Assembly: GCA_037013685.1 (NCBI GenBank)
Contig: CM072919.1
Location: 3,597,616-3,661,615, forward strand
DNA: 64,000 nucleotides
DNA from: Acridotheres tristis
Lineage: Eukaryota > Chordata > Aves > Passeriformes > Sturnidae
Direction: 5' to 3'
Both the position numbers and the translations under genes were made by a program. The notes under the pieces were generated by a model. The model had not been told where the DNA came from. It ran no database searches and saw only the letters and a program-made list of their open reading frames with translations. This document shows, one piece after another, positions 1 through 64,000 of the stretch; the stretch's first letter is position 1; every line of letters starts with the position of its first letter.

Positions 1-139
1 AAATCAGTTTAAATCTGGAGGAGGCCTGGAGGGCTTTGGGGCTGATCTGGGGTGGCTTTGTCACCTCTGTCACCCCCCGGAGCAGGAGTGAAAACAAAGG
101 TGGGGGGACAGTCATGTGATGGCCGGGCCCCAAAGGTCA

Positions 140-1655
140 CTGAGTGTCCTGGGGATGGGAATGGGAATGGGAATGGGAATGGTGTCAGGAGACAGGAATG
201 AGGATCCCACTGCAGCTCTCTGTGCCCCATTCCACAATGGGAATGAACTGGGAATGAACTGGGAATGGTGTCAGGAGAGGGGAATGAGGATCCCACTGCA
301 GCTCTGTGTCCCCCATTCCAGAATGGGAATGAGCTGGGAATGAACCAGGAGTGATCCAGGACCCATTTGTAGGGAATGAGGATCCTGGAACAGCTGTGTG
401 TTCCCATTCTGGAATGGGAATGAACTGGGAAGATCCAGGCCCCGATGCCAGCAGGACCCATTTGTGGGAGATGAGGATCCTGGAGCAGCTCTGTGCCCCA
501 TTCCAGAATGGGAATGAACTGGGAATGGGACTGGGAATGGTGTCAGGAGAGCTCCTTTGTGGGGAATGAGGATCCCAGAGAGGCTCCATGTCCCTGTTCT
601 GGAATGGGAATGAGCCAGGCCCCGATGCTAACAGGGTTTTTATGTAGAGAATGAGGATCCCATGTTCCCATCCTAAATGGGAATGATCCAGGACCCATTT
701 GTAGGGAATGAGGATCCTGGAGCAGCTCTGTGTCCCCATTCCAGAACAGGAATGAACTGGGAATGAGCTGGGAATGGTGTCAGGGGAGCTCCTTTGTAGG
801 GAATGAGAATCCCAGAGTGGCTCCATCTTCCCATCCTAAATGGGAATGATCCAGGACCCATTTGTAGGGAATGAGGATCCCACTACAGTTCTGTGTCCCC
901 CATTCCAGAATGGGAATGAGCTGGGAATGAACCAGGAGTGATCCAGGACCCATTTGTAGGGAATGAGGATCCCACTGTAGCTCTGTGTCTCCCATTCTGG
1001 AATGGGAATAAACTGGGAACGATCCAGGCCCCAGTGCCAGCAGGACCCATTTGTGGGAGATGAGGATCCTGGAGCAGCTCTGTGCCCCATTCCAGAATGG
1101 GAATGAACTGGGAATGAGCTGGGAATGGTGTCAGGAGAGCTCCTTTGTGGGGAATGAGGATCCCAGAGAGGCTCCATGTCCCTGTTCTGGAATGGGAATG
1201 AGCCAGGCCCCGATGCTAACAGGGTTTTTATGTAGGGAATGAGGATCCCATGTTCCCATCCTAAATGGGAATGAGCTGGGAATGAACCAGGAATGAGCCA
1301 GGACCCATTTGTAGGGAATGAGGGTCCTGGAGCAGCTCTGTGCCCCCATTCTGGAATGGGAATGAGCCAGGCCCCGATGCTAACAGGGTTTTTATGTTGG
1401 GAATGAGGATCCCAGAGTGGTTCCATGTTCCCATTCCATAATGGGAGTGATCCAGGACCCATTTGTAGGGAATGAGGATCCTGGAGCAGCTCTGTGTCCC
1501 CCATTCCAGAATGGGAATGAACTGGGAATGAGCTGGGAATGGTGTCAGGGGAGCTCCTTTGTCCGGAATGAGGATCCCAGAGTGGCTCCATGTCCCCATT
1601 CCAGAATGGGAATAAACTGGGAATCATCCAGGCCCCAGTTCCTTTGTAGGGAATG
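140..1655 (+). repeat. Complex minisatellite
   Basis: Recurring blocks such as GGGAATGAGGATCC, CAGCTCTGTGTCCCC and ATTCCAGAATGGGAATG appear in varying order, with a higher-order period of several hundred bases. 1656-2470 is largely unique with a T21 run near 2153 and no gene. Confidence 0.85.
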
Positions 1656-2147
1656 AGGATGGGAAACAAGATGGGATGAAAATCCTGCTAAAATGTGGAA
1701 TTTCAGAGCCTCTGGGGGATTGTTGGGAACTGAGATGGGATGAAAATCCTGCTAAAACGTGGAATTTCAGAGGCTCCGAGGGGCTGTTGGGAGATGCTTG
1801 GACAGAGAATTCAGCAGAAATTCACAATTTTATTTTGAACCGGTTTTGACTCGGCTCGGTGGCAAACACACCCAGCAGGAGCAGGGCTTGGGAATTCTGC
1901 CTTGGAAAATGCAGCTCCAGGAGGCTCCTGGAGCTCTGAAATCCCCAAATCCCCCCCAGGGTCGAAGTTTTCTTTGGGAAAACCTCAGGACAGAGGCTGG
2001 AAATGCTCCCAGCTCCCATTCCCAGGAGGTTTCTCCGTGGATTTGTTGTTTGCTCAGCACCGATCCAGGAGAGAATTCCTTATCTCTGTTTTCCATGGAT
2101 TGCGGTTTTAAGTCAATATTTTTGTCACAACCTCCTGGTTGTTTTTT

Positions 2148-2179
<32 letters not shown>

Positions 2180-2477
2180 CCATGGCTGTTGTTGTTGTTT
2201 TCCAAACCCAGCTGTCGCTCCCCTCGTGCAGGCACGGGAATGAAACCGGATCCGTGCGGGAAATCATCCACGGGGAGGGAGAATTCCCAACATTTTCCAG
2301 GGTTTTTTGCACGTGGTGTTTGGCACTGGGATTCCCCACCCTGCAGAAAGCAGGAGGGAGGGAGGAGAATTCCCCTTAAACTCGCAGAATTCCTGAGAAA
2401 AAAACTGGAATTCTGCTCCAGGGGCTCCTGAGTGATGCTGGAGCAGAGCCTGGGTCCCTCAAGGACACTGGGCTGGA

Positions 2478-3986
2478 GGGGTTGGGTTACTGGGGAGACT
2501 GGTGTGGGGTAATGGGGTAACTGGTGTGGGGTTACTGGGGAGACTGGTGTGGGGTAATGGGGTTACTGGTGTGGGGTAATGGGGTAACTGGTGTGGGGTA
2601 ATGGGGTTACTGGTGTGGGGTAATGGGGTTACTGGTGTGGGGTAATGGGGTAACTGGTGTGGGGTAATGGGGTTACTGGTGTGGGGTTACTGGGGAGACT
2701 GGTGTGGGGTAATGGGGTTACTGGTGTGGGGTTACTGGGGAGACTGGTGTGGGTTAATGAGGTAACTGGTGCTGGTTAATGGGATAACTGGTCTGGCTTA
2801 CTGGGATAACTGGTGTGGAGTTACTGGGGAGACTGGTGTGTAATTAATGGGGTAACTGGTGTGAGTTAATGGGGTAACTGGTGTTGGTTAATGAGGTAAC
2901 TGGTGTTGGTTACTGGTGTAACTGGTGCTGGTTAATGGGGTAACTGGTGTGTAATTAATGGGGTAACTGGTGCTGGTTAATGGGGTAACTGGTCTGGCTT
3001 ACTGGATAACTGGTGTGGAGTTACTGGGGTTACTGGTGTGTAATTAATGGGGTAACTGGTGTTGATTAATGAGGTAACTGGTGTTGGTTAATGAGGTAAC
3101 TGGTGTTGGTTACTGGTGTAACTGGTGTGAGTTAATGGGGTAACTGGTGTTGGTTACTGGTGTAACTGGTGTGGGGTTAATGGGGTAGCTGGTGTTGATT
3201 AATGAGGTAACTGGTGTGAGTTAATGGGGTAACTGGTGTGAGTTAATGGGGTAACTGGTCTGGCTTACTGGGATAACTGGTGTGGAGTTACTGGTGCAGC
3301 TGGTGCTGGTTAATGAGGTAATTGGTGTGGGTTACTGGTATAACTGGTGTGGGTTACTGGTGTATCTGGTGTGTAACTGGTGGAACTGGTGCTGGTTCTG
3401 GGTGTAACTGGTGTTGGTTGCTGGTATAACTGGTGCTGGTTACTGGTGTAACTGGTATAACTGGTGTGGGTTAATGGGGTAACTGGTGTGTAATTAATGG
3501 GGTAACTGGTATAACTGGTGCTGGTTACTGGTGTAACTGGTGCTGGTTACTGGTGTAACTGGTGTAACTGGTGCTGGTTACTGGTGTAACTGGTGCTGGT
3601 TACTGGTGTAACTGGTGTAACTGGTGCTGGTTACTGGTGTAACTGGTGTAACTGGTGTTGGTTACTGGTGTAACTGGTGCTGGTTACTGGTGTAACTGGT
3701 GTAACTGGTGTTCGTTACTGGTGTTACTGGTGTTGGTTACTGGTGTAACTGGTGCTGGTTACTGGTGTAACTGGTGTAACTGGTGTTGGTTACTGGTGTT
3801 ACTGGTGTTGGTTACTGGTATAACTGGTGTAACTGGTGCTGGTTACTGGTGTAACTGGTGCTGGTTACTGGTATAACTGGTGTAACTGGTGTTGGTTACT
3901 GGTGTAACTGGTGCTGGTTACTGGTGTAACTGGTGTAACTGGTGTTGGTTACTGGTGTAACTGGTGCTGGTTACTGGTGTAACTGG
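2478..3986 (+). repeat. GT-rich minisatellite drifting along its length
   Basis: It begins as GGTAACTGGTGTGGGGTAAT units and drifts to GGTTACTGGTGTAACTGGTG. 3987-4318 holds two copies of a GGGAATGCTTCAGGCTTCCC block and short GGGAGTTTTTA repeats. Confidence 0.85.
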
Positions 3987-4318
3987 CTTCCCTGGAAAAA
4001 AAAGGGGGAATTTCTTGGGAATGCTTCAGGCTTCCCTGGAAAAATGTGGTGAGTAAAAAAAGGGATAAATTCACTGGGGCTGTAGGATTTATAAGAAAAA
4101 AGGGAGGAATTCCTTGGGAATGCTTCAGGCTTCCCTGGAAAAATGATTTTAGGGAGTTTTTAGGGAGATTTTGGGAGTTTTTAGGGAGATTTTGGGAGTT
4201 TTTAGTGAGTTTTTAGGAAGTTTTTAGAGAGGTTTTAGGGAGTTTTGCCACCCTGCAATGGCTCCTGCTCCCACGCCACAGAAATCTGGAGGTCTGAAAG
4301 GAGGTGAGGAGAGAGGGG

Positions 4319-4450
<132 letters not shown>

Positions 4451-4664
4451 AAAATAGAAACAAACAAAAAAAAAGAAATAAAAACTTGCTGCAGTCAGGG
4501 AAAAATTCAATGGCTCATTGAGGCGCGGAGCTGGGGCTGCAGGAAGGGAGGAGGGAAAATGGAGCCGGCTTTGTTCGCGTCCAGACACGGACAGAGCCCG
4601 GCCCCAAAGCCGAGCTCTGCTCCCAAAAACCGTGAGGTCATCCCGAGAAACAGGGACGGGCTCG

Positions 4665-5568
4665 GGGACAGCGATCCCTGCTCGGGGACAGCGATCCCGG
4701 CTCGGGGACAGCGATCCCTGCTCGGGGACAGCGATCCCTGCTCGGGGACAGCGATTCCTGCTCGGGGACAGCGATCCCTGCTCTGGGACAGCGATCCCTG
4801 CTCGGGGACAGCGATTCCTGCTCGGGGACAGCGATCCCTGCTCGGGGACAGCGATCCCTGACCGGGGACAGCGATCCCTGCTCGGGGACAGCGATTCCTG
4901 CTCGGGGACAGCGATCCCGGCTCGGGGACAGCGATCCCTGCTCGGGGACAGCGATTCCTGCTCGGGGACAGCGATCCCGGCCCTGGATCAGCGATCCCGG
5001 CTCTGGATCAGCGATCCCGGCCCTGGATCAGCGATCCCGGCCCTGGATCAGCGATCCCGGCCCTGGATCAGCGATCCCGGCCCTGGATCAGCGATCCCGG
5101 CTCTGGATCAGCGATCCCGGCCCTGGATCAGCGATCCCGGCTCGGGGACAGCGATCCCGGCCCTGGATCAGCGATCCCGGCCCTGGATCAGCGATCCCGG
5201 CTCTGGATCAGCGATCCCGGCTCTGGATCAGCGATCCCGGCTCTGGATCAGCGATCCCGGCCCTGGATCAGCGATCCCGGCTCTGGATCAGCGATCCCGG
5301 CTCTGGATCAGCGATCCCGGCCCTGGATCAGCGATCCCGGCCCTGGATCAGCGATCCCGGCTCTGGATCAGCGATCCCGGCTCTGGATCAGCGATCCCGG
5401 CTCTGGATCAGCGATCCCGGCTCGGGGACAGCGATCCCGGCCCTGGATCAGCGATCCCGGCTCTGGATCAGCGATCCCGGCTCTGGATCAGCGATCCCGG
5501 CTCGGGGACAGCGATCCCGGCCCTGGATCAGCGATCCCGGCCCTGGATCAGCGATCCCGGCTCTCCCA
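4665..5568 (+). repeat. Phase-locked 20-bp minisatellite with two unit types
   Basis: About 45 units without indels. Type A is GCGATCCCTGCTCGGGGACA, dominant to 4980; type B is GCGATCCCGGCCCTGGATCA or CTCTGGATCA variants, dominant after. The perfect phase keeps all frames open; this is not a coding gene. Confidence 0.95.
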
Positions 5569-5861
5569 ATGTGCTCCCCCCGCCTTTCCTGGCTCCGGGC
5601 TCGCTCCCAGGAGCTGTCGGTGGTTCCTGGCCCCGCTCCAGCCGGGGGGAGCTGCTCCATCCCAAAATCCGGTGGCTTTGGAGACCCTGGGGCTCCTCCA
5701 TCCCCGAATTCCCAATCCTGGTGGGCTTGAGGGACCCTGGAGCTGCTCCATCCCCGATTTCCCAATCCCAAATCCTGGCAGGTTTGGAAACCCTCGGGCT
5801 GCTCCATCCCCAAATTCCCAAATTCTGGCAGGTTTGAGGACCCTGGAGCTGCTCCATCCCA

Positions 5862-6208
5862 GGGATGAAATGGGGTCCTGGAAGGGTAGAGAGGATCCTC
5901 AGGGAATAAATGGGGTCCTGGAAGGGTAGAGAGGATCCTCAGGGATGAAATGGGATCCTGGAAGGATAGAGAGGATCCTCAGGGATTAAATGGGATCCTG
6001 GAAGGGTAGAGAGGATCCTCAGGGATTAAATGGGGTCCTGGAAGGGTAGAGAGGATCCTCAGGGATGAAATGGGGTCCTGGAAGGATAGAGAGGATCCTC
6101 AGGGATGAAATGGGGTCCTGGAAGGGTAGAGAGGATCCTCAGGGAATAAATGGGGTCCTGGAAGGGTAGAGAGGATCCTCAGGGAATAAATGGGGTCCTG
6201 GAAGGGTA
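5862..6208 (+). repeat. 40-bp minisatellite
   Basis: About 8.5 copies; each holds the palindrome GAGGATCCTC and GGGGTCCTGGAAGG. Confidence 0.95.
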
Positions 6209-6395
6209 GGAGTTCCTGGAGTTAGAGGAGTGGCAGCTCAGAGCTATGAGAGGAATGGGAAGAATTCCCGGAGCCGCGCGGGCTCAGCGCATTCCTCTGA
6301 TATTTCTGTGCTGCCGTCACCGTCCGGCGGCGGGCAGGTGGCACCGGGGGCGGGCATGTGGCACCGGGGACGGGCAGGTAGCACCGGGGGACACG

Positions 6396-6735
6396 CCGGG
6401 ATGGCACACACCGGGACTGGGACTGGCACACACCGGGACTGGGACTGGCACACACCGGGACTGGCACATACCGGGACTGGGACACACCGGGACTGGCACA
6501 CACCGGGACTGGCACACACCGGGACTGGCACATACCGGGACTGGCACACACCGGGACTGGCACATACCGGGACTGGCACATACCGGGACTGGCACATACC
6601 GGGACTGGCACACACCGGGATGGGACACACCGGGACTGGCACACACCGGGACTGGCACATACCGGGACTGGCACATACCGGGACTGGCACACACCGGGAC
6701 TGGCACACACCGGGACTGGCACATACCGGGATCCG
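6396..6735 (+). repeat. 16-bp minisatellite
   Basis: Copies of CACACACCGGGACTGG or CACATACCGGGACTGG, about 20 units. Confidence 0.95.
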
Positions 6736-6809
6736 TGCCAGGGCCGCTCCTCAGGCCCAGACAGGCCCGGCTGCCCGGCCGGTTTCACCCTCGTGACCCG
6801 AACCCGAAG

Positions 6810-7080
6810 CCGCGTTTCGGTTGGAAAAGGCAGGGAAAGGTTTGGGGTGAAGGAAAAAGCAGGGAAATGTTTGGGGTGAGGGAAAAAGCAGGGAAGTGTT
6901 TGGGGTGAGGGAAAAAGCAGGGAAATGTTTGGGGTGAAGGCAGGGAAATGTTTGGGGTGAAGGAAAAAGCAGGGAAAGGTTTGGGGTGAAGGAAAAAGCA
7001 GGGAAAGGTTTGGGGTGAAGGCAGGGAAATGTTTGGGGTGAGCCGAGGGGAAAGGTTTGGGGTGAGCCGAAGGGAAAGGC
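6810..7080 (+). repeat. GGTTTGGGGTGAAGG minisatellite
   Basis: Copies of AAAGCAGGGAAATG plus TTTGGGGTGAAGG, about 31 bp, purine-rich. Confidence 0.85.
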
Positions 7081-7239
7081 AGGGACGGGTCTGGGCGATC
7101 CCGCCGGGAAGCGCCGGGAATGAAGCAATAAATCAATAAACCAATAAATCAATGGTTGAAAGGGCAGAGACTGCTCAGATCCGTGACGGGAGAGGAGGAG
7201 GAGGAGGAGGAGGCGCCTCCTCCAGCACGGAGCCGCTGC

Positions 7240-8232
7240 TGAGTCACGGCTCGGCAGAGCCAGCGCTGCTGTCACCGCTCTGTCACCGCTCTGTCACCGC
7301 TCTGTCACCGCTCTGCCACCGCTCTGCCACCCCGCTGCTGCTGCGCCAGGCTGACTCAGGACCTGCGCGGGTTTGCGCTGCTTTTTCCCAGAAAAGAAAA
7401 AAAAAAAAAAGAAAAAGCCCAAATGGGGACTTTTGGCAGAGTTCAGGGCTCGGGGACAAAGCGGCTCCGTGGGGCTGTGCGGGACACGGGCAGGGTGGCA
7501 CAGCCTCGGCTCCCCGCACGTTTTTGGGAACGTGAGCCGCAAAACATCGGCTTTGTGCCAGCGAGAGCTTGGGAATTTAGGGATGGAGCCCAGGAGGGAT
7601 TTGGGGCTGTTCCCGAGTCAGAGCGAGCTGCTGCGGGACGTGGCTCTGAGCATTAGTCCAGACAATCCAAACGGGTTTAAAAAACAAATCCTGCTCATGC
7701 CAGGCTTTCTCCTGAGCTCGGCGCTTTCCCTAAAATAGGCAGGAGCGCTCCTGGGAGGGGTTTGTGCCGCAGCCAGACCCTCCTTGGATGTGTTTGTGTC
7801 ATTCCCAAACCTCGCCTGTCTGCATTTCCCAACCTCCCTCCCGGCTGTTTGTGTCCTTGACCTCGGGATGATCCCTCCCTGCCTCTTGTGTTCCCTGAAT
7901 TTTGATCGATTTTTTTTTTTTTTTTCTTTTTAATCGTGGTTTTTAGCGCTGCAGCGTTTTCCAGCTGCTGGGAAATCTTTCGTTGTGCTGGGATCTGCCA
8001 GATCCCCGAGCTGCAGGAGGAGCAGCCCTGGGAGCTGCAGGGCTCGGTGACTTCATGGCTGCTGGAATAAATCCCAGACACGGCGTGAGGAGCCACCAGA
8101 GCCATTCCCGAAAATCGGCTTGTCCCCGAATGCTGCTGCTGCTGCCGGGACAGAAATTCGGGAAGATTTGTTTGTGCTGAGCGAGGGCTGGGGGTGACTC
8201 AGCGAAAGGAGAGCAGGGCTGGTGCTGAGTCA
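7240..8232. promoter_or_regulatory. Cluster of AP-1/MAF-NRF2-type sites in the GNG7 upstream region
   Basis: TGAGTCA or TGACTCA occurs at 7240-7246, 7352-7358, 8195-8201 and 8226-8232. Three read TGACTCAGC on one strand, the MARE/ARE core. The surrounding 7080-8450 is unique, non-coding sequence with a T-run at 7911-7925. Confidence 0.45.
7263..7333 (+). repeat. 11-bp TGTCACCGCTC repeat
   Basis: Six copies directly between two AP-1-type sites. Confidence 0.85.
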
Positions 8233-8457
8233 CGGATCCAGGGAAGGGAAAAGGCAGCGCTGGCCCCGCTCCAGCAGCAGCAGCACAAACTCCAGAGGCT
8301 CTGCCCCCCTGGCACGGAGGAATTCTGGCGCTGTGGGGCTGATTTCTTCACTTTTGGAGGGTGTGCAGGAGACCTGGGTGTCCCTGCAGGCGTCACATCC
8401 CGGCCCTTTCCCAAACACCGATTGCTTTAAAACATGGGCAAAGGGATGATGGAGCTG

Positions 8458-8720
8458 GATCCGAACTGGGCAGTGCTGGGTCCAAACTGGGCAGTGTAAG
8501 ATCCAAACTGGGCAGTGTTAGATCCGAACTGGGCAGTGCTGGATCCGAACTGGGCAGTGCTGGATCCGAACTGGGCAGTGTTAGATCCGAACTGGGCAGT
8601 GCTGGATCCGAACTGGGCAGTGCTGGGTCCAAACTGGGCAATGCTGGGTCCAAACTGGGCAGTGCTGGATCCGAACTGGGCAGTGCTGGGTCAAGACTGG
8701 GCAGTGTTGGATCCAAACCA
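8458..8720 (+). repeat. 21-bp minisatellite
   Basis: About 12 copies of GATCCGAACTGGGCAGTGCT plus one base. The 7-codon periodicity makes open frames on both strands. Confidence 0.95.
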
Positions 8721-9039
8721 GGTGGTGACACTGCTGGTGGCACTGCTGGTGACACTGCTGATGTCACTGCTGATGTCACCTGCTGTGCCTGTCACACACC
8801 TCGCTCCTCTCCCTGGCTCCTCTCCCAGCCCCGTTACCTCCCCCTGCCAGTGCCACGGGACATCTCCAGGGTTTGTTTTGGCTTCTCCAGCTCCCGAGGC
8901 CCGGGGTGGCTCCATGGGCCAATGGCCCGTGGTTGTTAATGAGGTTCCTGCTTAATTGTTCACCCTGGGAGCAGCCCGGGAGTGTGGCTGAGGGACCTCA
9001 CCCAGTGCAGGGCCTGCTGGGGAACCAGGGGGAACTGGG

Positions 9040-9835
9040 AGGGATTCGGATCCCAGTGGAATCTGGGACTGGGAGCAATGCTGGGCCCACTGTGGGATTT
9101 GGGACTGGGAGGGATTCAGATCCCACAGTGGAATTTGGGGCTGGCAAGGATTCAGATCCCACAGTGGAATTTGGGGCTGGCACGGATTCAGATCCTACTG
9201 TGAGATCTAGGAGTGGGAACAATGTAGATCCCACAGTGGGACCAGTGAAATTTGGGACTGGGAGTGATTCAGATCCCAGTGGAATCTGGGAGTGGGAGCA
9301 ATGCTGGTCCCCCTGTGGAATTTGGGACTGGGAGGGATTCAGGTCCCACTGTAGGACCAGTGGAATTTGGGACTGGGAGGGATTCAGATCCCACTGTGGA
9401 ATTTGGGACTGGGAGGGATTCAGATCCCAGTGGAATCTGGGAGTGGGAGCAATGTGGATCCTGCTGTAGAATTTGGGACTGGGAGGGATTCAGGTCCCAA
9501 TGTGGAACCTGGGACTGGGAGTGATTCAGATCCCACTGTGGGACCAGTGAAATTTGGGACTGGGAGTGATTCAGACCCCTGTGGAATCTGGGAGTGGGAG
9601 CATTGTGGATCCTGCTGTAGAATTTGGGACTGGGAAGGATCCAGATCCCCCTGTGGGGCTCAGCACCGACTGCTGCTTCTCTTTAATCTTGGAGAGGGAA
9701 AAGGCACCGCTGGGAAGAGGGAAACAGGGATTCACTGGGATGCACTGGGATGCACTGGGATTCTCTGGGATTCTCTGGGATTCACTGGGATGCACTGGGA
9801 TTCTCTGGGATTCTCTGGGATTCTCTGGGATGCTG
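9040..9835 (+). repeat. Duplicated repeat module, copy 1
   Basis: A GGGATTCAGATCCCACTGTG array (9040-9655), a unique linker (9649-9727) and a GGGATTCTCT array (9728-9835). The same order recurs 1182 bp downstream. 9836-10260 is unique sequence with no recognised gene. Confidence 0.85.
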
Positions 9836-10261
9836 GTGATCTGCAGAACAGCTCAAACCCCATGAAACCATAAACCAGGAAGGAAAACATCTCCGCCTTG
9901 CCAAGGATCTGTTTTTCAAACACTCCTTTAGTTCCTCCCCACACCGTCCTTCCTCCAGCCGGGCTGGGATCCCCAGGATGCTGCAGGGACAGGGATGGGG
10001 GTGGGAACAACTCCCAGAAGTTCTCTGAACTCTCGCTGGGCTGATTCATCAGCCTGGCTCCATAAACAGGAAGCTGAGAAAGTACAGCCAGGTGATCCTG
10101 TGCTGCTGCAAGCACTTGGAAAACACGAATTCCTTGCATTTTTGTCCTCCCAGCTGCCTGCTAGCTCTTGTCCAGGTGAGGGCTGTGCTGGCACAGTCTG
10201 CAGCAGGAAAGGCCCTCGAGTTCATGGCTTTAGAAGGAGCTTTTCCCTGCTCCTGATCCCA

Positions 10262-11190
10262 GTGCAGAACCTGGGAATGGGGGGGGATTCAGATCCCACT
10301 GTGGAATTTGGGATTGGGAAGGATTTAAATCCCACAGTGGGATCTGGGATTGAGAGGGATTCAGATCCCACAGTGGGATCTGGGATTGGGAAGGATTTAA
10401 ATCCCACAGTGGGATCTGGGATTGAGAGGGATTCAGATCCCACTGTGGAATTTGGGATTGGGAAGGATTTAAATCCCACAGTGGGATCTGGGATTGAGAG
10501 GGATTCAGATCCCACTGTTGAATCTGGGATTGAGAGGGATTTAAATCCCACAGTGGGATCTGGGATTGAGAGGGATTCCACTGTGGAATCTGGGATTGGG
10601 AAGGATTTAAATCCCACAGTGGGATCTGGGATTGAGAGGGATTCAGATCCCACTGTGGAATTTGAGAGTGGGGACTGTGTAGATCCCACAGTGGAATTTG
10701 GGATTGGGAAGGATTTAAATCCCACAGTGGGATCTGGGATTTGGGACAGTGTAGATCCCACAGTGGAATTTGGGATTGAGAGGGATTTAAATCCCACAGT
10801 GGGATCTGGGAGTGGGAAAGATTCAGATCCCCCTGTGGGGCTCAGCACCGACTGCTGCTTCTCTTTAATCTTGGAGAGGGAAAAGGCACCGCTGGGAAGA
10901 GGGAAACTGGGATTCACTGGGCTTCACTGGGATTCACTGGGATTTTTCTGGGACTCACAGGGGTTCTCTGGGATTCTCTGGGATTTTTCTGGGACTCACA
11001 GGGGTTCTCTGGGGTTCTCTGGGATTCTCTGGGATTCTCTGGGATTTTTCTGGGACTCACAGGGGTTCTCTGGGGTTCTCTGGGATTCTCTGGGATTTTC
11101 TGGGGTTCTCTGGGATTCACTGGGATTCACTGGGGTTCACTGGGATTTTCTGGGGTTCTCTGGGGTTCTCTGGGATTCTCTGGGATGCAG
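10262..11190 (+). repeat. Duplicated repeat module, copy 2
   Basis: A GGGATTTAAATCCCACAGTG array (10262-10830), a linker nearly identical to copy 1 (10829-10906) and a GGGATTCTCT / GGGACTCACAGGGG array (10907-11190). 11191-11811 is unique, with a TGAGTCAGC site at 11790-11798 and no gene. Confidence 0.85.
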
Positions 11191-11811
11191 CTGCTTTGTT
11201 TTGCAGCTCCTCAGACCCGGAGCAGGACGTTCCCGCAGGGAACAGCCGCCTTCCTCCTCCGGTTTTCCACAGAACCAGACCTGATTTCACCCTGGCGGTT
11301 TCCCCGTGTTGGCTTGACTTCACTTCCAGGACGGGAGGGGCGGAGATTCCCAAACAATCCCGTGAATTCAGGGAATCCTGGCGTGCCGGAGCCGGGAACG
11401 CGGCGGGGCTGAAGCGCCGCTTGTTTCCCTCCCCATTCCCGGGATCTGCTCAGGGATTGAGGAGCTCAGAACGCGCCGGGAAAAGCGGCTGCCAAGCAAA
11501 ACAATCCCCGAGAGTGTCTCTGTGGTCTGGAATGAACTCCCGAAATGTCTAAACATAGGCGAGACGGCGAGGATTTGGGATGGGACAGGCGCTCCCAGCC
11601 CCATCCCGCCGGCTTTGAAGCTGCCAGGGCCGGGCAGAAAATCGGAGGAGTCTGTAATTAAGGCTTGGGAAGGCTCAGGGGGCGGCTGGGAGCGCCGGCT
11701 CCGTCCCGCCCCGTGTTTGCTTTGGCTCCTTCCCCTCCTGGAATCGTCTCCAGGTCGGCCGGGGGAGCTGCGAGCTGCCCCCGGTGCCCTGAGTCAGCGG
11801 CGGGAGGGGAC

Positions 11812-13085
11812 AGCAGTGTCACCTCCACAGGGTGACACAGAGGGGACAGACTGGGGGAGAGTGACAGCAGTGACACCTCCACAGGGTGACACAGAGGGGA
11901 CAGGCTGGGCAGGAGTGACAGCAGTGACACCTCCACAGGGTGACACAGAGGGGACAGGCTGGGCAGGAGGTGACAGCAGGGACACCTCCACAGGGCTGTC
12001 ACACAGGGGACGGGCTGGGCAGGAGTGACAGCAGTGACACCTCCACAGGGCTGTCACACAGGGGACGGGCTGGGCAGGAGTGACAGCAGTGACACCTCCA
12101 CAGGGTGTCACACAGGGGACAGGCTGGGCAGGAGTGACAGCAGTGACACCTCCACAGGGTGACACAGAGGGGACAGGCTGGGGGGGAGTGACAGCAGTGA
12201 CACCTCCATAGGGTGACACAGAGGGGACAGGCTGGGCAGGAGGTGACAGCAGTGACACCTCCACAGGGTGACACAGAGGGGACGGGCTGGGCAGGAGTGA
12301 CAGCAGTGTCACCTCCACAGGGTGACACAGAGGGGACAGGTTGGCAGGAGTGACAGCAGTGACACCTCCACAGGGTGACACAAAAGGGACGGGCTGGGCA
12401 GGAGTGACAGCAGTGACACCTCCACAGGGTGTCACACAGGGGACAGGCTGGGCAGGAGTGACAGCAGTGACACCTCCACAGGGTGACACAGAGGGGACAG
12501 GCTGGGCAGGAGTGACAGCAGTGTCACCTCCACAGGGTGACACAGAGGGGACAGGCTGGGGGGGAGGTGACAGCAGTGACACCTCCACAGGGTGACACAC
12601 AGGGGACAGGCTGGGCAGGAGTGACAGCAGTGACACCTCCACAGGGTGACACAGAGGGGACAGGCTGGGCAGGAGTGACAGCAGTGACACCTCCACAGGG
12701 TGACACAGAGGGGACAGGCTGGGCAGGAGTGACAGCAGTGTCACCTCCACAGGGTGACACAGAGGGGACAGGCTGGGCAGGAGTGACAGCAGTGACACCT
12801 CCACAGGGTGACACAGAGGGGACAGGCTGGGCAGGAGTGACAGCAGTGACACCTCCACAGGGTGACACAGAGGGGACGGGCTGGGCAGGAGTGACAGCAG
12901 TGACACCTCCACAGGGTGACACAGAGGGGACAGGCTGGGCAGGAGTGACAGCAGTGACACCTCCACAGGGTGACACAGAGGGGACAGGCTGGGCAGGAGT
13001 GACAGCAGTGACACCTCCACAGGGTGACACAGAGGGGACGGGCTGGGCAGGAGTGACAGCAGTGACACCTCCACAGGGCTGTCAC
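11812..13085 (+). repeat. 54-bp minisatellite
   Basis: About 23 copies containing GTGACAGCAGTGACACCTCC and GGGTGACACAGAGGGGACAG. The 54-bp period is 18 codons, so long open frames arise on both strands. Confidence 0.95.
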
Positions 13086-13094
13086 GGCCCCGTG

Positions 13095-13890
13095 GGCAGG
13101 TGGGACACGGCCCCATGGGGATGGTGGACATGACCCCATGGGCAGGGTGGACACAAATCCCATGGGAAGGTTGGACATGGCCCCATGGGAAGGTTGGACA
13201 TGATCCCATGGGACACAAATCCCATGGGCAGATTGGATGCAAATCCAATGGGCAGGATGGACACGGCCCCATGGGGATGGTGGACGTGACCCCATGGGCA
13301 GGGTGGACACAAATCCCATGGGAAGGCTGGACATAAATCCCATGGGAAGGTTGGGTGTGATCCCATGGGAAGGTCGGACATAAATCCCATGGACACAACT
13401 CCATGGGAATATTGGACACAAATTCCGTGAGAAGGTTGGATGTGATCCTATGGGAAGGTTGGACACAAATCCCATGGACAGAACCCCATGGGAAGGTTGG
13501 ACACAAATCCTATGGGAAGGTTGGATATAAATCCCATAGGCAGGTTGGATGTGATCCCATGGGAAGGTTGGATATAAATCCCATGAGAATGTTGGACACA
13601 GATCCCATGGGAATATTTGATATAAATCCCATGGGAATGTTGGATGTGATCCTATGGGAATGTTGGATGTGATCCTATGGGAATGTTGGATGTGATCCCA
13701 TGGGAATATTGGATGTGATCCTATGGGAATATTGGATATAAATCCCATGGGAATGTTGGATGTGATCCCATGGGAATGTTGGACACAAATCCCCTGGGAA
13801 TGTTGGATGTGATCCCATGGGAATATTGGATATAGATCCCATGGGAAGGTTGGATATAAATCCCATGGGAATGTTGGATGTGATCCCATG
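13095..13890 (+). repeat. 24-bp minisatellite with CCCATGGG palindromes
   Basis: Units such as AATCCCATGGGAATGTTGGA; almost every unit has the CCCATGGG palindrome. Confidence 0.9.
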
Positions 13891-13997
13891 GACACAGCCC
13901 CAGGTTCCAGGGACACCAAGGCCACCAGGGCTGGCCCAGACGGGCCCAGGAGCCCCCAGAGCCCCCCTGGGTGCCCGGGCAGAACCTGCCCCCCCCC

Positions 13998-14635
13998 AGA
14001 ACCAGGAGGATTTTTCCTTGGATCAGAACCTCCCTCTTTTCCCAGAACCAGGAGGATTTTTCCATTCCTTGGATCAGAACCTCCCTCCCTTTCCCAGAAC
14101 CAGGAGGATTTTTCCATTCCTTGGATCAGAACCTCCCTCTTTTCCCCAGAACCAGGAGGATTTTTCTGTTCCTTGGATCAGAACCTCCCTCTTTTCCCAG
14201 AACCAGGAGGATTTTTCTTCTCTCTGGATCAGAACCTCCTCCCTTTCCCTGACCCAGGAGGATTTTTCTGCTCCTTGGATCAGAACCTCCCTCCTCCCCC
14301 AGAACCAGGAGGATTTTTCCTTGGATCAGAACCTCCCTCCCTTTCCCAGAACCAGGAGGATTTTTCCATTCCTTGGATCAGAACCTCCCTCTTTTCCCCA
14401 GAACCAGGAGGATTTTTTTGCTCTCTGGATCAGAACCTCCCTCCCTTTCCCAGAACCAGGAGGATTTTTCTGTTCCTTGGATCAGAACGTCCCTTTCCCA
14501 GAACCAGGAGGATTTTTTTGCTCTCTGGATCAGAACCTCCCTCCCTTTCCCAGAACCAGGAGGATTTTTCTGCTCCTTGGATCAGAACCTCCCTCCCTTT
14601 CCCAGAACCAGGAGGATTTTTCTGCTCTCCTCAGC
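13998..14635 (+). repeat. About 51-bp minisatellite with acceptor-like segments
   Basis: About 12 copies containing CCAGGAGGATTTTTC, TTGGATCAGAACCTCC and a polypyrimidine-CAG run (CCCTCTTTTCCCAG). 14636-14934 is unique, without a gene. Confidence 0.9.
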
Positions 14636-14934
14636 AGAGCTTTGAACAGAATTCCCTGGAAAGGGGATCCCGAGGGCTCGTTCTGGGAAAAGGGAACTTG
14701 AAACAAGCTCAGGAAACTGAGCGGGGCCGGCAGAGCTCGCTGGGGACACGCCACACCCCGGGCTGGCCTTGGGGACAACAGAAATGTTAATTTTAATTTC
14801 ATTTTTAATTTTTCTGACACTGATATCCCCCCGGGAGAGCACTGCTCGAGACTTGAGGCCTTGGAGGAAACCTCCAAAATTCGAGTGCTGGAGTTAAAAT
14901 CACGAGTGTGCAGTTGAATAAAGGGTTTGGAATA

Positions 14935-15745
14935 TGGGGGGTTTAATATAGAGTGATGTATTAAAATATATAGTAATGTATTAAGTGTATTAAATAGGTT
15001 AAGTATGTTAAACATGTTAAGTATATTAGATATGTTAAATATATTAAATGTGTTAAATATGTTAAGTATATTAAGTATATTAGGTATGTTATGTATATTA
15101 TATATAGTAAGTGTGTTAATTATGTTTAGTATATTAAGTATATTAGATATGTTAAGCATATTAAATATATTAAATGTGTTAAATATGTTAAGTATATTAA
15201 GTATATTAGAGATGTTAAGTATATTAAATATGTTAAATATATTCAATATATTCAATTATTCAATATATTCAATATATTAAATATGTTAAATATATTCAAT
15301 ATATTGAATATATTCAATTATTCAATATATTCAGTGTATTCAATATGTTAAATATATGGAATATATTGAATATATTGAATATATTCAATTATTCAATATA
15401 TTCAATATATTAAATATGTTAAATATATTCAATATATTCAATTATTCAATATATTCAATTATTCAATATATTCAATATATTCAATATATTCAATATATTC
15501 AATTATTCAATATATTCAATATGTTAAATATATTGAATATATTCAATTATTCAATATATTTGATATATTCAATATATTCAATATCTTCAATATATTCAAT
15601 ATGTTAAATATATTCAATATATTCAATATATTCAGTATATTCAATTATTCAATATATTCAATATATTCAATTATTCAATATATTCAATATATTCAATATA
15701 TTCAATATATTCAATATATTCAGTTATTCAATATATTAATAAAGT
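14935..15745 (+). repeat. AT-rich array
   Basis: Nearly pure A/T with units such as AATATATTCAAT and TTAAATATGTTAAGTA. It contrasts sharply with the GC-rich surroundings. Confidence 0.9.
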
Positions 15746-15947
15746 AATAGGTATGGGATAAAATTGAAGTTCCTGGGCATCTCCCCATCTTCCTTTTCCC
15801 GTTCTTTTTTCACGAGTTTTCCGTAGGGATTTCTGCCTGGATAATGGATTTAGTGCTGCCCTGCAGGTCCCAGCACTCGAGTTACTGGCTTCAAAGTGTC
15901 AATAATATCAATGTTATTGGCTCTTTAGTGGGCTGTTTGCCAGGGGG

Positions 15948-18900
15948 TTTCCATGGGTTTTCCAGGGTTTTTCCATGTTTTTCCAGGGTTTTTCCATGGG
16001 TTTTCCATGGGTTTTCCATGGGTTTTCCATGGGTTTTCCATGTTTTTTCAATGGTTTTTCCATGTTTTTTCCATGGGTTTTTCCATGGGTTTTCCATGTT
16101 TTTTCCATGGGTTTTTCCATGGGTTTTTCCAGGATTTTTCCAGGGTTCTTCCATGGGTTTTTTCCAGGATTTTTCAAGGGTTTTTCCAGAATTTTCCATG
16201 TTTTTTCCGGGGTTTTTCCATGGGTTTTCCCATGGTTTTTCCATGATTTTTCCATGGGTTTTCCCATGGTTTTCCATGGGTTTTCCTGGGTTTTTGCATG
16301 GTTTTCCCATGTTTTTTCCAGGGTTTTTCCATGGGTTTTCCATGTTTTTTCCATGGGTTTTTCCATGGGTTTTTCCAGGATTTTTCCAGGGTTCTTCCAT
16401 GGGTTTTTTCCAGGGTTTTTCAAGGGTTTTTCCAGAATTTTCCATGTTTTTTTCCGGGGTTTTTCCATGGGTTTTTCCATGGGTTTTTCCATGGGTTTTC
16501 CATGGGTTTTTCCATGGGTTTTCCATGGGTTTTTCCATGTTTTTTCCATGGGTTTTTCCATGGGTTTTTCCATGTTTTTTCCATGGGTTTTTCCATGGTT
16601 TTTTCCAGGATTTTTCCAGGGTTCTTCCATGGGTTTTTCCAGGATTTTTCCAGGGTTCTTCCATGGGTTTTTTCCAGGATTTTTCAAGGGTTTTTCCAGA
16701 ATTTTCCATGTTTTTTCCGGGGTTTTTCCATGGGTTTTCCCATGGCTTTTCCATGGTTTTTCCATGGGTTTTCCCATGGTTTTCCATGGGTTTTGCAGGA
16801 TTTTTCCATGGGTTTTCCCATGTTTTTTCCAGGGTTTTTCCATACTTTTTCCAGAGTTTTTCCATGGTTTTTTCATGGGTTTTCCCATGTTTTTCCCATG
16901 GTTTTTCCATGATTTTTCCGTGGGTTTTTCCAGGGTTTTTCCATGGTTTTTCCAGAGTTTCCCATGCTTTTCCCATGGTTTCTCCATGGTTTTTCCAGGG
17001 TTTTTCCAGGGTTTTCCATGGTTTTTTTGCAGTTTTTCCCATGCCTTTCCCGTGCTTTTCCCATGTTTTTCCCGTGGTTTTTACAGGTTTTTGCATGTTT
17101 TTTTCCAGGGTTTTTCCAGGGTTTTCCCATGGTTTTTCTGTGTTTTTTTCCATGCTCTTCCCCATGTTTTTTCCATGCTTTTTCCATGGTTTTCCCCATG
17201 GTTTCTCCACGGTTTTTCCAGGGTTTTTCCATGGTTTTTCCATGGGTTTTCCTGGGTTTTTCCAGGGTTTGTCCATGGTTTTTCCATGGTTTTCCAGAGT
17301 TTTTCCCATGTTTTTTCCAGAGTTTGTCCATGCTTTTTTCCATGGTTTTTCCATGGGTTTTCCATGGTTTTTCTATGGTTTTTCCATGCTTTTTCCATGG
17401 GTTTTTTCCATGGTTTTTCCATGGTTTTTTGGCAGGGTTTTCCATGTTTTTTTCCATGGTTTCTTTGCAGGGTTTTCCCATGGTTTTTCCATGGGTTTTT
17501 CCAGGGTTTTCCATGTTTTTTTTTACAGGGTTTTTCCATGGGTTTTCCATGGGTTTTTCCAGGGTTTTTCCAGGGTTTTTTTCCCAGGGTTTTTCCATGG
17601 GTTTTCCATGGGTTTTTCCAGGGTTTTCCATGGGTTTTTCCAGGGTTTTCCATGGGTTTTTTACAGGGTTTTCCATGGGTTTTCCATGGTTTTTTTCCAG
17701 GGTTTTCCATGGTTTTTTCCATGGTTTTTCCATGTTTTTTTTTACAGGGTTTTTCCATGGGTTTTCCATTGGTTTTTCCAGGGTTTTTCATGTTTTTTTC
17801 CCAGGGTTTTTCCATGGTTTTCCATGGGTTTTTCCAGGGTTTTCCATGGGTTTTTACAGGGTTTTCCATGGTTTTTTTACAGGGTTTTTCCATGGGTTTT
17901 CCATGGGTTTTTCCATGGGTTTTCCATGGTTTTTTTCCAGGGTTTTCCATGGTTTTTTCCATGGTTTTTCCATGTTTTTTTGGCAGGGTTTTCCATGGTT
18001 TTTTCCATGGTTTTTTTGCAGGGTTTTTCCAGGGTTTTCCATGGTTTTTTCCATGGTTTTTCCATGGTTTTTTTGCAGGGTTTTTCCATGGTTTTTTCCA
18101 TGGTTTTTTTCCAGGGTTTTTTCATGGGTTTTTCCATGGTTTTTCCATGTTTTTTTTGCAGGGTTTTTCCATGGTTTTCCATGGTTTTTTTGCAGGGTTT
18201 TTCCATGGTTTTTCCATGGGTTTTTCCAGGGTTTTCCATGGTTTTTTTTACAGGGTTTTTCCATGGGTTTTCCATTGGTTTTTCCAGGGTTTTTCATGTT
18301 TTTTTCCCAGGGTTTTTCCATGGTTTTCCATGGGTTTTTCCAGGGTTTTCCATGGGTTTTTACAGGGTTTTCCATGGTTTTTTTACAGGGTTTTTCCATG
18401 GGTTTTCCATGGGTTTTTCCATGGGTTTTCCATGTTTTTTTTCCAGGGTTTTCCATGGTTTTTTCCATGGTTTTTCCATGGTTTTTTGGCAGGGTTTTCC
18501 ATGGTTTTTTCCATGGTTTTTTTACAGGGTTTTTCCAGGGTTTTCCATGGTTTTTTCCATGGTTTTTCCATGGTTTTTTTGCAGGGTTTTTCCATGGTTT
18601 TTTCCATGGTTTTTTTCCAGGGTTTTTTCATGGGTTTTTCCATGGTTTTTCCATGTTTTTTTTGCAGGGTTTTTCCATGGTTTTCCATGGTTTTTTTGCA
18701 GGGTTTTTCCATGGTTTTTCCATGGGTTTTTCCAGGGTTTTCCATGGTTTTTTCCATGGTTTTTCCATGGTTTTTTGGCAGGGTTTTCCATGGTTTTTTC
18801 CATGGTTTTTTTGCAGGGTTTTTCCATGGTTTTCCATGTTTTTTTTGCAGGGTTTTTCCATGGTTTTTTGGCAGGGTTTTCCATGGTTTTTTCCATGGTT

Positions 18901-19245
18901 TTTTTGCAGGGTTTTTCCATGGTTTTCCATGGTTTTTTTGCAGGGTTTTTCCATGGTTTTCCATGGGTTTTTCCATGGTTTTTTTCCAGGGTTTTCCATG
19001 GTTTTTCCATGGTTTTTTTTGCAGGGTTTTTTCCATGTTTTCCCATGTTTTTCCCATGCTTTTCCCATGCTTTTCCCAGGGTTTTCCATGGTTTTTCCAT
19101 GGGTTTTTCCATGCTTTTCCCATGGTTTTTCCAGGGTTTTCCATGATTTTCCATGGTTTTCCATGGTTTTTTTTCCAGGCTTTTCCATGTTTTTTTTGCA
19201 GGGTTTTCCCCACGCTTTCCCCACACTTTTCCCACATTTTTTTTG
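15948..19245 (+). repeat. 3.3-kb TTTTTCCATGG array abutting the first GNG7 coding exon
   Basis: Hundreds of TTTTCCATGG(G) units mixed with TTTTTCCAGGG, TTTTTTGCAGGG and TTTTACAGGG variants. The strand is almost all pyrimidine plus ATGG/AGGG, leaving all forward frames open (to about 1100 codons); this is not coding. It ends in the real acceptor at 19247-19248. Confidence 0.95.
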
Positions 19246-19248
19246 CAG

Positions 19249-19299
19249 GATTCTCCTGCGTGGGGCCCGGGGCTGATGGCACACCATGTCCAGCACTAA
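19249..19299 (+). promoter_or_regulatory. GNG7: Short 5' UTR segment of GNG7 with overlapping upstream ORF
   Basis: The exon begins at 19249. An upstream ATG at 19276 opens a 7-codon frame (MAHHVQH) that stops at 19299, overlapping the true start (19286) in another frame. The main ATG has A at -3, the upstream one only G at +4. It may lower translation of GNG7; this is an inference. Confidence 0.5.
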
Positions 19300-22200
19300 C
19301 AACATCGCCCAGGCCCGCAAGCTGGTGGAGCAGCTCCGCATCGAGGCCGGCATCGAGAGGATCAAGGTGAGCCCCAAAAAAAATATCCCGAATTTCCCCC
19401 TGGAGACCCGGAAAAAAAAAAAAAAAAGGGGTTTGGAACCCTGTAAGTGAGGCAGGAATAAGGTGTGGACGCTTTCACGGGTGTTTTTAGGACAGGAAGG
19501 AAAAGTTTGTTGGGGATGCACACTCGGGTTTGGGCTGGGAAGGACAGCGACACACAGGGAAGGGTTTTTTTGGTTTTTTTATTTTTTTTTTGGGGGGGGG
19601 GAAAAAAGGTTAATTTGTGTTTAAAGTGTGTTATGTGCAGCCAGGACAGCACAAGAGCTCATGGGAAAATTGGGAAAAACATCCACCTCAGGATGGATCC
19701 CACGGGAAAGACACCCAGTTGATTTTTATTGTGAATTTTATTCTGTTTGTCACCGTGTTGTCACCCTGGGAGATTTCCTCCCTAACTGAAGCTGCAGTCA
19801 GCTTGGGAATGGAGCTGAGAGTCAGGAGAAATCCAGGCCTGGAAAAGAATTCCCAAGCTGGAATTCCCTAAATCTCTCTGGATGTGTGTGTCTGTGGTCA
19901 CTGTGCTGCAAAGAGAGAGAAAGGACAGCAAAAAAGAGGGAAAAAAGCCAATTTATTGTATTCCACTCTGGTTTTTTACTGTATTATCACCCTGGGAGAT
20001 TCCTCCCTAACTGAAGCTGCAGTCAGCCTGGGAATGGAGCTGAGAGTCAGGAGAAATCCAGGCCTGGAGAGAATTCCCAAGCTGGAATTGCCCAGCTCTG
20101 TCAATGTGTGTGTGCACAGTTTTATAGATTGATCCACAATTCCAAGAGCAGAGAAAAGGAGATTGGTTCAGAGAGAAGACACCCCATTGCCAGGGCCTCA
20201 AAAAATGATTTATTTTGTTATTAATTCCTTTTTATTTTGACCAAATCATCACCCTGGGAGAAATTCTCCCTTAGCCTTGAGCTGGACCAGAACAAGAGCT
20301 GAGAAGCTCCAGCCTGGAATATTTTCCAGTCTGTCATTTTTTTACTTTCTCAATTTGTGTCCCACATTCCTCCCTCACTGGGATTCCAACATTCCAGGAT
20401 CAGGATTTCCTGCTGAGGATCCTCCAGGATCAAGGTTTGGTGACCAGGACAAATGGGATGGGTTTGGAATTTTAGGATTGGTGTAAGGAAAGAATTCCCT
20501 GCACAGAGCAGCTCCCTGGAAGTGCCCAAGGAGGGAAAAAAAACCCAGGAACCTCCAGCTGTGGCTCCATCCCTGCCCTGTGTCATTAAAAAAATTAAAA
20601 TTAAAAAACGGGATTGGGATTTCTCCAGAGCCTCCAGAACCCCCCTCCTTGGGATTTTGGAGCATCCTCAGATCCCTCCCTTCCCAAAAATCCAGCCTGG
20701 AATGAAACCAGAAATAATGGATCCTGAAATTCTGCAAACCTCAACGAGGGGCTGCACTCAGGGAATTCTTTTCCTTCACTTTTTTCATCCCAAATCCCTG
20801 AAAAACGAAAATATCCCTGGGAAATCTTTAAGGGAAAAGCTGGATGGAAATCCCTAAAAAATCCTGCAAGTGCTGGTGACTCCAAGCTGGGAATATTCCC
20901 AGAAATTCCTGATTTTATTCCCCAAATATTCAGGTCTCCAAAGGCTCCTCAGAGCCCATCCCAAATCCCTGAAAAACATGGATAAAAATGAAAAATCCAA
21001 ACCATGAAAAACATGGATATTCCACAATATTCCTTTCAAATCTCTTCTGGGTTATTTATCCACACTATAAAAATGGATTTTTCCATTTCCAATTCCCATT
21101 TTTCCTCCTCATCTACATAAAATTTCTCCTGGGAAAAGCTCGATGTCAAATCCCCAAAAATCCTGGAAGAGTCTGGGAATATTCCCACCAATTCCTCCTT
21201 TTTTTTTTTTTGTTTTTTCCCCCAAATTCCAGGTGTCCAAAGCCTCCTCAGAGCTCATCCCAAATCCCTGAAAAACATGGATATTCCACAATATTCCCTT
21301 TCAAATCTCTTCTGGGTTATTTATCCACACTGAAAAAATGGATTTTTCCAATTCCCATTTTTCCTCCTCATCATCTCTGAAAAACATGGATACAACAATA
21401 TCCCTTTCAAATCTCTTCTGGGTTATTTATCCACACTGTAAAAATGGATTTTTCCACTTCTAATTCCCATTTTTCCTCCTCATCTCCATAAAATTTTTGC
21501 TGGTGAAAGCTGGATGTCAAATCCCCAAAAATCCTGGAAGAGTCTGGGAATATTCCCAGAAATTCCTGGATTTATTCCCCAAATATTCAGGTCCCCAAAG
21601 CATCCTCAGAGCTCATCCCAAATCCCTGAAAAACATGGATACAACATTTCTTCTGGGTTATTTATCCACACTGTAAAAATGGATTTTTCCACTTCTAATT
21701 TCTAATTTTCCTCCTCATCTCCCCAGAATTTCTCCTGGGAAAAGCTCGATGTCAAATCCCAAAAATCCTGGAAGAGTCTGGGAATATTCCCAGAAATTCC
21801 TGGATTTATTCCACAATATTCCTTTCAAATCTCTTCTGGATTATTTATCCACACTGAAAAAATGGATTTTTCCATTTCCAATTCCCATTTTTCCTCCTCA
21901 TCTACATAAAATTTTTGCTGGTGAAAGCTGGATGTCAAATCCCCAAAATCCTGGAAGAGTCTGGGAATATTCCCACCAATTCCTGTTTTTTTTTTTTGTT
22001 TTTTTCCCCGAATTCCAGGTGTCCAAAGCCTCCTCAGAGCCCATCCCAAATCCCTGAAAAACATGGATACAACAATATTCCTTTCAAATCTCTTCTGGAT
22101 TATTTATCCACACTGTAAAAATTGATTTTTCCATTTCCAATCCCCATTTTTCCTCCTCATCTCCCCAGAATTTCTCGTGGAAAAAGCTGTTGGTCAAATC

Positions 22201-23262
22201 CCCAAAAATCCTGGAAGAGTCTGGGAATATTCCCACCAATTCCTCCTTTTTTTTTTTTTTGTTTTTTCCCCCAAATTCCAGGTGTCCAAAGCCTCCTCGG
22301 AGCTCATCCCAAATCCCTGAAAAACATGGATATTCCACAATATCCCTTTCAAATTTTTTCTGGGTTATTTATCCACACTGTAAAAATGGATTTTTCCACT
22401 TCTAATTCCCATTTTTCCTCCTCATCTCCATAAAATTTCTCCTGGGAAAAGCTCGATGTCAAATCCCCAAAAATCCTGGAAGAGTCTGGGAATATTCCCA
22501 GAAATTCCTGGATTTATTCCACAATATTCCTTTCAAATCTCTTCTGGATTATTTATCCACACCATAAAAATGGATTTTTCCACTTCTAATTCCCATTTTT
22601 CCTCCTCATCATCCCTGAAAAACATGGATACAACAATATTCCCTTTCAAATCTCTTCTGGGTTATTTATCCACACTGTAAAAATGGATTTTTCCACTTCT
22701 AATTTCTAATTTTCCTCCTCATCTCCATAAAATTTCTCCTGGAAAAAGCTCGATGTCAAATCCCCAAAATCCTGGAAGAGTCTGGGAATATTCCCAGAAA
22801 TTCCTGGATTTATTCCACAATATTCCTTTCAAATCTCTTCTGGATTATTTATCCACACCATAAAAATGGATTTTTCCATTTCCAATCCCCATTTTTCCTC
22901 CTCATCATCCCTGAAAAACATGGATACAACATTTCTTCTGGGTTATTTATCCACACCATAAAAATGCACTGTAAAAATGGATTTTTCCACTTCTAATTCC
23001 CATTTTTCCTCCTCATCTCCATAAAATTTCTCCTGGAAAAAGCTCGATGTCAAATCCCCAAAAATCCTGGAAGAGTCTGGGAATATTCCCACCAATTCCT
23101 CCTTTTTTTTTTTTTGTTTTTTCCCCCGAATTCCAGGTGTCCAAAGCCTCCTCGGAGCTGATGAATTACTGTGAGCAGCACGCCCGGAGCGATCCTCTCC
23201 TGGTGGGAGTTCCTGCTTCGGAAAATCCCTTTAAGGACAAAAAGCCCTGCACCATCCTATAG
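19286..23262 (+). CDS. GNG7: Guanine nucleotide-binding protein gamma-7 subunit, two coding exons
   Basis: Coding exons are 19286-19366 (27 codons) and 23137-23262 (41 codons plus TAG); the joined protein is 68 aa, the usual GNG7 length. It begins [17 protein letters not shown] and ends in a CaaX box, Cys65-Thr-Ile-Leu, where the final Leu predicts geranylgeranylation and membrane anchoring. The N-terminal helix (about residues 5-25) forms a coiled coil with G-beta; the NPFKDKKPC stretch before the CaaX box is typical of the GNG7/GNG12 group. The family role is to pair with G-beta in heterotrimeric G proteins, GNG7 mainly with G-olf in brain. The first coding exon starts at 19249 after a TTTTTTTTGCAG acceptor; the second follows ATTCCAG. 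The intron is phase 0. Further 5' non-coding exons are expected upstream but I could not place them. The tail-to-tail neighbour is GADD45B, matching mammalian order. GNG7 is favoured over GNG12 by length and N-terminus. Confidence 0.95.
19758..20330 (+). repeat. Three-copy intronic duplication (about 230-260 bp)
   Basis: TCACCCTGGGAGAT starts copies at 19761, 19987 and 20248. Each is preceded by a TTTATT block; copies 1 and 2 share over 100 bp of near-identical sequence. Confidence 0.85.
20880..23136 (+). repeat. Intronic tandem repeat containing partial copies of the GNG7 last exon
   Basis: Units share TGGAAGAGTCTGGGAATATT, GGGTTATTTATCCACACTGT and CATTTTTCCTCCTCATC. Five units also include acceptor plus exon start, with exon copies beginning at 20934, 21233, 21591, 22019 and 22282. 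The true exon begins at 23137. Confidence 0.9.
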
Positions 23263-23364
23263 CTCTGGAATGTTCCAGAAGGAAATCCCCGAGGCAGCCT
23301 TTGGATCCAGGCTCCTCCAGCTGCTGCCAGGGGTGAAAAAGTCAAAGGTGGCTTGGAGCAGAAC

Positions 23365-24590
23365 TTAAAAAAAAAAAAAAAAACCCCCGAGAAAAACAAA
23401 AAATTAAAAAAAAAAACAGAGAAATACAAAAAAAACACAGAGAAAAACAAAAAAAACCCGGAGAAATACAAAAAAACCCGAGAAAAACAAAAAATTTTAA
23501 AAAACCCAGAGAAATACAAAAAAAACCACACAAGAAAAGCAAAAAAATCCCCGAGAAAAGCAAAAAAAAAACCCGGAGAAAAACCAAAAAAAAACCCCAG
23601 AGAAATACAAAAAAAAAAACCCCAGAGAAAAACAAAAAATTAAAAAAAAACCCAGAGAAATACAAAAAAACCACAGAGAAAAACAAAAAAAACCCCCGGA
23701 GAAATACAGAAAAACCCGAGAAAAACAAAAAATTAAAAAAAAAACCCAGAGAAATACAAAAAAAAACCACACAAGAAAAGCAAAAAAATCCCCGAGAAAA
23801 GCAAAAAAAAAACCCGGAGAAAAACCAAAAAAACCCCAGAGAAATACAAAAAACCCCAGAGAAAAACAAAAAAAAACCGCAGAGAAATACAAAAAAACAC
23901 ACAAGAAAAACAAAAAAAACGAGGAAAAAAAAAACCCCAGAGAAAAACAAAAAAAAACACACAAGAAAAACAAACAAAAAAAGCCCTCGAGAAAAACAAA
24001 AAAAACCCCAGAGAAAAACAAAAAAAACCCAGAGAAAAACAAAAAAAACCCCAGAGATATACAAAAAACCACACAAGAAAATTTAAAAAAACCGAGAAAA
24101 ATAAAAAAAAACCCAGAGAAAAACAAAAAAAACAAACCCAGAGAAATACAAAAAAACCCGAGAAAAAAAAAAAAAAAAAACAGAGAAAAAAAACCAAAAA
24201 AAACCTCAGAGAAATACAAAAGAACACACAAGAAAAACAAAAAAAAACCCAGAGAAAAACAAAAAAAAACCCCGGAGAAAAAAAAAAAAACACACAAGAA
24301 AAGCAAAAAAAAAAACCCGAGAAAAACAAAAAAAAAACCAGGGAAAAACAAAAAAAAAACCCCAGAGAAATACAAAAAACCCACAAGAAAAACAAAAAAA
24401 ACCCGAGAAAAACAAAAAAAAAAACCCAGAGAAAAACAAAAAAAAAACAGAGGAAAAAAACAAAAAACCCCAGAGAAATACAAAAAAAACCCACAAGAAA
24501 AGCAAAAAAAATCCCGAGAAAAACAAAAAAAACCCCAAGAAAAATTAAAAAAAAAACACCAAGAAAACCAAACAAAATAACAAAATCACA
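23365..24590 (+). repeat. A-rich repeat after the GNG7 stop codon
   Basis: About 60 imperfect units of CAGAGAAATACAAAAAAACC and CGAGAAAAACAAAAAA. Confidence 0.9.
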
Positions 24591-25344
24591 CACCCCCCCC
24601 CAAAAAAAAAACCAATCCTGGAAAAAAAAAAAAAAAAAAAATCGATTTGGAATCTGGGCGGGAGGGGGTTTTGGGGGTTTTTAGGGAAGGGAAGGGGGTG
24701 GTTGGTTCCTGGTGGGGTGAAAAATTGGGATCAGGAGTTTTCAAATTTCTTCGGGGTTGAGGGAGGAAAAAAAAGGGGGTTCGGGAGGGGATTTTTTTTT
24801 TTTTTTTCATTGGGATATTTGGATTTGGGAAAAGGGAGATGGAGGAGGAGGAGCTGAATTCCCGGTGGGATGTGAGAGCTGGATCCAATCAGGAATTTCC
24901 TCTGGAGAAGGGACGAGGTTGGGAGAGATTTTGTAGAAAATCAGTTTAAAAAAACAAAAAAAACCAAAACAAAACAAACCCCCCCAAAAAATCCCAAATC
25001 CGGGTGGAAAAATCCCTGTTGGGATCCAGGGAAAAAAAAAAAAAAAAAAGTCCCAGGAGGAATTTTGGGGATCCCCAGGGATCCTTGGGGGGATCTCTGA
25101 GCTGTCCCCAAATTTGGGGAAGGAGGGAAGAAACTTCCTGATGCATCCAGAATATTGGGGAAAAATCGCTTTTTAGGGGAATTTCGACCCAAAATGGGGA
25201 ATTGCCGGCGTTTCCCATCTCCTTTTTCTGGATTTTTCCCGCTGGGAAATGCGCAGGGAGGGCGGGGACCGGTTCTGTTCCCGTCCTTTGGGAATTCGGG
25301 ACTGGGATTAACTGGGACGGCTTTGGGTGTCACTGGGGGAGGCG

Positions 25345-26420
25345 GCAGGAAAAGGGGGACGGGGAAAAGGGGAAATAGGGAAAAGGGGAAATAGGGAAAA
25401 GGGGAAATAGGGAAAAGGGAAAAGGGAACAGGGAAATAGGGAAAAGGGAACAGGGAAAAGGGAACAGGGAAAAGGGGAAATAGGGAAAAGGGGAAATAGG
25501 GAAAAGGGGAACAGGGAAAAGGGGAACAGGGAAAAGGGGAAATAGGGAAAAGGGAAATAGGGAAAAGGGAACAGGGAAAAGGGGAAAGGGAAAAGGGGAA
25601 ATAGGGAAAAGGGAAATAGGGAAAAGGGGAACAGGGAAAAGGGGAAATAGGGAAAAGGGAAATAGGGAAAAGGGGAAATAGGGAAAAGGGGAACAGGGAA
25701 AAGGGGAACAGGGAAAAGGGGAAATAGGGAAAAGGGAAACAGGGAAAAGGGGAAATAGGGAAAAGGGAACAGGGAAAAGGGAACAGGGAAAGGGGGAACA
25801 GGGAAAAGGGAACAGGGAAACAGGGAAAAAGGGGAACAGGGAAAAAGGGGGAACAGGGAAAAGGGGAATCCGGGAAAAAAGGGAACAGGGAAAAAGGGGG
25901 ACAGGAAAAAAGGGGGAACAGGGAAAAAGGGGAACATGGAAAGGAGAATCCAGGGAAAAAGGGGATCCAGGAAAAGGAGGAAGAGGAAAAAGGGGGAACA
26001 GGAAAAAAGGGGGATCCAAGGAAAGGAGATCCAGAGAAAAGGGGGAACAGGAAAAAGGGGGAGCAGGAAAAGGGGGATCCAGGAAAAAGGGGGAACAGGG
26101 AAAGGGGATCCAGGGAAAGGGAAAGGGCCAGGAAAAGGGAGAGCAGGAAAAGGGGGAACAGGAAAAAGGGGAAGCAGGAAAAGGGGGGATCCACGGAGAG
26201 AGGGATCCAGGAAAAAAAGGAGATCCAGAGAAAGGAGAATCCAGGGAAAGGGGCAGGAAAAGGGGGAACAGGAAAAGAGGGATCCTGGAAAAAGGGGGAT
26301 CCAGGGAAAAGAGGGAACAGGAAAAAGGGAGATCTAGGGAAAGGGGATCCTGGAAAAGGGGAATCCTGGAAAAGGGGAATCCTGGAAAAGGGGGATCCTG
26401 GAAAAGGGGGACCTGTCCGG
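25345..26420 (+). repeat. Purine-rich GGGAAAAGGGGAAATA array
   Basis: Units change from GGGAAAAGGGGAAATA to GGATCCAGGAAAAAGGGGGA at about 25.9 kb. Confidence 0.9.
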
Positions 26421-27184
26421 GCCACCAGCTCTGTCGGGAAGGGACAGATCCCGGGATTTGGGTGTGGTGTCCCCAATCCATGTCCCCAGAGCCCGTCCCG
26501 GGGCTCAGCAGCTCCTGGGAGAATTCCCAGAATCCCAAAATCCCGAAATCCATGAGGCTGCAAAAAAAGATTTCCCGAGACCACCGTAGGGAGAGGCCGT
26601 TCCCGGTTATCCCGAGCACAGGAATTTGGGAAGAGGAGGGATAAAAACACCACCAGCCACGCCTGACGTGAAATCCTGGGAGTTTCCCCATTCCCCCCCA
26701 AAAAAAAAACCCTTTGGATTGGGTTAGGAATGCCAAGGATTCCATCAAGAATTCCCGTGGGACGGGATTTTGCAATTCCCTGGATTGCGGTGGCGCAGGC
26801 TGGACACCGGCAGCTGCTTTTCCAAATTCCTGGAATTCCCCGGGAGCTGCTCCGTGTCCCCTCCCGGCTGCGGGAATGTCGCGATTCCTTTTTATTCCGT
26901 GTTTTCATTCCCCGTCATTTGCCATTGAAACGAGAGTCGGGGAAACGCCGCGTTTTTAACGCTAAAACCGGTGCGGCTTTTCCTGGGAAAACTCCCGCAA
27001 TTCCAGGGCTCGGGAATGTTCCCCCCTCCATCCCTCAGAGAAGGGAAAACGGGATCATTTCCCAAGAATTCCCTTCGCTGTCCCTCAGCCCCAGCAAAGC
27101 CTTTTCTGGAGGGTTTGATCCCAAATCCCAAATCCCAAATAATCCCATCCAAGCGGAATCACGCGGCCACTCCCGAGTCCAGCC

Positions 27185-28020
27185 CGGGATTCCTTTTCCA
27201 GCAGGGAATTCCCTCTCGTCCTTAATTTCCCTTTTCCAGCAGGGAATTCCCTCTCGTCCTTAATTTCCCTTTTCCAGGAGGAAATTCCCTCTCGTCTTTA
27301 ATCTCTTTTCTCCAGGAAGAAATTCCCTCTCGTCCTTAATCTCCCTTTTCCAGGAGGGAATTCCCTCTCGTCCTTAATTTCCCTTTTCCAGCAGGGAATT
27401 CCCTCTTGTCCTTAATTTCCCTTTTCCAGCAGGGAATTCCCTCTCGTCCTTAATTTCCCTTTTCCAGGAGGAAATTCCCTCTCGTCTTTAATTTCCCTTT
27501 TCCAGGAGGGAATTCCCTCTCGTCCTTAATTTCCCTTCTCCAGGAGGGAATTCCCTTTTGTCCATAATTTCCCTTTTCCAGGAGGGAATTCCTTCTTGTC
27601 TTTAATCTCTTTTCTCCAGGAAGAAATTCCCTCTCGTCCTTAATTTCCCTTTTCCAGGAGGAAATTCCCTTTTGTCCTTAATCTCCCTTTTCCAGGAGGA
27701 AATTCCCTCTTGTCCTTAATTTCCCTTTTCCAGGAGGAAATTCCCTTTTGTCCTTAATCTCCCTTTTCCAGGAGGAAATTCCCTCTTGTCCTTAATTTCC
27801 CTTTTCCAGGAGGAAATTCCCTTTTGTCCTTAATTTCCCTTCTCCAGCGGGGAATTCCCTTTTGTCCATAATTTCCCTTTTCCAGCAGGAAATTCCCTCT
27901 CGTCCTTAATTTCCCTTTTCCAGGAGGGAATTCCCTCTTGTCTGTAATTTCCCGGACAGTTCCAGCCCGGGATTCCTTCTCCAGGAGGGAATTCCCTCTC
28001 GTCCTTAATCTCTCGGACAG
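27185..28020 (+). repeat. 38-bp minisatellite with acceptor-like units
   Basis: About 21 copies containing TTAATTTCCCTTTTCCAGGA and GGAAATTCCCTCTCGTCC. Confidence 0.9.
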
Positions 28021-28179
28021 TTCCAGCCTTATTTTTCTACTCCGGATCTGATTCTTCCTCTGTGTTCGAGACCAGAGCTTGGTGCTATCCCGGAGCCGGG
28101 AATTCTTCCTCCCTCTCCTCCTCCTCCTCCTCCTCAGGGGCTCCAGCCCCTCCATCCCGGGAGAATCCCGTGGGATGTG

Positions 28180-29285
28180 AATGAAGGGGATGGGAGGAGG
28201 GGAAAGGAGAAGGGAAAAGGGGATGGGAAAAGGGAAATGGGGATGGGAAAAGGGAAATGGGGCTGGGAAAAGGGAAATGGGGTTGGGAAAAGGGAAATGG
28301 GGATGGGAAAAGGGAAATGGGGCTGGGAAAAGGGAAATGGGGTTGGGAAAAGGGAAATGGGGATGGGAAAAGGGAAATGGGGATGGGAAAAGGGAAATGG
28401 GGATGGGAAAAGGAATGGGGCTGGGAAAAGGAACTAGGGATGGGAAGAGGACAAAGGGAGCTGGGAAAAGGGAAATGGGGATGGCAAGGGAAATGGGGTC
28501 AAGGGAGGAAAGGGAAAATGGAGCTGGGAAAAGGGAAATGCTAGGAAATGGGAAAGGGACTGGGGATGGGAAAAGGGAAATGGGGCTGGGAGAAGGGAAA
28601 TGGGGTTGGGAAAAGGGAAATGGGGATGGGAGGAGGGAAATGGGGATGGGAGGAGGGGAAAGGAGAAGGGAAAAGGGGATGGGGAAAACAGAAAAGGAGC
28701 CAGGAGAAGAGACAGGGAGCTGGGAAAAGGGGATGGAAAAATGGAAAAGGGGATGGGAGGAGGGAAAAGGAGATGGGAAAAGGGAAAAGGGATTGGGAAA
28801 AGGGAAAAGGGGATGGGGAAAAGGAAAAGGGGATGGGGAAAAGGGAAAAGGGATTGGGAAAAGGGAAAAGGGGATGGGAAAAAGGAAAAGGGATTGGGAA
28901 AAGGAAAAGGGATTGGGAAAAGGGAAAAGGGATTGGGAAAAGGGAAAAGGGGATGGGGAAAAGGAAAAGGGATTGGGAAAAGGGAAAAGAGGATGGGGAA
29001 AAGGAAAAGGGATTGGGAAAAGGGAAAAGGGATTGGGAAAAGGGAAAAGGGATTGGGAAAAGGAAAAGGGATTGGGAAAAGGGAAAAGAGGATGGGGAAA
29101 AGGAAAAGGAGCCAGGAGAAGGGGCAAGGGGCTGGAGGAAAAAAGGGGCAAGGAGAGGGGAAAAAGAGCTGGGAAATGGGGTTGGAAAAGGGAAAAGGGG
29201 CAGGGAAATGGGATTAAGGAGAAGGGAAAAGGAGCTGGGAAAAGGATCCAGGAAAAGGGGCTGGAAAAAGGGAAAAGGGGCAGGG
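28180..29285 (+). repeat. Purine-rich GGGATGGGAAAAGGGAAAT array
   Basis: Units of 15-20 bp, almost free of C and T on this strand for 1.1 kb. Confidence 0.9.
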
Positions 29286-29547
29286 AGGCCGTGGAGCATC
29301 TCCCAATTTTTGGGTCCCAGCAGGAGCTGGGGCTGGGATTGCTGGCAGGTGGGAAAAAATTCCTTAATTTTCTTTTTTTTTTTTCCTTCTCTCCTCTCCC
29401 CCTTTTTTTTTTTTTTTTTCCCACCATTCTGGAATTTTCTGCCTTGTCCCAATAAATCCGTGCTCATCCCATTGGGTGTTTTTGTATGGCAGAAATAGAA
29501 GTGCAGATCCCCAGTAGTCGCTTGTACTTTGTTGAGTGCATTTGCCA

Positions 29548-29553
29548 AATAAA
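29548..29553 (+). terminator. Candidate distal polyadenylation signal of GNG7
   Basis: AATAAA is followed by a T-run and then an A-rich tract; a second AATAAA lies about 100 bp upstream at 29451. Another AATAAA at about 30363 is an alternative end. Confidence 0.4.
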
Positions 29554-29555
29554 TT

Positions 29556-30083
29556 TCTTTTTAAAAAAAAAAGAAAGAAAAAAAAAAAAAAGAAAAAAGG
29601 AGGGGAAAAAAACCACAAAAAAAAAAAAAAGGAAAAAAGAGAAAAAAACCACACAAAAAAAAAGACTTTTCAGAACTTTTTAAGTGCTGGAAGGGGGAGC
29701 AGGAGGAGCTGGAGCCCAGCTCCACAAAAGCCTTTTTTTTTTTTGGGATTTAACCACATGCCCAGATCTGTCCGGCCTTTCTTTATGGGATGTGGTGAAG
29801 CCGGTGCCAAAAATAGAAATCTGGGAAGAAAAGAGCCAGGGAAACATTTCTCCTTTTCCACTTTTCCTCCCCGTGCCTCGCCCTCCCCTCCCTGTCTCGG
29901 GGGATGGAGCCTCTGGATCCTCCCAAATCCCTTTTTTTTTCTTTTTTCCCCTCCTAAAACCCTTAAAAAAATCCAATTTTATTTAACAAAAATCCCAATC
30001 ATTCATTTACTCCCAGCCCACCCGGCATCCTCGGCTCTCCTCGTTTTCTCCTTCTCTCTGGTCTGTCTTTCAAATGATCATTA

Positions 30084-30114
<31 letters not shown>

Positions 30115-30115
30115 T
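29556..30115 (+). repeat. A-rich tract and TTA microsatellite
   Basis: 29565-29675 is A/G/C-poor-in-T low complexity; 30084-30113 is a TTA trinucleotide run. The rest of 29.56-30.44 kb is unique with no gene seen. Confidence 0.8.
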
Positions 30116-30439
30116 GCCAAACTCCGATCTCGTTGCCAAATCCAGTTTTTTTTTCCGGGCTGTCCTTAGGAAGTGGTCGGTGTCTGTGCCGTAGGCTCCT
30201 CATCCGTCTGCAATTCCCGTTTTTTCGGGGTTTTTTTTGGGGTTTTTTTTGGGTTTGTTTTGTTGATTTTTCCCCCTTTTCTCGCGTGCCGAAGCCCCGG
30301 GCCCTCCTCGCGCCGTGTTTAATATTCCGTGGACTCGTTGTTCCCCGAGTGAATGGATTACACAATAAAATAAAAAAATAAAAAGGCTCACTTTGAATTT
30401 TGCCACGTTTCCTCCTCCTGCCTGGGCTGAGCTCCCGGG

Positions 30440-31310
30440 GGATCGGGAATTCCGGGATCCCCTGGGATCGGGGATTTTATGGAATTTATAATTCCCTGGG
30501 ATTGAGGATTTTATGGAATTTATAATTCCCTGGGATTGGGCATCCCCTGGGATTGGGGATTCACAGGAATTGAGGATTTTCTGGGATTGGGGATTCTCTG
30601 GGGTTGAGGATTTTATGGAATTTATAATTCCCTGGGGTTGAGGATCCCCTGGGATTGAGGATTCTCTGGCATTGAGGATTCCTTGGGATTGAAGATTTTC
30701 TGGGATTGGGGATTCCTTGGGATTGAGGATCCTCTGGGATTGGGGATTTTATGGAATTTATAATCCCCTGGGGTTGGGGATCCTCTGGGATTGAGGATTT
30801 TCTGGAATTGAGGATTCACAGGAATTGAGGATTTTATGGAATTTGTAATTCCCTGGGATTGGGGATCCTCTGGGATTGGGGATTTTATGGAATTTGTAAT
30901 TCCCTGGGATTGGGGATTCTCTGGGGTTAAGGATTTTATGGAATTTATAATTCCCTGGGGTTGAGGATTCCGTGGGATTGAGGATTCCTTGGGATTGAGG
31001 ATTTTCTGGGATTGAGGATTTTCTGGAATTGAGGATTCTCTGGGATTGAGGATTTTCTGGGATTGAGGATTCTCTGGGATTGAGGATTCTCTGGGATTGA
31101 GGATTCACCGGAATTGAGGATTTTCTGGGATTTAAACCCTCTGGGAATCCCCTGGCCCCTTTTTCTCCTCCCTTGGGAATCTTTCCACTCAAAAATTCCC
31201 TTTTCCCACCTTTGGGAGCTCCCCTGACCCCGTCCCTGGATGTTCAGGTGAGATTGGGAATTCTGGATTCACTGGAATTGAGGATTTTCTGGGATTTAAA
31301 CCCTCTGGGA
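30440..31310 (+). repeat. GGGATTGAGGATTCTCT minisatellite
   Basis: Units of 16-17 bp with longer interspersed ATGGAATTTATAATTCCC blocks (an imperfect palindrome). 31310-31830 is mostly unique with T/A runs. Confidence 0.9.
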
Positions 31311-31829
31311 ATCCCGTGGCCCCTTTTTCTCCTCCCTTGGGAATCCTTCCACTCTCAAAAATTCCATTTTCCCACCCTTGGGAATCCCCCAACTCTCGGG
31401 GATTCCCTGCACTCCCCATCCCTGGTGCCTCCTCCGGGAGAGCCTTTGGGAATTTCTTTTTTTTTTCCCGGAAATCTCCTTTTTTTTTCCCGGGAATCTC
31501 GGTTTTTTTTGTCCCGGGAAATCTCCGGAGCCATCCCATCCCACGGAGCCACGGGAAAACCAAACCCAGCTCTTCAATCCTTCCTTTTTCTTTTTTTTTT
31601 TTTTTTTTTTTTTTGGGAAAAAAACCCAAAAACCGGGATCCCTGCCTGCTCCAGCTTCCCGCTTTCCTGGAAAATCAGCGAGATCCAGGCCGGGAATTGT
31701 TGGGATTTTTCCGCCCCAAAAACCGGAGGGACAAAGGGGACAAACAGTGGGGTGGCAGCGGGTCCCCCCCAAACCCCAAAATCCCAAATTTTCCCGAATT
31801 CCGGGGACCCCCCAGCGCTTCCTCAGCCG

Positions 31830-32200
31830 GGAATTCTGGGCCGGAGGTGGCGGTGCCATCGCCAGGCGACACCGGCCGGGTGGCACCGGGCTGGGAGCGG
31901 CTAAAAATAACCTTCCCTCCTCCGCCGGGCTATTTTTAGCTCTAATTAATTAACTCCCCGCCGCCTTAATTAACTCCCCGCCGCCTTAATTAACTCCTTT
32001 GCGCTCGGAGCCGCGGCCACGGCACCGGCAAAGCCGCGGGGTCCCCCCGGTGCCACCCCGGGGTCACCCCCCGACCGCGCTGTCCCCACGGGGGTGACAC
32101 GGGGACACCCGTGACGCAACGGGGCCGCCGCGGTGACGTCACGGAGGGACTTCCTGCTCCGCGGGAGCGGCGAGGGGAGGCGGGGACGGCTCCGTGCCTC
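31830..32200. promoter_or_regulatory. CpG-rich intergenic block with CRE
   Basis: GC-rich sequence between the convergent genes, with a perfect CRE TGACGTCA (32134-32141) and an ETS/kB-like GGGACTTCC (32146-32154). It resembles a promoter or enhancer, but no exon is visible. Confidence 0.4.
31901..31939. promoter_or_regulatory. Twin MEF2 sites
   Basis: CTAAAAATAA (31901-31910) and CTATTTTTAG (31930-31939) both fit YTAWWWWTAR exactly and are 19 bp apart. They are followed by TTAATTAACTCC repeats (31943-31996). Confidence 0.55.
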
Positions 32201-32464
32201 AGTTTCCCCCCGGTTTCCAGATGTTGGGGGTGTCGGGATGGGCAGAGCAGCCCGGGGGGGGTTGGGGTGGGTGTCGCCTCCCCCCACCCCGGTTTTGTGT
32301 CCCCAATGTCGCTCGCAGGGTGGAGCCGAGCCCGGGAGCCGCCGGAGCCGCCCAGGCCAGACTCATTAATCATAAATCACTAATTAGAAATCAGCAATCA
32401 GCGGCTCCGGCCCTGCCCTGTCTGCCCGCGGCGGCTCCGGGACCCCCCCGAACCCAAAACCCCC

Positions 32465-32925
32465 CCGGTGTCACCCCCCGGGACCGGTGTCACCCCCCGG
32501 GACCGATGTCACCCCCCGGGACCGGTGTCACCCCCCGGCACCGATGTCACCCCCATGGCGATGTCACCCCGCGGGACCGGTGTCACCCCCATGGCGGTGT
32601 CACCCCCCGGCACCGGTGTCACCCCCCGGCACCGGTGTCGCCCCCCGGCACCGGTGTCACCCCCATGGCGGTGTCACCCCCCGGGACCGATGTCACCCCC
32701 ATGGCGGTGTCACCCCCGGGACCGATGTCACCCCCATGGCGGTGTCACCCCCGGGACCGGTGTCACCCCCATGGCGGTGTCACCCCCCCGGGACCGATGC
32801 CACCCCCAGGGCGGTGTCACCCCCCGCGACCGGTGGCACCCCCATGGCGGGACCGGTGTCACCCCCATGGCGGTGTCACCCCCGGGACCGGTGTCACCCC
32901 CATGGCGGTGTCACCCCCGCGGGCA
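32465..32925 (+). repeat. 18-bp GC-rich minisatellite
   Basis: Alternating GTGTCACCCCCCGGGACC and GTGTCACCCCCATGGCG units. 32926-33230 is unique apart from AT-rich homeobox-type motifs at 32980-33020. Confidence 0.9.
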
Positions 32926-33229
32926 CATTCGGCATCCCCCCCCCCGTGTCAACTTTTTTTTTGGGGGGTGCGACCTCCTCATTATTCATTAATTACCGAA
33001 CAATCGCCCAGCGTTTAATTATCCCGCGCTGCCGAGGCAGGGGGGTCACGGTGGGGATCTGGGGGTGTCCCCAGGACCCCAAACCCAGCCCTGGGCTCCT
33101 TTTTGAGGGGGGGGTGAATCAGGGACCCCTCCCCGAACCCCCAAACCCCATTGAACCCCCTCTTGGTGGGAGCGACTTTGGGGTCCATGGAGGGGTCCCT
33201 GAGCTCTGGGGGTGCCCCAGCTGCTGTTT

Positions 33230-33560
33230 TGGGGGAGCCCAAAAAGTCTCTGTGCCCATGGAGGGGGGTCTCTGGAGGGTCTGAGAGCTCCTGAGCCCTT
33301 TGCCTGCTGTTCTGGGGGTCTTTGGGGGGGTCCCTGAGCTCTGGGGGTGCCCCGGTCTGGGGGCGTCTGTGCAGGTGGGAGGTCTGGGGGTTCCTGAGCC
33401 CTTAGGCTGCTGTTTCAGGGGGGTCTTTGGGGGTCCCGGCTCTGGGGGCTGGGGGGTCTCTGTGATCATGGGGGGGTCTCTGGTGGGTCTGGGGGTTCCT
33501 GAGCCCTTTGCCTGCTGTTCTGGGGGGTCCCTGGGGGGTCCCTGGGGGGGTCACAGGGAC
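33230..33560 (+). repeat. Degenerate GGGGGTCTCTG / CTGAGCCCTTTGCCTGCTG repeat
   Basis: Three to four diverged copies of about 110 bp. 33560-34780 is otherwise GC-rich unique spacer, with a short GTGTCCCCGGGCAGGCGG repeat at 34013-34090; no gene seen. Confidence 0.7.
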
Positions 33561-34788
33561 ACCGTGGGTGGATTTTGGGGGGGGCCCTGGAGATGCTGTC
33601 ACCCCTCCCACCCCCGTGACCCAGCCGCGGTGTGACACACCGGTCACACGAGTGGCACAGCCGCGGTGACAGCGGCGACAGGAATGGCCTCGTGACGTCG
33701 CCACCTCATCAGTGAAACGAGTCGGGGCAGCCTCAGCCGCCCTCGGGCCCTTTCCCTTCGCGATTTTCCCAGGGGGACCCCCGGGAACAGCGAGACCCCC
33801 ACCCCGAGCTGACACCCCACGGCTGGGGGGGACCCGGGGAGGGGTCGCAGTTTGGGTCACCCAGCGGGTGTTTGTCACCACCGTGTCCCTTTGTGACCGC
33901 CGGGACCGTCACACGTCGCGCTCCCTCCGTGCCTCAGTTTCCCCCGCAATGAGAAGCCCAAAGGAGGGCACAGGGCACGTCCCCAAAGCACGGGACACTC
34001 CGCGGCGGCCACCGTGTCCCCGGGCAGGCGGGCACCGTGTCCCCGGGCAGGCGGGCACCGTGTCCCCGGGCAGGCGGCCACCGTGTCCCCAGCGCGCCGG
34101 GACCGCCCTGCCCTGGCTCCGCGCCGGGGCTGGCACCGCTCCCCACGCGGGGTCACCTCGTGTGACACCGCGCGTGTGACACGGGCAGGGCCAGCTCAGG
34201 TGAGCTCAGGATCCGCTCCCCCGAATTCCCCACGACCCCGCGGTGGGGGGGACCCCCACCCCCGGCCTCACTTTCCCCGGAGCCCCCGGGATTCCCACTG
34301 TCCTTGTCCCCAAGCCCCGGGGGACAGAGGGAATCCCCCCGTGGGCGCTCCGGGGACTTCCCGGGGTCCCCCCACGGGCAGCCCCGCTCTCGCTTCCCAC
34401 GGCCGCGGGTTTTTTTTTTTCCGCGGGGGTGGGGGAAGCTCCGAGCCCGAGGGGAGGGGGGTGGGCGTGCCTCAGTTTCCCCCCCCCCCCGAGCTCCGGG
34501 CAGCCCGTGGGTGTTTTTATTGGAAAAAAAAAAAACAAAAAACCAACCCTTTTCCAGAGAAGGGCGGGGTGGGAATTTCTCCTGCAGCAGCAGCAGCAGC
34601 AGAGAGGCCACACACGGGGGGGAATTTCGGCCCTATAAAAGACCCCCCTCATCGTGCAGAGCCCCCAGGGGAGGTGGAGCCCACCCCAAAACCCACCCCA
34701 AAACCCACCCAGGAGGCGCCGATCCCGCTCCCTTGGGAACGGCTCCAGCAGAGCCGAGGGAAGAGCAAACACCACTAACGTCAGACAT

Positions 34789-34794
34789 TTTATT
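34789..34794 (-). terminator. GADD45B: GADD45B polyadenylation signal
   Basis: AATAAA on the minus strand, about 530 bp after the stop codon. The intervening 34795-35323 is the 3' UTR. A second AATAAA near 34515 could extend it. Confidence 0.65.
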
Positions 34795-35323
34795 GCAAAG
34801 AAATTCAGTTCCTCTTTCGGTAGAAGAATAAACTCTGGAAAAAGATTCAGCTCAGGGTCTCCACGTGCAAAAAAACAGCACCCCGGGAGGTGCAGGTCCA
34901 TCTCTACGTGGATAATTCCTTGGAAAAAGCAGTTTTTTTGCAACAACAACAAAAAAAAATTAAAAATCCAGCTCTGCGCAGTTCTCGCCTCCATCAGGTC
35001 TCAGCTGCCAAAAATCGCGACAGTGTCCAGCTCCAGGGTCACCCCTGGTCACCCACGGTCCAGCACGACTCCTCGGCCGGCGGCTCCGGCCCGCGGCCAC
35101 CCGGGCTCGGCACGGCGCCCTCCATTCCCACCGCGGCGGCCGCGCTCCCCTTCCTCCTCTTCGGTTGAAAAGAAAAATAAAATCGGTGGGTTTTGGGGAT
35201 TGTGGGTTGGAACTCGCTGTTTCGCCTCCTTTTTTTTTTTTTTTTTTTCCTGCTGTTTTACGTTAGGGTTTGGGTGGGTTTTTTTTAAGGTTTTTAACCC
35301 TTCAAGTCCAGGCCGGGAAGGGC

Positions 35324-36251
35324 TCAGCGCTCCTGCAGACACACGTAAGGCACCCACTGGTTCCTGTCGCGACTCTCGGCGCAGTAACTCGCCACCTCCT
35401 CCAACCCTTGACTCTTCCAGGCGTCCGTGTGCGAGTTCTGGGGAAGCAGGAGCACGAGGTTAGTGCCACCAACGCCCCGACACGTGTCCCCGAGTCACCC
35501 TCCCCGGCCCCTGGCGGAGTCACGGGGCCACCAGCGCGTCCCCTCGCCGCTCACCGTGACCAGCAGACAGTGCAGGTCGCGGGGCTCGGACTGCGGCTCG
35601 GGCTCGCCCAGGATGGCGGCGAGGCGCTGCATGCCCGACACTCGCAGGATGTGGATGTCGTTGTCGCAGCAGAACGCCTGGATGAGCGTGAAATGGATCT
35701 GCAGGGCGATGTCACCTTCGTCCTCCTCGTCGGTGGCCAGCACGCACAGCACCACGCTGTCGGGGTCCCTGCGGGGGTGGGGAGGGTGAGCGGCGACCGG
35801 GACAGCTCGGGGTGGTGGAACCCCCTCCCGTCACCTCCTTGTCGCGATAAAAACGGGGGACAGACCCCCTCCCCCCAAAAAAAAATTCTGCCTGGTCACC
35901 CCCCCCTCGTAAAACGCTCCAGCCGAGAGCCAGCCCCGCGCTAAGAGCGCTGGAATGAACCCCGCCACGCGAGCCAGACCCCCCGACAAACCGCCCCGAC
36001 AGAGCCCTGTCGCGATACTCACACATTCATGAGCTTGGCCGACTCGTAGACCCCCACGGTGAGCCGGTCCTGCCGCTGCGCCGCCACCAGCACCCGCTCC
36101 ACCGCCTCGCTCACCGCCTGCATCCTGCCGGGAGGAACGGCACGGCCGGTGAGCGGCCACGGCGACGAGCACGGAGCCGCCCCGCGCAGCACCCCGAGCT
36201 GCCCGCCACTTACTTGCTGCTATCGCAAGGCACCAGCTCCTCCAGGGTCAT
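35324..36251 (-). CDS. GADD45B: Growth arrest and DNA damage-inducible protein GADD45 beta, four exons
   Basis: Exons on the minus strand are 36251-36214, 36124-36023 (102 nt, the standard size for this family), 35768-35555 and 35437-35324 (TGA 35326-35324), giving 155 aa against about 160 in human. It starts [13 protein letters not shown] and continues [16 protein letters not shown]; the exon-2/3 junction encodes [17 protein letters not shown]. The acidic loop [16 protein letters not shown] and the C-terminal [12 protein letters not shown] are typical of GADD45B. The protein has the L7Ae/L30e-like GADD45 fold; family members bind MTK1/MEKK4, MKK7, PCNA and p21, and act in stress signalling and active DNA demethylation. 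All introns are GT-AG. A TATA box, two CCAAT boxes and a kB-like site lie upstream. It converges with GNG7. GADD45A and GADD45G are less likely given the [10 protein letters not shown] start and the synteny. Confidence 0.95.
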
Positions 36252-36302
36252 GGTGCAATTGTAATCCCCAGGAGAAGAAGGAAAATTCCAAGTGCAATAG
36301 TC

Positions 36303-36356
36303 CTGAGCGCGAATATCGCGGGGATATCGCGGAGATATCGCGGCGCTATCGCAATC
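36303..36356 (-). repeat. CGCGATAT motif repeat in the GADD45B 5' UTR
   Basis: Three to four imperfect 11-12 bp copies of CCGCGATATC lie between the predicted start site and the ATG. They are CpG-rich and partly self-complementary. Confidence 0.6.
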
Positions 36357-36432
36357 CCCTACCCCGCTCTGCTCCGCTCCAGTCGCTGCTCCAACACGAT
36401 CGCTCTGAGGCACCGCCGCACCCTGCGCTGCC

Positions 36433-36439
36433 TTTTATA
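36433..36439 (-). promoter_or_regulatory. GADD45B: GADD45B TATA box
   Basis: TATAAAA on the minus strand, about 180 bp upstream of the start codon, predicting a start site near 36405 and a 5' UTR of roughly 150 nt. Confidence 0.75.
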
Positions 36440-36486
36440 GGCCCCGGCGGCTGGGCGGGGCCACGCGCGGCGCCCCCGCCTCGCCC

Positions 36487-36600
36487 ATTGGCTGGCGCAG
36501 CGCGGAGCCACCCACGGGCACGGCGCTGATTGGGCGCCGCCGGCGGGGACCACGTGGGGTGAAACGCGGGGGGGGGAGAGTGAGGGGGAAACCCCCGCCC
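36487..36600 (-). promoter_or_regulatory. GADD45B: GADD45B proximal promoter elements
   Basis: On the minus strand CCAAT boxes lie at 36487-36491 and 36529-36533, an E-box CACGTG at 36551-36556, and a near-consensus kB-like GGGGTTTCCCCC stretch around 36584-36596. NF-kB control of GADD45B is established in mammals; that this site is used here is an inference. Confidence 0.5.
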
Positions 36601-36659
36601 TGAAACTGCGCCCCCCCCGCGCCGGGACGTGCGTGGGACCGGCGGGGCGGCGGCACCGG

Positions 36660-37680
36660 GGGGGGCGGGGGAGGAGTGGGTCGGGATCGGTTCGTGCACC
36701 GGGGGCTGCACCGGGGGGTCGATCAGTGCACCGGGGTCCGGGCACCGGGGGTCGCTCCGGGGGTCGGTTCATGCACCGGGGGCTGCACCGGGAGTAGCTC
36801 ACTGCACCGGGCAGCGATCTGTGGCACCGGGGACTGCACAGGGGGGTCGGTTCGTGCACCGGGGGTCGCTCCGGGGGTCGGTCGGTGCACCGGGGGGTGC
36901 CAGGGAGGAGTCGGGGTCGATCCGCGGGACCGGGGGCTGCAGCGGGGGTCGCTCCGGATATTGGTCCGTGCACCGGGGGCTGCACAAGGGGGTCCGGTTC
37001 GTGCAGCGGGGGTCGCTCCCGGGGTCGGTTCGTGCACCGGAGGGTGATCTGTGGCACCGGGGGCTGCACAGGGGGGTCTGTTCGTGCACCGAGGGTCGGT
37101 CGGTGCACCGGGGGTCGCTCCGTGGGACAGGAGTCCGCTCCGGGGATCGGTTCTTGCACCGAGGGTCACTCCGAGGGTCGGTCGGTGCACCGGGGGATCA
37201 GTCCGTGGGACCGGGGGCTTCTCCAGGGGCGGGTTCGGGCACAGGGGTCTGCACGGCGGGGGTCGGTCCGTGGGACGGGAGCTGCCCCGGGGGTCGGGGG
37301 CTGCACCGGGGTTTTTGTGCGCCGAGTGGGGGCTGTACCGGGGGGTCGTTCCGTGCACCGGGGTCTGTACCGTGGGGTGTCGGTCCGTGCACCGGAAGCT
37401 GCTCCGGGGGGCGCTCCGTGGGTCGGGGGCTGCACCGGGGGTCTGTGCGCGGACTGGGAGGTCTGTCCGTGCACCGGGGGCCGCCCAGTGGGGTCGGTCC
37501 GTGGGTCGGGGGCGGTACTGGGGGTCGGTTCGTGGGCCGCGGGCCCGTCCGTACAGCGGGGGCTGCAGCGGGAGTCTGTCGGTGGAGCGGGGGCTGCACC
37601 GGGGGGGCGGCAATTCACGCACCGGGGTGCGGGGGCGGCTCGGTCCGTGCAGCGGGACCTGCACCGGGGGCGGGAGGGGT
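36660..37680 (+). repeat. 1-kb G-rich minisatellite upstream of GADD45B
   Basis: Units such as GTGCACCGGGGGTCGCTCCG and GGGGTCGGTCCGTGCACC. It is very G-rich on the plus strand, with many G4-like runs. 37680-38140 is a CpG-rich spacer with no coding exon. Confidence 0.9.
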
Positions 37681-38140
37681 CGGTGCGCTCCGAGCCGGGG
37701 GGAAACGGGGACACGCGGGGAGCTCCGGGCGGGCGGCGGCCGCCACCTGCCGGGGACACGGCCCGGACCCGCCGGGGACGCGCTTGTCCCGAGCTTGGCA
37801 CACCGGGCTCGCCTCGTCTCGGCCCCCGGGTCCCGCAGCTGCAGGGCCGGACGGGTGCGTGAAGCCCCGGGGGCCGTGGGGTCGCGGGAGGTGCCCACGC
37901 CGTGCCTCAGTTTCCCTCGGCCGCGTCCTCCTCAGCCGTGTTTCCCACGCTGCCCACGGCGCTCCGTGCGTGTCCCCGCTGTCCCCGCTGAGCGCCCCCC
38001 GTGTCCCCCCGTGTCCCCCCGTGTCCCCCCGTGTCCGAGCACGGCCATAACTCATCACAGCGATGGCCGCGCTCCCGCTCTGACTCCTCCGAGCCAGCAG
38101 GCGGCGCTGTCTGCGCCGTCTCGCTGCTCCCGCCGCAAAA

Positions 38141-38214
38141 CCTTCTGGGAAATGTAGTCCCTGAGAGCCCCTCCCTTCCAACGCCATTAAACGGGGACTA
38201 CATTACCCAGAAGG
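38141..38214. promoter_or_regulatory. Inverted pair of ZNF143/THAP11-type elements
   Basis: Two 21-bp arms, 38141-38161 and 38194-38214, are reverse complements at 20 of 21 positions. Each contains ACTACATTNCCCAGAAGG, which fits the ACTAYRNNNCCCR promoter motif, and they lie in CpG-rich DNA. No gene start is recognised beside them. Confidence 0.65.
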
Positions 38215-39252
38215 CTTCGTGTCCCTGGGTGGGCGGAGCCTCGGGGTGTAGGCGGGGCGTGCCGCCGCCAAACCGGGACCGGGACCGGAACCGGGGAGCT
38301 GGGGCTGACCTGGAATGGGGCTGGGACCCGACTGGGGCCGGGCTGGGGGTCACCAAACCGGGACCGGACCGAGTAGGAGCCGCCGAAACTGAGCTGGAGC
38401 AGAATCAGGGGCCACCAAACCGGGACCGGACTGGGCTGGGACCGGGCGGGGTTTACCGACACTGAGCTGGACCGGGCCCCCGGGCAACCGGACCAGGGTT
38501 GGGAGCGAAGGAAACCGCTTGTCCCAAACCGGGGCCGGAATTGTCGGGATGACAGAACCGAGACTGGGCGGTTTGGACAGGACCGGATTGAGAGGACCGG
38601 GCTCGGGGTTCTCCACGCTTCGGTCTCGCCGGTGTCGGCGGTGCCCCGGGCCCTGTCCCGCCGCCCTTCCCGTCCCGGTTTCTGAGGGAGTCTCTCCCCG
38701 TGGACCCTCCGGGCGGGGACCCCCAAATCCCCAGCGAGGAGGAGGAGAAGGAGGGGGAAGAGGAAGATGCTCGGCTGTGACGCTGATGGCTGGGGCAGGA
38801 CCTGGGATGGCGGCGGGACGGGGGGGACCCCACGGGGGTGAGGAGAGACCGGGGGACAACGGGGACCCCACAGAGATGCAGTGAGACCGAGGCATCCCCC
38901 GGGAGCAGAGAGGAGCGGGGGGCGGTGTCTGTGGGGATCCTGGAGGGTTCGGGGTTGTGCGACGTGAAGGGACCAGACTGGGATGGAGCGGGACCGGAGA
39001 CCCGCACTGGGGATTCTGGAGAGCCTGGGAGGGCCGTGGGACAGCAGAGCTGCAGCTCCCCTGTGTCCCCCACTGTGTCCCCCCCGGCTGTCCCCGCCTT
39101 CCCAACAAAGCCATTTGTCACCCCCCGTCTGTGCCGTGTCCGGAGGGACGCGCGGGGCTGAGGAGCCGGGATGAGCCCCGTGTTTGCTCAGGGAATTGGC
39201 AGCGGCTGCGGCCTGGGGGGGTCACCGGGGGGTCCCCGCCTGGCCGCGGTGA

Positions 39253-39259
39253 TGACGTC
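39253..39259 (+). promoter_or_regulatory. Candidate CRE upstream of CART2
   Basis: TGACGTC, seven of the eight CRE bases, about 135 bp before the TATA box. CREB control of the mammalian CARTPT promoter is known; use here is inferred. Confidence 0.45.
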
Positions 39260-39387
39260 CGTGCCTGGTGGCACCTGTGTCCCCAGGGATGCTGTGTCCC
39301 CCCTCCGGCCCGGTGACGGTGCCGGGGTTTGGGGGGACACAGGCGCCCCGTCTGCGTCACCGCGTGTTTGGGGGTGGCTGAGGGGGG

Positions 39388-39393
39388 TATAAA
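39388..39393 (+). promoter_or_regulatory. CART2: CART2 TATA box
   Basis: TATAAA 53 bp upstream of the start codon, predicting initiation near 39415-39420 and a very short 5' UTR. Confidence 0.8.
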
Positions 39394-39445
39394 GCCGAGC
39401 CTGGCACATCCCGGAGCATCCAGGGGCGCAGTCGGTACCGGGGAC

Positions 39446-40547
39446 ATGGAAAACGCTCGGCTCTGCCTGCTCTGCCTGCTGGGCTCCGGCCTCATCCTGC
39501 TCGGCACCCCCGAACCGGTACCGGAGCTCCGGCCCACCCTGAGCCTGCCCGGGCACAGCCAGGAGGAGACGGAGCTGGTAAGGGGCTGGGGGAGGAGGGC
39601 AGGGGGTCTCCAGCGACCCCCGTGCGGTTTTGGGACATTTTGGGATGTTGGGGTCGGTTCTGGGGAGGTCCTTGGGGAATTGGGGAGGGGGAACCGAGCC
39701 CCGTCCGCTGGTTTTGTGCTGCTGCTGTGGGGTCCTCGGGGGGCTCCTCTCACCGGGGACATCCCGCAGCACGCGGGCATCGCTGGTTTGGGGAATTTTG
39801 GTTGTTTTCTCCTTCCCTGTTCCTTCTTGAGCTCAGGCTCAGCTGCAGGGAGGGTGATGGGGACCGGAGGGGGGACGTGAGGCGGCCTAAGGACAGACCC
39901 TGAGCCCCCCGATCCTGCCCGGGATGAGCCAGGCACAGGCTGGGGATGGGACAGGAGCCCGGGGGGACTCAGGGTGACAGACCCAGAGATCCTGGACGTT
40001 CTTGGGGGGCTCAGGTTGACAGATCCAAAGCCTCTGGGTGTCCCGGGGGACTCAGGGTGACAGACCCAGAGATCCTGGACGTTCTTGGGGAGCTCGGGGT
40101 GACAGATCCAGAGATCCCGGACGTTCTCGGGGACTCGGGGTGACACGGATCGAGAGCCCCTGGGTGTCCCCAGAGTCTCGGGGTGACCCTCCGGAGCCCC
40201 TGGGTGTCCCGGGAACTCGGGGTGTCCCGGTGCTGTCCGTGGCAGGTGGGGGTGCTCCAGGAGCTGCTGGACAAGCTGGGGACGCGGGAGCCGCCGGCGC
40301 TGGAGAAGAGGCTGAGCTGGGTGCCCTGGGTACGGCGGGGCTGGGGGGCGGCGGGGGCTCGGCCTGGGGGTTCAGGGGGACCCCGAACCCTCCTTTTTTG
40401 GGGGGTTCCAGCCCCGGTTCTGACGGCGCCTCTCCGCAGTGCGAGCCCCGGGAGCCGTGCGCGGTGCGGCGCGGGGCGCGCATCGGGAAACTCTGCAGCT
40501 GCCCCCGCGGCACCTCCTGCAACCTCTTCATCCTCAAGTGCTCCTGA
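39446..40547 (+). CDS. CART2: Cocaine- and amphetamine-regulated transcript type 2 prepropeptide (CART2), three exons
   Basis: Exons are 39446-39577 (44 codons), 40246-40329 (28 codons) and 40440-40547 (35 codons plus TGA), giving 107 aa. Residues 1-20 (MENARLCLLCLLGSGLILLG) form a hydrophobic signal peptide. Exon 2 carries the amphipathic helix LQELLDKL and a dibasic Lys65-Arg66 site. The C-terminal domain has the six CART cysteines at 73, 79, 91, 93, 99 and 106 in the family spacing, with the hallmark RRGARIGKLCSCPRGTSCN. CART peptides are secreted neuropeptides affecting feeding and stress. The KR site predicts a mature form beginning Leu67-Ser-Trp, shorter than the mammalian forms. The neighbour is MAP1S, whereas the ordinary CARTPT gene neighbours MAP1B, which supports the second-paralogue call. 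It could instead be named a CARTPT-like gene; the family assignment is very secure. Confidence 0.93.
39945..40240 (+). repeat. Minisatellite in CART2 intron 1
   Basis: Imperfect copies of a unit containing GGGTGACAGATCCAGAGATC and CTGGACGTTCTTGGGG run to within a few bases of the exon-2 acceptor at 40245. Confidence 0.75.
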
Positions 40548-40697
40548 GGGAGCGGGGACAGCGGGGGACACCGAGGGACACCGAGGGACAGCAGCTGCCA
40601 CCCGCCTGCGCCCCGGGCGGGGGAGGGAGGGGGAGCCGCGGGCCCCCAGCCCCGCACCGGGATGGACCCGCACAGCCCCCCCGGTGTCCCGGCACAC

Positions 40698-40703
40698 ATT
40701 AAA
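40698..40703 (+). terminator. CART2: CART2 polyadenylation signal
   Basis: ATTAAA about 150 bp after the stop codon, giving a short 3' UTR (40548 to about 40720). Confidence 0.65.
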
Positions 40704-41009
40704 CCATTGGATCCGCTCCTGTCGCCTGCTTTTTTGGGGATTTTCATGTTCCCAGCCCCCTCTGCCGCTGGGGAGAGTCCTGGGTGAGGGGGGATCCATT
40801 CTGCTGTGGGTTCACGTCGGGAATCTGAGGTTGGGGCAGGGATGAGGGACAGGGAGAGGGAATCTCATCCCGCTGTGGGAAGCGGGAATGGGAATGCGGG
40901 GACGGGCAGGGAGCGGAGTCCTGGATCCTCCGGTGGTCACGGCACCGGGGGTTCCCGGTGGAGGCGGATGGATGGAGGATGCGCGGGGCTCATACAGCCC
41001 GGCCCGGCC

Positions 41010-41400
41010 GCATCCCAGATCCAGAATCCCAGATCCCCATCCGGAATCTCAAATCCCCCATCCAGAACCCCGAATCCCCATCCGGAATCCTGGATCCCCC
41101 ATCCAGAATCCCGGATTCAGAATCCCACATCCCTATTCGGAATCGCATATCCTCATTTAGAATCCCCCACTCAGAATCCCGAATCCCCCATCTAGAATCC
41201 CCATTCAAAATCGCCCATCCAGAATCCCGAATCCTAAATCCCCATTCAACATCCCAAATCCCTATTCAGAATCCCACGTTCAGAATCCCGAATCCCCCAT
41301 CCAGAATCCCCCATCCAGAATCCCCCATCCCCATCCAGAAGCCCAGATCTTTATCCAGAATCCCAATCCACGATCCCAAATCCCCACCCAGACCCGACCC
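41010..41400 (+). repeat. CCCCATCCAGAATCC minisatellite before MAP1S
   Basis: Irregular units of ATCCAGAATCCC and GAATCCCCAT end just before the MAP1S promoter. 40720-41010 is unique, without a gene. Confidence 0.85.
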
Positions 41401-41760
41401 CCACCCCACACCGCCCGCGCGGGCCCCACCCGCTGCCCCACCCCGCGCGTTGCCCCTTTAAGAGCCCTCAGTGCCACCTCCGCTCCGCCCACCCGCCACC
41501 CATCCGGCGCCTCCCATTGGCTGGCGGTGACATCAGTGGGCGTGGTCTGGTCGGCGGTGACGCAGGGGGCGTGGCCAGCGGTGCGGGCGGGGGGCGCCGA
41601 AGATGGCGGCGGCTCCGGTGGCTGCGGCGGCTCCGGTGGCTCCGGCCCCTCCGGCCGCGGGGCCTCGCCGCTTCTCGCTGCTCGCCATCGTGGGCGGCGG
41701 CTGCCACCGGCCCGGCCTCAGGGCCGCCGCCCTGCAGCAGCTGGAGCGAGGTGAGACCGC
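41400..41760 (+). promoter_or_regulatory. MAP1S: MAP1S CpG-rich promoter and first exon
   Basis: CpG-dense sequence with an inverted CCAAT box (ATTGG, 41516-41520), GC boxes and no TATA. A YY1-type AAGATGGCGGC motif at 41601-41611 covers the start codon. Confidence 0.6.
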
Positions 41761-44700
41761 GTGATGCTCCGGGGGATGCTCCGGGACCCGCCCCATCCCG
41801 GGGATGGCCCCGGTTCGGTCCCGCAGCTCCGGGGTGTGATCGATCGGTCACCGGGGTGTGATCGCCCCTCTTGGGCTGCCCCGTGCTGCCCCAGCCCGGG
41901 GGATCTGCCCCTCTGCTGCTCCTTTGGGTTCTCAAGGTTTGAGCCCCGAAATTCCCCGGATTTGCCCCATTTCCTACCCGGGATCCGCGTTCTCTGCTCC
42001 CCCTCAACCCCTGGGTTTGCCCCTCTAAAATCCCATCATCTGCCCCTTTTTCCTGCCCCCAAAATCCTTTGGGATCTGGATCTTACAGCTCTTTCTCCTC
42101 CTAAGACCTCCAGGATTTGACCACCAGGATCTGCCCCTTTCCCTGCACCCCTGAATCCCCGGGATCTGCACCCCTGAATCCCCAGGATCTGCACTCCTAA
42201 ATCCCCGGGATCTGCACCCCGAAATCTCCAGGATCTGCACCCCTAAATCCCCGGGATCTGCACCCCTAAATCCCCGGGATCTGCACCCCTAAATCCCCGG
42301 GATCTGCACCCCTAAATCTCCAGGATCTGCACCCCTAAATCCCCGGGATCTGCACCCCTAAATCCCCGGGATCTGCACCCCTAAATCCCCAGGATCTGCA
42401 CCCCTAAATCCCCGGGATCTGCACCCCTAAATCCCCAGGATCTGCACCCCTAAATCCCCCGGATCTGCACCCCTAAATCCCCGGGATCTGCACCCCGAAA
42501 TCCCCGGGATCTGCACCCCTAAATCCCCGAGATCTGCACCCCGAAATCCCCGGGATCTGCACCCCTAAATCCCCAGGATCTGCCTCTTTTCCTGCCCCTC
42601 AACCCCCCAGGATTTTCCCCCCAACACTCCCAGGATTTATCCTCCCAAACTCCCAGGATCTGCCCCCCAGGATTCTCAGGATTTATCCTCCCAAATCTCC
42701 ACGACCTTCCCCTTAAATTCCCAGGATTTACCCCCCATACTGTTGGGAACCCCCACCTCCCTCCCTGAGCCGTGCCCAGATTTTTATTTTTATTTTTTTT
42801 TTTTTGGGGGGAGGGGGGGGAATCTCAAGCCATGACATCAGAACATCCCAGCGGGAAAACAGATCCCAAAACCACGATGGGAGGGACATTCCCATTGTCC
42901 CCTCACCGTGGGACTGTCCCAAAACCGCCCCAAAACCGCCCCAAAACGGCCCCAAAACGGCCCCAAAACGGCCCCAAACCCTTGTGCAACCCCAGGGCGG
43001 TTACACCATCCCCCAACCATTCTCCGGCCGTCACCGGAGCCACCCAAATTTTATTTTTTTTTTTTTTTGGTGGGGGGGAATAGGCTCCCAAAATCCCTTC
43101 TGGGAAGCCCCAAAAGGTTGTTTGGGTGCTGCACCTGTCGCGCTGGTGCTGACAGGTAGCACCAAATCTTTTAATTCCTTAATTAGTACCTTGGAGGAGG
43201 TGTTGGCAGAGCTGTTTGTTCCGTGCCCTCGGGGGTTGGGATTTGGGATTTGGGATTTGGCAGAGCCGGAGCTGCCGTGAGTCACGGCACGAGGAGCTCA
43301 CCTGCTGGGCAGGTGTTGGCACAGCTGGGCTTGGGGACACCCCAAAAAACACCTGAGAGTGGGGATTTTATGGGGTCAGGCACCGTGGGGGTTTTGGGGG
43401 GATGGTGCTGGTGGGTTCTGAGCTCCCAATCCTGAAATTTTTTTTTTTTTTTTATCCCGAATTTTCTCCGCAGGGATCCGCTCGTGGGACATCGACCTCG
43501 CCTCCTGCAACCTGGATGAGCAGCTGAAACTCTTCGTGTCCCGACACTCAGCCACCTTCTCCAGCATTGTGAAAGGTAAAATGTGGGATAAGAGCAGGGA
43601 AAATGTGGGGTAAGAGCAGGGGAAATGTGGGATAAAAGCAGGGGAAATGTGGGATAAAAACGGGGAAAATGTGGGGTAAAACCAGGGAAAATGTGGGATA
43701 AGAGCAGGGGAAATGTGGGATAAAAGCAGAGAAAATGTGGGATAAGAGCAGGGGAAATGTGGGATAAGAGGAAGGAAAATGTGGGATAAGAGCAGGGAAA
43801 ATGTGGGATAAGAGCAGAGAAAATGTGGGATAAGAGCAGGGAAAATGTGGGATAAGAGCAGGGAAAATGTGGGATAAGAGCAGGGAAAATGTGGGATAAG
43901 AGCAGGGAAAATGTGGGATAAGAGCAGGGGAAATGTGGGATAAGAGCAGGGGAAATGTGGGATAAGAGCAGGGAAAATGTGGGATAAAACCAGGGGAAAT
44001 GTGGGATAAGAGCAGGGGAAATGTGGGATAAGAGCAGGGAAAATGTGGGGTAAAAGCAGGGGAAATATGGGATAAAAGCAGGGAAAATGTGGGATAAAAA
44101 CGGGGAAATATGGGATAAAAGCAGGACAAGAATGGGATAAAAACAAGGAAAATATGGGATAAAAATGTGGAAATATGGGATAAAAGAGGGAAAAATATGG
44201 GATAAAAATGGGGAAATATTGGATAAAAGCAGTGAAAATATGGGATAAAAACGTGGAAATATGGTATAAAAGCAGGAAAAATATGGGATAAAAACAGGGA
44301 AATATGGGATAAAAGAGGGGAAAATATGGGATAAAAACAGGGAAATATGGGATAAAAGAGGGGAAAATATGGGATAAAAACCGGGAAATATGGGATAAAA
44401 AAGGAATAATATGGGATAAAAGCAGGGAAGGTATGGGATAAAAGGAGGGAAGATATGGGATGAAAAAGGGGAAATATTGGATAAAAGCAGTGAAAATATG
44501 GGCTAAAAGGAGGGAAAATATGGGATAAAACCATGGAAATATGGGATAAAAGCAGGGAAAGTAGGTAAAAACAGGGAAAAAACAGCTTCTGGGAACCGGG
44601 GAGTGTTGGGAAGGGGGGGTTGGTGGTCAGGGCCGCCCCCTCCCCATTCCCTCCTCCCGGATTTTGTGGGAACGGGCCTGGCTTTGTGCCCTGCCCCCCC

Positions 44701-47700
44701 CTGCCCATCCAAACCCCGTGATCCCCCCACGGGAGGAGCCGCTTCCTTCTCCCGCCTCGGGATTTTCCATGGAAGGCTGGGATGGGGAGGATGGAGCTGG
44801 GGCTGCTCCAGTGCCGTGTCCCCCCCCACCTTTTCTGGGTGTTTCCATGCTGGGGGAGGGAAATGAACCCCCCAAAATCCTCCCTGGAGTGTTTGGGGGA
44901 GTCTCCCCTCCCCTCCCCACGGCAGGAAGGACACGGGAAATGTCCCTGCCGTGCCCGTCCCTTTTCCGCCGGAAAACCGGGCAGTGCCTGGCCTTGTCAC
45001 CCCCCGCCCCCCGGGGACAAATTTGGGGATTTTTGGGGGTGGGTGTGGCTGTGACACCTCGGTCCCCGCAGGTCAGCGGACCCTGCACCACCGCGGGGAT
45101 GTGCTGGAGACGCTGGTGCTGCTCAACCCTTCGGACAAATCCCTGTGCGACGAGGTGAGCTCTGGGAGCTCCCGGCTGTGGGAGGATCCCGCTGCTGTCG
45201 CCTCTGATGTCCCCTCTGCTGCCCCCTCTGATGTCGCCTCTCTGTCGCCTCTCTGTCCCCTCTCTGTCGCCTCTGATGTCCCCTCTCTGTCCCCTCTGAT
45301 GTCCCCTTTCTATCCCCTCTCATGTCCCCTCTCTGTCCCCACTCTGTCCCCTCTGATGTCCCCTGTGTGTCCCCTCTGATGTCCCCTCTCTGCCCCCTCT
45401 GATGTCCCCACTCTGTCCCCACTCTGTCCCCTCTGATGTCCCCTCCTGTCCCCTCTGATATCCCCTCTCTGTCCCCACTCTGTCCCCTCTGATGTCCCCT
45501 CTGATGTCCCCTCTGATGTCCCCTCTGATGTCCCCTCTGCTGTCCCCTCTCTGTCCCCTCTCTGTCCCCTCTGATGTCCCCTCTCTGTCCCGACTCTGTC
45601 CCCTCTCTGTCCCCTCTGATGTCCCCTCTCTGTCCCCTCTGATGTCCCCTCTCTGTCCCCTCTGATGTCCCCTCTGATGTCCCCTCTGATGTCCCCTCTG
45701 ATGTCCCCTCTCTCTGTCCCCTCTCTGTCCCCTCTGCTGTCCCCTCTGCTGTCCCCTCTGCTGTCCCCTCTCTGTCCCCTCTGCTGTCCCCTCTGATGTC
45801 CCCTCTCTGTCCCCTCTCTGTCCCCTCTGATGTCCCCTGTGTGTCCCCAGCTGCGGAACCTCATCACGGACGTGTCCCAGCACAAGCTGCTGGTGTTTGC
45901 TGGGCCGTGTGTGGAGGACACGGGGGAGCTGATGCTGCAGACCGGCTGCTTCTCCCTGCGGGATTTCATCCAGATCTTCACGGATAAGGAGGTGTGGACA
46001 CATGGGAAGGAGCTGGAGAAGGAGCACAGGGGGGGTTTTTTTTGTTTGTTTTTGGGGTTTTTTTTTTTTTTTTGTGGGGGCACGTTGTTGGTGTCTGGAG
46101 GCTGGAGCAGGTCCTTGGGGTTGCTGTCACATCCTCCCCCATCCTCGCAGGGGGGTTCCTGCAAGGTGTGGGGCAAATCCTGGGGGTCTGCGGCAGGAAA
46201 AGGGGCAGATCCTGGGGATTTAGGGGTGCAAATCCTGGGGATTTAGAGGGGCAGATCCTTGGGATTTAGGGGGTAGATCCTGGGAGTTTAGGGGGTAGAT
46301 CCTGGGAATTTAGGGGCAGATCCTGGGAGTTTAGGGGGTAGATCCTGGGAGTTTATTGGGGCAGATCCTGGGGATTTAGGGGGTAGATCCTGGGAATTTA
46401 ATGGGGCAGATCCTGGGGATTTAGGGGGCAGATCCTGGGAGTTTAGGGGGTAGATCCTGGGAGTTTATTGGGGCAGATCCTGGGGATTTAGGGGGTAGAT
46501 CCTGGGAATTTAATGGGGCAGATCCTGGGGATTTAGGGGGCAGATCCTGGGAGTTAGTGGGGCAGATCCTGGGAGTTAGTGGGGCAGATCCTGGGGATTT
46601 AATGGGGCAGATCCTGGGGAGTTAGTGGGGCAGATCCTGGGAGTTAGTGGGGCAGATCCTGGGAATTTAATGGGGCAGATCCTGGGGATTTAGGGGGTAG
46701 ATCCTGGGAGTTTAGTGGGGCAGATCCTGGGGATTTAATGGGGCAGATCCTGGGAATTTAGGGGGTAGATCCTGGGAGTTTAGTGAGGAAGATCCTGGGG
46801 ATTTAGGGGGCAGATCCTGGGGATTTAGGGGGTAGATCCTGGGAGTTTAGTGAGGAAGATCCTGGAGATTTAGGGGGGTGGTACTGCAGATTTAGGGGTG
46901 CAGATCCTGGGAGTTTAGTGGAGCAGATCCTAGGAGTTTAGTGGAGCAGATCCTGGGGATTTAGTGGGGCAGATCCTGGGGATTTAGTGGGGCAGATCCT
47001 GGAAGTTTAGGGGGTAGGTCCTAGGAGTTTAGTGGGAGAGATCCTGGGAGTCTGAGAGCACAAATCTTGGGAATTTAGGGGGCAGATGTTGGGGATTTAA
47101 GGGAGCACTAATCCTGGGAATTTAGGGGGGTAGGTCCTGGTAGTTTAGTGGGGGAAGATCCTGGGGATCTGGGAGCACAGATCCTGGGATTTAGTGGGAT
47201 CAAATCCTGGGGATCTGAGAGTACAAATTCTGTGAATTTAGGGGCAGTAGACTCTGGGAATCTGTGATCACAAATCCTGAGAATTTAGGGGGTAGATCCT
47301 GGGAGTTTAGTGGGGTAGATCCTGGGGATCTGAGAGCACAGATCCTGGGAATTTAGGGGTTAGATCCTGGGGGTTTGGAAGCACAAATCTTGGGAATTTA
47401 GGGGGCAGATGCTGGGAGTTTGGGGAGCAAATCCTGGGGGTGTTGGGGGAAAGATCCTGAGGGATTGTGAGGCAGGGAAAAGGGCAGATCCTGGGAATTT
47501 AGGGGTGCAGATCCTGGGAATTTAGGGGTGCAGATCCTGGGAATTTAGGGGTGCAGATCCTGGGAATTTAGGGGTGCAGATCCTGGGAATTGAATTCAGG
47601 GGTGCAGATCCTCACCTACCAGGCCTGGGAGGGGGCCACAGCTGCAGCCGGGGTGGGGGGGTCAGAGAAAGCCCCTCCCTTGGGAGCCCCCTGCCCCACC

Positions 47701-50700
47701 AGGACCAGCAGCAGAGGGGGCTGGCACCCCAAAATCCCCCCAAAAAGCAGGCAGCAGGTGTGGATCCGATGGTTTAGTGTGTGGACACCTCCCACCCCCA
47801 TGGGTCCATCCCGCTGGGGGACAGGGGGTGACCCCAGCGCCCCCTCCCACCTGAAGCTGCCCCTCTGTGCAGGTGGGGGAGATCCTGAGCTCTGCAGACC
47901 CCTCGGCCAAGGCCAGGCTGACCATCAGCTGCCCCGATTTCGGGGAGTGGAGGGACTCAGGCTTGGAGCACCACAACCTGCAGGACTTCATCGAGCTGCG
48001 CTACAACCCCGGCTGCGTCCTGCCCGAGATGGAGGGGCTGGAGGAGTTCATGGAGTACCTGTCGGAGTCCCTGGAGCCCCAGTCCCCCTTCGACCTCCTG
48101 GAGCCCCCCACCATGGTGGGATTCCTGAAGCTCTCCAAGCCTTGCTGCTACATCTTCCCGGGAGGGCGAGGGGACTCGGCTTTCTTCGCCGTCAACGGCT
48201 TCAACGTCTTGGTGAACGGCGGCTCCAACCCCAAATCGTCCTTCTGGAAGCTGGTGAGGCACCTGGACCGCATCGACTCCATCGTGGTGACGCACGCGGG
48301 CACGGACAGCCTGCCTGGCATCAACAGCCTGCTGCAGAGGAAGCTGGCCGAGCTGGAGGAGGACCCGTCGCAGAGCTCGCAGGGCAACAGCGACTGGGCC
48401 AAGAACCTCATCTCGCCCGAGCTGGGCGTCGTCTTCCTCAACGCCTCCGAGAAGCTGAAGGACATCGAGGGCGACTCGAAGGTGCTGAAGAGTTGTGACG
48501 AAGCTGCTCTGACCCTGCACTACCTGGAGAAGTTGGGAATCCAGCCCAACCTGCTGGCCCGTGACTGCGGCCCCCGCGCCGAGCCCACCGTGCTCTTCCA
48601 GAAGATGGGCGTGGGAAGGCTGGACATGTACGTGTTGAACCCCGTGAAGGGCACCAAGGAGCTGGAGTTCCTCCTGCAGCACTGGTCGGGGAACGGCTTC
48701 CCCAAGGAGCAGGAGCTGCCCCTGCAGTGCCTGACCTCGGTGTGCGTCCTGCTGGTGTGGCACCCCGTGAGCCGCTCCGAGAAAATCATCCGGGTGCTGT
48801 TCCCCGGCTGCACGCCCCAGGCACGAATCCTGGAAGGCTTGGAGAAGGTGAAGCACCTGGAGTTCCTCAAGCAGCCCGTGGTCACCAAGAATGACCTGAA
48901 GGGGACGGCGCAGGCCGAGAAGCCGCTGAAGCAGAGGAGGGCGGAGAGCAAGGAGAGCCTCAAGTCGGGCTCCAAGCTGAGCTTGGTGGAGGCGGCGGCG
49001 CCGGCGCCCAAGGACAAGGCTCCCAAGGTGGAGAGGAAGGAGGTGAAAGCCGGGACCAAGGAGAAGCCAAAATCTCTGGGGGACGCGGCCAGAACGGGCT
49101 CAGAAGAGGAGAAGGCCAAGGATGGCCGAGCCAAGCCGGACTCAGCGGCTGAGAAGGCGAAGGTGGACGCGAAGCTGAAGGCAAACAAGGATAAAACAGC
49201 GCCCAAGAAGGAGCTGATTGCCAAGAAGGAGGAGAAGAAGCCACCAAAGAAGGAGGAGGGCGCTGAGGCCAAGGCAGAGGCCAAGAAGGAGGTGAAGGTG
49301 GTGAAGAAGGAGGCGAAGGCCGAGACGCTGCGGAAAGACTCCAAGGACAGCAAGGCCGAGGCCAAGGCTCCGGCCAAGGCTCCGGCCCGGAAAACGCCGG
49401 TCCCGGAGAGCCGCAAACCCCTGGCCAAGGCCGGCAGCATCAAGAAGTCCCCGCTCAAGAAAGAGCCCGAGAAACCCAAGGCTAAAAGCACCCGGAAGGA
49501 GCCGGGCACGTCGGACGGCTCCAAATCCTCCTCCCCCGAGGAGATGCTGCTGGAGGCCGAGCGGGAGGGCGGGAGGAGGAGGAAGGAGGAATCCACGGAC
49601 GAAGGCATCGCCACGGCCGACAGCGAGCTGGAGCCTTCGTCCCTGGAGAACGGGGGGAACCGGCGCCCGGGGGATCCATCCTGCCTGGAGAACGGCCTGG
49701 AGGAGCCCGAGAGCCCCCAGCGCCTGCGCTGCGCCGAGAGCAGCCCCCTGCGAGCCGTGTGCCCCCCGTCCCCCATGGCCAAGACCCCCAAGAGCGACCG
49801 CAGCGTCAACTTCGACCTGACGCCCACCGGGCTGCTCAACCACGGCCCCGAGGGCGCCGAGGATCCCTGCGGCAGCTCCGAGGAGAAGACCCTGGAGATG
49901 ATGTCCCCGGCCAGCTCGGGGCCGGCCAGTGCTGGCCACACTCCCTTCCACCAGTCGCCCGTGGAGGACGGCACGGAGGGGCCGGGCAGTGCCCGGCAGC
50001 AGAACGCGTGGCCGGCGGCCGGAGCGGGCAAGGACGGCTCGGTGCCGGACAAGCAGGCGGGCTGCCTGTCCCTCAGCCCCTTCAAGGATGATGTCCCCGA
50101 CGTGTCCCCCACCATCACCACGCCCTCGCTGCCGGCCGAGGTGGGCTCCCCTCACTCCACCGAGGTGGACGAGTCGCTCTCGGTGTCCTTCGAGCAGGTG
50201 CTGCCGCCGGTCAGCGAGTCCCCCCCGGAGGACGGGCGGCGATCCCGCGGCTCCGGGGACGCGCCCGAGCCCGAGGCCACCAAAGGGGGGCTGTCACTGC
50301 CGCTGCGGCCGTGCCACCACCCGCCCTGGGCCGACGGGGACGCGGCGCCGCGGCCCGGCCGCCGCTCGGACTCGCCGCACGACGTGGATCTGTGCCTGGT
50401 GTCCCCCTGCGAGTTCGAGCACCCCAAGTCCGAGCGGTCGCCCTCGGCCGCCGCCAGCCCGCGGGAGCTGTCGGACAGTGACCCGTCCCAGGAGCTGGTG
50501 CCACCCCGGGGCCGGCCGGGCGAGACCCCCCCTACGTCGGTCAGCGAGTCGCTGCCCACCCTGTCCGACTCCGACGTCCCTCCGGCCACCGAGGACTGCC
50601 CGTCCGTCCTGGCCGACGGGCTGGAGTCGGACGAGGACTCGGAGCGGCCGCCCCGCGGCGTGGCCAGAGCGTGTGACCCGCTGCCAGCCCCCCTGAAGGA

Positions 50701-52642
50701 CCCGTGTCCCCTCCCTGCCCAGCCCGGAATCTGCATGGTGGACCCCGAGGCGCTGCCCCCCGGCCGCAAGGAGCCCCCCGGTGCCAGGGTGAAGAGGACC
50801 CCGTCCCGCGTGGGCTCGGCGCCCGCCGCCGCCCCCAAAGCCGAGCCCGCTCGTGTCCCCGCCTCGGCCGCCAAGGCCAGGCCTGCCGGGGACAAGGCCA
50901 GGCCACCCCTTGGGGACAAGAAGGGCTCGTCCAGCGCGGCCCCCGGCACCGCCCGCGGCGCCGGAGCCCGGCCGGCCACCGGAGCTGGCCGGGCATCGCC
51001 AGCAGGTACGGGCGGGCGGGCGCACAAGGGGCGGCACTGCGGGGTTTTTGGCGACTGCTGTGACCTCTGTCCCCCTGTCCTGGCAGGCACAAGGGCTGCG
51101 GCCCCCCAGGGACCCCCGGTCTACGTGGACCTGGCGTACCTGCCCGGCTCCTGGAGCGCCCGCACGGTGGACGAGGAGTTTTTCCGGAGGATCCGCTCGC
51201 TGTGTTACGTGGTCAGCGGCGACGACCACCTGAAGGAGGGGGTGCTGCGACCCCTGCTCGATGCCCTCCTCACGGGCAAGCACCAGTGGGGCATGGACAT
51301 CCAGGTGAGCCCCCCAGCCTGGGGGTCTGAGGGGTGGGATCGGCTCCCTCGTGGTGCTGGAGGGTGACAGAGCGTCCTGGGTGTCACAGTGTCCCGGGTG
51401 TCACAGTGTCCTGGGTGTCACAGTGTCCTGGGTGACAAAGTGTCCCGGGTGCCCCTTCCCGATATTTGGGGGGTGACAAGAGGTGGTGGGATCAGCCCCT
51501 CGCTGATTTTGGGGGTTACAAAGTGTCCTGGAGTGTCCCTTTCTGATGTTTGGGAGGGGACAAAGTGTCCTGGGTGCCCTTTGATGTTATTTGGGGGGGT
51601 GACAAATTGTCCTCAGTGTCCCCAGTGTTTTGGGGGTGACAAGGGGTGGTGGGATCAGCCCCTTGCTGATATTGGGAGTGACAGATTGCCCTGGGTGCCC
51701 CTTCCTGATATTTGGGGGGTGACAAAGTGTCCTGGATGTCCCCAGTGTTTCGGGGGTGACAAGGGGTAGTGGGATCAGCCCCTTGCTGATATTGGGGGTG
51801 ATAGATTGTCCTGGGTGCCCTTTCTGATATTTGGAGGGTGACAAATTGTCCTGGGTGCCCCTTTCCCGATATTTGGAGGGTGACAAAGTATCCCGGGTGT
51901 CCTTTCTTGTTGCTGGGGGTGTGACAAATTGTCCTGGGTGCTGCTTCTTGTTGCTGGAGAGTGACAAAGTGTCCTGGGTGCCCCTTCCCGATATTTGGGG
52001 GGGTGACAAATTGTCCTGGGTGTCCCCAGTGTTTCGGGGGTGACAAGGGGTGGTGGGATCAGCTCCTTGCTGATATTTGGGGGGTGACAAAGTATCGTGG
52101 GTGCCCCTTGCCACTGCCTGAGGACATGATTTGACATCGTGGGTGCCCCTTACTGATGCTGGGGGTGTGACAGAAGTGTCCTGGGTGCCCTTTCCCGATG
52201 TTTGGGAGGTGACAAAATGCCCTGGGTGCCCTTTCCTGATATTTGGGAGGTGACAAAATGCCCTGGGTGCCCTTTCCTGATATTTGGGGGTGTGACAAAG
52301 TGTCCTGGGTGCCCATTTCCAATGTTTGGGAGGTGACAGAAGTGTCCTGGGTGCCCCTTTCCGATGTTTGGGAGGTGACAAAATGCCCTGGGTGCCCTTT
52401 CCTGATGCTGGGGGTGTGACAGAGCGTCCTGGGTGCCCCCTGCCATCACGGGGGGTGGTGACAACGTGTCCTGCCCGTCCCCACAGGTGACTTTGATCCC
52501 CACCTTCGACTCGCTGGTGATGCACGAGTGGTACCAGGAGACTCACGAGCGGCAGCAGGAGCTGGGCATCACCGTGCTGGGCAGCAACAGCACCGTGGCC
52601 ATGCAGGACGAGACCTTCCCCGCCTGCAAGGTGGAGTTCTGA
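41603..52642 (+). CDS. MAP1S: Microtubule-associated protein 1S, seven exons
   Basis: Exons are 41603-41750, 43474-43575, 45072-45154, 45851-45991, 47873-51005 (3133 nt), 51087-51304 and 52487-52642 (TGA 52640-52642). The frame is 1326 aa, longer than the human protein (about 1059). Residues 1 to about 410 form the conserved MAP1 N-terminal region, with a metallo-beta-lactamase-like segment ([10 protein letters not shown], and THAGTD with His299) in which the metal ligands look degraded. Residues about 500-705 are Lys/Glu/Ala-rich with many KKE-type repeats, likely microtubule binding. About 705-1200 is a Ser/Pro-rich acidic linker. The last 120 residues (from [11 protein letters not shown] to FPACKVEF) are the MAP1 light-chain actin/microtubule-binding domain. 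MAP1 proteins are cleaved into heavy and light chains; MAP1S links microtubules to LC3 and autophagy and to RASSF1. The KKE region is hard to align by eye, but all splice phases agree. The next gene, FCHO1, is the same neighbour as in mammals. Confidence 0.95.
42105..42740 (+). repeat. 23-bp minisatellite in MAP1S intron 1
   Basis: About 20 copies containing GGGATCTGCACCCCTAAATC. It is the reverse complement of the intron 4 array at 46.2-47.6 kb. Confidence 0.95.
43576..44575 (+). repeat. 22-bp minisatellite starting at the MAP1S intron 2 donor
   Basis: About 45 copies of AATGTGGGATAAGAGCAGGG. The first unit includes the donor GTAAAATG at 43576. 44576-45070 is unique with C-rich runs. Confidence 0.95.
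45165..45850 (+). repeat. Minisatellite filling MAP1S intron 3
   Basis: Units of CTGATGTCCCCTCTCTGTCC occupy the whole 696-bp intron. The exon 4 acceptor (GTGTGTCCCCAG) is the last unit. Confidence 0.95.
46185..47600 (+). repeat. 22-23-bp minisatellite in MAP1S intron 4, inverted relative to intron 1
   Basis: About 60 copies of GCAGATCCTGGGGATTTAGG with variants, followed by 270 bp of unique intron. Confidence 0.95.
51365..52480 (+). repeat. Minisatellite filling MAP1S intron 6
   Basis: Units containing GTGACAAAGTGTCCTGGGTG and CCCTTCCCGATATTTGGG run from about 60 bp after the donor to the exon 7 acceptor. Confidence 0.95.
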
Positions 52643-53554
52643 GGGGTGGGGGACACCCCCACCCTCCTCTCCCCCCTCTCTCTGAGCCCCCAGCTCGGGT
52701 GGGGACGGGGAGGGGACGGTTCGGTGTCACCCCCTCCGTGCCACCCGCTGCCAGCCCGGGGAGGGGACAAGGGACCAGCTGGGGGTTTGGGGGAGGTGGG
52801 GGGGGGGGTCAGGGTGTGTCCCCCCACCCCAGCCAGCAGCGGGGCTGAGCCGTTCCCCCACGGGCAGCTCGATGGAACAGGGTAAATTTTGGTGTTTTTT
52901 GGGTTTTTTTTCCCCTCCTTCCTTTCCCTGGATGAGCCACGGTTTTTTCCCCCCCTAAATACCCTCAGAGTTGGGGGGGTGAGGGCTGGGTCTCTTTTTT
53001 GGGGAGGGGGCACCCTCGGGGGTCCCATCCTTGGGGGGGGGAGGGGGCTGCTGCTGTGGGGTTGTCCCTGTTGTTTTAGCCCCACCCCAAAACGGTTTTG
53101 ACCCCCCCCCCCAAAAAAAATTGTTGTGACCCCTCCTCTCCCTCCCAAAAATTGATTGTAACCCCTCCCTTAGGTGCAGCATCTCCTCCCCAGGCTGCAC
53201 CGATGGCCCTTCCCTCCAAAAAAAAAAAAAAAAAAAAAATTTGGGGTGGGGGCTGAACAAAGGCGCCCCCCTTTTTTATTTTTTTGGGGGGGTGGAGAGT
53301 GGAAAGCAGCCCCCCCAAAACCCACCCCCGGGAGTCGCTGAAAGCCGTTCAAAACCAAACCTCACCGTGCAATTTTTAAGGGGTTTTATGAGAGGAGAGC
53401 ACCAAAGTGGGGGGGTCAGGGTGGGTCTGTGGGGGCGCACACACAATGTGACGACCCCTCCCCAAATTCCCCCCCCCCAGGACAAACACTAACCCGTTTT
53501 TGTAGGAGGCTCCTCGATGGCTCTTTTTTGTAATGACTTTTTATGATAAAACAA

Positions 53555-53586
<32 letters not shown>

Positions 53587-53984
53587 AGGACAAAAATTGT
53601 GAAAACTGAAGAAACCAAACCTTTTCTTTTCGTTGTTGTTGTTGGGTTTTTTTTTTTTTTTGAGGGGGGGGTTATTTATCTTTGCCTCCCCCCTCCTCCA
53701 TAAACCCCCTTGGGGGCTTTTACCTTTGATTGTATCCTACGTGTTCGGGGAGGGGGGGCACTGAATGTTTCACCTTTAGTGCTTTATATCAGTTTTTTTT
53801 TCTCAGCTGGAAGGTTTGGCGGTTGGTGGGGGTGGTGGGGGGCGTTTTTTGGGGTGGGTGGGGTGGCTGTGACCCCCCCTACTTCTCCCCCACACCCCAA
53901 AACCAGCCCCTGCCCGTGGCCACCGGCACACGCTCCCCATCTTGCACGCCACGTTCCCGTTTGGCAAATGTGTGGAAAATCAGC

Positions 53985-53990
53985 ATTAAA
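53985..53990 (+). terminator. Candidate MAP1S polyadenylation signal
   Basis: ATTAAA about 1.34 kb after the MAP1S stop. The intervening 52643-53984 is probably 3' UTR; it is rich in G, C, T and A homopolymer runs and holds no coding exon that I can see. A GT-rich stretch follows at 54010-54060. Confidence 0.45.
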
Positions 53991-54037
53991 GAGGATCATT
54001 CCCAGTGGATCTTTGTCTCCTGGGGTTGTTTTTGGTT

Positions 54038-54068
<31 letters not shown>

Positions 54069-54599
54069 GGGGGGTGGGGAGGGAATCCCATGGATTTGGG
54101 GAGGGGGGTGGTAAAGGACGGGTTGAGCTCAGCATTTGGGAGGGGGTTTGGGGTTGTACCATGAGGTGGGAAAGGGATTTTGGTTTTTTTTAATTATTTT
54201 TTTAAGGGTGGGGGGCGGGTTGGAGTGGGTGTCGGGAGAGGGGTTGGGGGATTTTTGGGGGGGGTCCTGGGGTGGGGGTTTGCAGAGGGGTCGGGGTGGG
54301 GTGGGATGCGCTGCGGTTGCAGCAGCGCCGAGGCTGAGGTTGGATGCGGGGTTGCCATGACAACCCCATCCTCATCCCCATCCTCATCCCCATCCCTGCA
54401 TCCCGGCCCCGCCGCCCCCGGCCCCACGAGCAGCAGGAGGAGGAGGAAGAGGAGGAGGAGGAGGGGTGGGGGGGTTTTGCAGCCGCTGCCTTCGGCCCCC
54501 GCAGTTTTTGGGGGGATTTTGGGGGGGTTCAGAGCTGCGGGGGGGGTCCCCGTGTCCCTGTGATCAGCCCCCCCCCCTCATCCTTCATGGGCAGCACGA

Positions 54600-55025
54600 G
54601 GGGACAAAACGCCCTCAAAGCCCCCTTCCACCCCACAATCCCCCTTCCACCCCAAAATCGCCCTTCCCACCCCAAAATCGCCCTTCCCACCCCAAAATCG
54701 CCCTTCCCACCCCACAATCGCCCCTTCCCACCCCAAAATCCCCTTTCCCACCCCAAAATCCCCTTCCTACCCCACAATCCCCCTTCCCACCCCACAATCC
54801 CCCTTCCCACCCCACAATCGCCCTTCCCACCCCACAATCGCCCTTCCCACCCCAAAATCGCCTTTCCCACCCCACAATCCCCCTTCCTACCCCACAATCC
54901 CCCTTCCCACCCCACAATCCCCCTTCCCACCCCACAATCCCCCTTCCTACCCCACAATCGCCCTTCCCACCCCAAAATCCCCCTTCCCACCCCACAATCC
55001 CCCTTCCCACCCCACAATCCAATCC
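54600..55025 (+). repeat. 21-bp CCCTTCCCACCCCACAATC minisatellite
   Basis: About 21 copies, C-rich on the plus strand, between MAP1S and FCHO1. 54060-54600 is G-rich then mixed unique sequence, no gene. Confidence 0.9.
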
Positions 55026-55439
55026 CAAACCTCCCCTTCCCCAAAACCTCCTCGTTCCCAGCCCCCTCTGCTCCATCGGGGGGTGTTTTGGGGAGGGGGC
55101 TCCTCGGCCATTCCGGGGGGGGGAGTTCGGTCCCCTGGAGCCCAGGTGTGACCCCCCGGGGTCGGGGCTGTCCCCAGGGCTGTCCCTTGTCCCCCCCCAG
55201 CCCCCTCTGAGCCCCCCACTCTGCTGTGACTGGTCCCAGTGGCTTTGGGTTCTGGGGGGGGTCCCAGGGGGGGTTTCTCCGCCTTTGTCCCCCCTTTGGT
55301 GGCTGCCAGCACACGCGGGGACACCGGGGGGGCACGGAGGTGACAGCGGAGCAGAGCCCTGACCCTGACCGAGCCAGGAGCTGGGGAGGGGTCTCCAAAG
55401 TCTCCAACCCACCCACTCATCCCCCCCGAGCCCACCGGC

Positions 55440-57300
55440 GCTGCCGCGGTGCCACCGGCCGGGCCTGGCACTGCCACCCGGGCGCGGTGACACCTGCCAG
55501 GTGTCACCGGGGACAAAAGGCAGCGTAACCGAAACCGCCGCGTGACGTCCCCGCCGTCCCAGCTCCGGTGGCACCGCGGGGCTGGCGCGTCCCCCGTCGT
55601 CGTCGGCGGGATGTTCGGTTAATTCCCGATGGGAATACGAGAATATGGGAATGTCCCCCCCGCCACCCGCCGGGAATGTCCCCTCCCTGTCCGTGCCCGC
55701 TCCCGCAGCTGCGCCGGTGACAGCCGGAGCCGGGACATGAGCTCAGCGGGGTGCGAGGCACCGGCTGGCACCGGCGGCGGGGCGGGGAGCGGTGTGGGGG
55801 GGACACCCCGGGACTGCGGGTGCGGTGACAACCGGAGGGGTCGCGGCGGGGGGCGCGGCCGCACCGGGAGCGGCACCGGGAGCTCGGAGGGTGGCAGCGC
55901 GTGAGGTGGCGGCAGTCCTGCAAGGGGAGGCGACAGCCGGGAGACGGCGACAGTTCGGGCGCCAGCTCTCCGGTGCAGGCGGCTCCGGTCCCGCAGCCGC
56001 TCCCGCCGCGCTTTCGGGGCGGCGGCCGCTTTAAATATGCAAATCAGCCCCCTCCCCGCGCGCGGCGCGGCGGCGCCTCAGCCAATGAGAAGCGGCGGCC
56101 GCTGGCTGCGGTCACCGCTGCCGGGAGCGCTGACCAATGGCGGCGCGGCTCGGCGGGAGGGGGCGTGGCCAGCACCGCCCCCGGCGCGGTCCCGCCGCGG
56201 TCCCGGGGCGGCGGCGGCGGCGGCGGCGGCAGCGGAGCGGGGCGGGGGCGGCGGCGGCCCCGCAGGTGAGTCCCGCGTCCTCCCCGGAGCGGGCACCGAG
56301 CCCCGCACAGGGGTCCCAGCTCCGAGTGCCCCCGGCCCCGCCGCGCAGCCCCTCCCGGTCCCGCCGTTCCCGCGCGGGTTCCCCCGCGCCGCCCCCGCAG
56401 CATCGCCCATATCCCGGAGTGCGGGGATCTCCCCCCTCCCCTTCTCCTCTCCGCCGTACCGGAGATCCGCCCCTCGCTGTGCACCGCGCCCCGCCCGCAC
56501 CGCACCGCGCCCCGGTGCTCACCGTTCATAAAGCCCCGGTGCTCCGGTGCAGCCCCGGCTGGCCGCGGTCCCGCTCCCGGTGCTGCGGGCGGCCCCCCCG
56601 CCGCCTCCCCCCGCTGCAGGTGCAGGGCTCCGTTCAGCGCTTTCCCTCCTTTTTTTTTTTTAATTTTTTCTTTTTTTTAATTTATTTTTTGGGGTGCACG
56701 CCCCGACCCCCCCGCCGTGCCTCCCGTTCCCGGAGAGGGGGGGGGGGGTGTTGAATTCGGGATTCGCAGCCCCTCCCGTTCCCGAACCGAGCCCCCCCCC
56801 TCCGGTCCCCCCCGCATCCTTCTCGGGGTCCCCCCGCGCCCCGCTGAAGGTCACGGCTGCGGGTGGCGAGAACCGCTCGGTTTTGGGGTGCGGGGAGGGG
56901 GGGCGGTCCCGGGGTAACCCTGCCGTAGCCCCCCCACCCCCCCACCCGCACCCCCCGTCCCGCTCGGGGACTCGGTGGCCGCGGCCACCACCGGGGACTT
57001 TGGCCGGCGGCGCGTTCGTGGCGTTTGCGGCCGCCCGGGACCGGCGGGGCTTTTGTGGGGGGGGGGGGTGTGGGGTGGGGTGTGTGGGGGGGTCCTGGGG
57101 GCTCTGAGCCCCCCCCCCCCAGTTTTTCCCACCCCCCCATTTTGCCGGGGGGGAAGTGGGGGGGCCGCGCTGAGCCCGCCCCGTTCGTGACACAGGTGGC
57201 TGAGCCCGTGCGGAGGCACCGGGGGGGGTGAGGAGGGGCTCGAAGCGGATTTTTGGGGGGGCTACAGCGTGCCCTGACCCCCCCCTTTAACCCCTCCAGA
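55440..57300. promoter_or_regulatory. CpG-island-like region upstream of FCHO1
   Basis: High GC with frequent CG dinucleotides, several GC boxes and a CGG trinucleotide run (56212-56230). No coding exon is recognisable between 55030 and 57950 apart from the proposed non-coding exon. Confidence 0.55.
55990..56265 (+). promoter_or_regulatory. Candidate FCHO1 promoter and non-coding exon 1
   Basis: A CpG-dense block carries TTTAAATA next to a perfect octamer ATGCAAAT (56037-56044), CCAAT boxes at 56082-56086 and 56134-56138, and a donor-like CCGCAG/GTGAGT junction at 56265/56266 that could end a non-coding exon 1. Intron 1 would then be 56266-57952. Confidence 0.5.
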
Positions 57301-57952
57301 CCCCCAGCACGCCGAGGATGCTCGGGGGGACCCCGCGAACCCCAAAACAGCTCAGGGTGAGTCAGGGGGGGCCTCCCCGAGTGGCGCCAACCAGGCGCGA
57401 ATTTTTGGGGTTTCCTGTTTTTCTCCGGTGCATGATGGGGTGCGGGGCCGGGGGGGGGGAAGGGGGGTTTGGGGGGCACAGCCAGAGGTTGGGGGCACAT
57501 CTGGGGTGGTGGGGGGGGGTAAATCTGGGGGTCTCCCCACTGAGTGGGCACCCCCAGCACGGCAAATTTGGGAAGAAGGGGGTGGGGATATTTGGATTAT
57601 TTTTTCCATGGGGCGCGGGGGTGTTTTGGGGGAGTTTTTGGGGGGCACGGGCAGGGCGGGCTGTGGGAGCGGCCGCCGCACGCAGCATCCGCTCATTTAT
57701 TATTTATCTGCGTATCTGGTGTCGGGCCCAGCGCCGCCCCGGTGCCCCCCCGGTGCCTTCCCCGGTACCCCGGGGGTGCCGCGCACCTTGGGGAGGGGTC
57801 TCCAGCAAGAATAGAGGGGGGGGGACCTGCGGTTTCCATGGCCACGGGGCTGCGTTTTCCCGGGAAAACCGATAAATAGGGATGGGTGCGACCCCCCTGA
57901 GCGCCCCCCCGGTAGAGCCCCGGTAAAACCCCGGTGTCCCCCCCCCCCCCAG

Positions 57953-58017
57953 GGTACCGGGAGTTGAGCTGCGGGGTCCCCGCGCCGCTGTCCCCATCCC
58001 CTCCCCCCCCCTCCAAG
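57953..58017 (+). other. FCHO1: FCHO1 5' UTR part of the first coding exon
   Basis: A run of Cs followed by AG at 57951-57952 makes an acceptor; 65 nt of 5' UTR precede the ATG at 58018. Upstream non-coding exon(s) are implied. Confidence 0.6.
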
Positions 58018-61000
58018 ATGTCCTATTTCACCGAGCACTTCTGGGTAAGCCGGGACCCCCCACCCTTGGGTGCCCCCCACCCATGGGTGCCCCCCACCCT
58101 CTCAGAGACTCCCCCCCCCGCCCTTGGGGGAGGCGAATTTTCAAGCCGCGGTGCTTTGGTTAATGCTGTTAATTAATTAATTGGGGGGAGTGGGCATTGG
58201 GGCGGGGGGGTCTGGGGGGTCTCCCAGCTTTGGTGACATCGCTGTCCCCCCCCCCCCCCTCCATGGGGGTCCCCAGCCTGGGGGGGGAGGGGGGAAGTGG
58301 CGTGGCCGGCGCTTCCTGGTTCGTGCTGCAGCTGCTGCCACCTTCCTCTTCCTCCTGCCTCAGTTTCCCCTGGGGTTCACCTGCGCCCCCAGCGTGGCGG
58401 GAGGGGGGTGGGAATGAGGCGAAGCCACTTTGTGGGTGGGGGGCAGCGCCCCAAAATAACCCCGGGGGAGTTTGGGCTCAGCACCCCAAAATAACCCCGG
58501 GGGAGTTTGGGGTTCAGCACCCCAAAATAACCCCGGGGGAGTTTGGGGTTCAGAACCCAAAATAACCCCGAGGGAATTTGGGGTTCAGAACTCCAAAATA
58601 AACCCGGGGGAGTTTGGGGTTCAAATAACCCCTGAGGAGTTTGGGGTTCAGCACCCCAAAATAACCCCGAAGGAATTTGGGGTTCAACAGCCAAAATAAC
58701 CCCGGGGGAGTTTGGGGTTCAGCACCCCAAAATAACCCCGAGAGAATTTAGGGTTCAGCGCCCCAAAATAACCCCGCGGGAGTTTGGGGTTCAAATAACC
58801 CCTGAGGAATTTGGGGTTCAGCACCCAAAATAACCCCGTGGGAGTTTGGGGTTCAGCACCCCAAAATAACCCCGGGGGAATTTGGGGTTCAGCCCAGCCC
58901 TTCCTGGGGATCACCTGGGCTTGGTTCTGGGTTCTGGTGGGGGGGTGGGATTCTCAGCACCCCAATTTGGGGGGCTTTGGGCCGCTCCAGCCGCTGATCC
59001 CGCTGCTCCTGGTGGTCCCAGGGAAAAGGGGGTGCGGGTCCCTCGGGATTTGGGGTCTGAGGGAGGGGAGGGGTCCCCCTGGCAGGGCGAGAAGAACCAC
59101 GGCTTCGACGTCCTCTACCACAACATGAAGCACGGGCAGATCTCCACCAAGGAGCTCGCTGACTTCGTCCGGGAGAGGTACCCGGGGGGGGGGGGGGGGT
59201 GGGGACAACCTGGGACAGGGATGTGGGGTGGGGGTCCCCAAAATCCCGCCTCCATCCCAAATCCCCCTCCCCGCCATCCCCAGGGCTGCCATCGAGGAGA
59301 ACTACGCCAAGGCCATGGTGAAGCTGTCGAAGATGGCCACGAACGGGACCCAGCTGGGGTACGGGGGGGATGGTGTGACCGGGACACCTCGGGGTGGCTT
59401 TGGGGACACTGGTGACCCTTCTGGTGGCCCTCGAGCAGGACTTTCGCTCCTCTCTGGGAGGTTTTCCGCATCTCCTCGGACAAGCTGGCCCTGTGCCACC
59501 TGGAGCTGATGAAGAAGCTGCACGACCTCATCAAGGAGATCTCACGCTACGGCGAGGAGCAAGGCCGGGTGCACAAGAAGGTACCGCTGTCCCCTCCTTG
59601 TCCTCGTGTGCTGTCACCTCCCCGCTGTCCCCCTGCCACCCCAGCCCACTCTGCCGTGCCCCGGCAGTCCAAGGAGGAGGTGGCAGGGACGCTGGAGGCC
59701 GTGCAGCTCCTCCATGGCGTGGCCCAGCTGCTGCCCAAGTCCAAGGAGAGCTACCACAGCAAGTGCCAGGAGTACGAGCGGCTGCGCAAGGAGGGCACCA
59801 GCCAGAAGGAGATCGACAAGGTGGCACCCCTCAGTGTCCCTGTCCCCTGTGCCCCTTCAGTGGTCCCCTGTGTGCCCCCCTGGGTGGTCCCTGGCTCCTG
59901 TCCTTTCCTTGATGGTCCCCGAGTGTCCCTCAGTGGTCCCTGTGCCCTCTTGTTCCTGCTCGCTGTGGTCCTTGTCACCGCCCTCAGTGGTCCCTGTCAC
60001 CCCCCTCAGTGGTCCCTGTCCCCTCGTGGTGGTCCCTGTCACCCCCCTCAGTGGTCTCTGTCCCCCCCCTCAGTGGTCCCTGTCACCCCCTCTCAGTGGT
60101 CTCTGTCCCCTCGTGGTGGTCCCTGTCACCCCCCTCAGTGGTCTCTGTCCCCTCTCAGTGGTCCCTGTCACCCCCTCTCAGTGGCCCTCGTCCCTTCCCT
60201 GATGATTCTTGGCCCTCCCTCAATGATTCTGTTGTCCCACGGTGATCCCTGTCCCCTCCCTGGTGTCCCTGTCCCCTCCCTGATGGTTCGTGTCCCCCCT
60301 GGGTGGTTCCTTGTCCCCTCCCTGGTGGTCTCTGTCATTGTTCCTTTTCCCCCCTGGATGGTTCCTGTCCTCTTCCCGATGGTCCCTGTCCCATCCCTGA
60401 TGATCCCTGTCCCCCCTGGGTGGTCCCTGTCCCCTCCCTGGTGGCCTCTGTCATTCTCCTGTATTGTTCCTTTTCCCCCTGGATGGTTCCTGTCCTCTTC
60501 TCAGTGATTCCTGTCATTCTCCTGGCTGTCCCCTGTCCCCTGGGTGATTCCTGTCCCCTCCCCAACAATCCCCATCAAAATCCCGGATGGTTCCTCTTCC
60601 CCCTGGATGATTCCTGTCCCCTCTCTGACGGTCCCCGTCTTCGTCACGGCTGTCCCCTGTCCCCTGGATGGTCCCTGTCCCGTTCCTCACAATCTCAGTC
60701 ATTCTCCTACGTGGTCTCTGTCCCCTTCTTGATGATCCTTGTCATTCTCCTGGCTGTCCCCTGTCCCCTGGCTGTCTCCTGGCTGTCCCCTGTCCCATTC
60801 CTGATGATCCCTGTCATTCCCCTGGCTGTCCCCTGTCCCCTGGCTGTCCCCTGTCCCATTCCTGATGATCCCTGTCATTCTCCTGGCTGTCCCCTGTCCC
60901 CTGTGCCCTGGCTGTCCCCTGTCCCATTCCTGATGATCCCTGTCATTCTCCTGGCTGTCCCCTGTCCCCTGTGCCCTGGCTGTCCCCATCCCGTTTCTGA

Positions 61001-63760
61001 CCATCCCTGTCGTTCTCCCGGCTGTCCCCTGTCCCCTATCCCGTTCCTGATGATCTCTGTCATTCCCCTGCCGTTCTCCCGGCTGTCCCCTGTCCCCTGG
61101 CTGTCCCCTGGCTGTCCCCCGGCTGTCGCCGTGCCCTGGCCGGTGGCACAGGCGGAGCTGAAGTCGCGGAAGGCGGGCGAGGCTCTGCGGAGGGCGGTGG
61201 ACAAATACAACGCTGCCCGCGCCGACTTCGAGCAGCGCATGCTGGACTCGGCCATGGTGGGCACCGGGCTGGGGAGAGGATTTGGGGTGGTGGGATGGGG
61301 AAAGGATTTGGGGTGGAGGGATGGGGAAAGGATTTAGGGTGGAGGGATGGGGAAAGGGATGGGGAAAGGATTTGGGGTGGTGGGATGGGGAAAGGACTGG
61401 GGGAAGGATTTGGGATGGGGAAAGGGATGGGGAAAGGATTTGGGATGGTGGGATGGGGAAAGGACTGAGGGAAAGATTTGGGGTGGTGGGATGGGGAAAG
61501 GATTTCTGGTGGAGGGATGGGGAAAGGGATGGGGAAAGGATTTGGGGTGGTGGGATGGGGAAAAGGACTGGGGGAAGGATTTGGGATGGTGGGATGGGGA
61601 AAGGATTTGGGATGGTGGGATGGGGAAAGGACTGGGGGAAGGATTTGGGATGGTGGGATGGGGAAAGGATTTGGGATGGTGGGATGGGGAAAGGACTGGG
61701 GGAAGGATTTGGGATGGTGGGATGGGGAAAGGATTTGGGATGGTGGGATGGGGAAAGGGATGGGGAAAGGATTTGGGATGGAGGGATGGGGAAAGGGATG
61801 GGGAAAGGATTTGGGATGGAGGGATGGGGAAAGGGATGGGGAGAGGATTTGGGATGGAGGGATGGGGAAAGGGACGGGGGAAGGATTTGGGGCTGCTGGG
61901 GGTGAGGAAAGGAATTTGGAGTGGTGGGATGGGGAAAGGATTTGGGATGGGGAAAGGATAGGGGGTGATGGGATGGGACTGGGGGTGTCCCCCCCCTTCC
62001 TGACCCCCGATTTTTCCCTCTCCAGCGCTTCCAGGAGGTGGAAGAGGCTCACCTGCGGCACATGAAGGGGCTCATCGGCTCCTACTCCCACTCCGTGGAG
62101 GACACCCACGTCCAGATCGGCCAGGTGAGTCCCCAGGTGAGTGACCCCCTCCCCATTCCCATTTCCCCTCTTTATTCCACGCCCCCTTCCCCCGTTTTTT
62201 TCCCCCCCCCCTTCAGGTCCACGAGGAATTCAAGCAGAACGTGGAGAACATCGGCACGGAGATGCTGCTCCGGAGGTTTGCTGAGAGCAAAGGCACGGGG
62301 AGAGAGCGGCCAGGTGAGGCTGGGGGGGTCCCACCTGGGCAGGGATGGGACCCTGATCCCACCTGGGCAGGGATGGGACTCTGATCCCACCTGGGCAGGG
62401 ATGGATCCCTGATCCCCCCCTGATCCCACCTGGGCAGGGATGGATCCATGATCCCACCTGGGCAGGGATGGATCCATGATCCCCCCTGATCCCACCTGGG
62501 CAGGGATGGATCCCTGGTCCCACCTGGGCAGGGATGGGTCCCTGATCCCCCCCTGATCCCCCCGAATCTGGCTGATCTCACCTGATCCCCCTGATCCCGG
62601 TTGATCCTCCTGACCCCACCTGATCCTGCCTGATCCCAGTTGATCCCCCCTGATCTTGCCTGATCCCACCTGGGCAGGGATGGATCCCTGATCCTGCCTG
62701 ATCCTCCCTGAACCCCCCAAACCTGGCTGATCTCAGCTGATCCCTCCTGATCCCCTCGATCCCACCCGATCCCGGCTGGTCCTGGTTGATCCCACCCGAT
62801 CCCGGCTGGTCCTGGTTGATCCCGTTTGATCCCTCTGATCCCCTCTGACCCTGGTTGATCCCTCTGATCTCCTAGATCCCGTTTGATCCCTGTTGATCCC
62901 CCCGATCCCGTTTGATCCCTGTTGATCCCTCCCGATCCCGTTTGATCCCTGTTGATCCCTGTTGATCCCGTTTGATCCCTGTTGATCCCTGTTGACCCCC
63001 CCATCCCGTTTGATCCCTGTTGATCCCTCCCCGATCCCGTTTGATCCCCGTTGATCCCCCCGATCCCATTTGATCCCCGTTGATCCCGTTTGATCCCTGT
63101 TGATCCCCCCCGATCCCGTTTGATCCCGTTTGATCCCTCTGATCCCCTCTGACCCTGGTTGATCCCTCTGATCCCCTCGATCCCGTTTGATCCCGTTTGA
63201 TCCCTGTTGATCCCGTTTGATCCCTGTTGACCCCCCGATCCCGTTTGATCCCTGTTGATCCCTCCCGATCCCGGTTGATCCCTGTTGATCCCGTTTGATC
63301 CCTGTTGATCCCGTTTGATCCCGATCCCTGTTGCTTCCCCCGATCCCATTTGATCCCTGTTGATCCCGTTTGATCCCTGTTGATCCCCCCGATCCCGTTT
63401 GATCCCTGTTGATCCCCCCGATCCCGTTTGATCCCTGTTGATCCCCCCGATCCCGTTTGATCCCGTTTGATCCCTGTTGATCCCGTTTGATCCCTGTTGA
63501 TCCCGTTTGATCCCTGTTGATCCCGTTTGATCCCTGTTGACCCCCCGGTCCCGCTCTCCGTGGCAGGAGCTCTGGATTTCGATGAGTACCGGCTGGCTCC
63601 GGCGCAGGAAGGCAAGTACGTCTGCATCCCGCGGGGAGCGCCGGGCGCTGCGGGGGCTCCTCCTCAGCCCGTTCCCGCTTTTCCCAGGACCCAAGAGGAG
63701 CCGCAGCAAAGCGTTCCGGATCCCGGGGCTGAGCCGCAAGGAGCGGGAGCGCGACGCTGT
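58018..63760 (+). CDS. FCHO1: F-BAR domain protein FCHO1, 5' part (ten coding exons; continues past the window)
   Basis: Coding exons are 58018-58044, 59086-59177, 59284-59358, 59439-59580, 59668-59820, 61152-61256, 62026-62124, 62217-62313, 63567-63611 and 63688-63760. The visible protein is 302 complete codons and begins [20 protein letters not shown]. Residues 1 to about 275 are an F-BAR (EFC) domain with the FCHO-type [19 protein letters not shown] and [17 protein letters not shown]; the start of the basic linker ([18 protein letters not shown]) follows. The mu-homology domain expected at the C-terminus lies outside the window. FCHO proteins bend PI(4,5)P2 membranes and seed clathrin-coated pits through AP-2 and EPS15. 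The exon starting at 63688 is joined to its predecessor by a GC-AG intron. The start fits the universal FCHO N-terminus, nine codons before intron 2. FCHO2 is less likely given MAP1S linkage. Confidence 0.95.
58436..58900 (+). repeat. 34-bp hairpin minisatellite in FCHO1 intron 2
   Basis: About 13 copies with CCCCAAAATAACCCCGGGGG and AGTTTGGGGTTCAG. Each unit can fold on itself. Confidence 0.9.
59825..61145 (+). repeat. Minisatellite filling FCHO1 intron 6
   Basis: The 1331-bp intron is almost wholly units of GGTCCCTGTCACCCCCCTCA drifting to CTGGCTGTCCCCTGTCCC. Confidence 0.9.
61262..61975 (+). repeat. Minisatellite filling FCHO1 intron 7
   Basis: GATTTGGGATGGTGGGATGG and GGGAAAGGA units, G-rich on the sense strand, begin a few bases after the donor at 61257. 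Confidence 0.95.
62320..63560 (+). repeat. Two minisatellites filling FCHO1 intron 9
   Basis: CCCACCTGGGCAGGGATGG units (62320-62540), then TGATCCCTGTTGATCCCGTT units to the acceptor at 63566. Confidence 0.95.
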
Positions 63761-63779
63761 GTAAGAGCCCGAGCCCGCT

Positions 63780-64000
63780 GATCCTGCATCCCGGAATCCC
63801 TGCATCCCACTGTTCCTGCATCCCAGAATCCCACTGTTCCTGCATCCCACTGTTCCTGCATCCCACTGTTCCTGCATCCCACTGTTCCTGCATCCCAGAA
63901 TCCCTGCATCCCAGAATCCCTGCATCCCGGAATCCCTGCATCCCGGAATCCCTGCATCCCGGAATCCCTGCATCCCGGAATCCCTGCATCCCAGTGTTCC
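63780..64000 (+). repeat. Minisatellite at the start of the next FCHO1 intron
   Basis: CCTGCATCCCGGAATC and CCTGCATCCCACTGTT units begin about 20 bp after the donor at 63761 and run off the window. Confidence 0.95.

Follow-up and report, generated by a model that had tools for sequence, protein, structure and literature searches.

Why should the last intron of a gene repeat the beginning of the exon that follows it, complete with splice acceptors? The question is raised by a G-protein gamma subunit gene in a 64-kb stretch of Acridotheres tristis DNA (64,000 nt, the whole of the DNA analysed here and referred to below as the window). A sequence-only reading had pointed out five such copies and had described them as a natural decoy-acceptor system. 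The gene is recognized by a Pfam GGL domain (E 5.2e-23) on the joined 68-residue protein. We take it to be GNG7, the name that comes from the earlier reading and from general knowledge of the family; among the matches listed, gamma-2 is the name of 60 of the 77 best solved-structure matches of the protein. Both coding exons are on the plus strand. The start-codon exon (19249..19366, read from the sequence together with the GGL match of the joined protein) has its ATG at 19286 and contributes 27 codons, and its donor, AAG/gtgagc at 19367, scores 10.64. The real last coding exon (23137..23262) has 126 nt of coding sequence up to TAG and is preceded by an acceptor AG at 23135-23136, which scores 10.44. 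Splice sites were scored with simple acceptor (-20 to +3) and donor matrices of standard vertebrate frequencies and not with a trained program, and the acceptor matrix is blind to the full T tract and to the branch point.

The surroundings of the two exons are rich in repeats. On the 5' side, 72% of the stretch 1-19248 is tandem repeat according to TRF. It includes an array of an 11-nt unit, TTTCCATGGTT and variants, at 15948-19196, before the first coding exon, and 13 copies of T(7-8)GCAGG at 18011-19190, which are similar to the core of the real acceptor (19249). On the 3' side of the stop codon there are A-rich arrays with units of ~21-30 nt (23368-24558), and five ATTAAA or AATAAA words within 23261-26500 are candidate polyadenylation signals of the G-gamma gene.

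We searched both strands of the window for the opening 23 nt of the last coding exon, tolerating 7 mismatches at most. There were six matches on the plus strand, at 20934 (4 mismatches), 21233 (1), 21591 (4), 22019 (2), 22282 (0) and the real exon at 23137 (0). No match was found on the minus strand of the whole 64-kb window, nor any on either strand besides the five copies and the real exon. When the intron was shuffled 100 times with its dinucleotides preserved, nothing closer than 7 mismatches was obtained; 2 shuffles reached that value, and in the remaining 98 the best match had 8-10. The five copies proposed from the letters of the sequence are thus borne out by the window scan and the shuffles. 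All of them begin at exon base 1 with an acceptor attached, and all are in the intron preceding the source exon. In every copy an AG stands directly before the exon piece, and the phase 0 reading runs from the exon piece into IPNP and a TGA stop, as had been claimed. The claimed 39-residue length of a product spliced to a copy is also correct, given the 27 codons of 19286-19366 plus 12. The peptides of the first two copies, however, had been swapped: copy 1 (20934..20956) encodes VSKGSSEP and copy 2 (21233..21255) VSKASSEL. Copy 3 (21591..21613) encodes VPKASSEL, copy 4 (22019..22041) VSKASSEP and copy 5 (22282..22304) VSKASSEL, all five on the plus strand.

The polypyrimidine or AT-rich tracts noted earlier in front of the copies allow the acceptors to be sorted into two types. 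Copies 2, 4 and 5 and the real site have a long run of T with AATTCCAG and CCAG, in agreement with the likeness to the true site already remarked on, while the tract of copies 1 and 3 is AT-rich, with ATATTCAG and TTCAG. Scoring of the six acceptors, which the sequence-only reading had suggested, placed copies 2 and 5 level with the real site (10.44) and copy 4 above it (11.01); copies 1 and 3 scored lower (7.39), all on the standard-frequency matrix. Copy 5 is the closest counterpart of the real boundary. Its 23 nt are the same as those of the real exon in 23 of 23 positions (46.1 bits), the only differences in the 45 nt upstream are a single substitution and an additional T in the tract, and the two sequences diverge beyond exon base 23.

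Six acceptors proved too few. Two further acceptor-like sites on the plus strand, neither of them an exon copy, score 11.63: one inside a repeat unit at 21707..21726 (AG 21725-21726, candidate start 21727) and one at 22149..22168 (AG 22167-22168, candidate start 22169). They are identical, ctcatctccccag/AATTTC, and most other units read CATAAAATTT at this place. The real acceptor is therefore not the strongest in its intron, being outscored on the standard-frequency matrix by 21727 and 22169. The stretch 15948-19260, before the first coding exon, has 92 AG sites, of which 54 score at least 10.44 and nine score above the real acceptor at 19249; there, 72 sites score at least 10, against a mean of 30 and a maximum of 39 in 100 shuffles. 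With 54 of 92 AG sites at or above the score of the last exon's acceptor, high-scoring false acceptors are frequent in the gene's repeat-rich introns, and the exon copies do not stand out in this respect.

The copies are part of a larger array. TRF detected tandem arrays of period 106, 183, 265 and 296 across 21264-23100, and assigned 44% of the last intron to tandem repeat, compared with 51% (0.506) of the whole window. Nine units carry a block with GGGAATATTCCCA: in five the block leads to an exon copy, in one to the real exon, and in three directly to the next unit. The last three were missed in the sequence-only reading. At 21780..21823 (plus strand, as are the other two) the unit ends without acceptor or exon piece, its AT-rich tract being fused to the next unit, and the unit ends at 22488..22531 and 22784..22827 likewise have no exon piece. 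Up to their fusion points all three resemble the AT-rich acceptor type, and their joints seem to fall in short common words, for example ATTCC.CAA.ATTC and CCTCCTCA. A second block occurs 11 times in the array and is in some cases joined straight to post-exon sequence. The leftmost unit (20786..20956, plus strand, 171 nt) extends from the intron piece CATCCCAAATCCC through the acceptor and exon piece of copy 1 and is the most diverged; its block differs by 28.1-34.4% from the other eight, a figure that includes a part of uncertain alignment. The intronic block of the real unit, on the other hand, differs by 2.6-9.6% from those of seven other units, so that the real boundary is close to the copies. 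In an unrooted FastTree tree of the blocks the leftmost unit sits on a long branch beside the 21780 unit, where the alignment is uncertain, and such a tree does not give a firm age order.

How could the array have arisen? All five copies break off at one and the same exon position and run on into CATCCCAAATCC. A T run followed by CATCCCAAATCC is also present where the array begins on the left (20786), and no direct-repeat family, among those listed, covers 20548-20784. For these reasons the first unit probably extended from 20786 to about exon base 22-23. A segment of ~171 nt, made up of the intron end and 22-23 nt from the start of the last coding exon, would have been tandemly duplicated, creating a junction between exon position 22-23 and intron CATCCC at which the two sides have no more than 1 nt in common. 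Subsequent duplication, deletion and recombination within the array could then have given the nine units, five with an exon copy, three without, and the real boundary last. All five copies share one junction, a unit with that sequence stands at the left edge, and the real unit is close to the copies; on these grounds tandem duplication across the intron-exon boundary, as proposed in the sequence-only reading, is well supported. Unit 20786..20956 is likely the left remnant of the first duplication and, judging from its greatest divergence, may be the oldest. The copies, their common junction, the arrangement of the units and the similarity of the real unit to the copies are observed; we infer in what order the steps took place, how the DNA was repaired, how large the first unit was and that splicing is normal. 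The real acceptor is most likely the one still used by the splicing machinery, because no other acceptor is followed by the complete exon with the gene's 3' end.

An arrangement of this kind, strongly concentrated on dot chromosomes, has been described in the chicken under the name of exon stuttering, or sequence stuttering (PMC12954441; Genome Biol Evol 2026). There, part of an exon and its adjacent donor or acceptor are duplicated along the neighbouring intron, where they form imperfect tandem units, with exon pieces of 20-187 nt, 1-44 copies and spans of 112-23,555 bp. The 236 chicken introns concerned comprise 190 on dot chromosomes, 10 on other microchromosomes and 36 on macrochromosomes; in over 90% of cases the source is no more than 1 base away from the exon border, length variation among individuals is a feature of the phenomenon, and a supplementary list names 115 genes (PMC12954441). 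The G-gamma intron shares the exon edge and splice site repeated in the adjacent intron as imperfect tandem units with the real exon intact, sources at exon base 1, clustered units, and an intron rich in other tandem repeats. Its exon piece of 22-23 nt, its 5 copies and its span of ~2.2 kb (20934-23159, from the copies through the real exon edge) are within the reported ranges. It differs in that the published set is from chicken and mostly from dot chromosomes; the present case is a single sequence.

In the published screen, blastn-short matches in the adjacent intron counted if they reached 20 nt and 42.1 bits (PMC12954441). By this measure the intron qualifies as a case, through copy 5 alone (23 nt, 46.1 bits); copy 2 (38.2 bits), copy 4 (36.2 bits) and copies 1 and 3 (22.3 bits) fall below the cut. 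We applied the screen to 25 exon-by-intron pairs, combining five exons with five introns or flanks. The five, a part of the window's exons, are the two G-gamma exons and three predicted MAP1-family exons, whose borders were read from Pfam matches and splice motifs and are possibly off by about a base. One pair passed, that of the G-gamma last exon and its intron, and in the stretch before the first coding exon no match of the following exon passed. GNG7 is not named in the main text of PMC12954441, as judged by a term search, and no account of the present case was found in that main text or among the papers listed for GNG7 (20 of 645 in one listing).

The MAP1-family gene, recognized in the window by Pfam MAP1B N-terminal and MBL-like domains, has arrays of its own at exon borders. 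At 43574-44580 a 22-nt unit is repeated ~46 times, starting at an exon's donor (GGTAAAATGTGGG, present once); 11 exact copies read GGGAAAATGTGGG and have thereby lost the GT. A pyrimidine-rich array of a 12-nt unit (CCCTCTGCTGTC) at 45188-45848 extends as far as the likely acceptor, at 45851, of a further MAP1-family exon, and so appears to supply its pyrimidine tract. Elsewhere, at 59129-59506, an open frame has a weak FCH (F-BAR) match of 19.7 bits, below the Pfam cut-off of 27.8.

Comparable structures are known outside birds as mirages, the minisatellite-like duplications of intron-exon boundaries reported in 2010 for amphioxus Adh3 and the amphioxus globin genes BflGb6 and BflGb9 (PMC3087553). 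In BflGb6 the 3' end of an intron and the 5' part of the next exon are repeated in units of 150-160 bp, with 6 and 3 units in two haplotypes. The G-gamma array is a boundary-spanning, minisatellite-like tandem duplication of like anatomy and similar unit size. The amphioxus case, however, concerns globin exon 2 and was accompanied by RT-PCR, while the present one concerns a last coding exon and is known from DNA sequence alone. Introns made of tandem repeats are also found in GC-rich avian genes that are hard to assemble (PMC6792250; 2019), but in the 12 passages of that paper covered, of 26 matched by our terms, no exon-edge copies are described. Given the chicken and amphioxus reports, the class is known in two lineages, and the G-gamma intron is one more case of it, at a last coding exon.

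If the copies had been retained for a function in splicing, selection might have left a trace in them. Over the first 22 nt there are nine copy-by-site differences from the real exon, seven of them at third codon positions. These reduce to five distinct changes (three at third, one at second and one at first codon positions), too few to tell whether coding-phase selection has acted on the copies. Beyond the exon piece, the five copies agree in all of the next 28 nt. A 31-nt run of the intronic block is, however, equally invariant in eight of the nine units (the leftmost being left out of the count), so the tail is not special, and we rejected a particular conservation of the stop-bearing sequence. 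Neither the exon-piece differences nor the conservation of the tail, together a weak test, gave a clear sign of selection on the copies.

These observations bear on what the copies do. In a natural decoy-acceptor system they would be used or bound by the spliceosome and would tune the output of the gene, with a truncated 39-residue product lacking the CaaX box. The AG kept in all five copies, the equal or higher scores of copies 2, 4 and 5 relative to the real acceptor on the standard-frequency matrix, and the early stop into which every copy runs would all fit such a system. Yet strong acceptor scores are not enriched over shuffled sequence: the last intron has 7 sites scoring at least 7, compared with a shuffle mean of 17.2 and a maximum of 27, and 5 scoring at least 10, compared with a mean of 4.2 and a maximum of 9 (200 shuffles each). 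Retention of the five AGs has a chance of ~0.26 without selection, by hand arithmetic from each unit's divergence from the real unit, and is thus not telling. As all five copies share one junction, their common phase and stop are one fact and not five, the stop having come along with that junction; the exon-piece differences are too few to show constraint; and the abundance of strong AG sites before the first coding exon shows such false acceptors to be common in the gene. RT-PCR in amphioxus, moreover, is said to suggest that mirages do not interfere with regular splicing (PMC3087553). Strong acceptor scores in this intron thus show no excess over shuffles, and in a test of low power the copies gave no clear indication of selection. 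A natural decoy-acceptor system is not supported by these results, and we consider it very unlikely. The same small chance is given to a more specific version, in which the array would keep renewing its false last-exon starts, and these, in competition with the real acceptor, would determine gamma-subunit output, so that expression would vary with copy number from one individual to another. Still less credible are poison cassette exons, in which a copy's acceptor would be paired with a donor inside the array before splicing went on to the real exon. GT sites are present after each copy, but the best of those 21 to 299 nt after copies 1-5 score 3.77, 5.14, 1.71, 3.77 and 1.71 on the standard-frequency matrix, compared with 10.64 for the real donor, and the two values of 3.77 are the CAG/GTG start of the next copy. 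Such weak donors make cassette use extremely improbable.

Accidental use of the copy acceptors, giving rare truncated transcripts with no selected role, is a different matter. The presence of near-identical acceptors upstream of the real one would allow it. Exon definition from the downstream exon and the polyadenylation signal should nevertheless favour the real acceptor, and we hold such use to be possible, if somewhat doubtful. Potential alternatively spliced transcripts are noted for the chicken cases (PMC12954441, in the main text of which the words RNA-seq and splicing are absent by term search), and the amphioxus paper mentions possible aberrant transcripts and suggests that mirage sites could act as cryptic splice sites (PMC3087553). 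Splicing noise of this kind is compatible with the copies being by-products, and differs from that account only in whether they are ever used. An array made or rearranged during assembly is another explanation to be weighed, given that tandem arrays are error-prone and that one amphioxus mirage appears aberrantly assembled in the genome draft (PMC3087553). Against this, the blocks differ by 2.6-34.4%, the two acceptor types alternate, and a separate, diverged unit forms the left edge. We regard an artefact as highly improbable: the copy number in the assembly could be wrong, but it is unlikely that the array as such is. On the reading we favour, the copies are by-products of repeat turnover (exon stuttering) and not parts selected for a function in splicing. 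Taken as a whole, the account of boundary duplication, turnover within the array, copies as stuttering by-products and a real acceptor in use is, in our judgement, very probably correct.

The case adds one well-resolved example to a phenomenon described for birds, as far as the literature search shows, in 2026. Its main use is as a clean natural experiment on what distinguishes a working splice site, in that copy 5 and the real site are nearly matched and differ mainly after exon base 23. Should the real site alone be used, the deciding information would be mainly downstream of exon base 23 or in the position of the site. The copies show repeat turnover passing through a splice site that, judged by the intact exon, still works.
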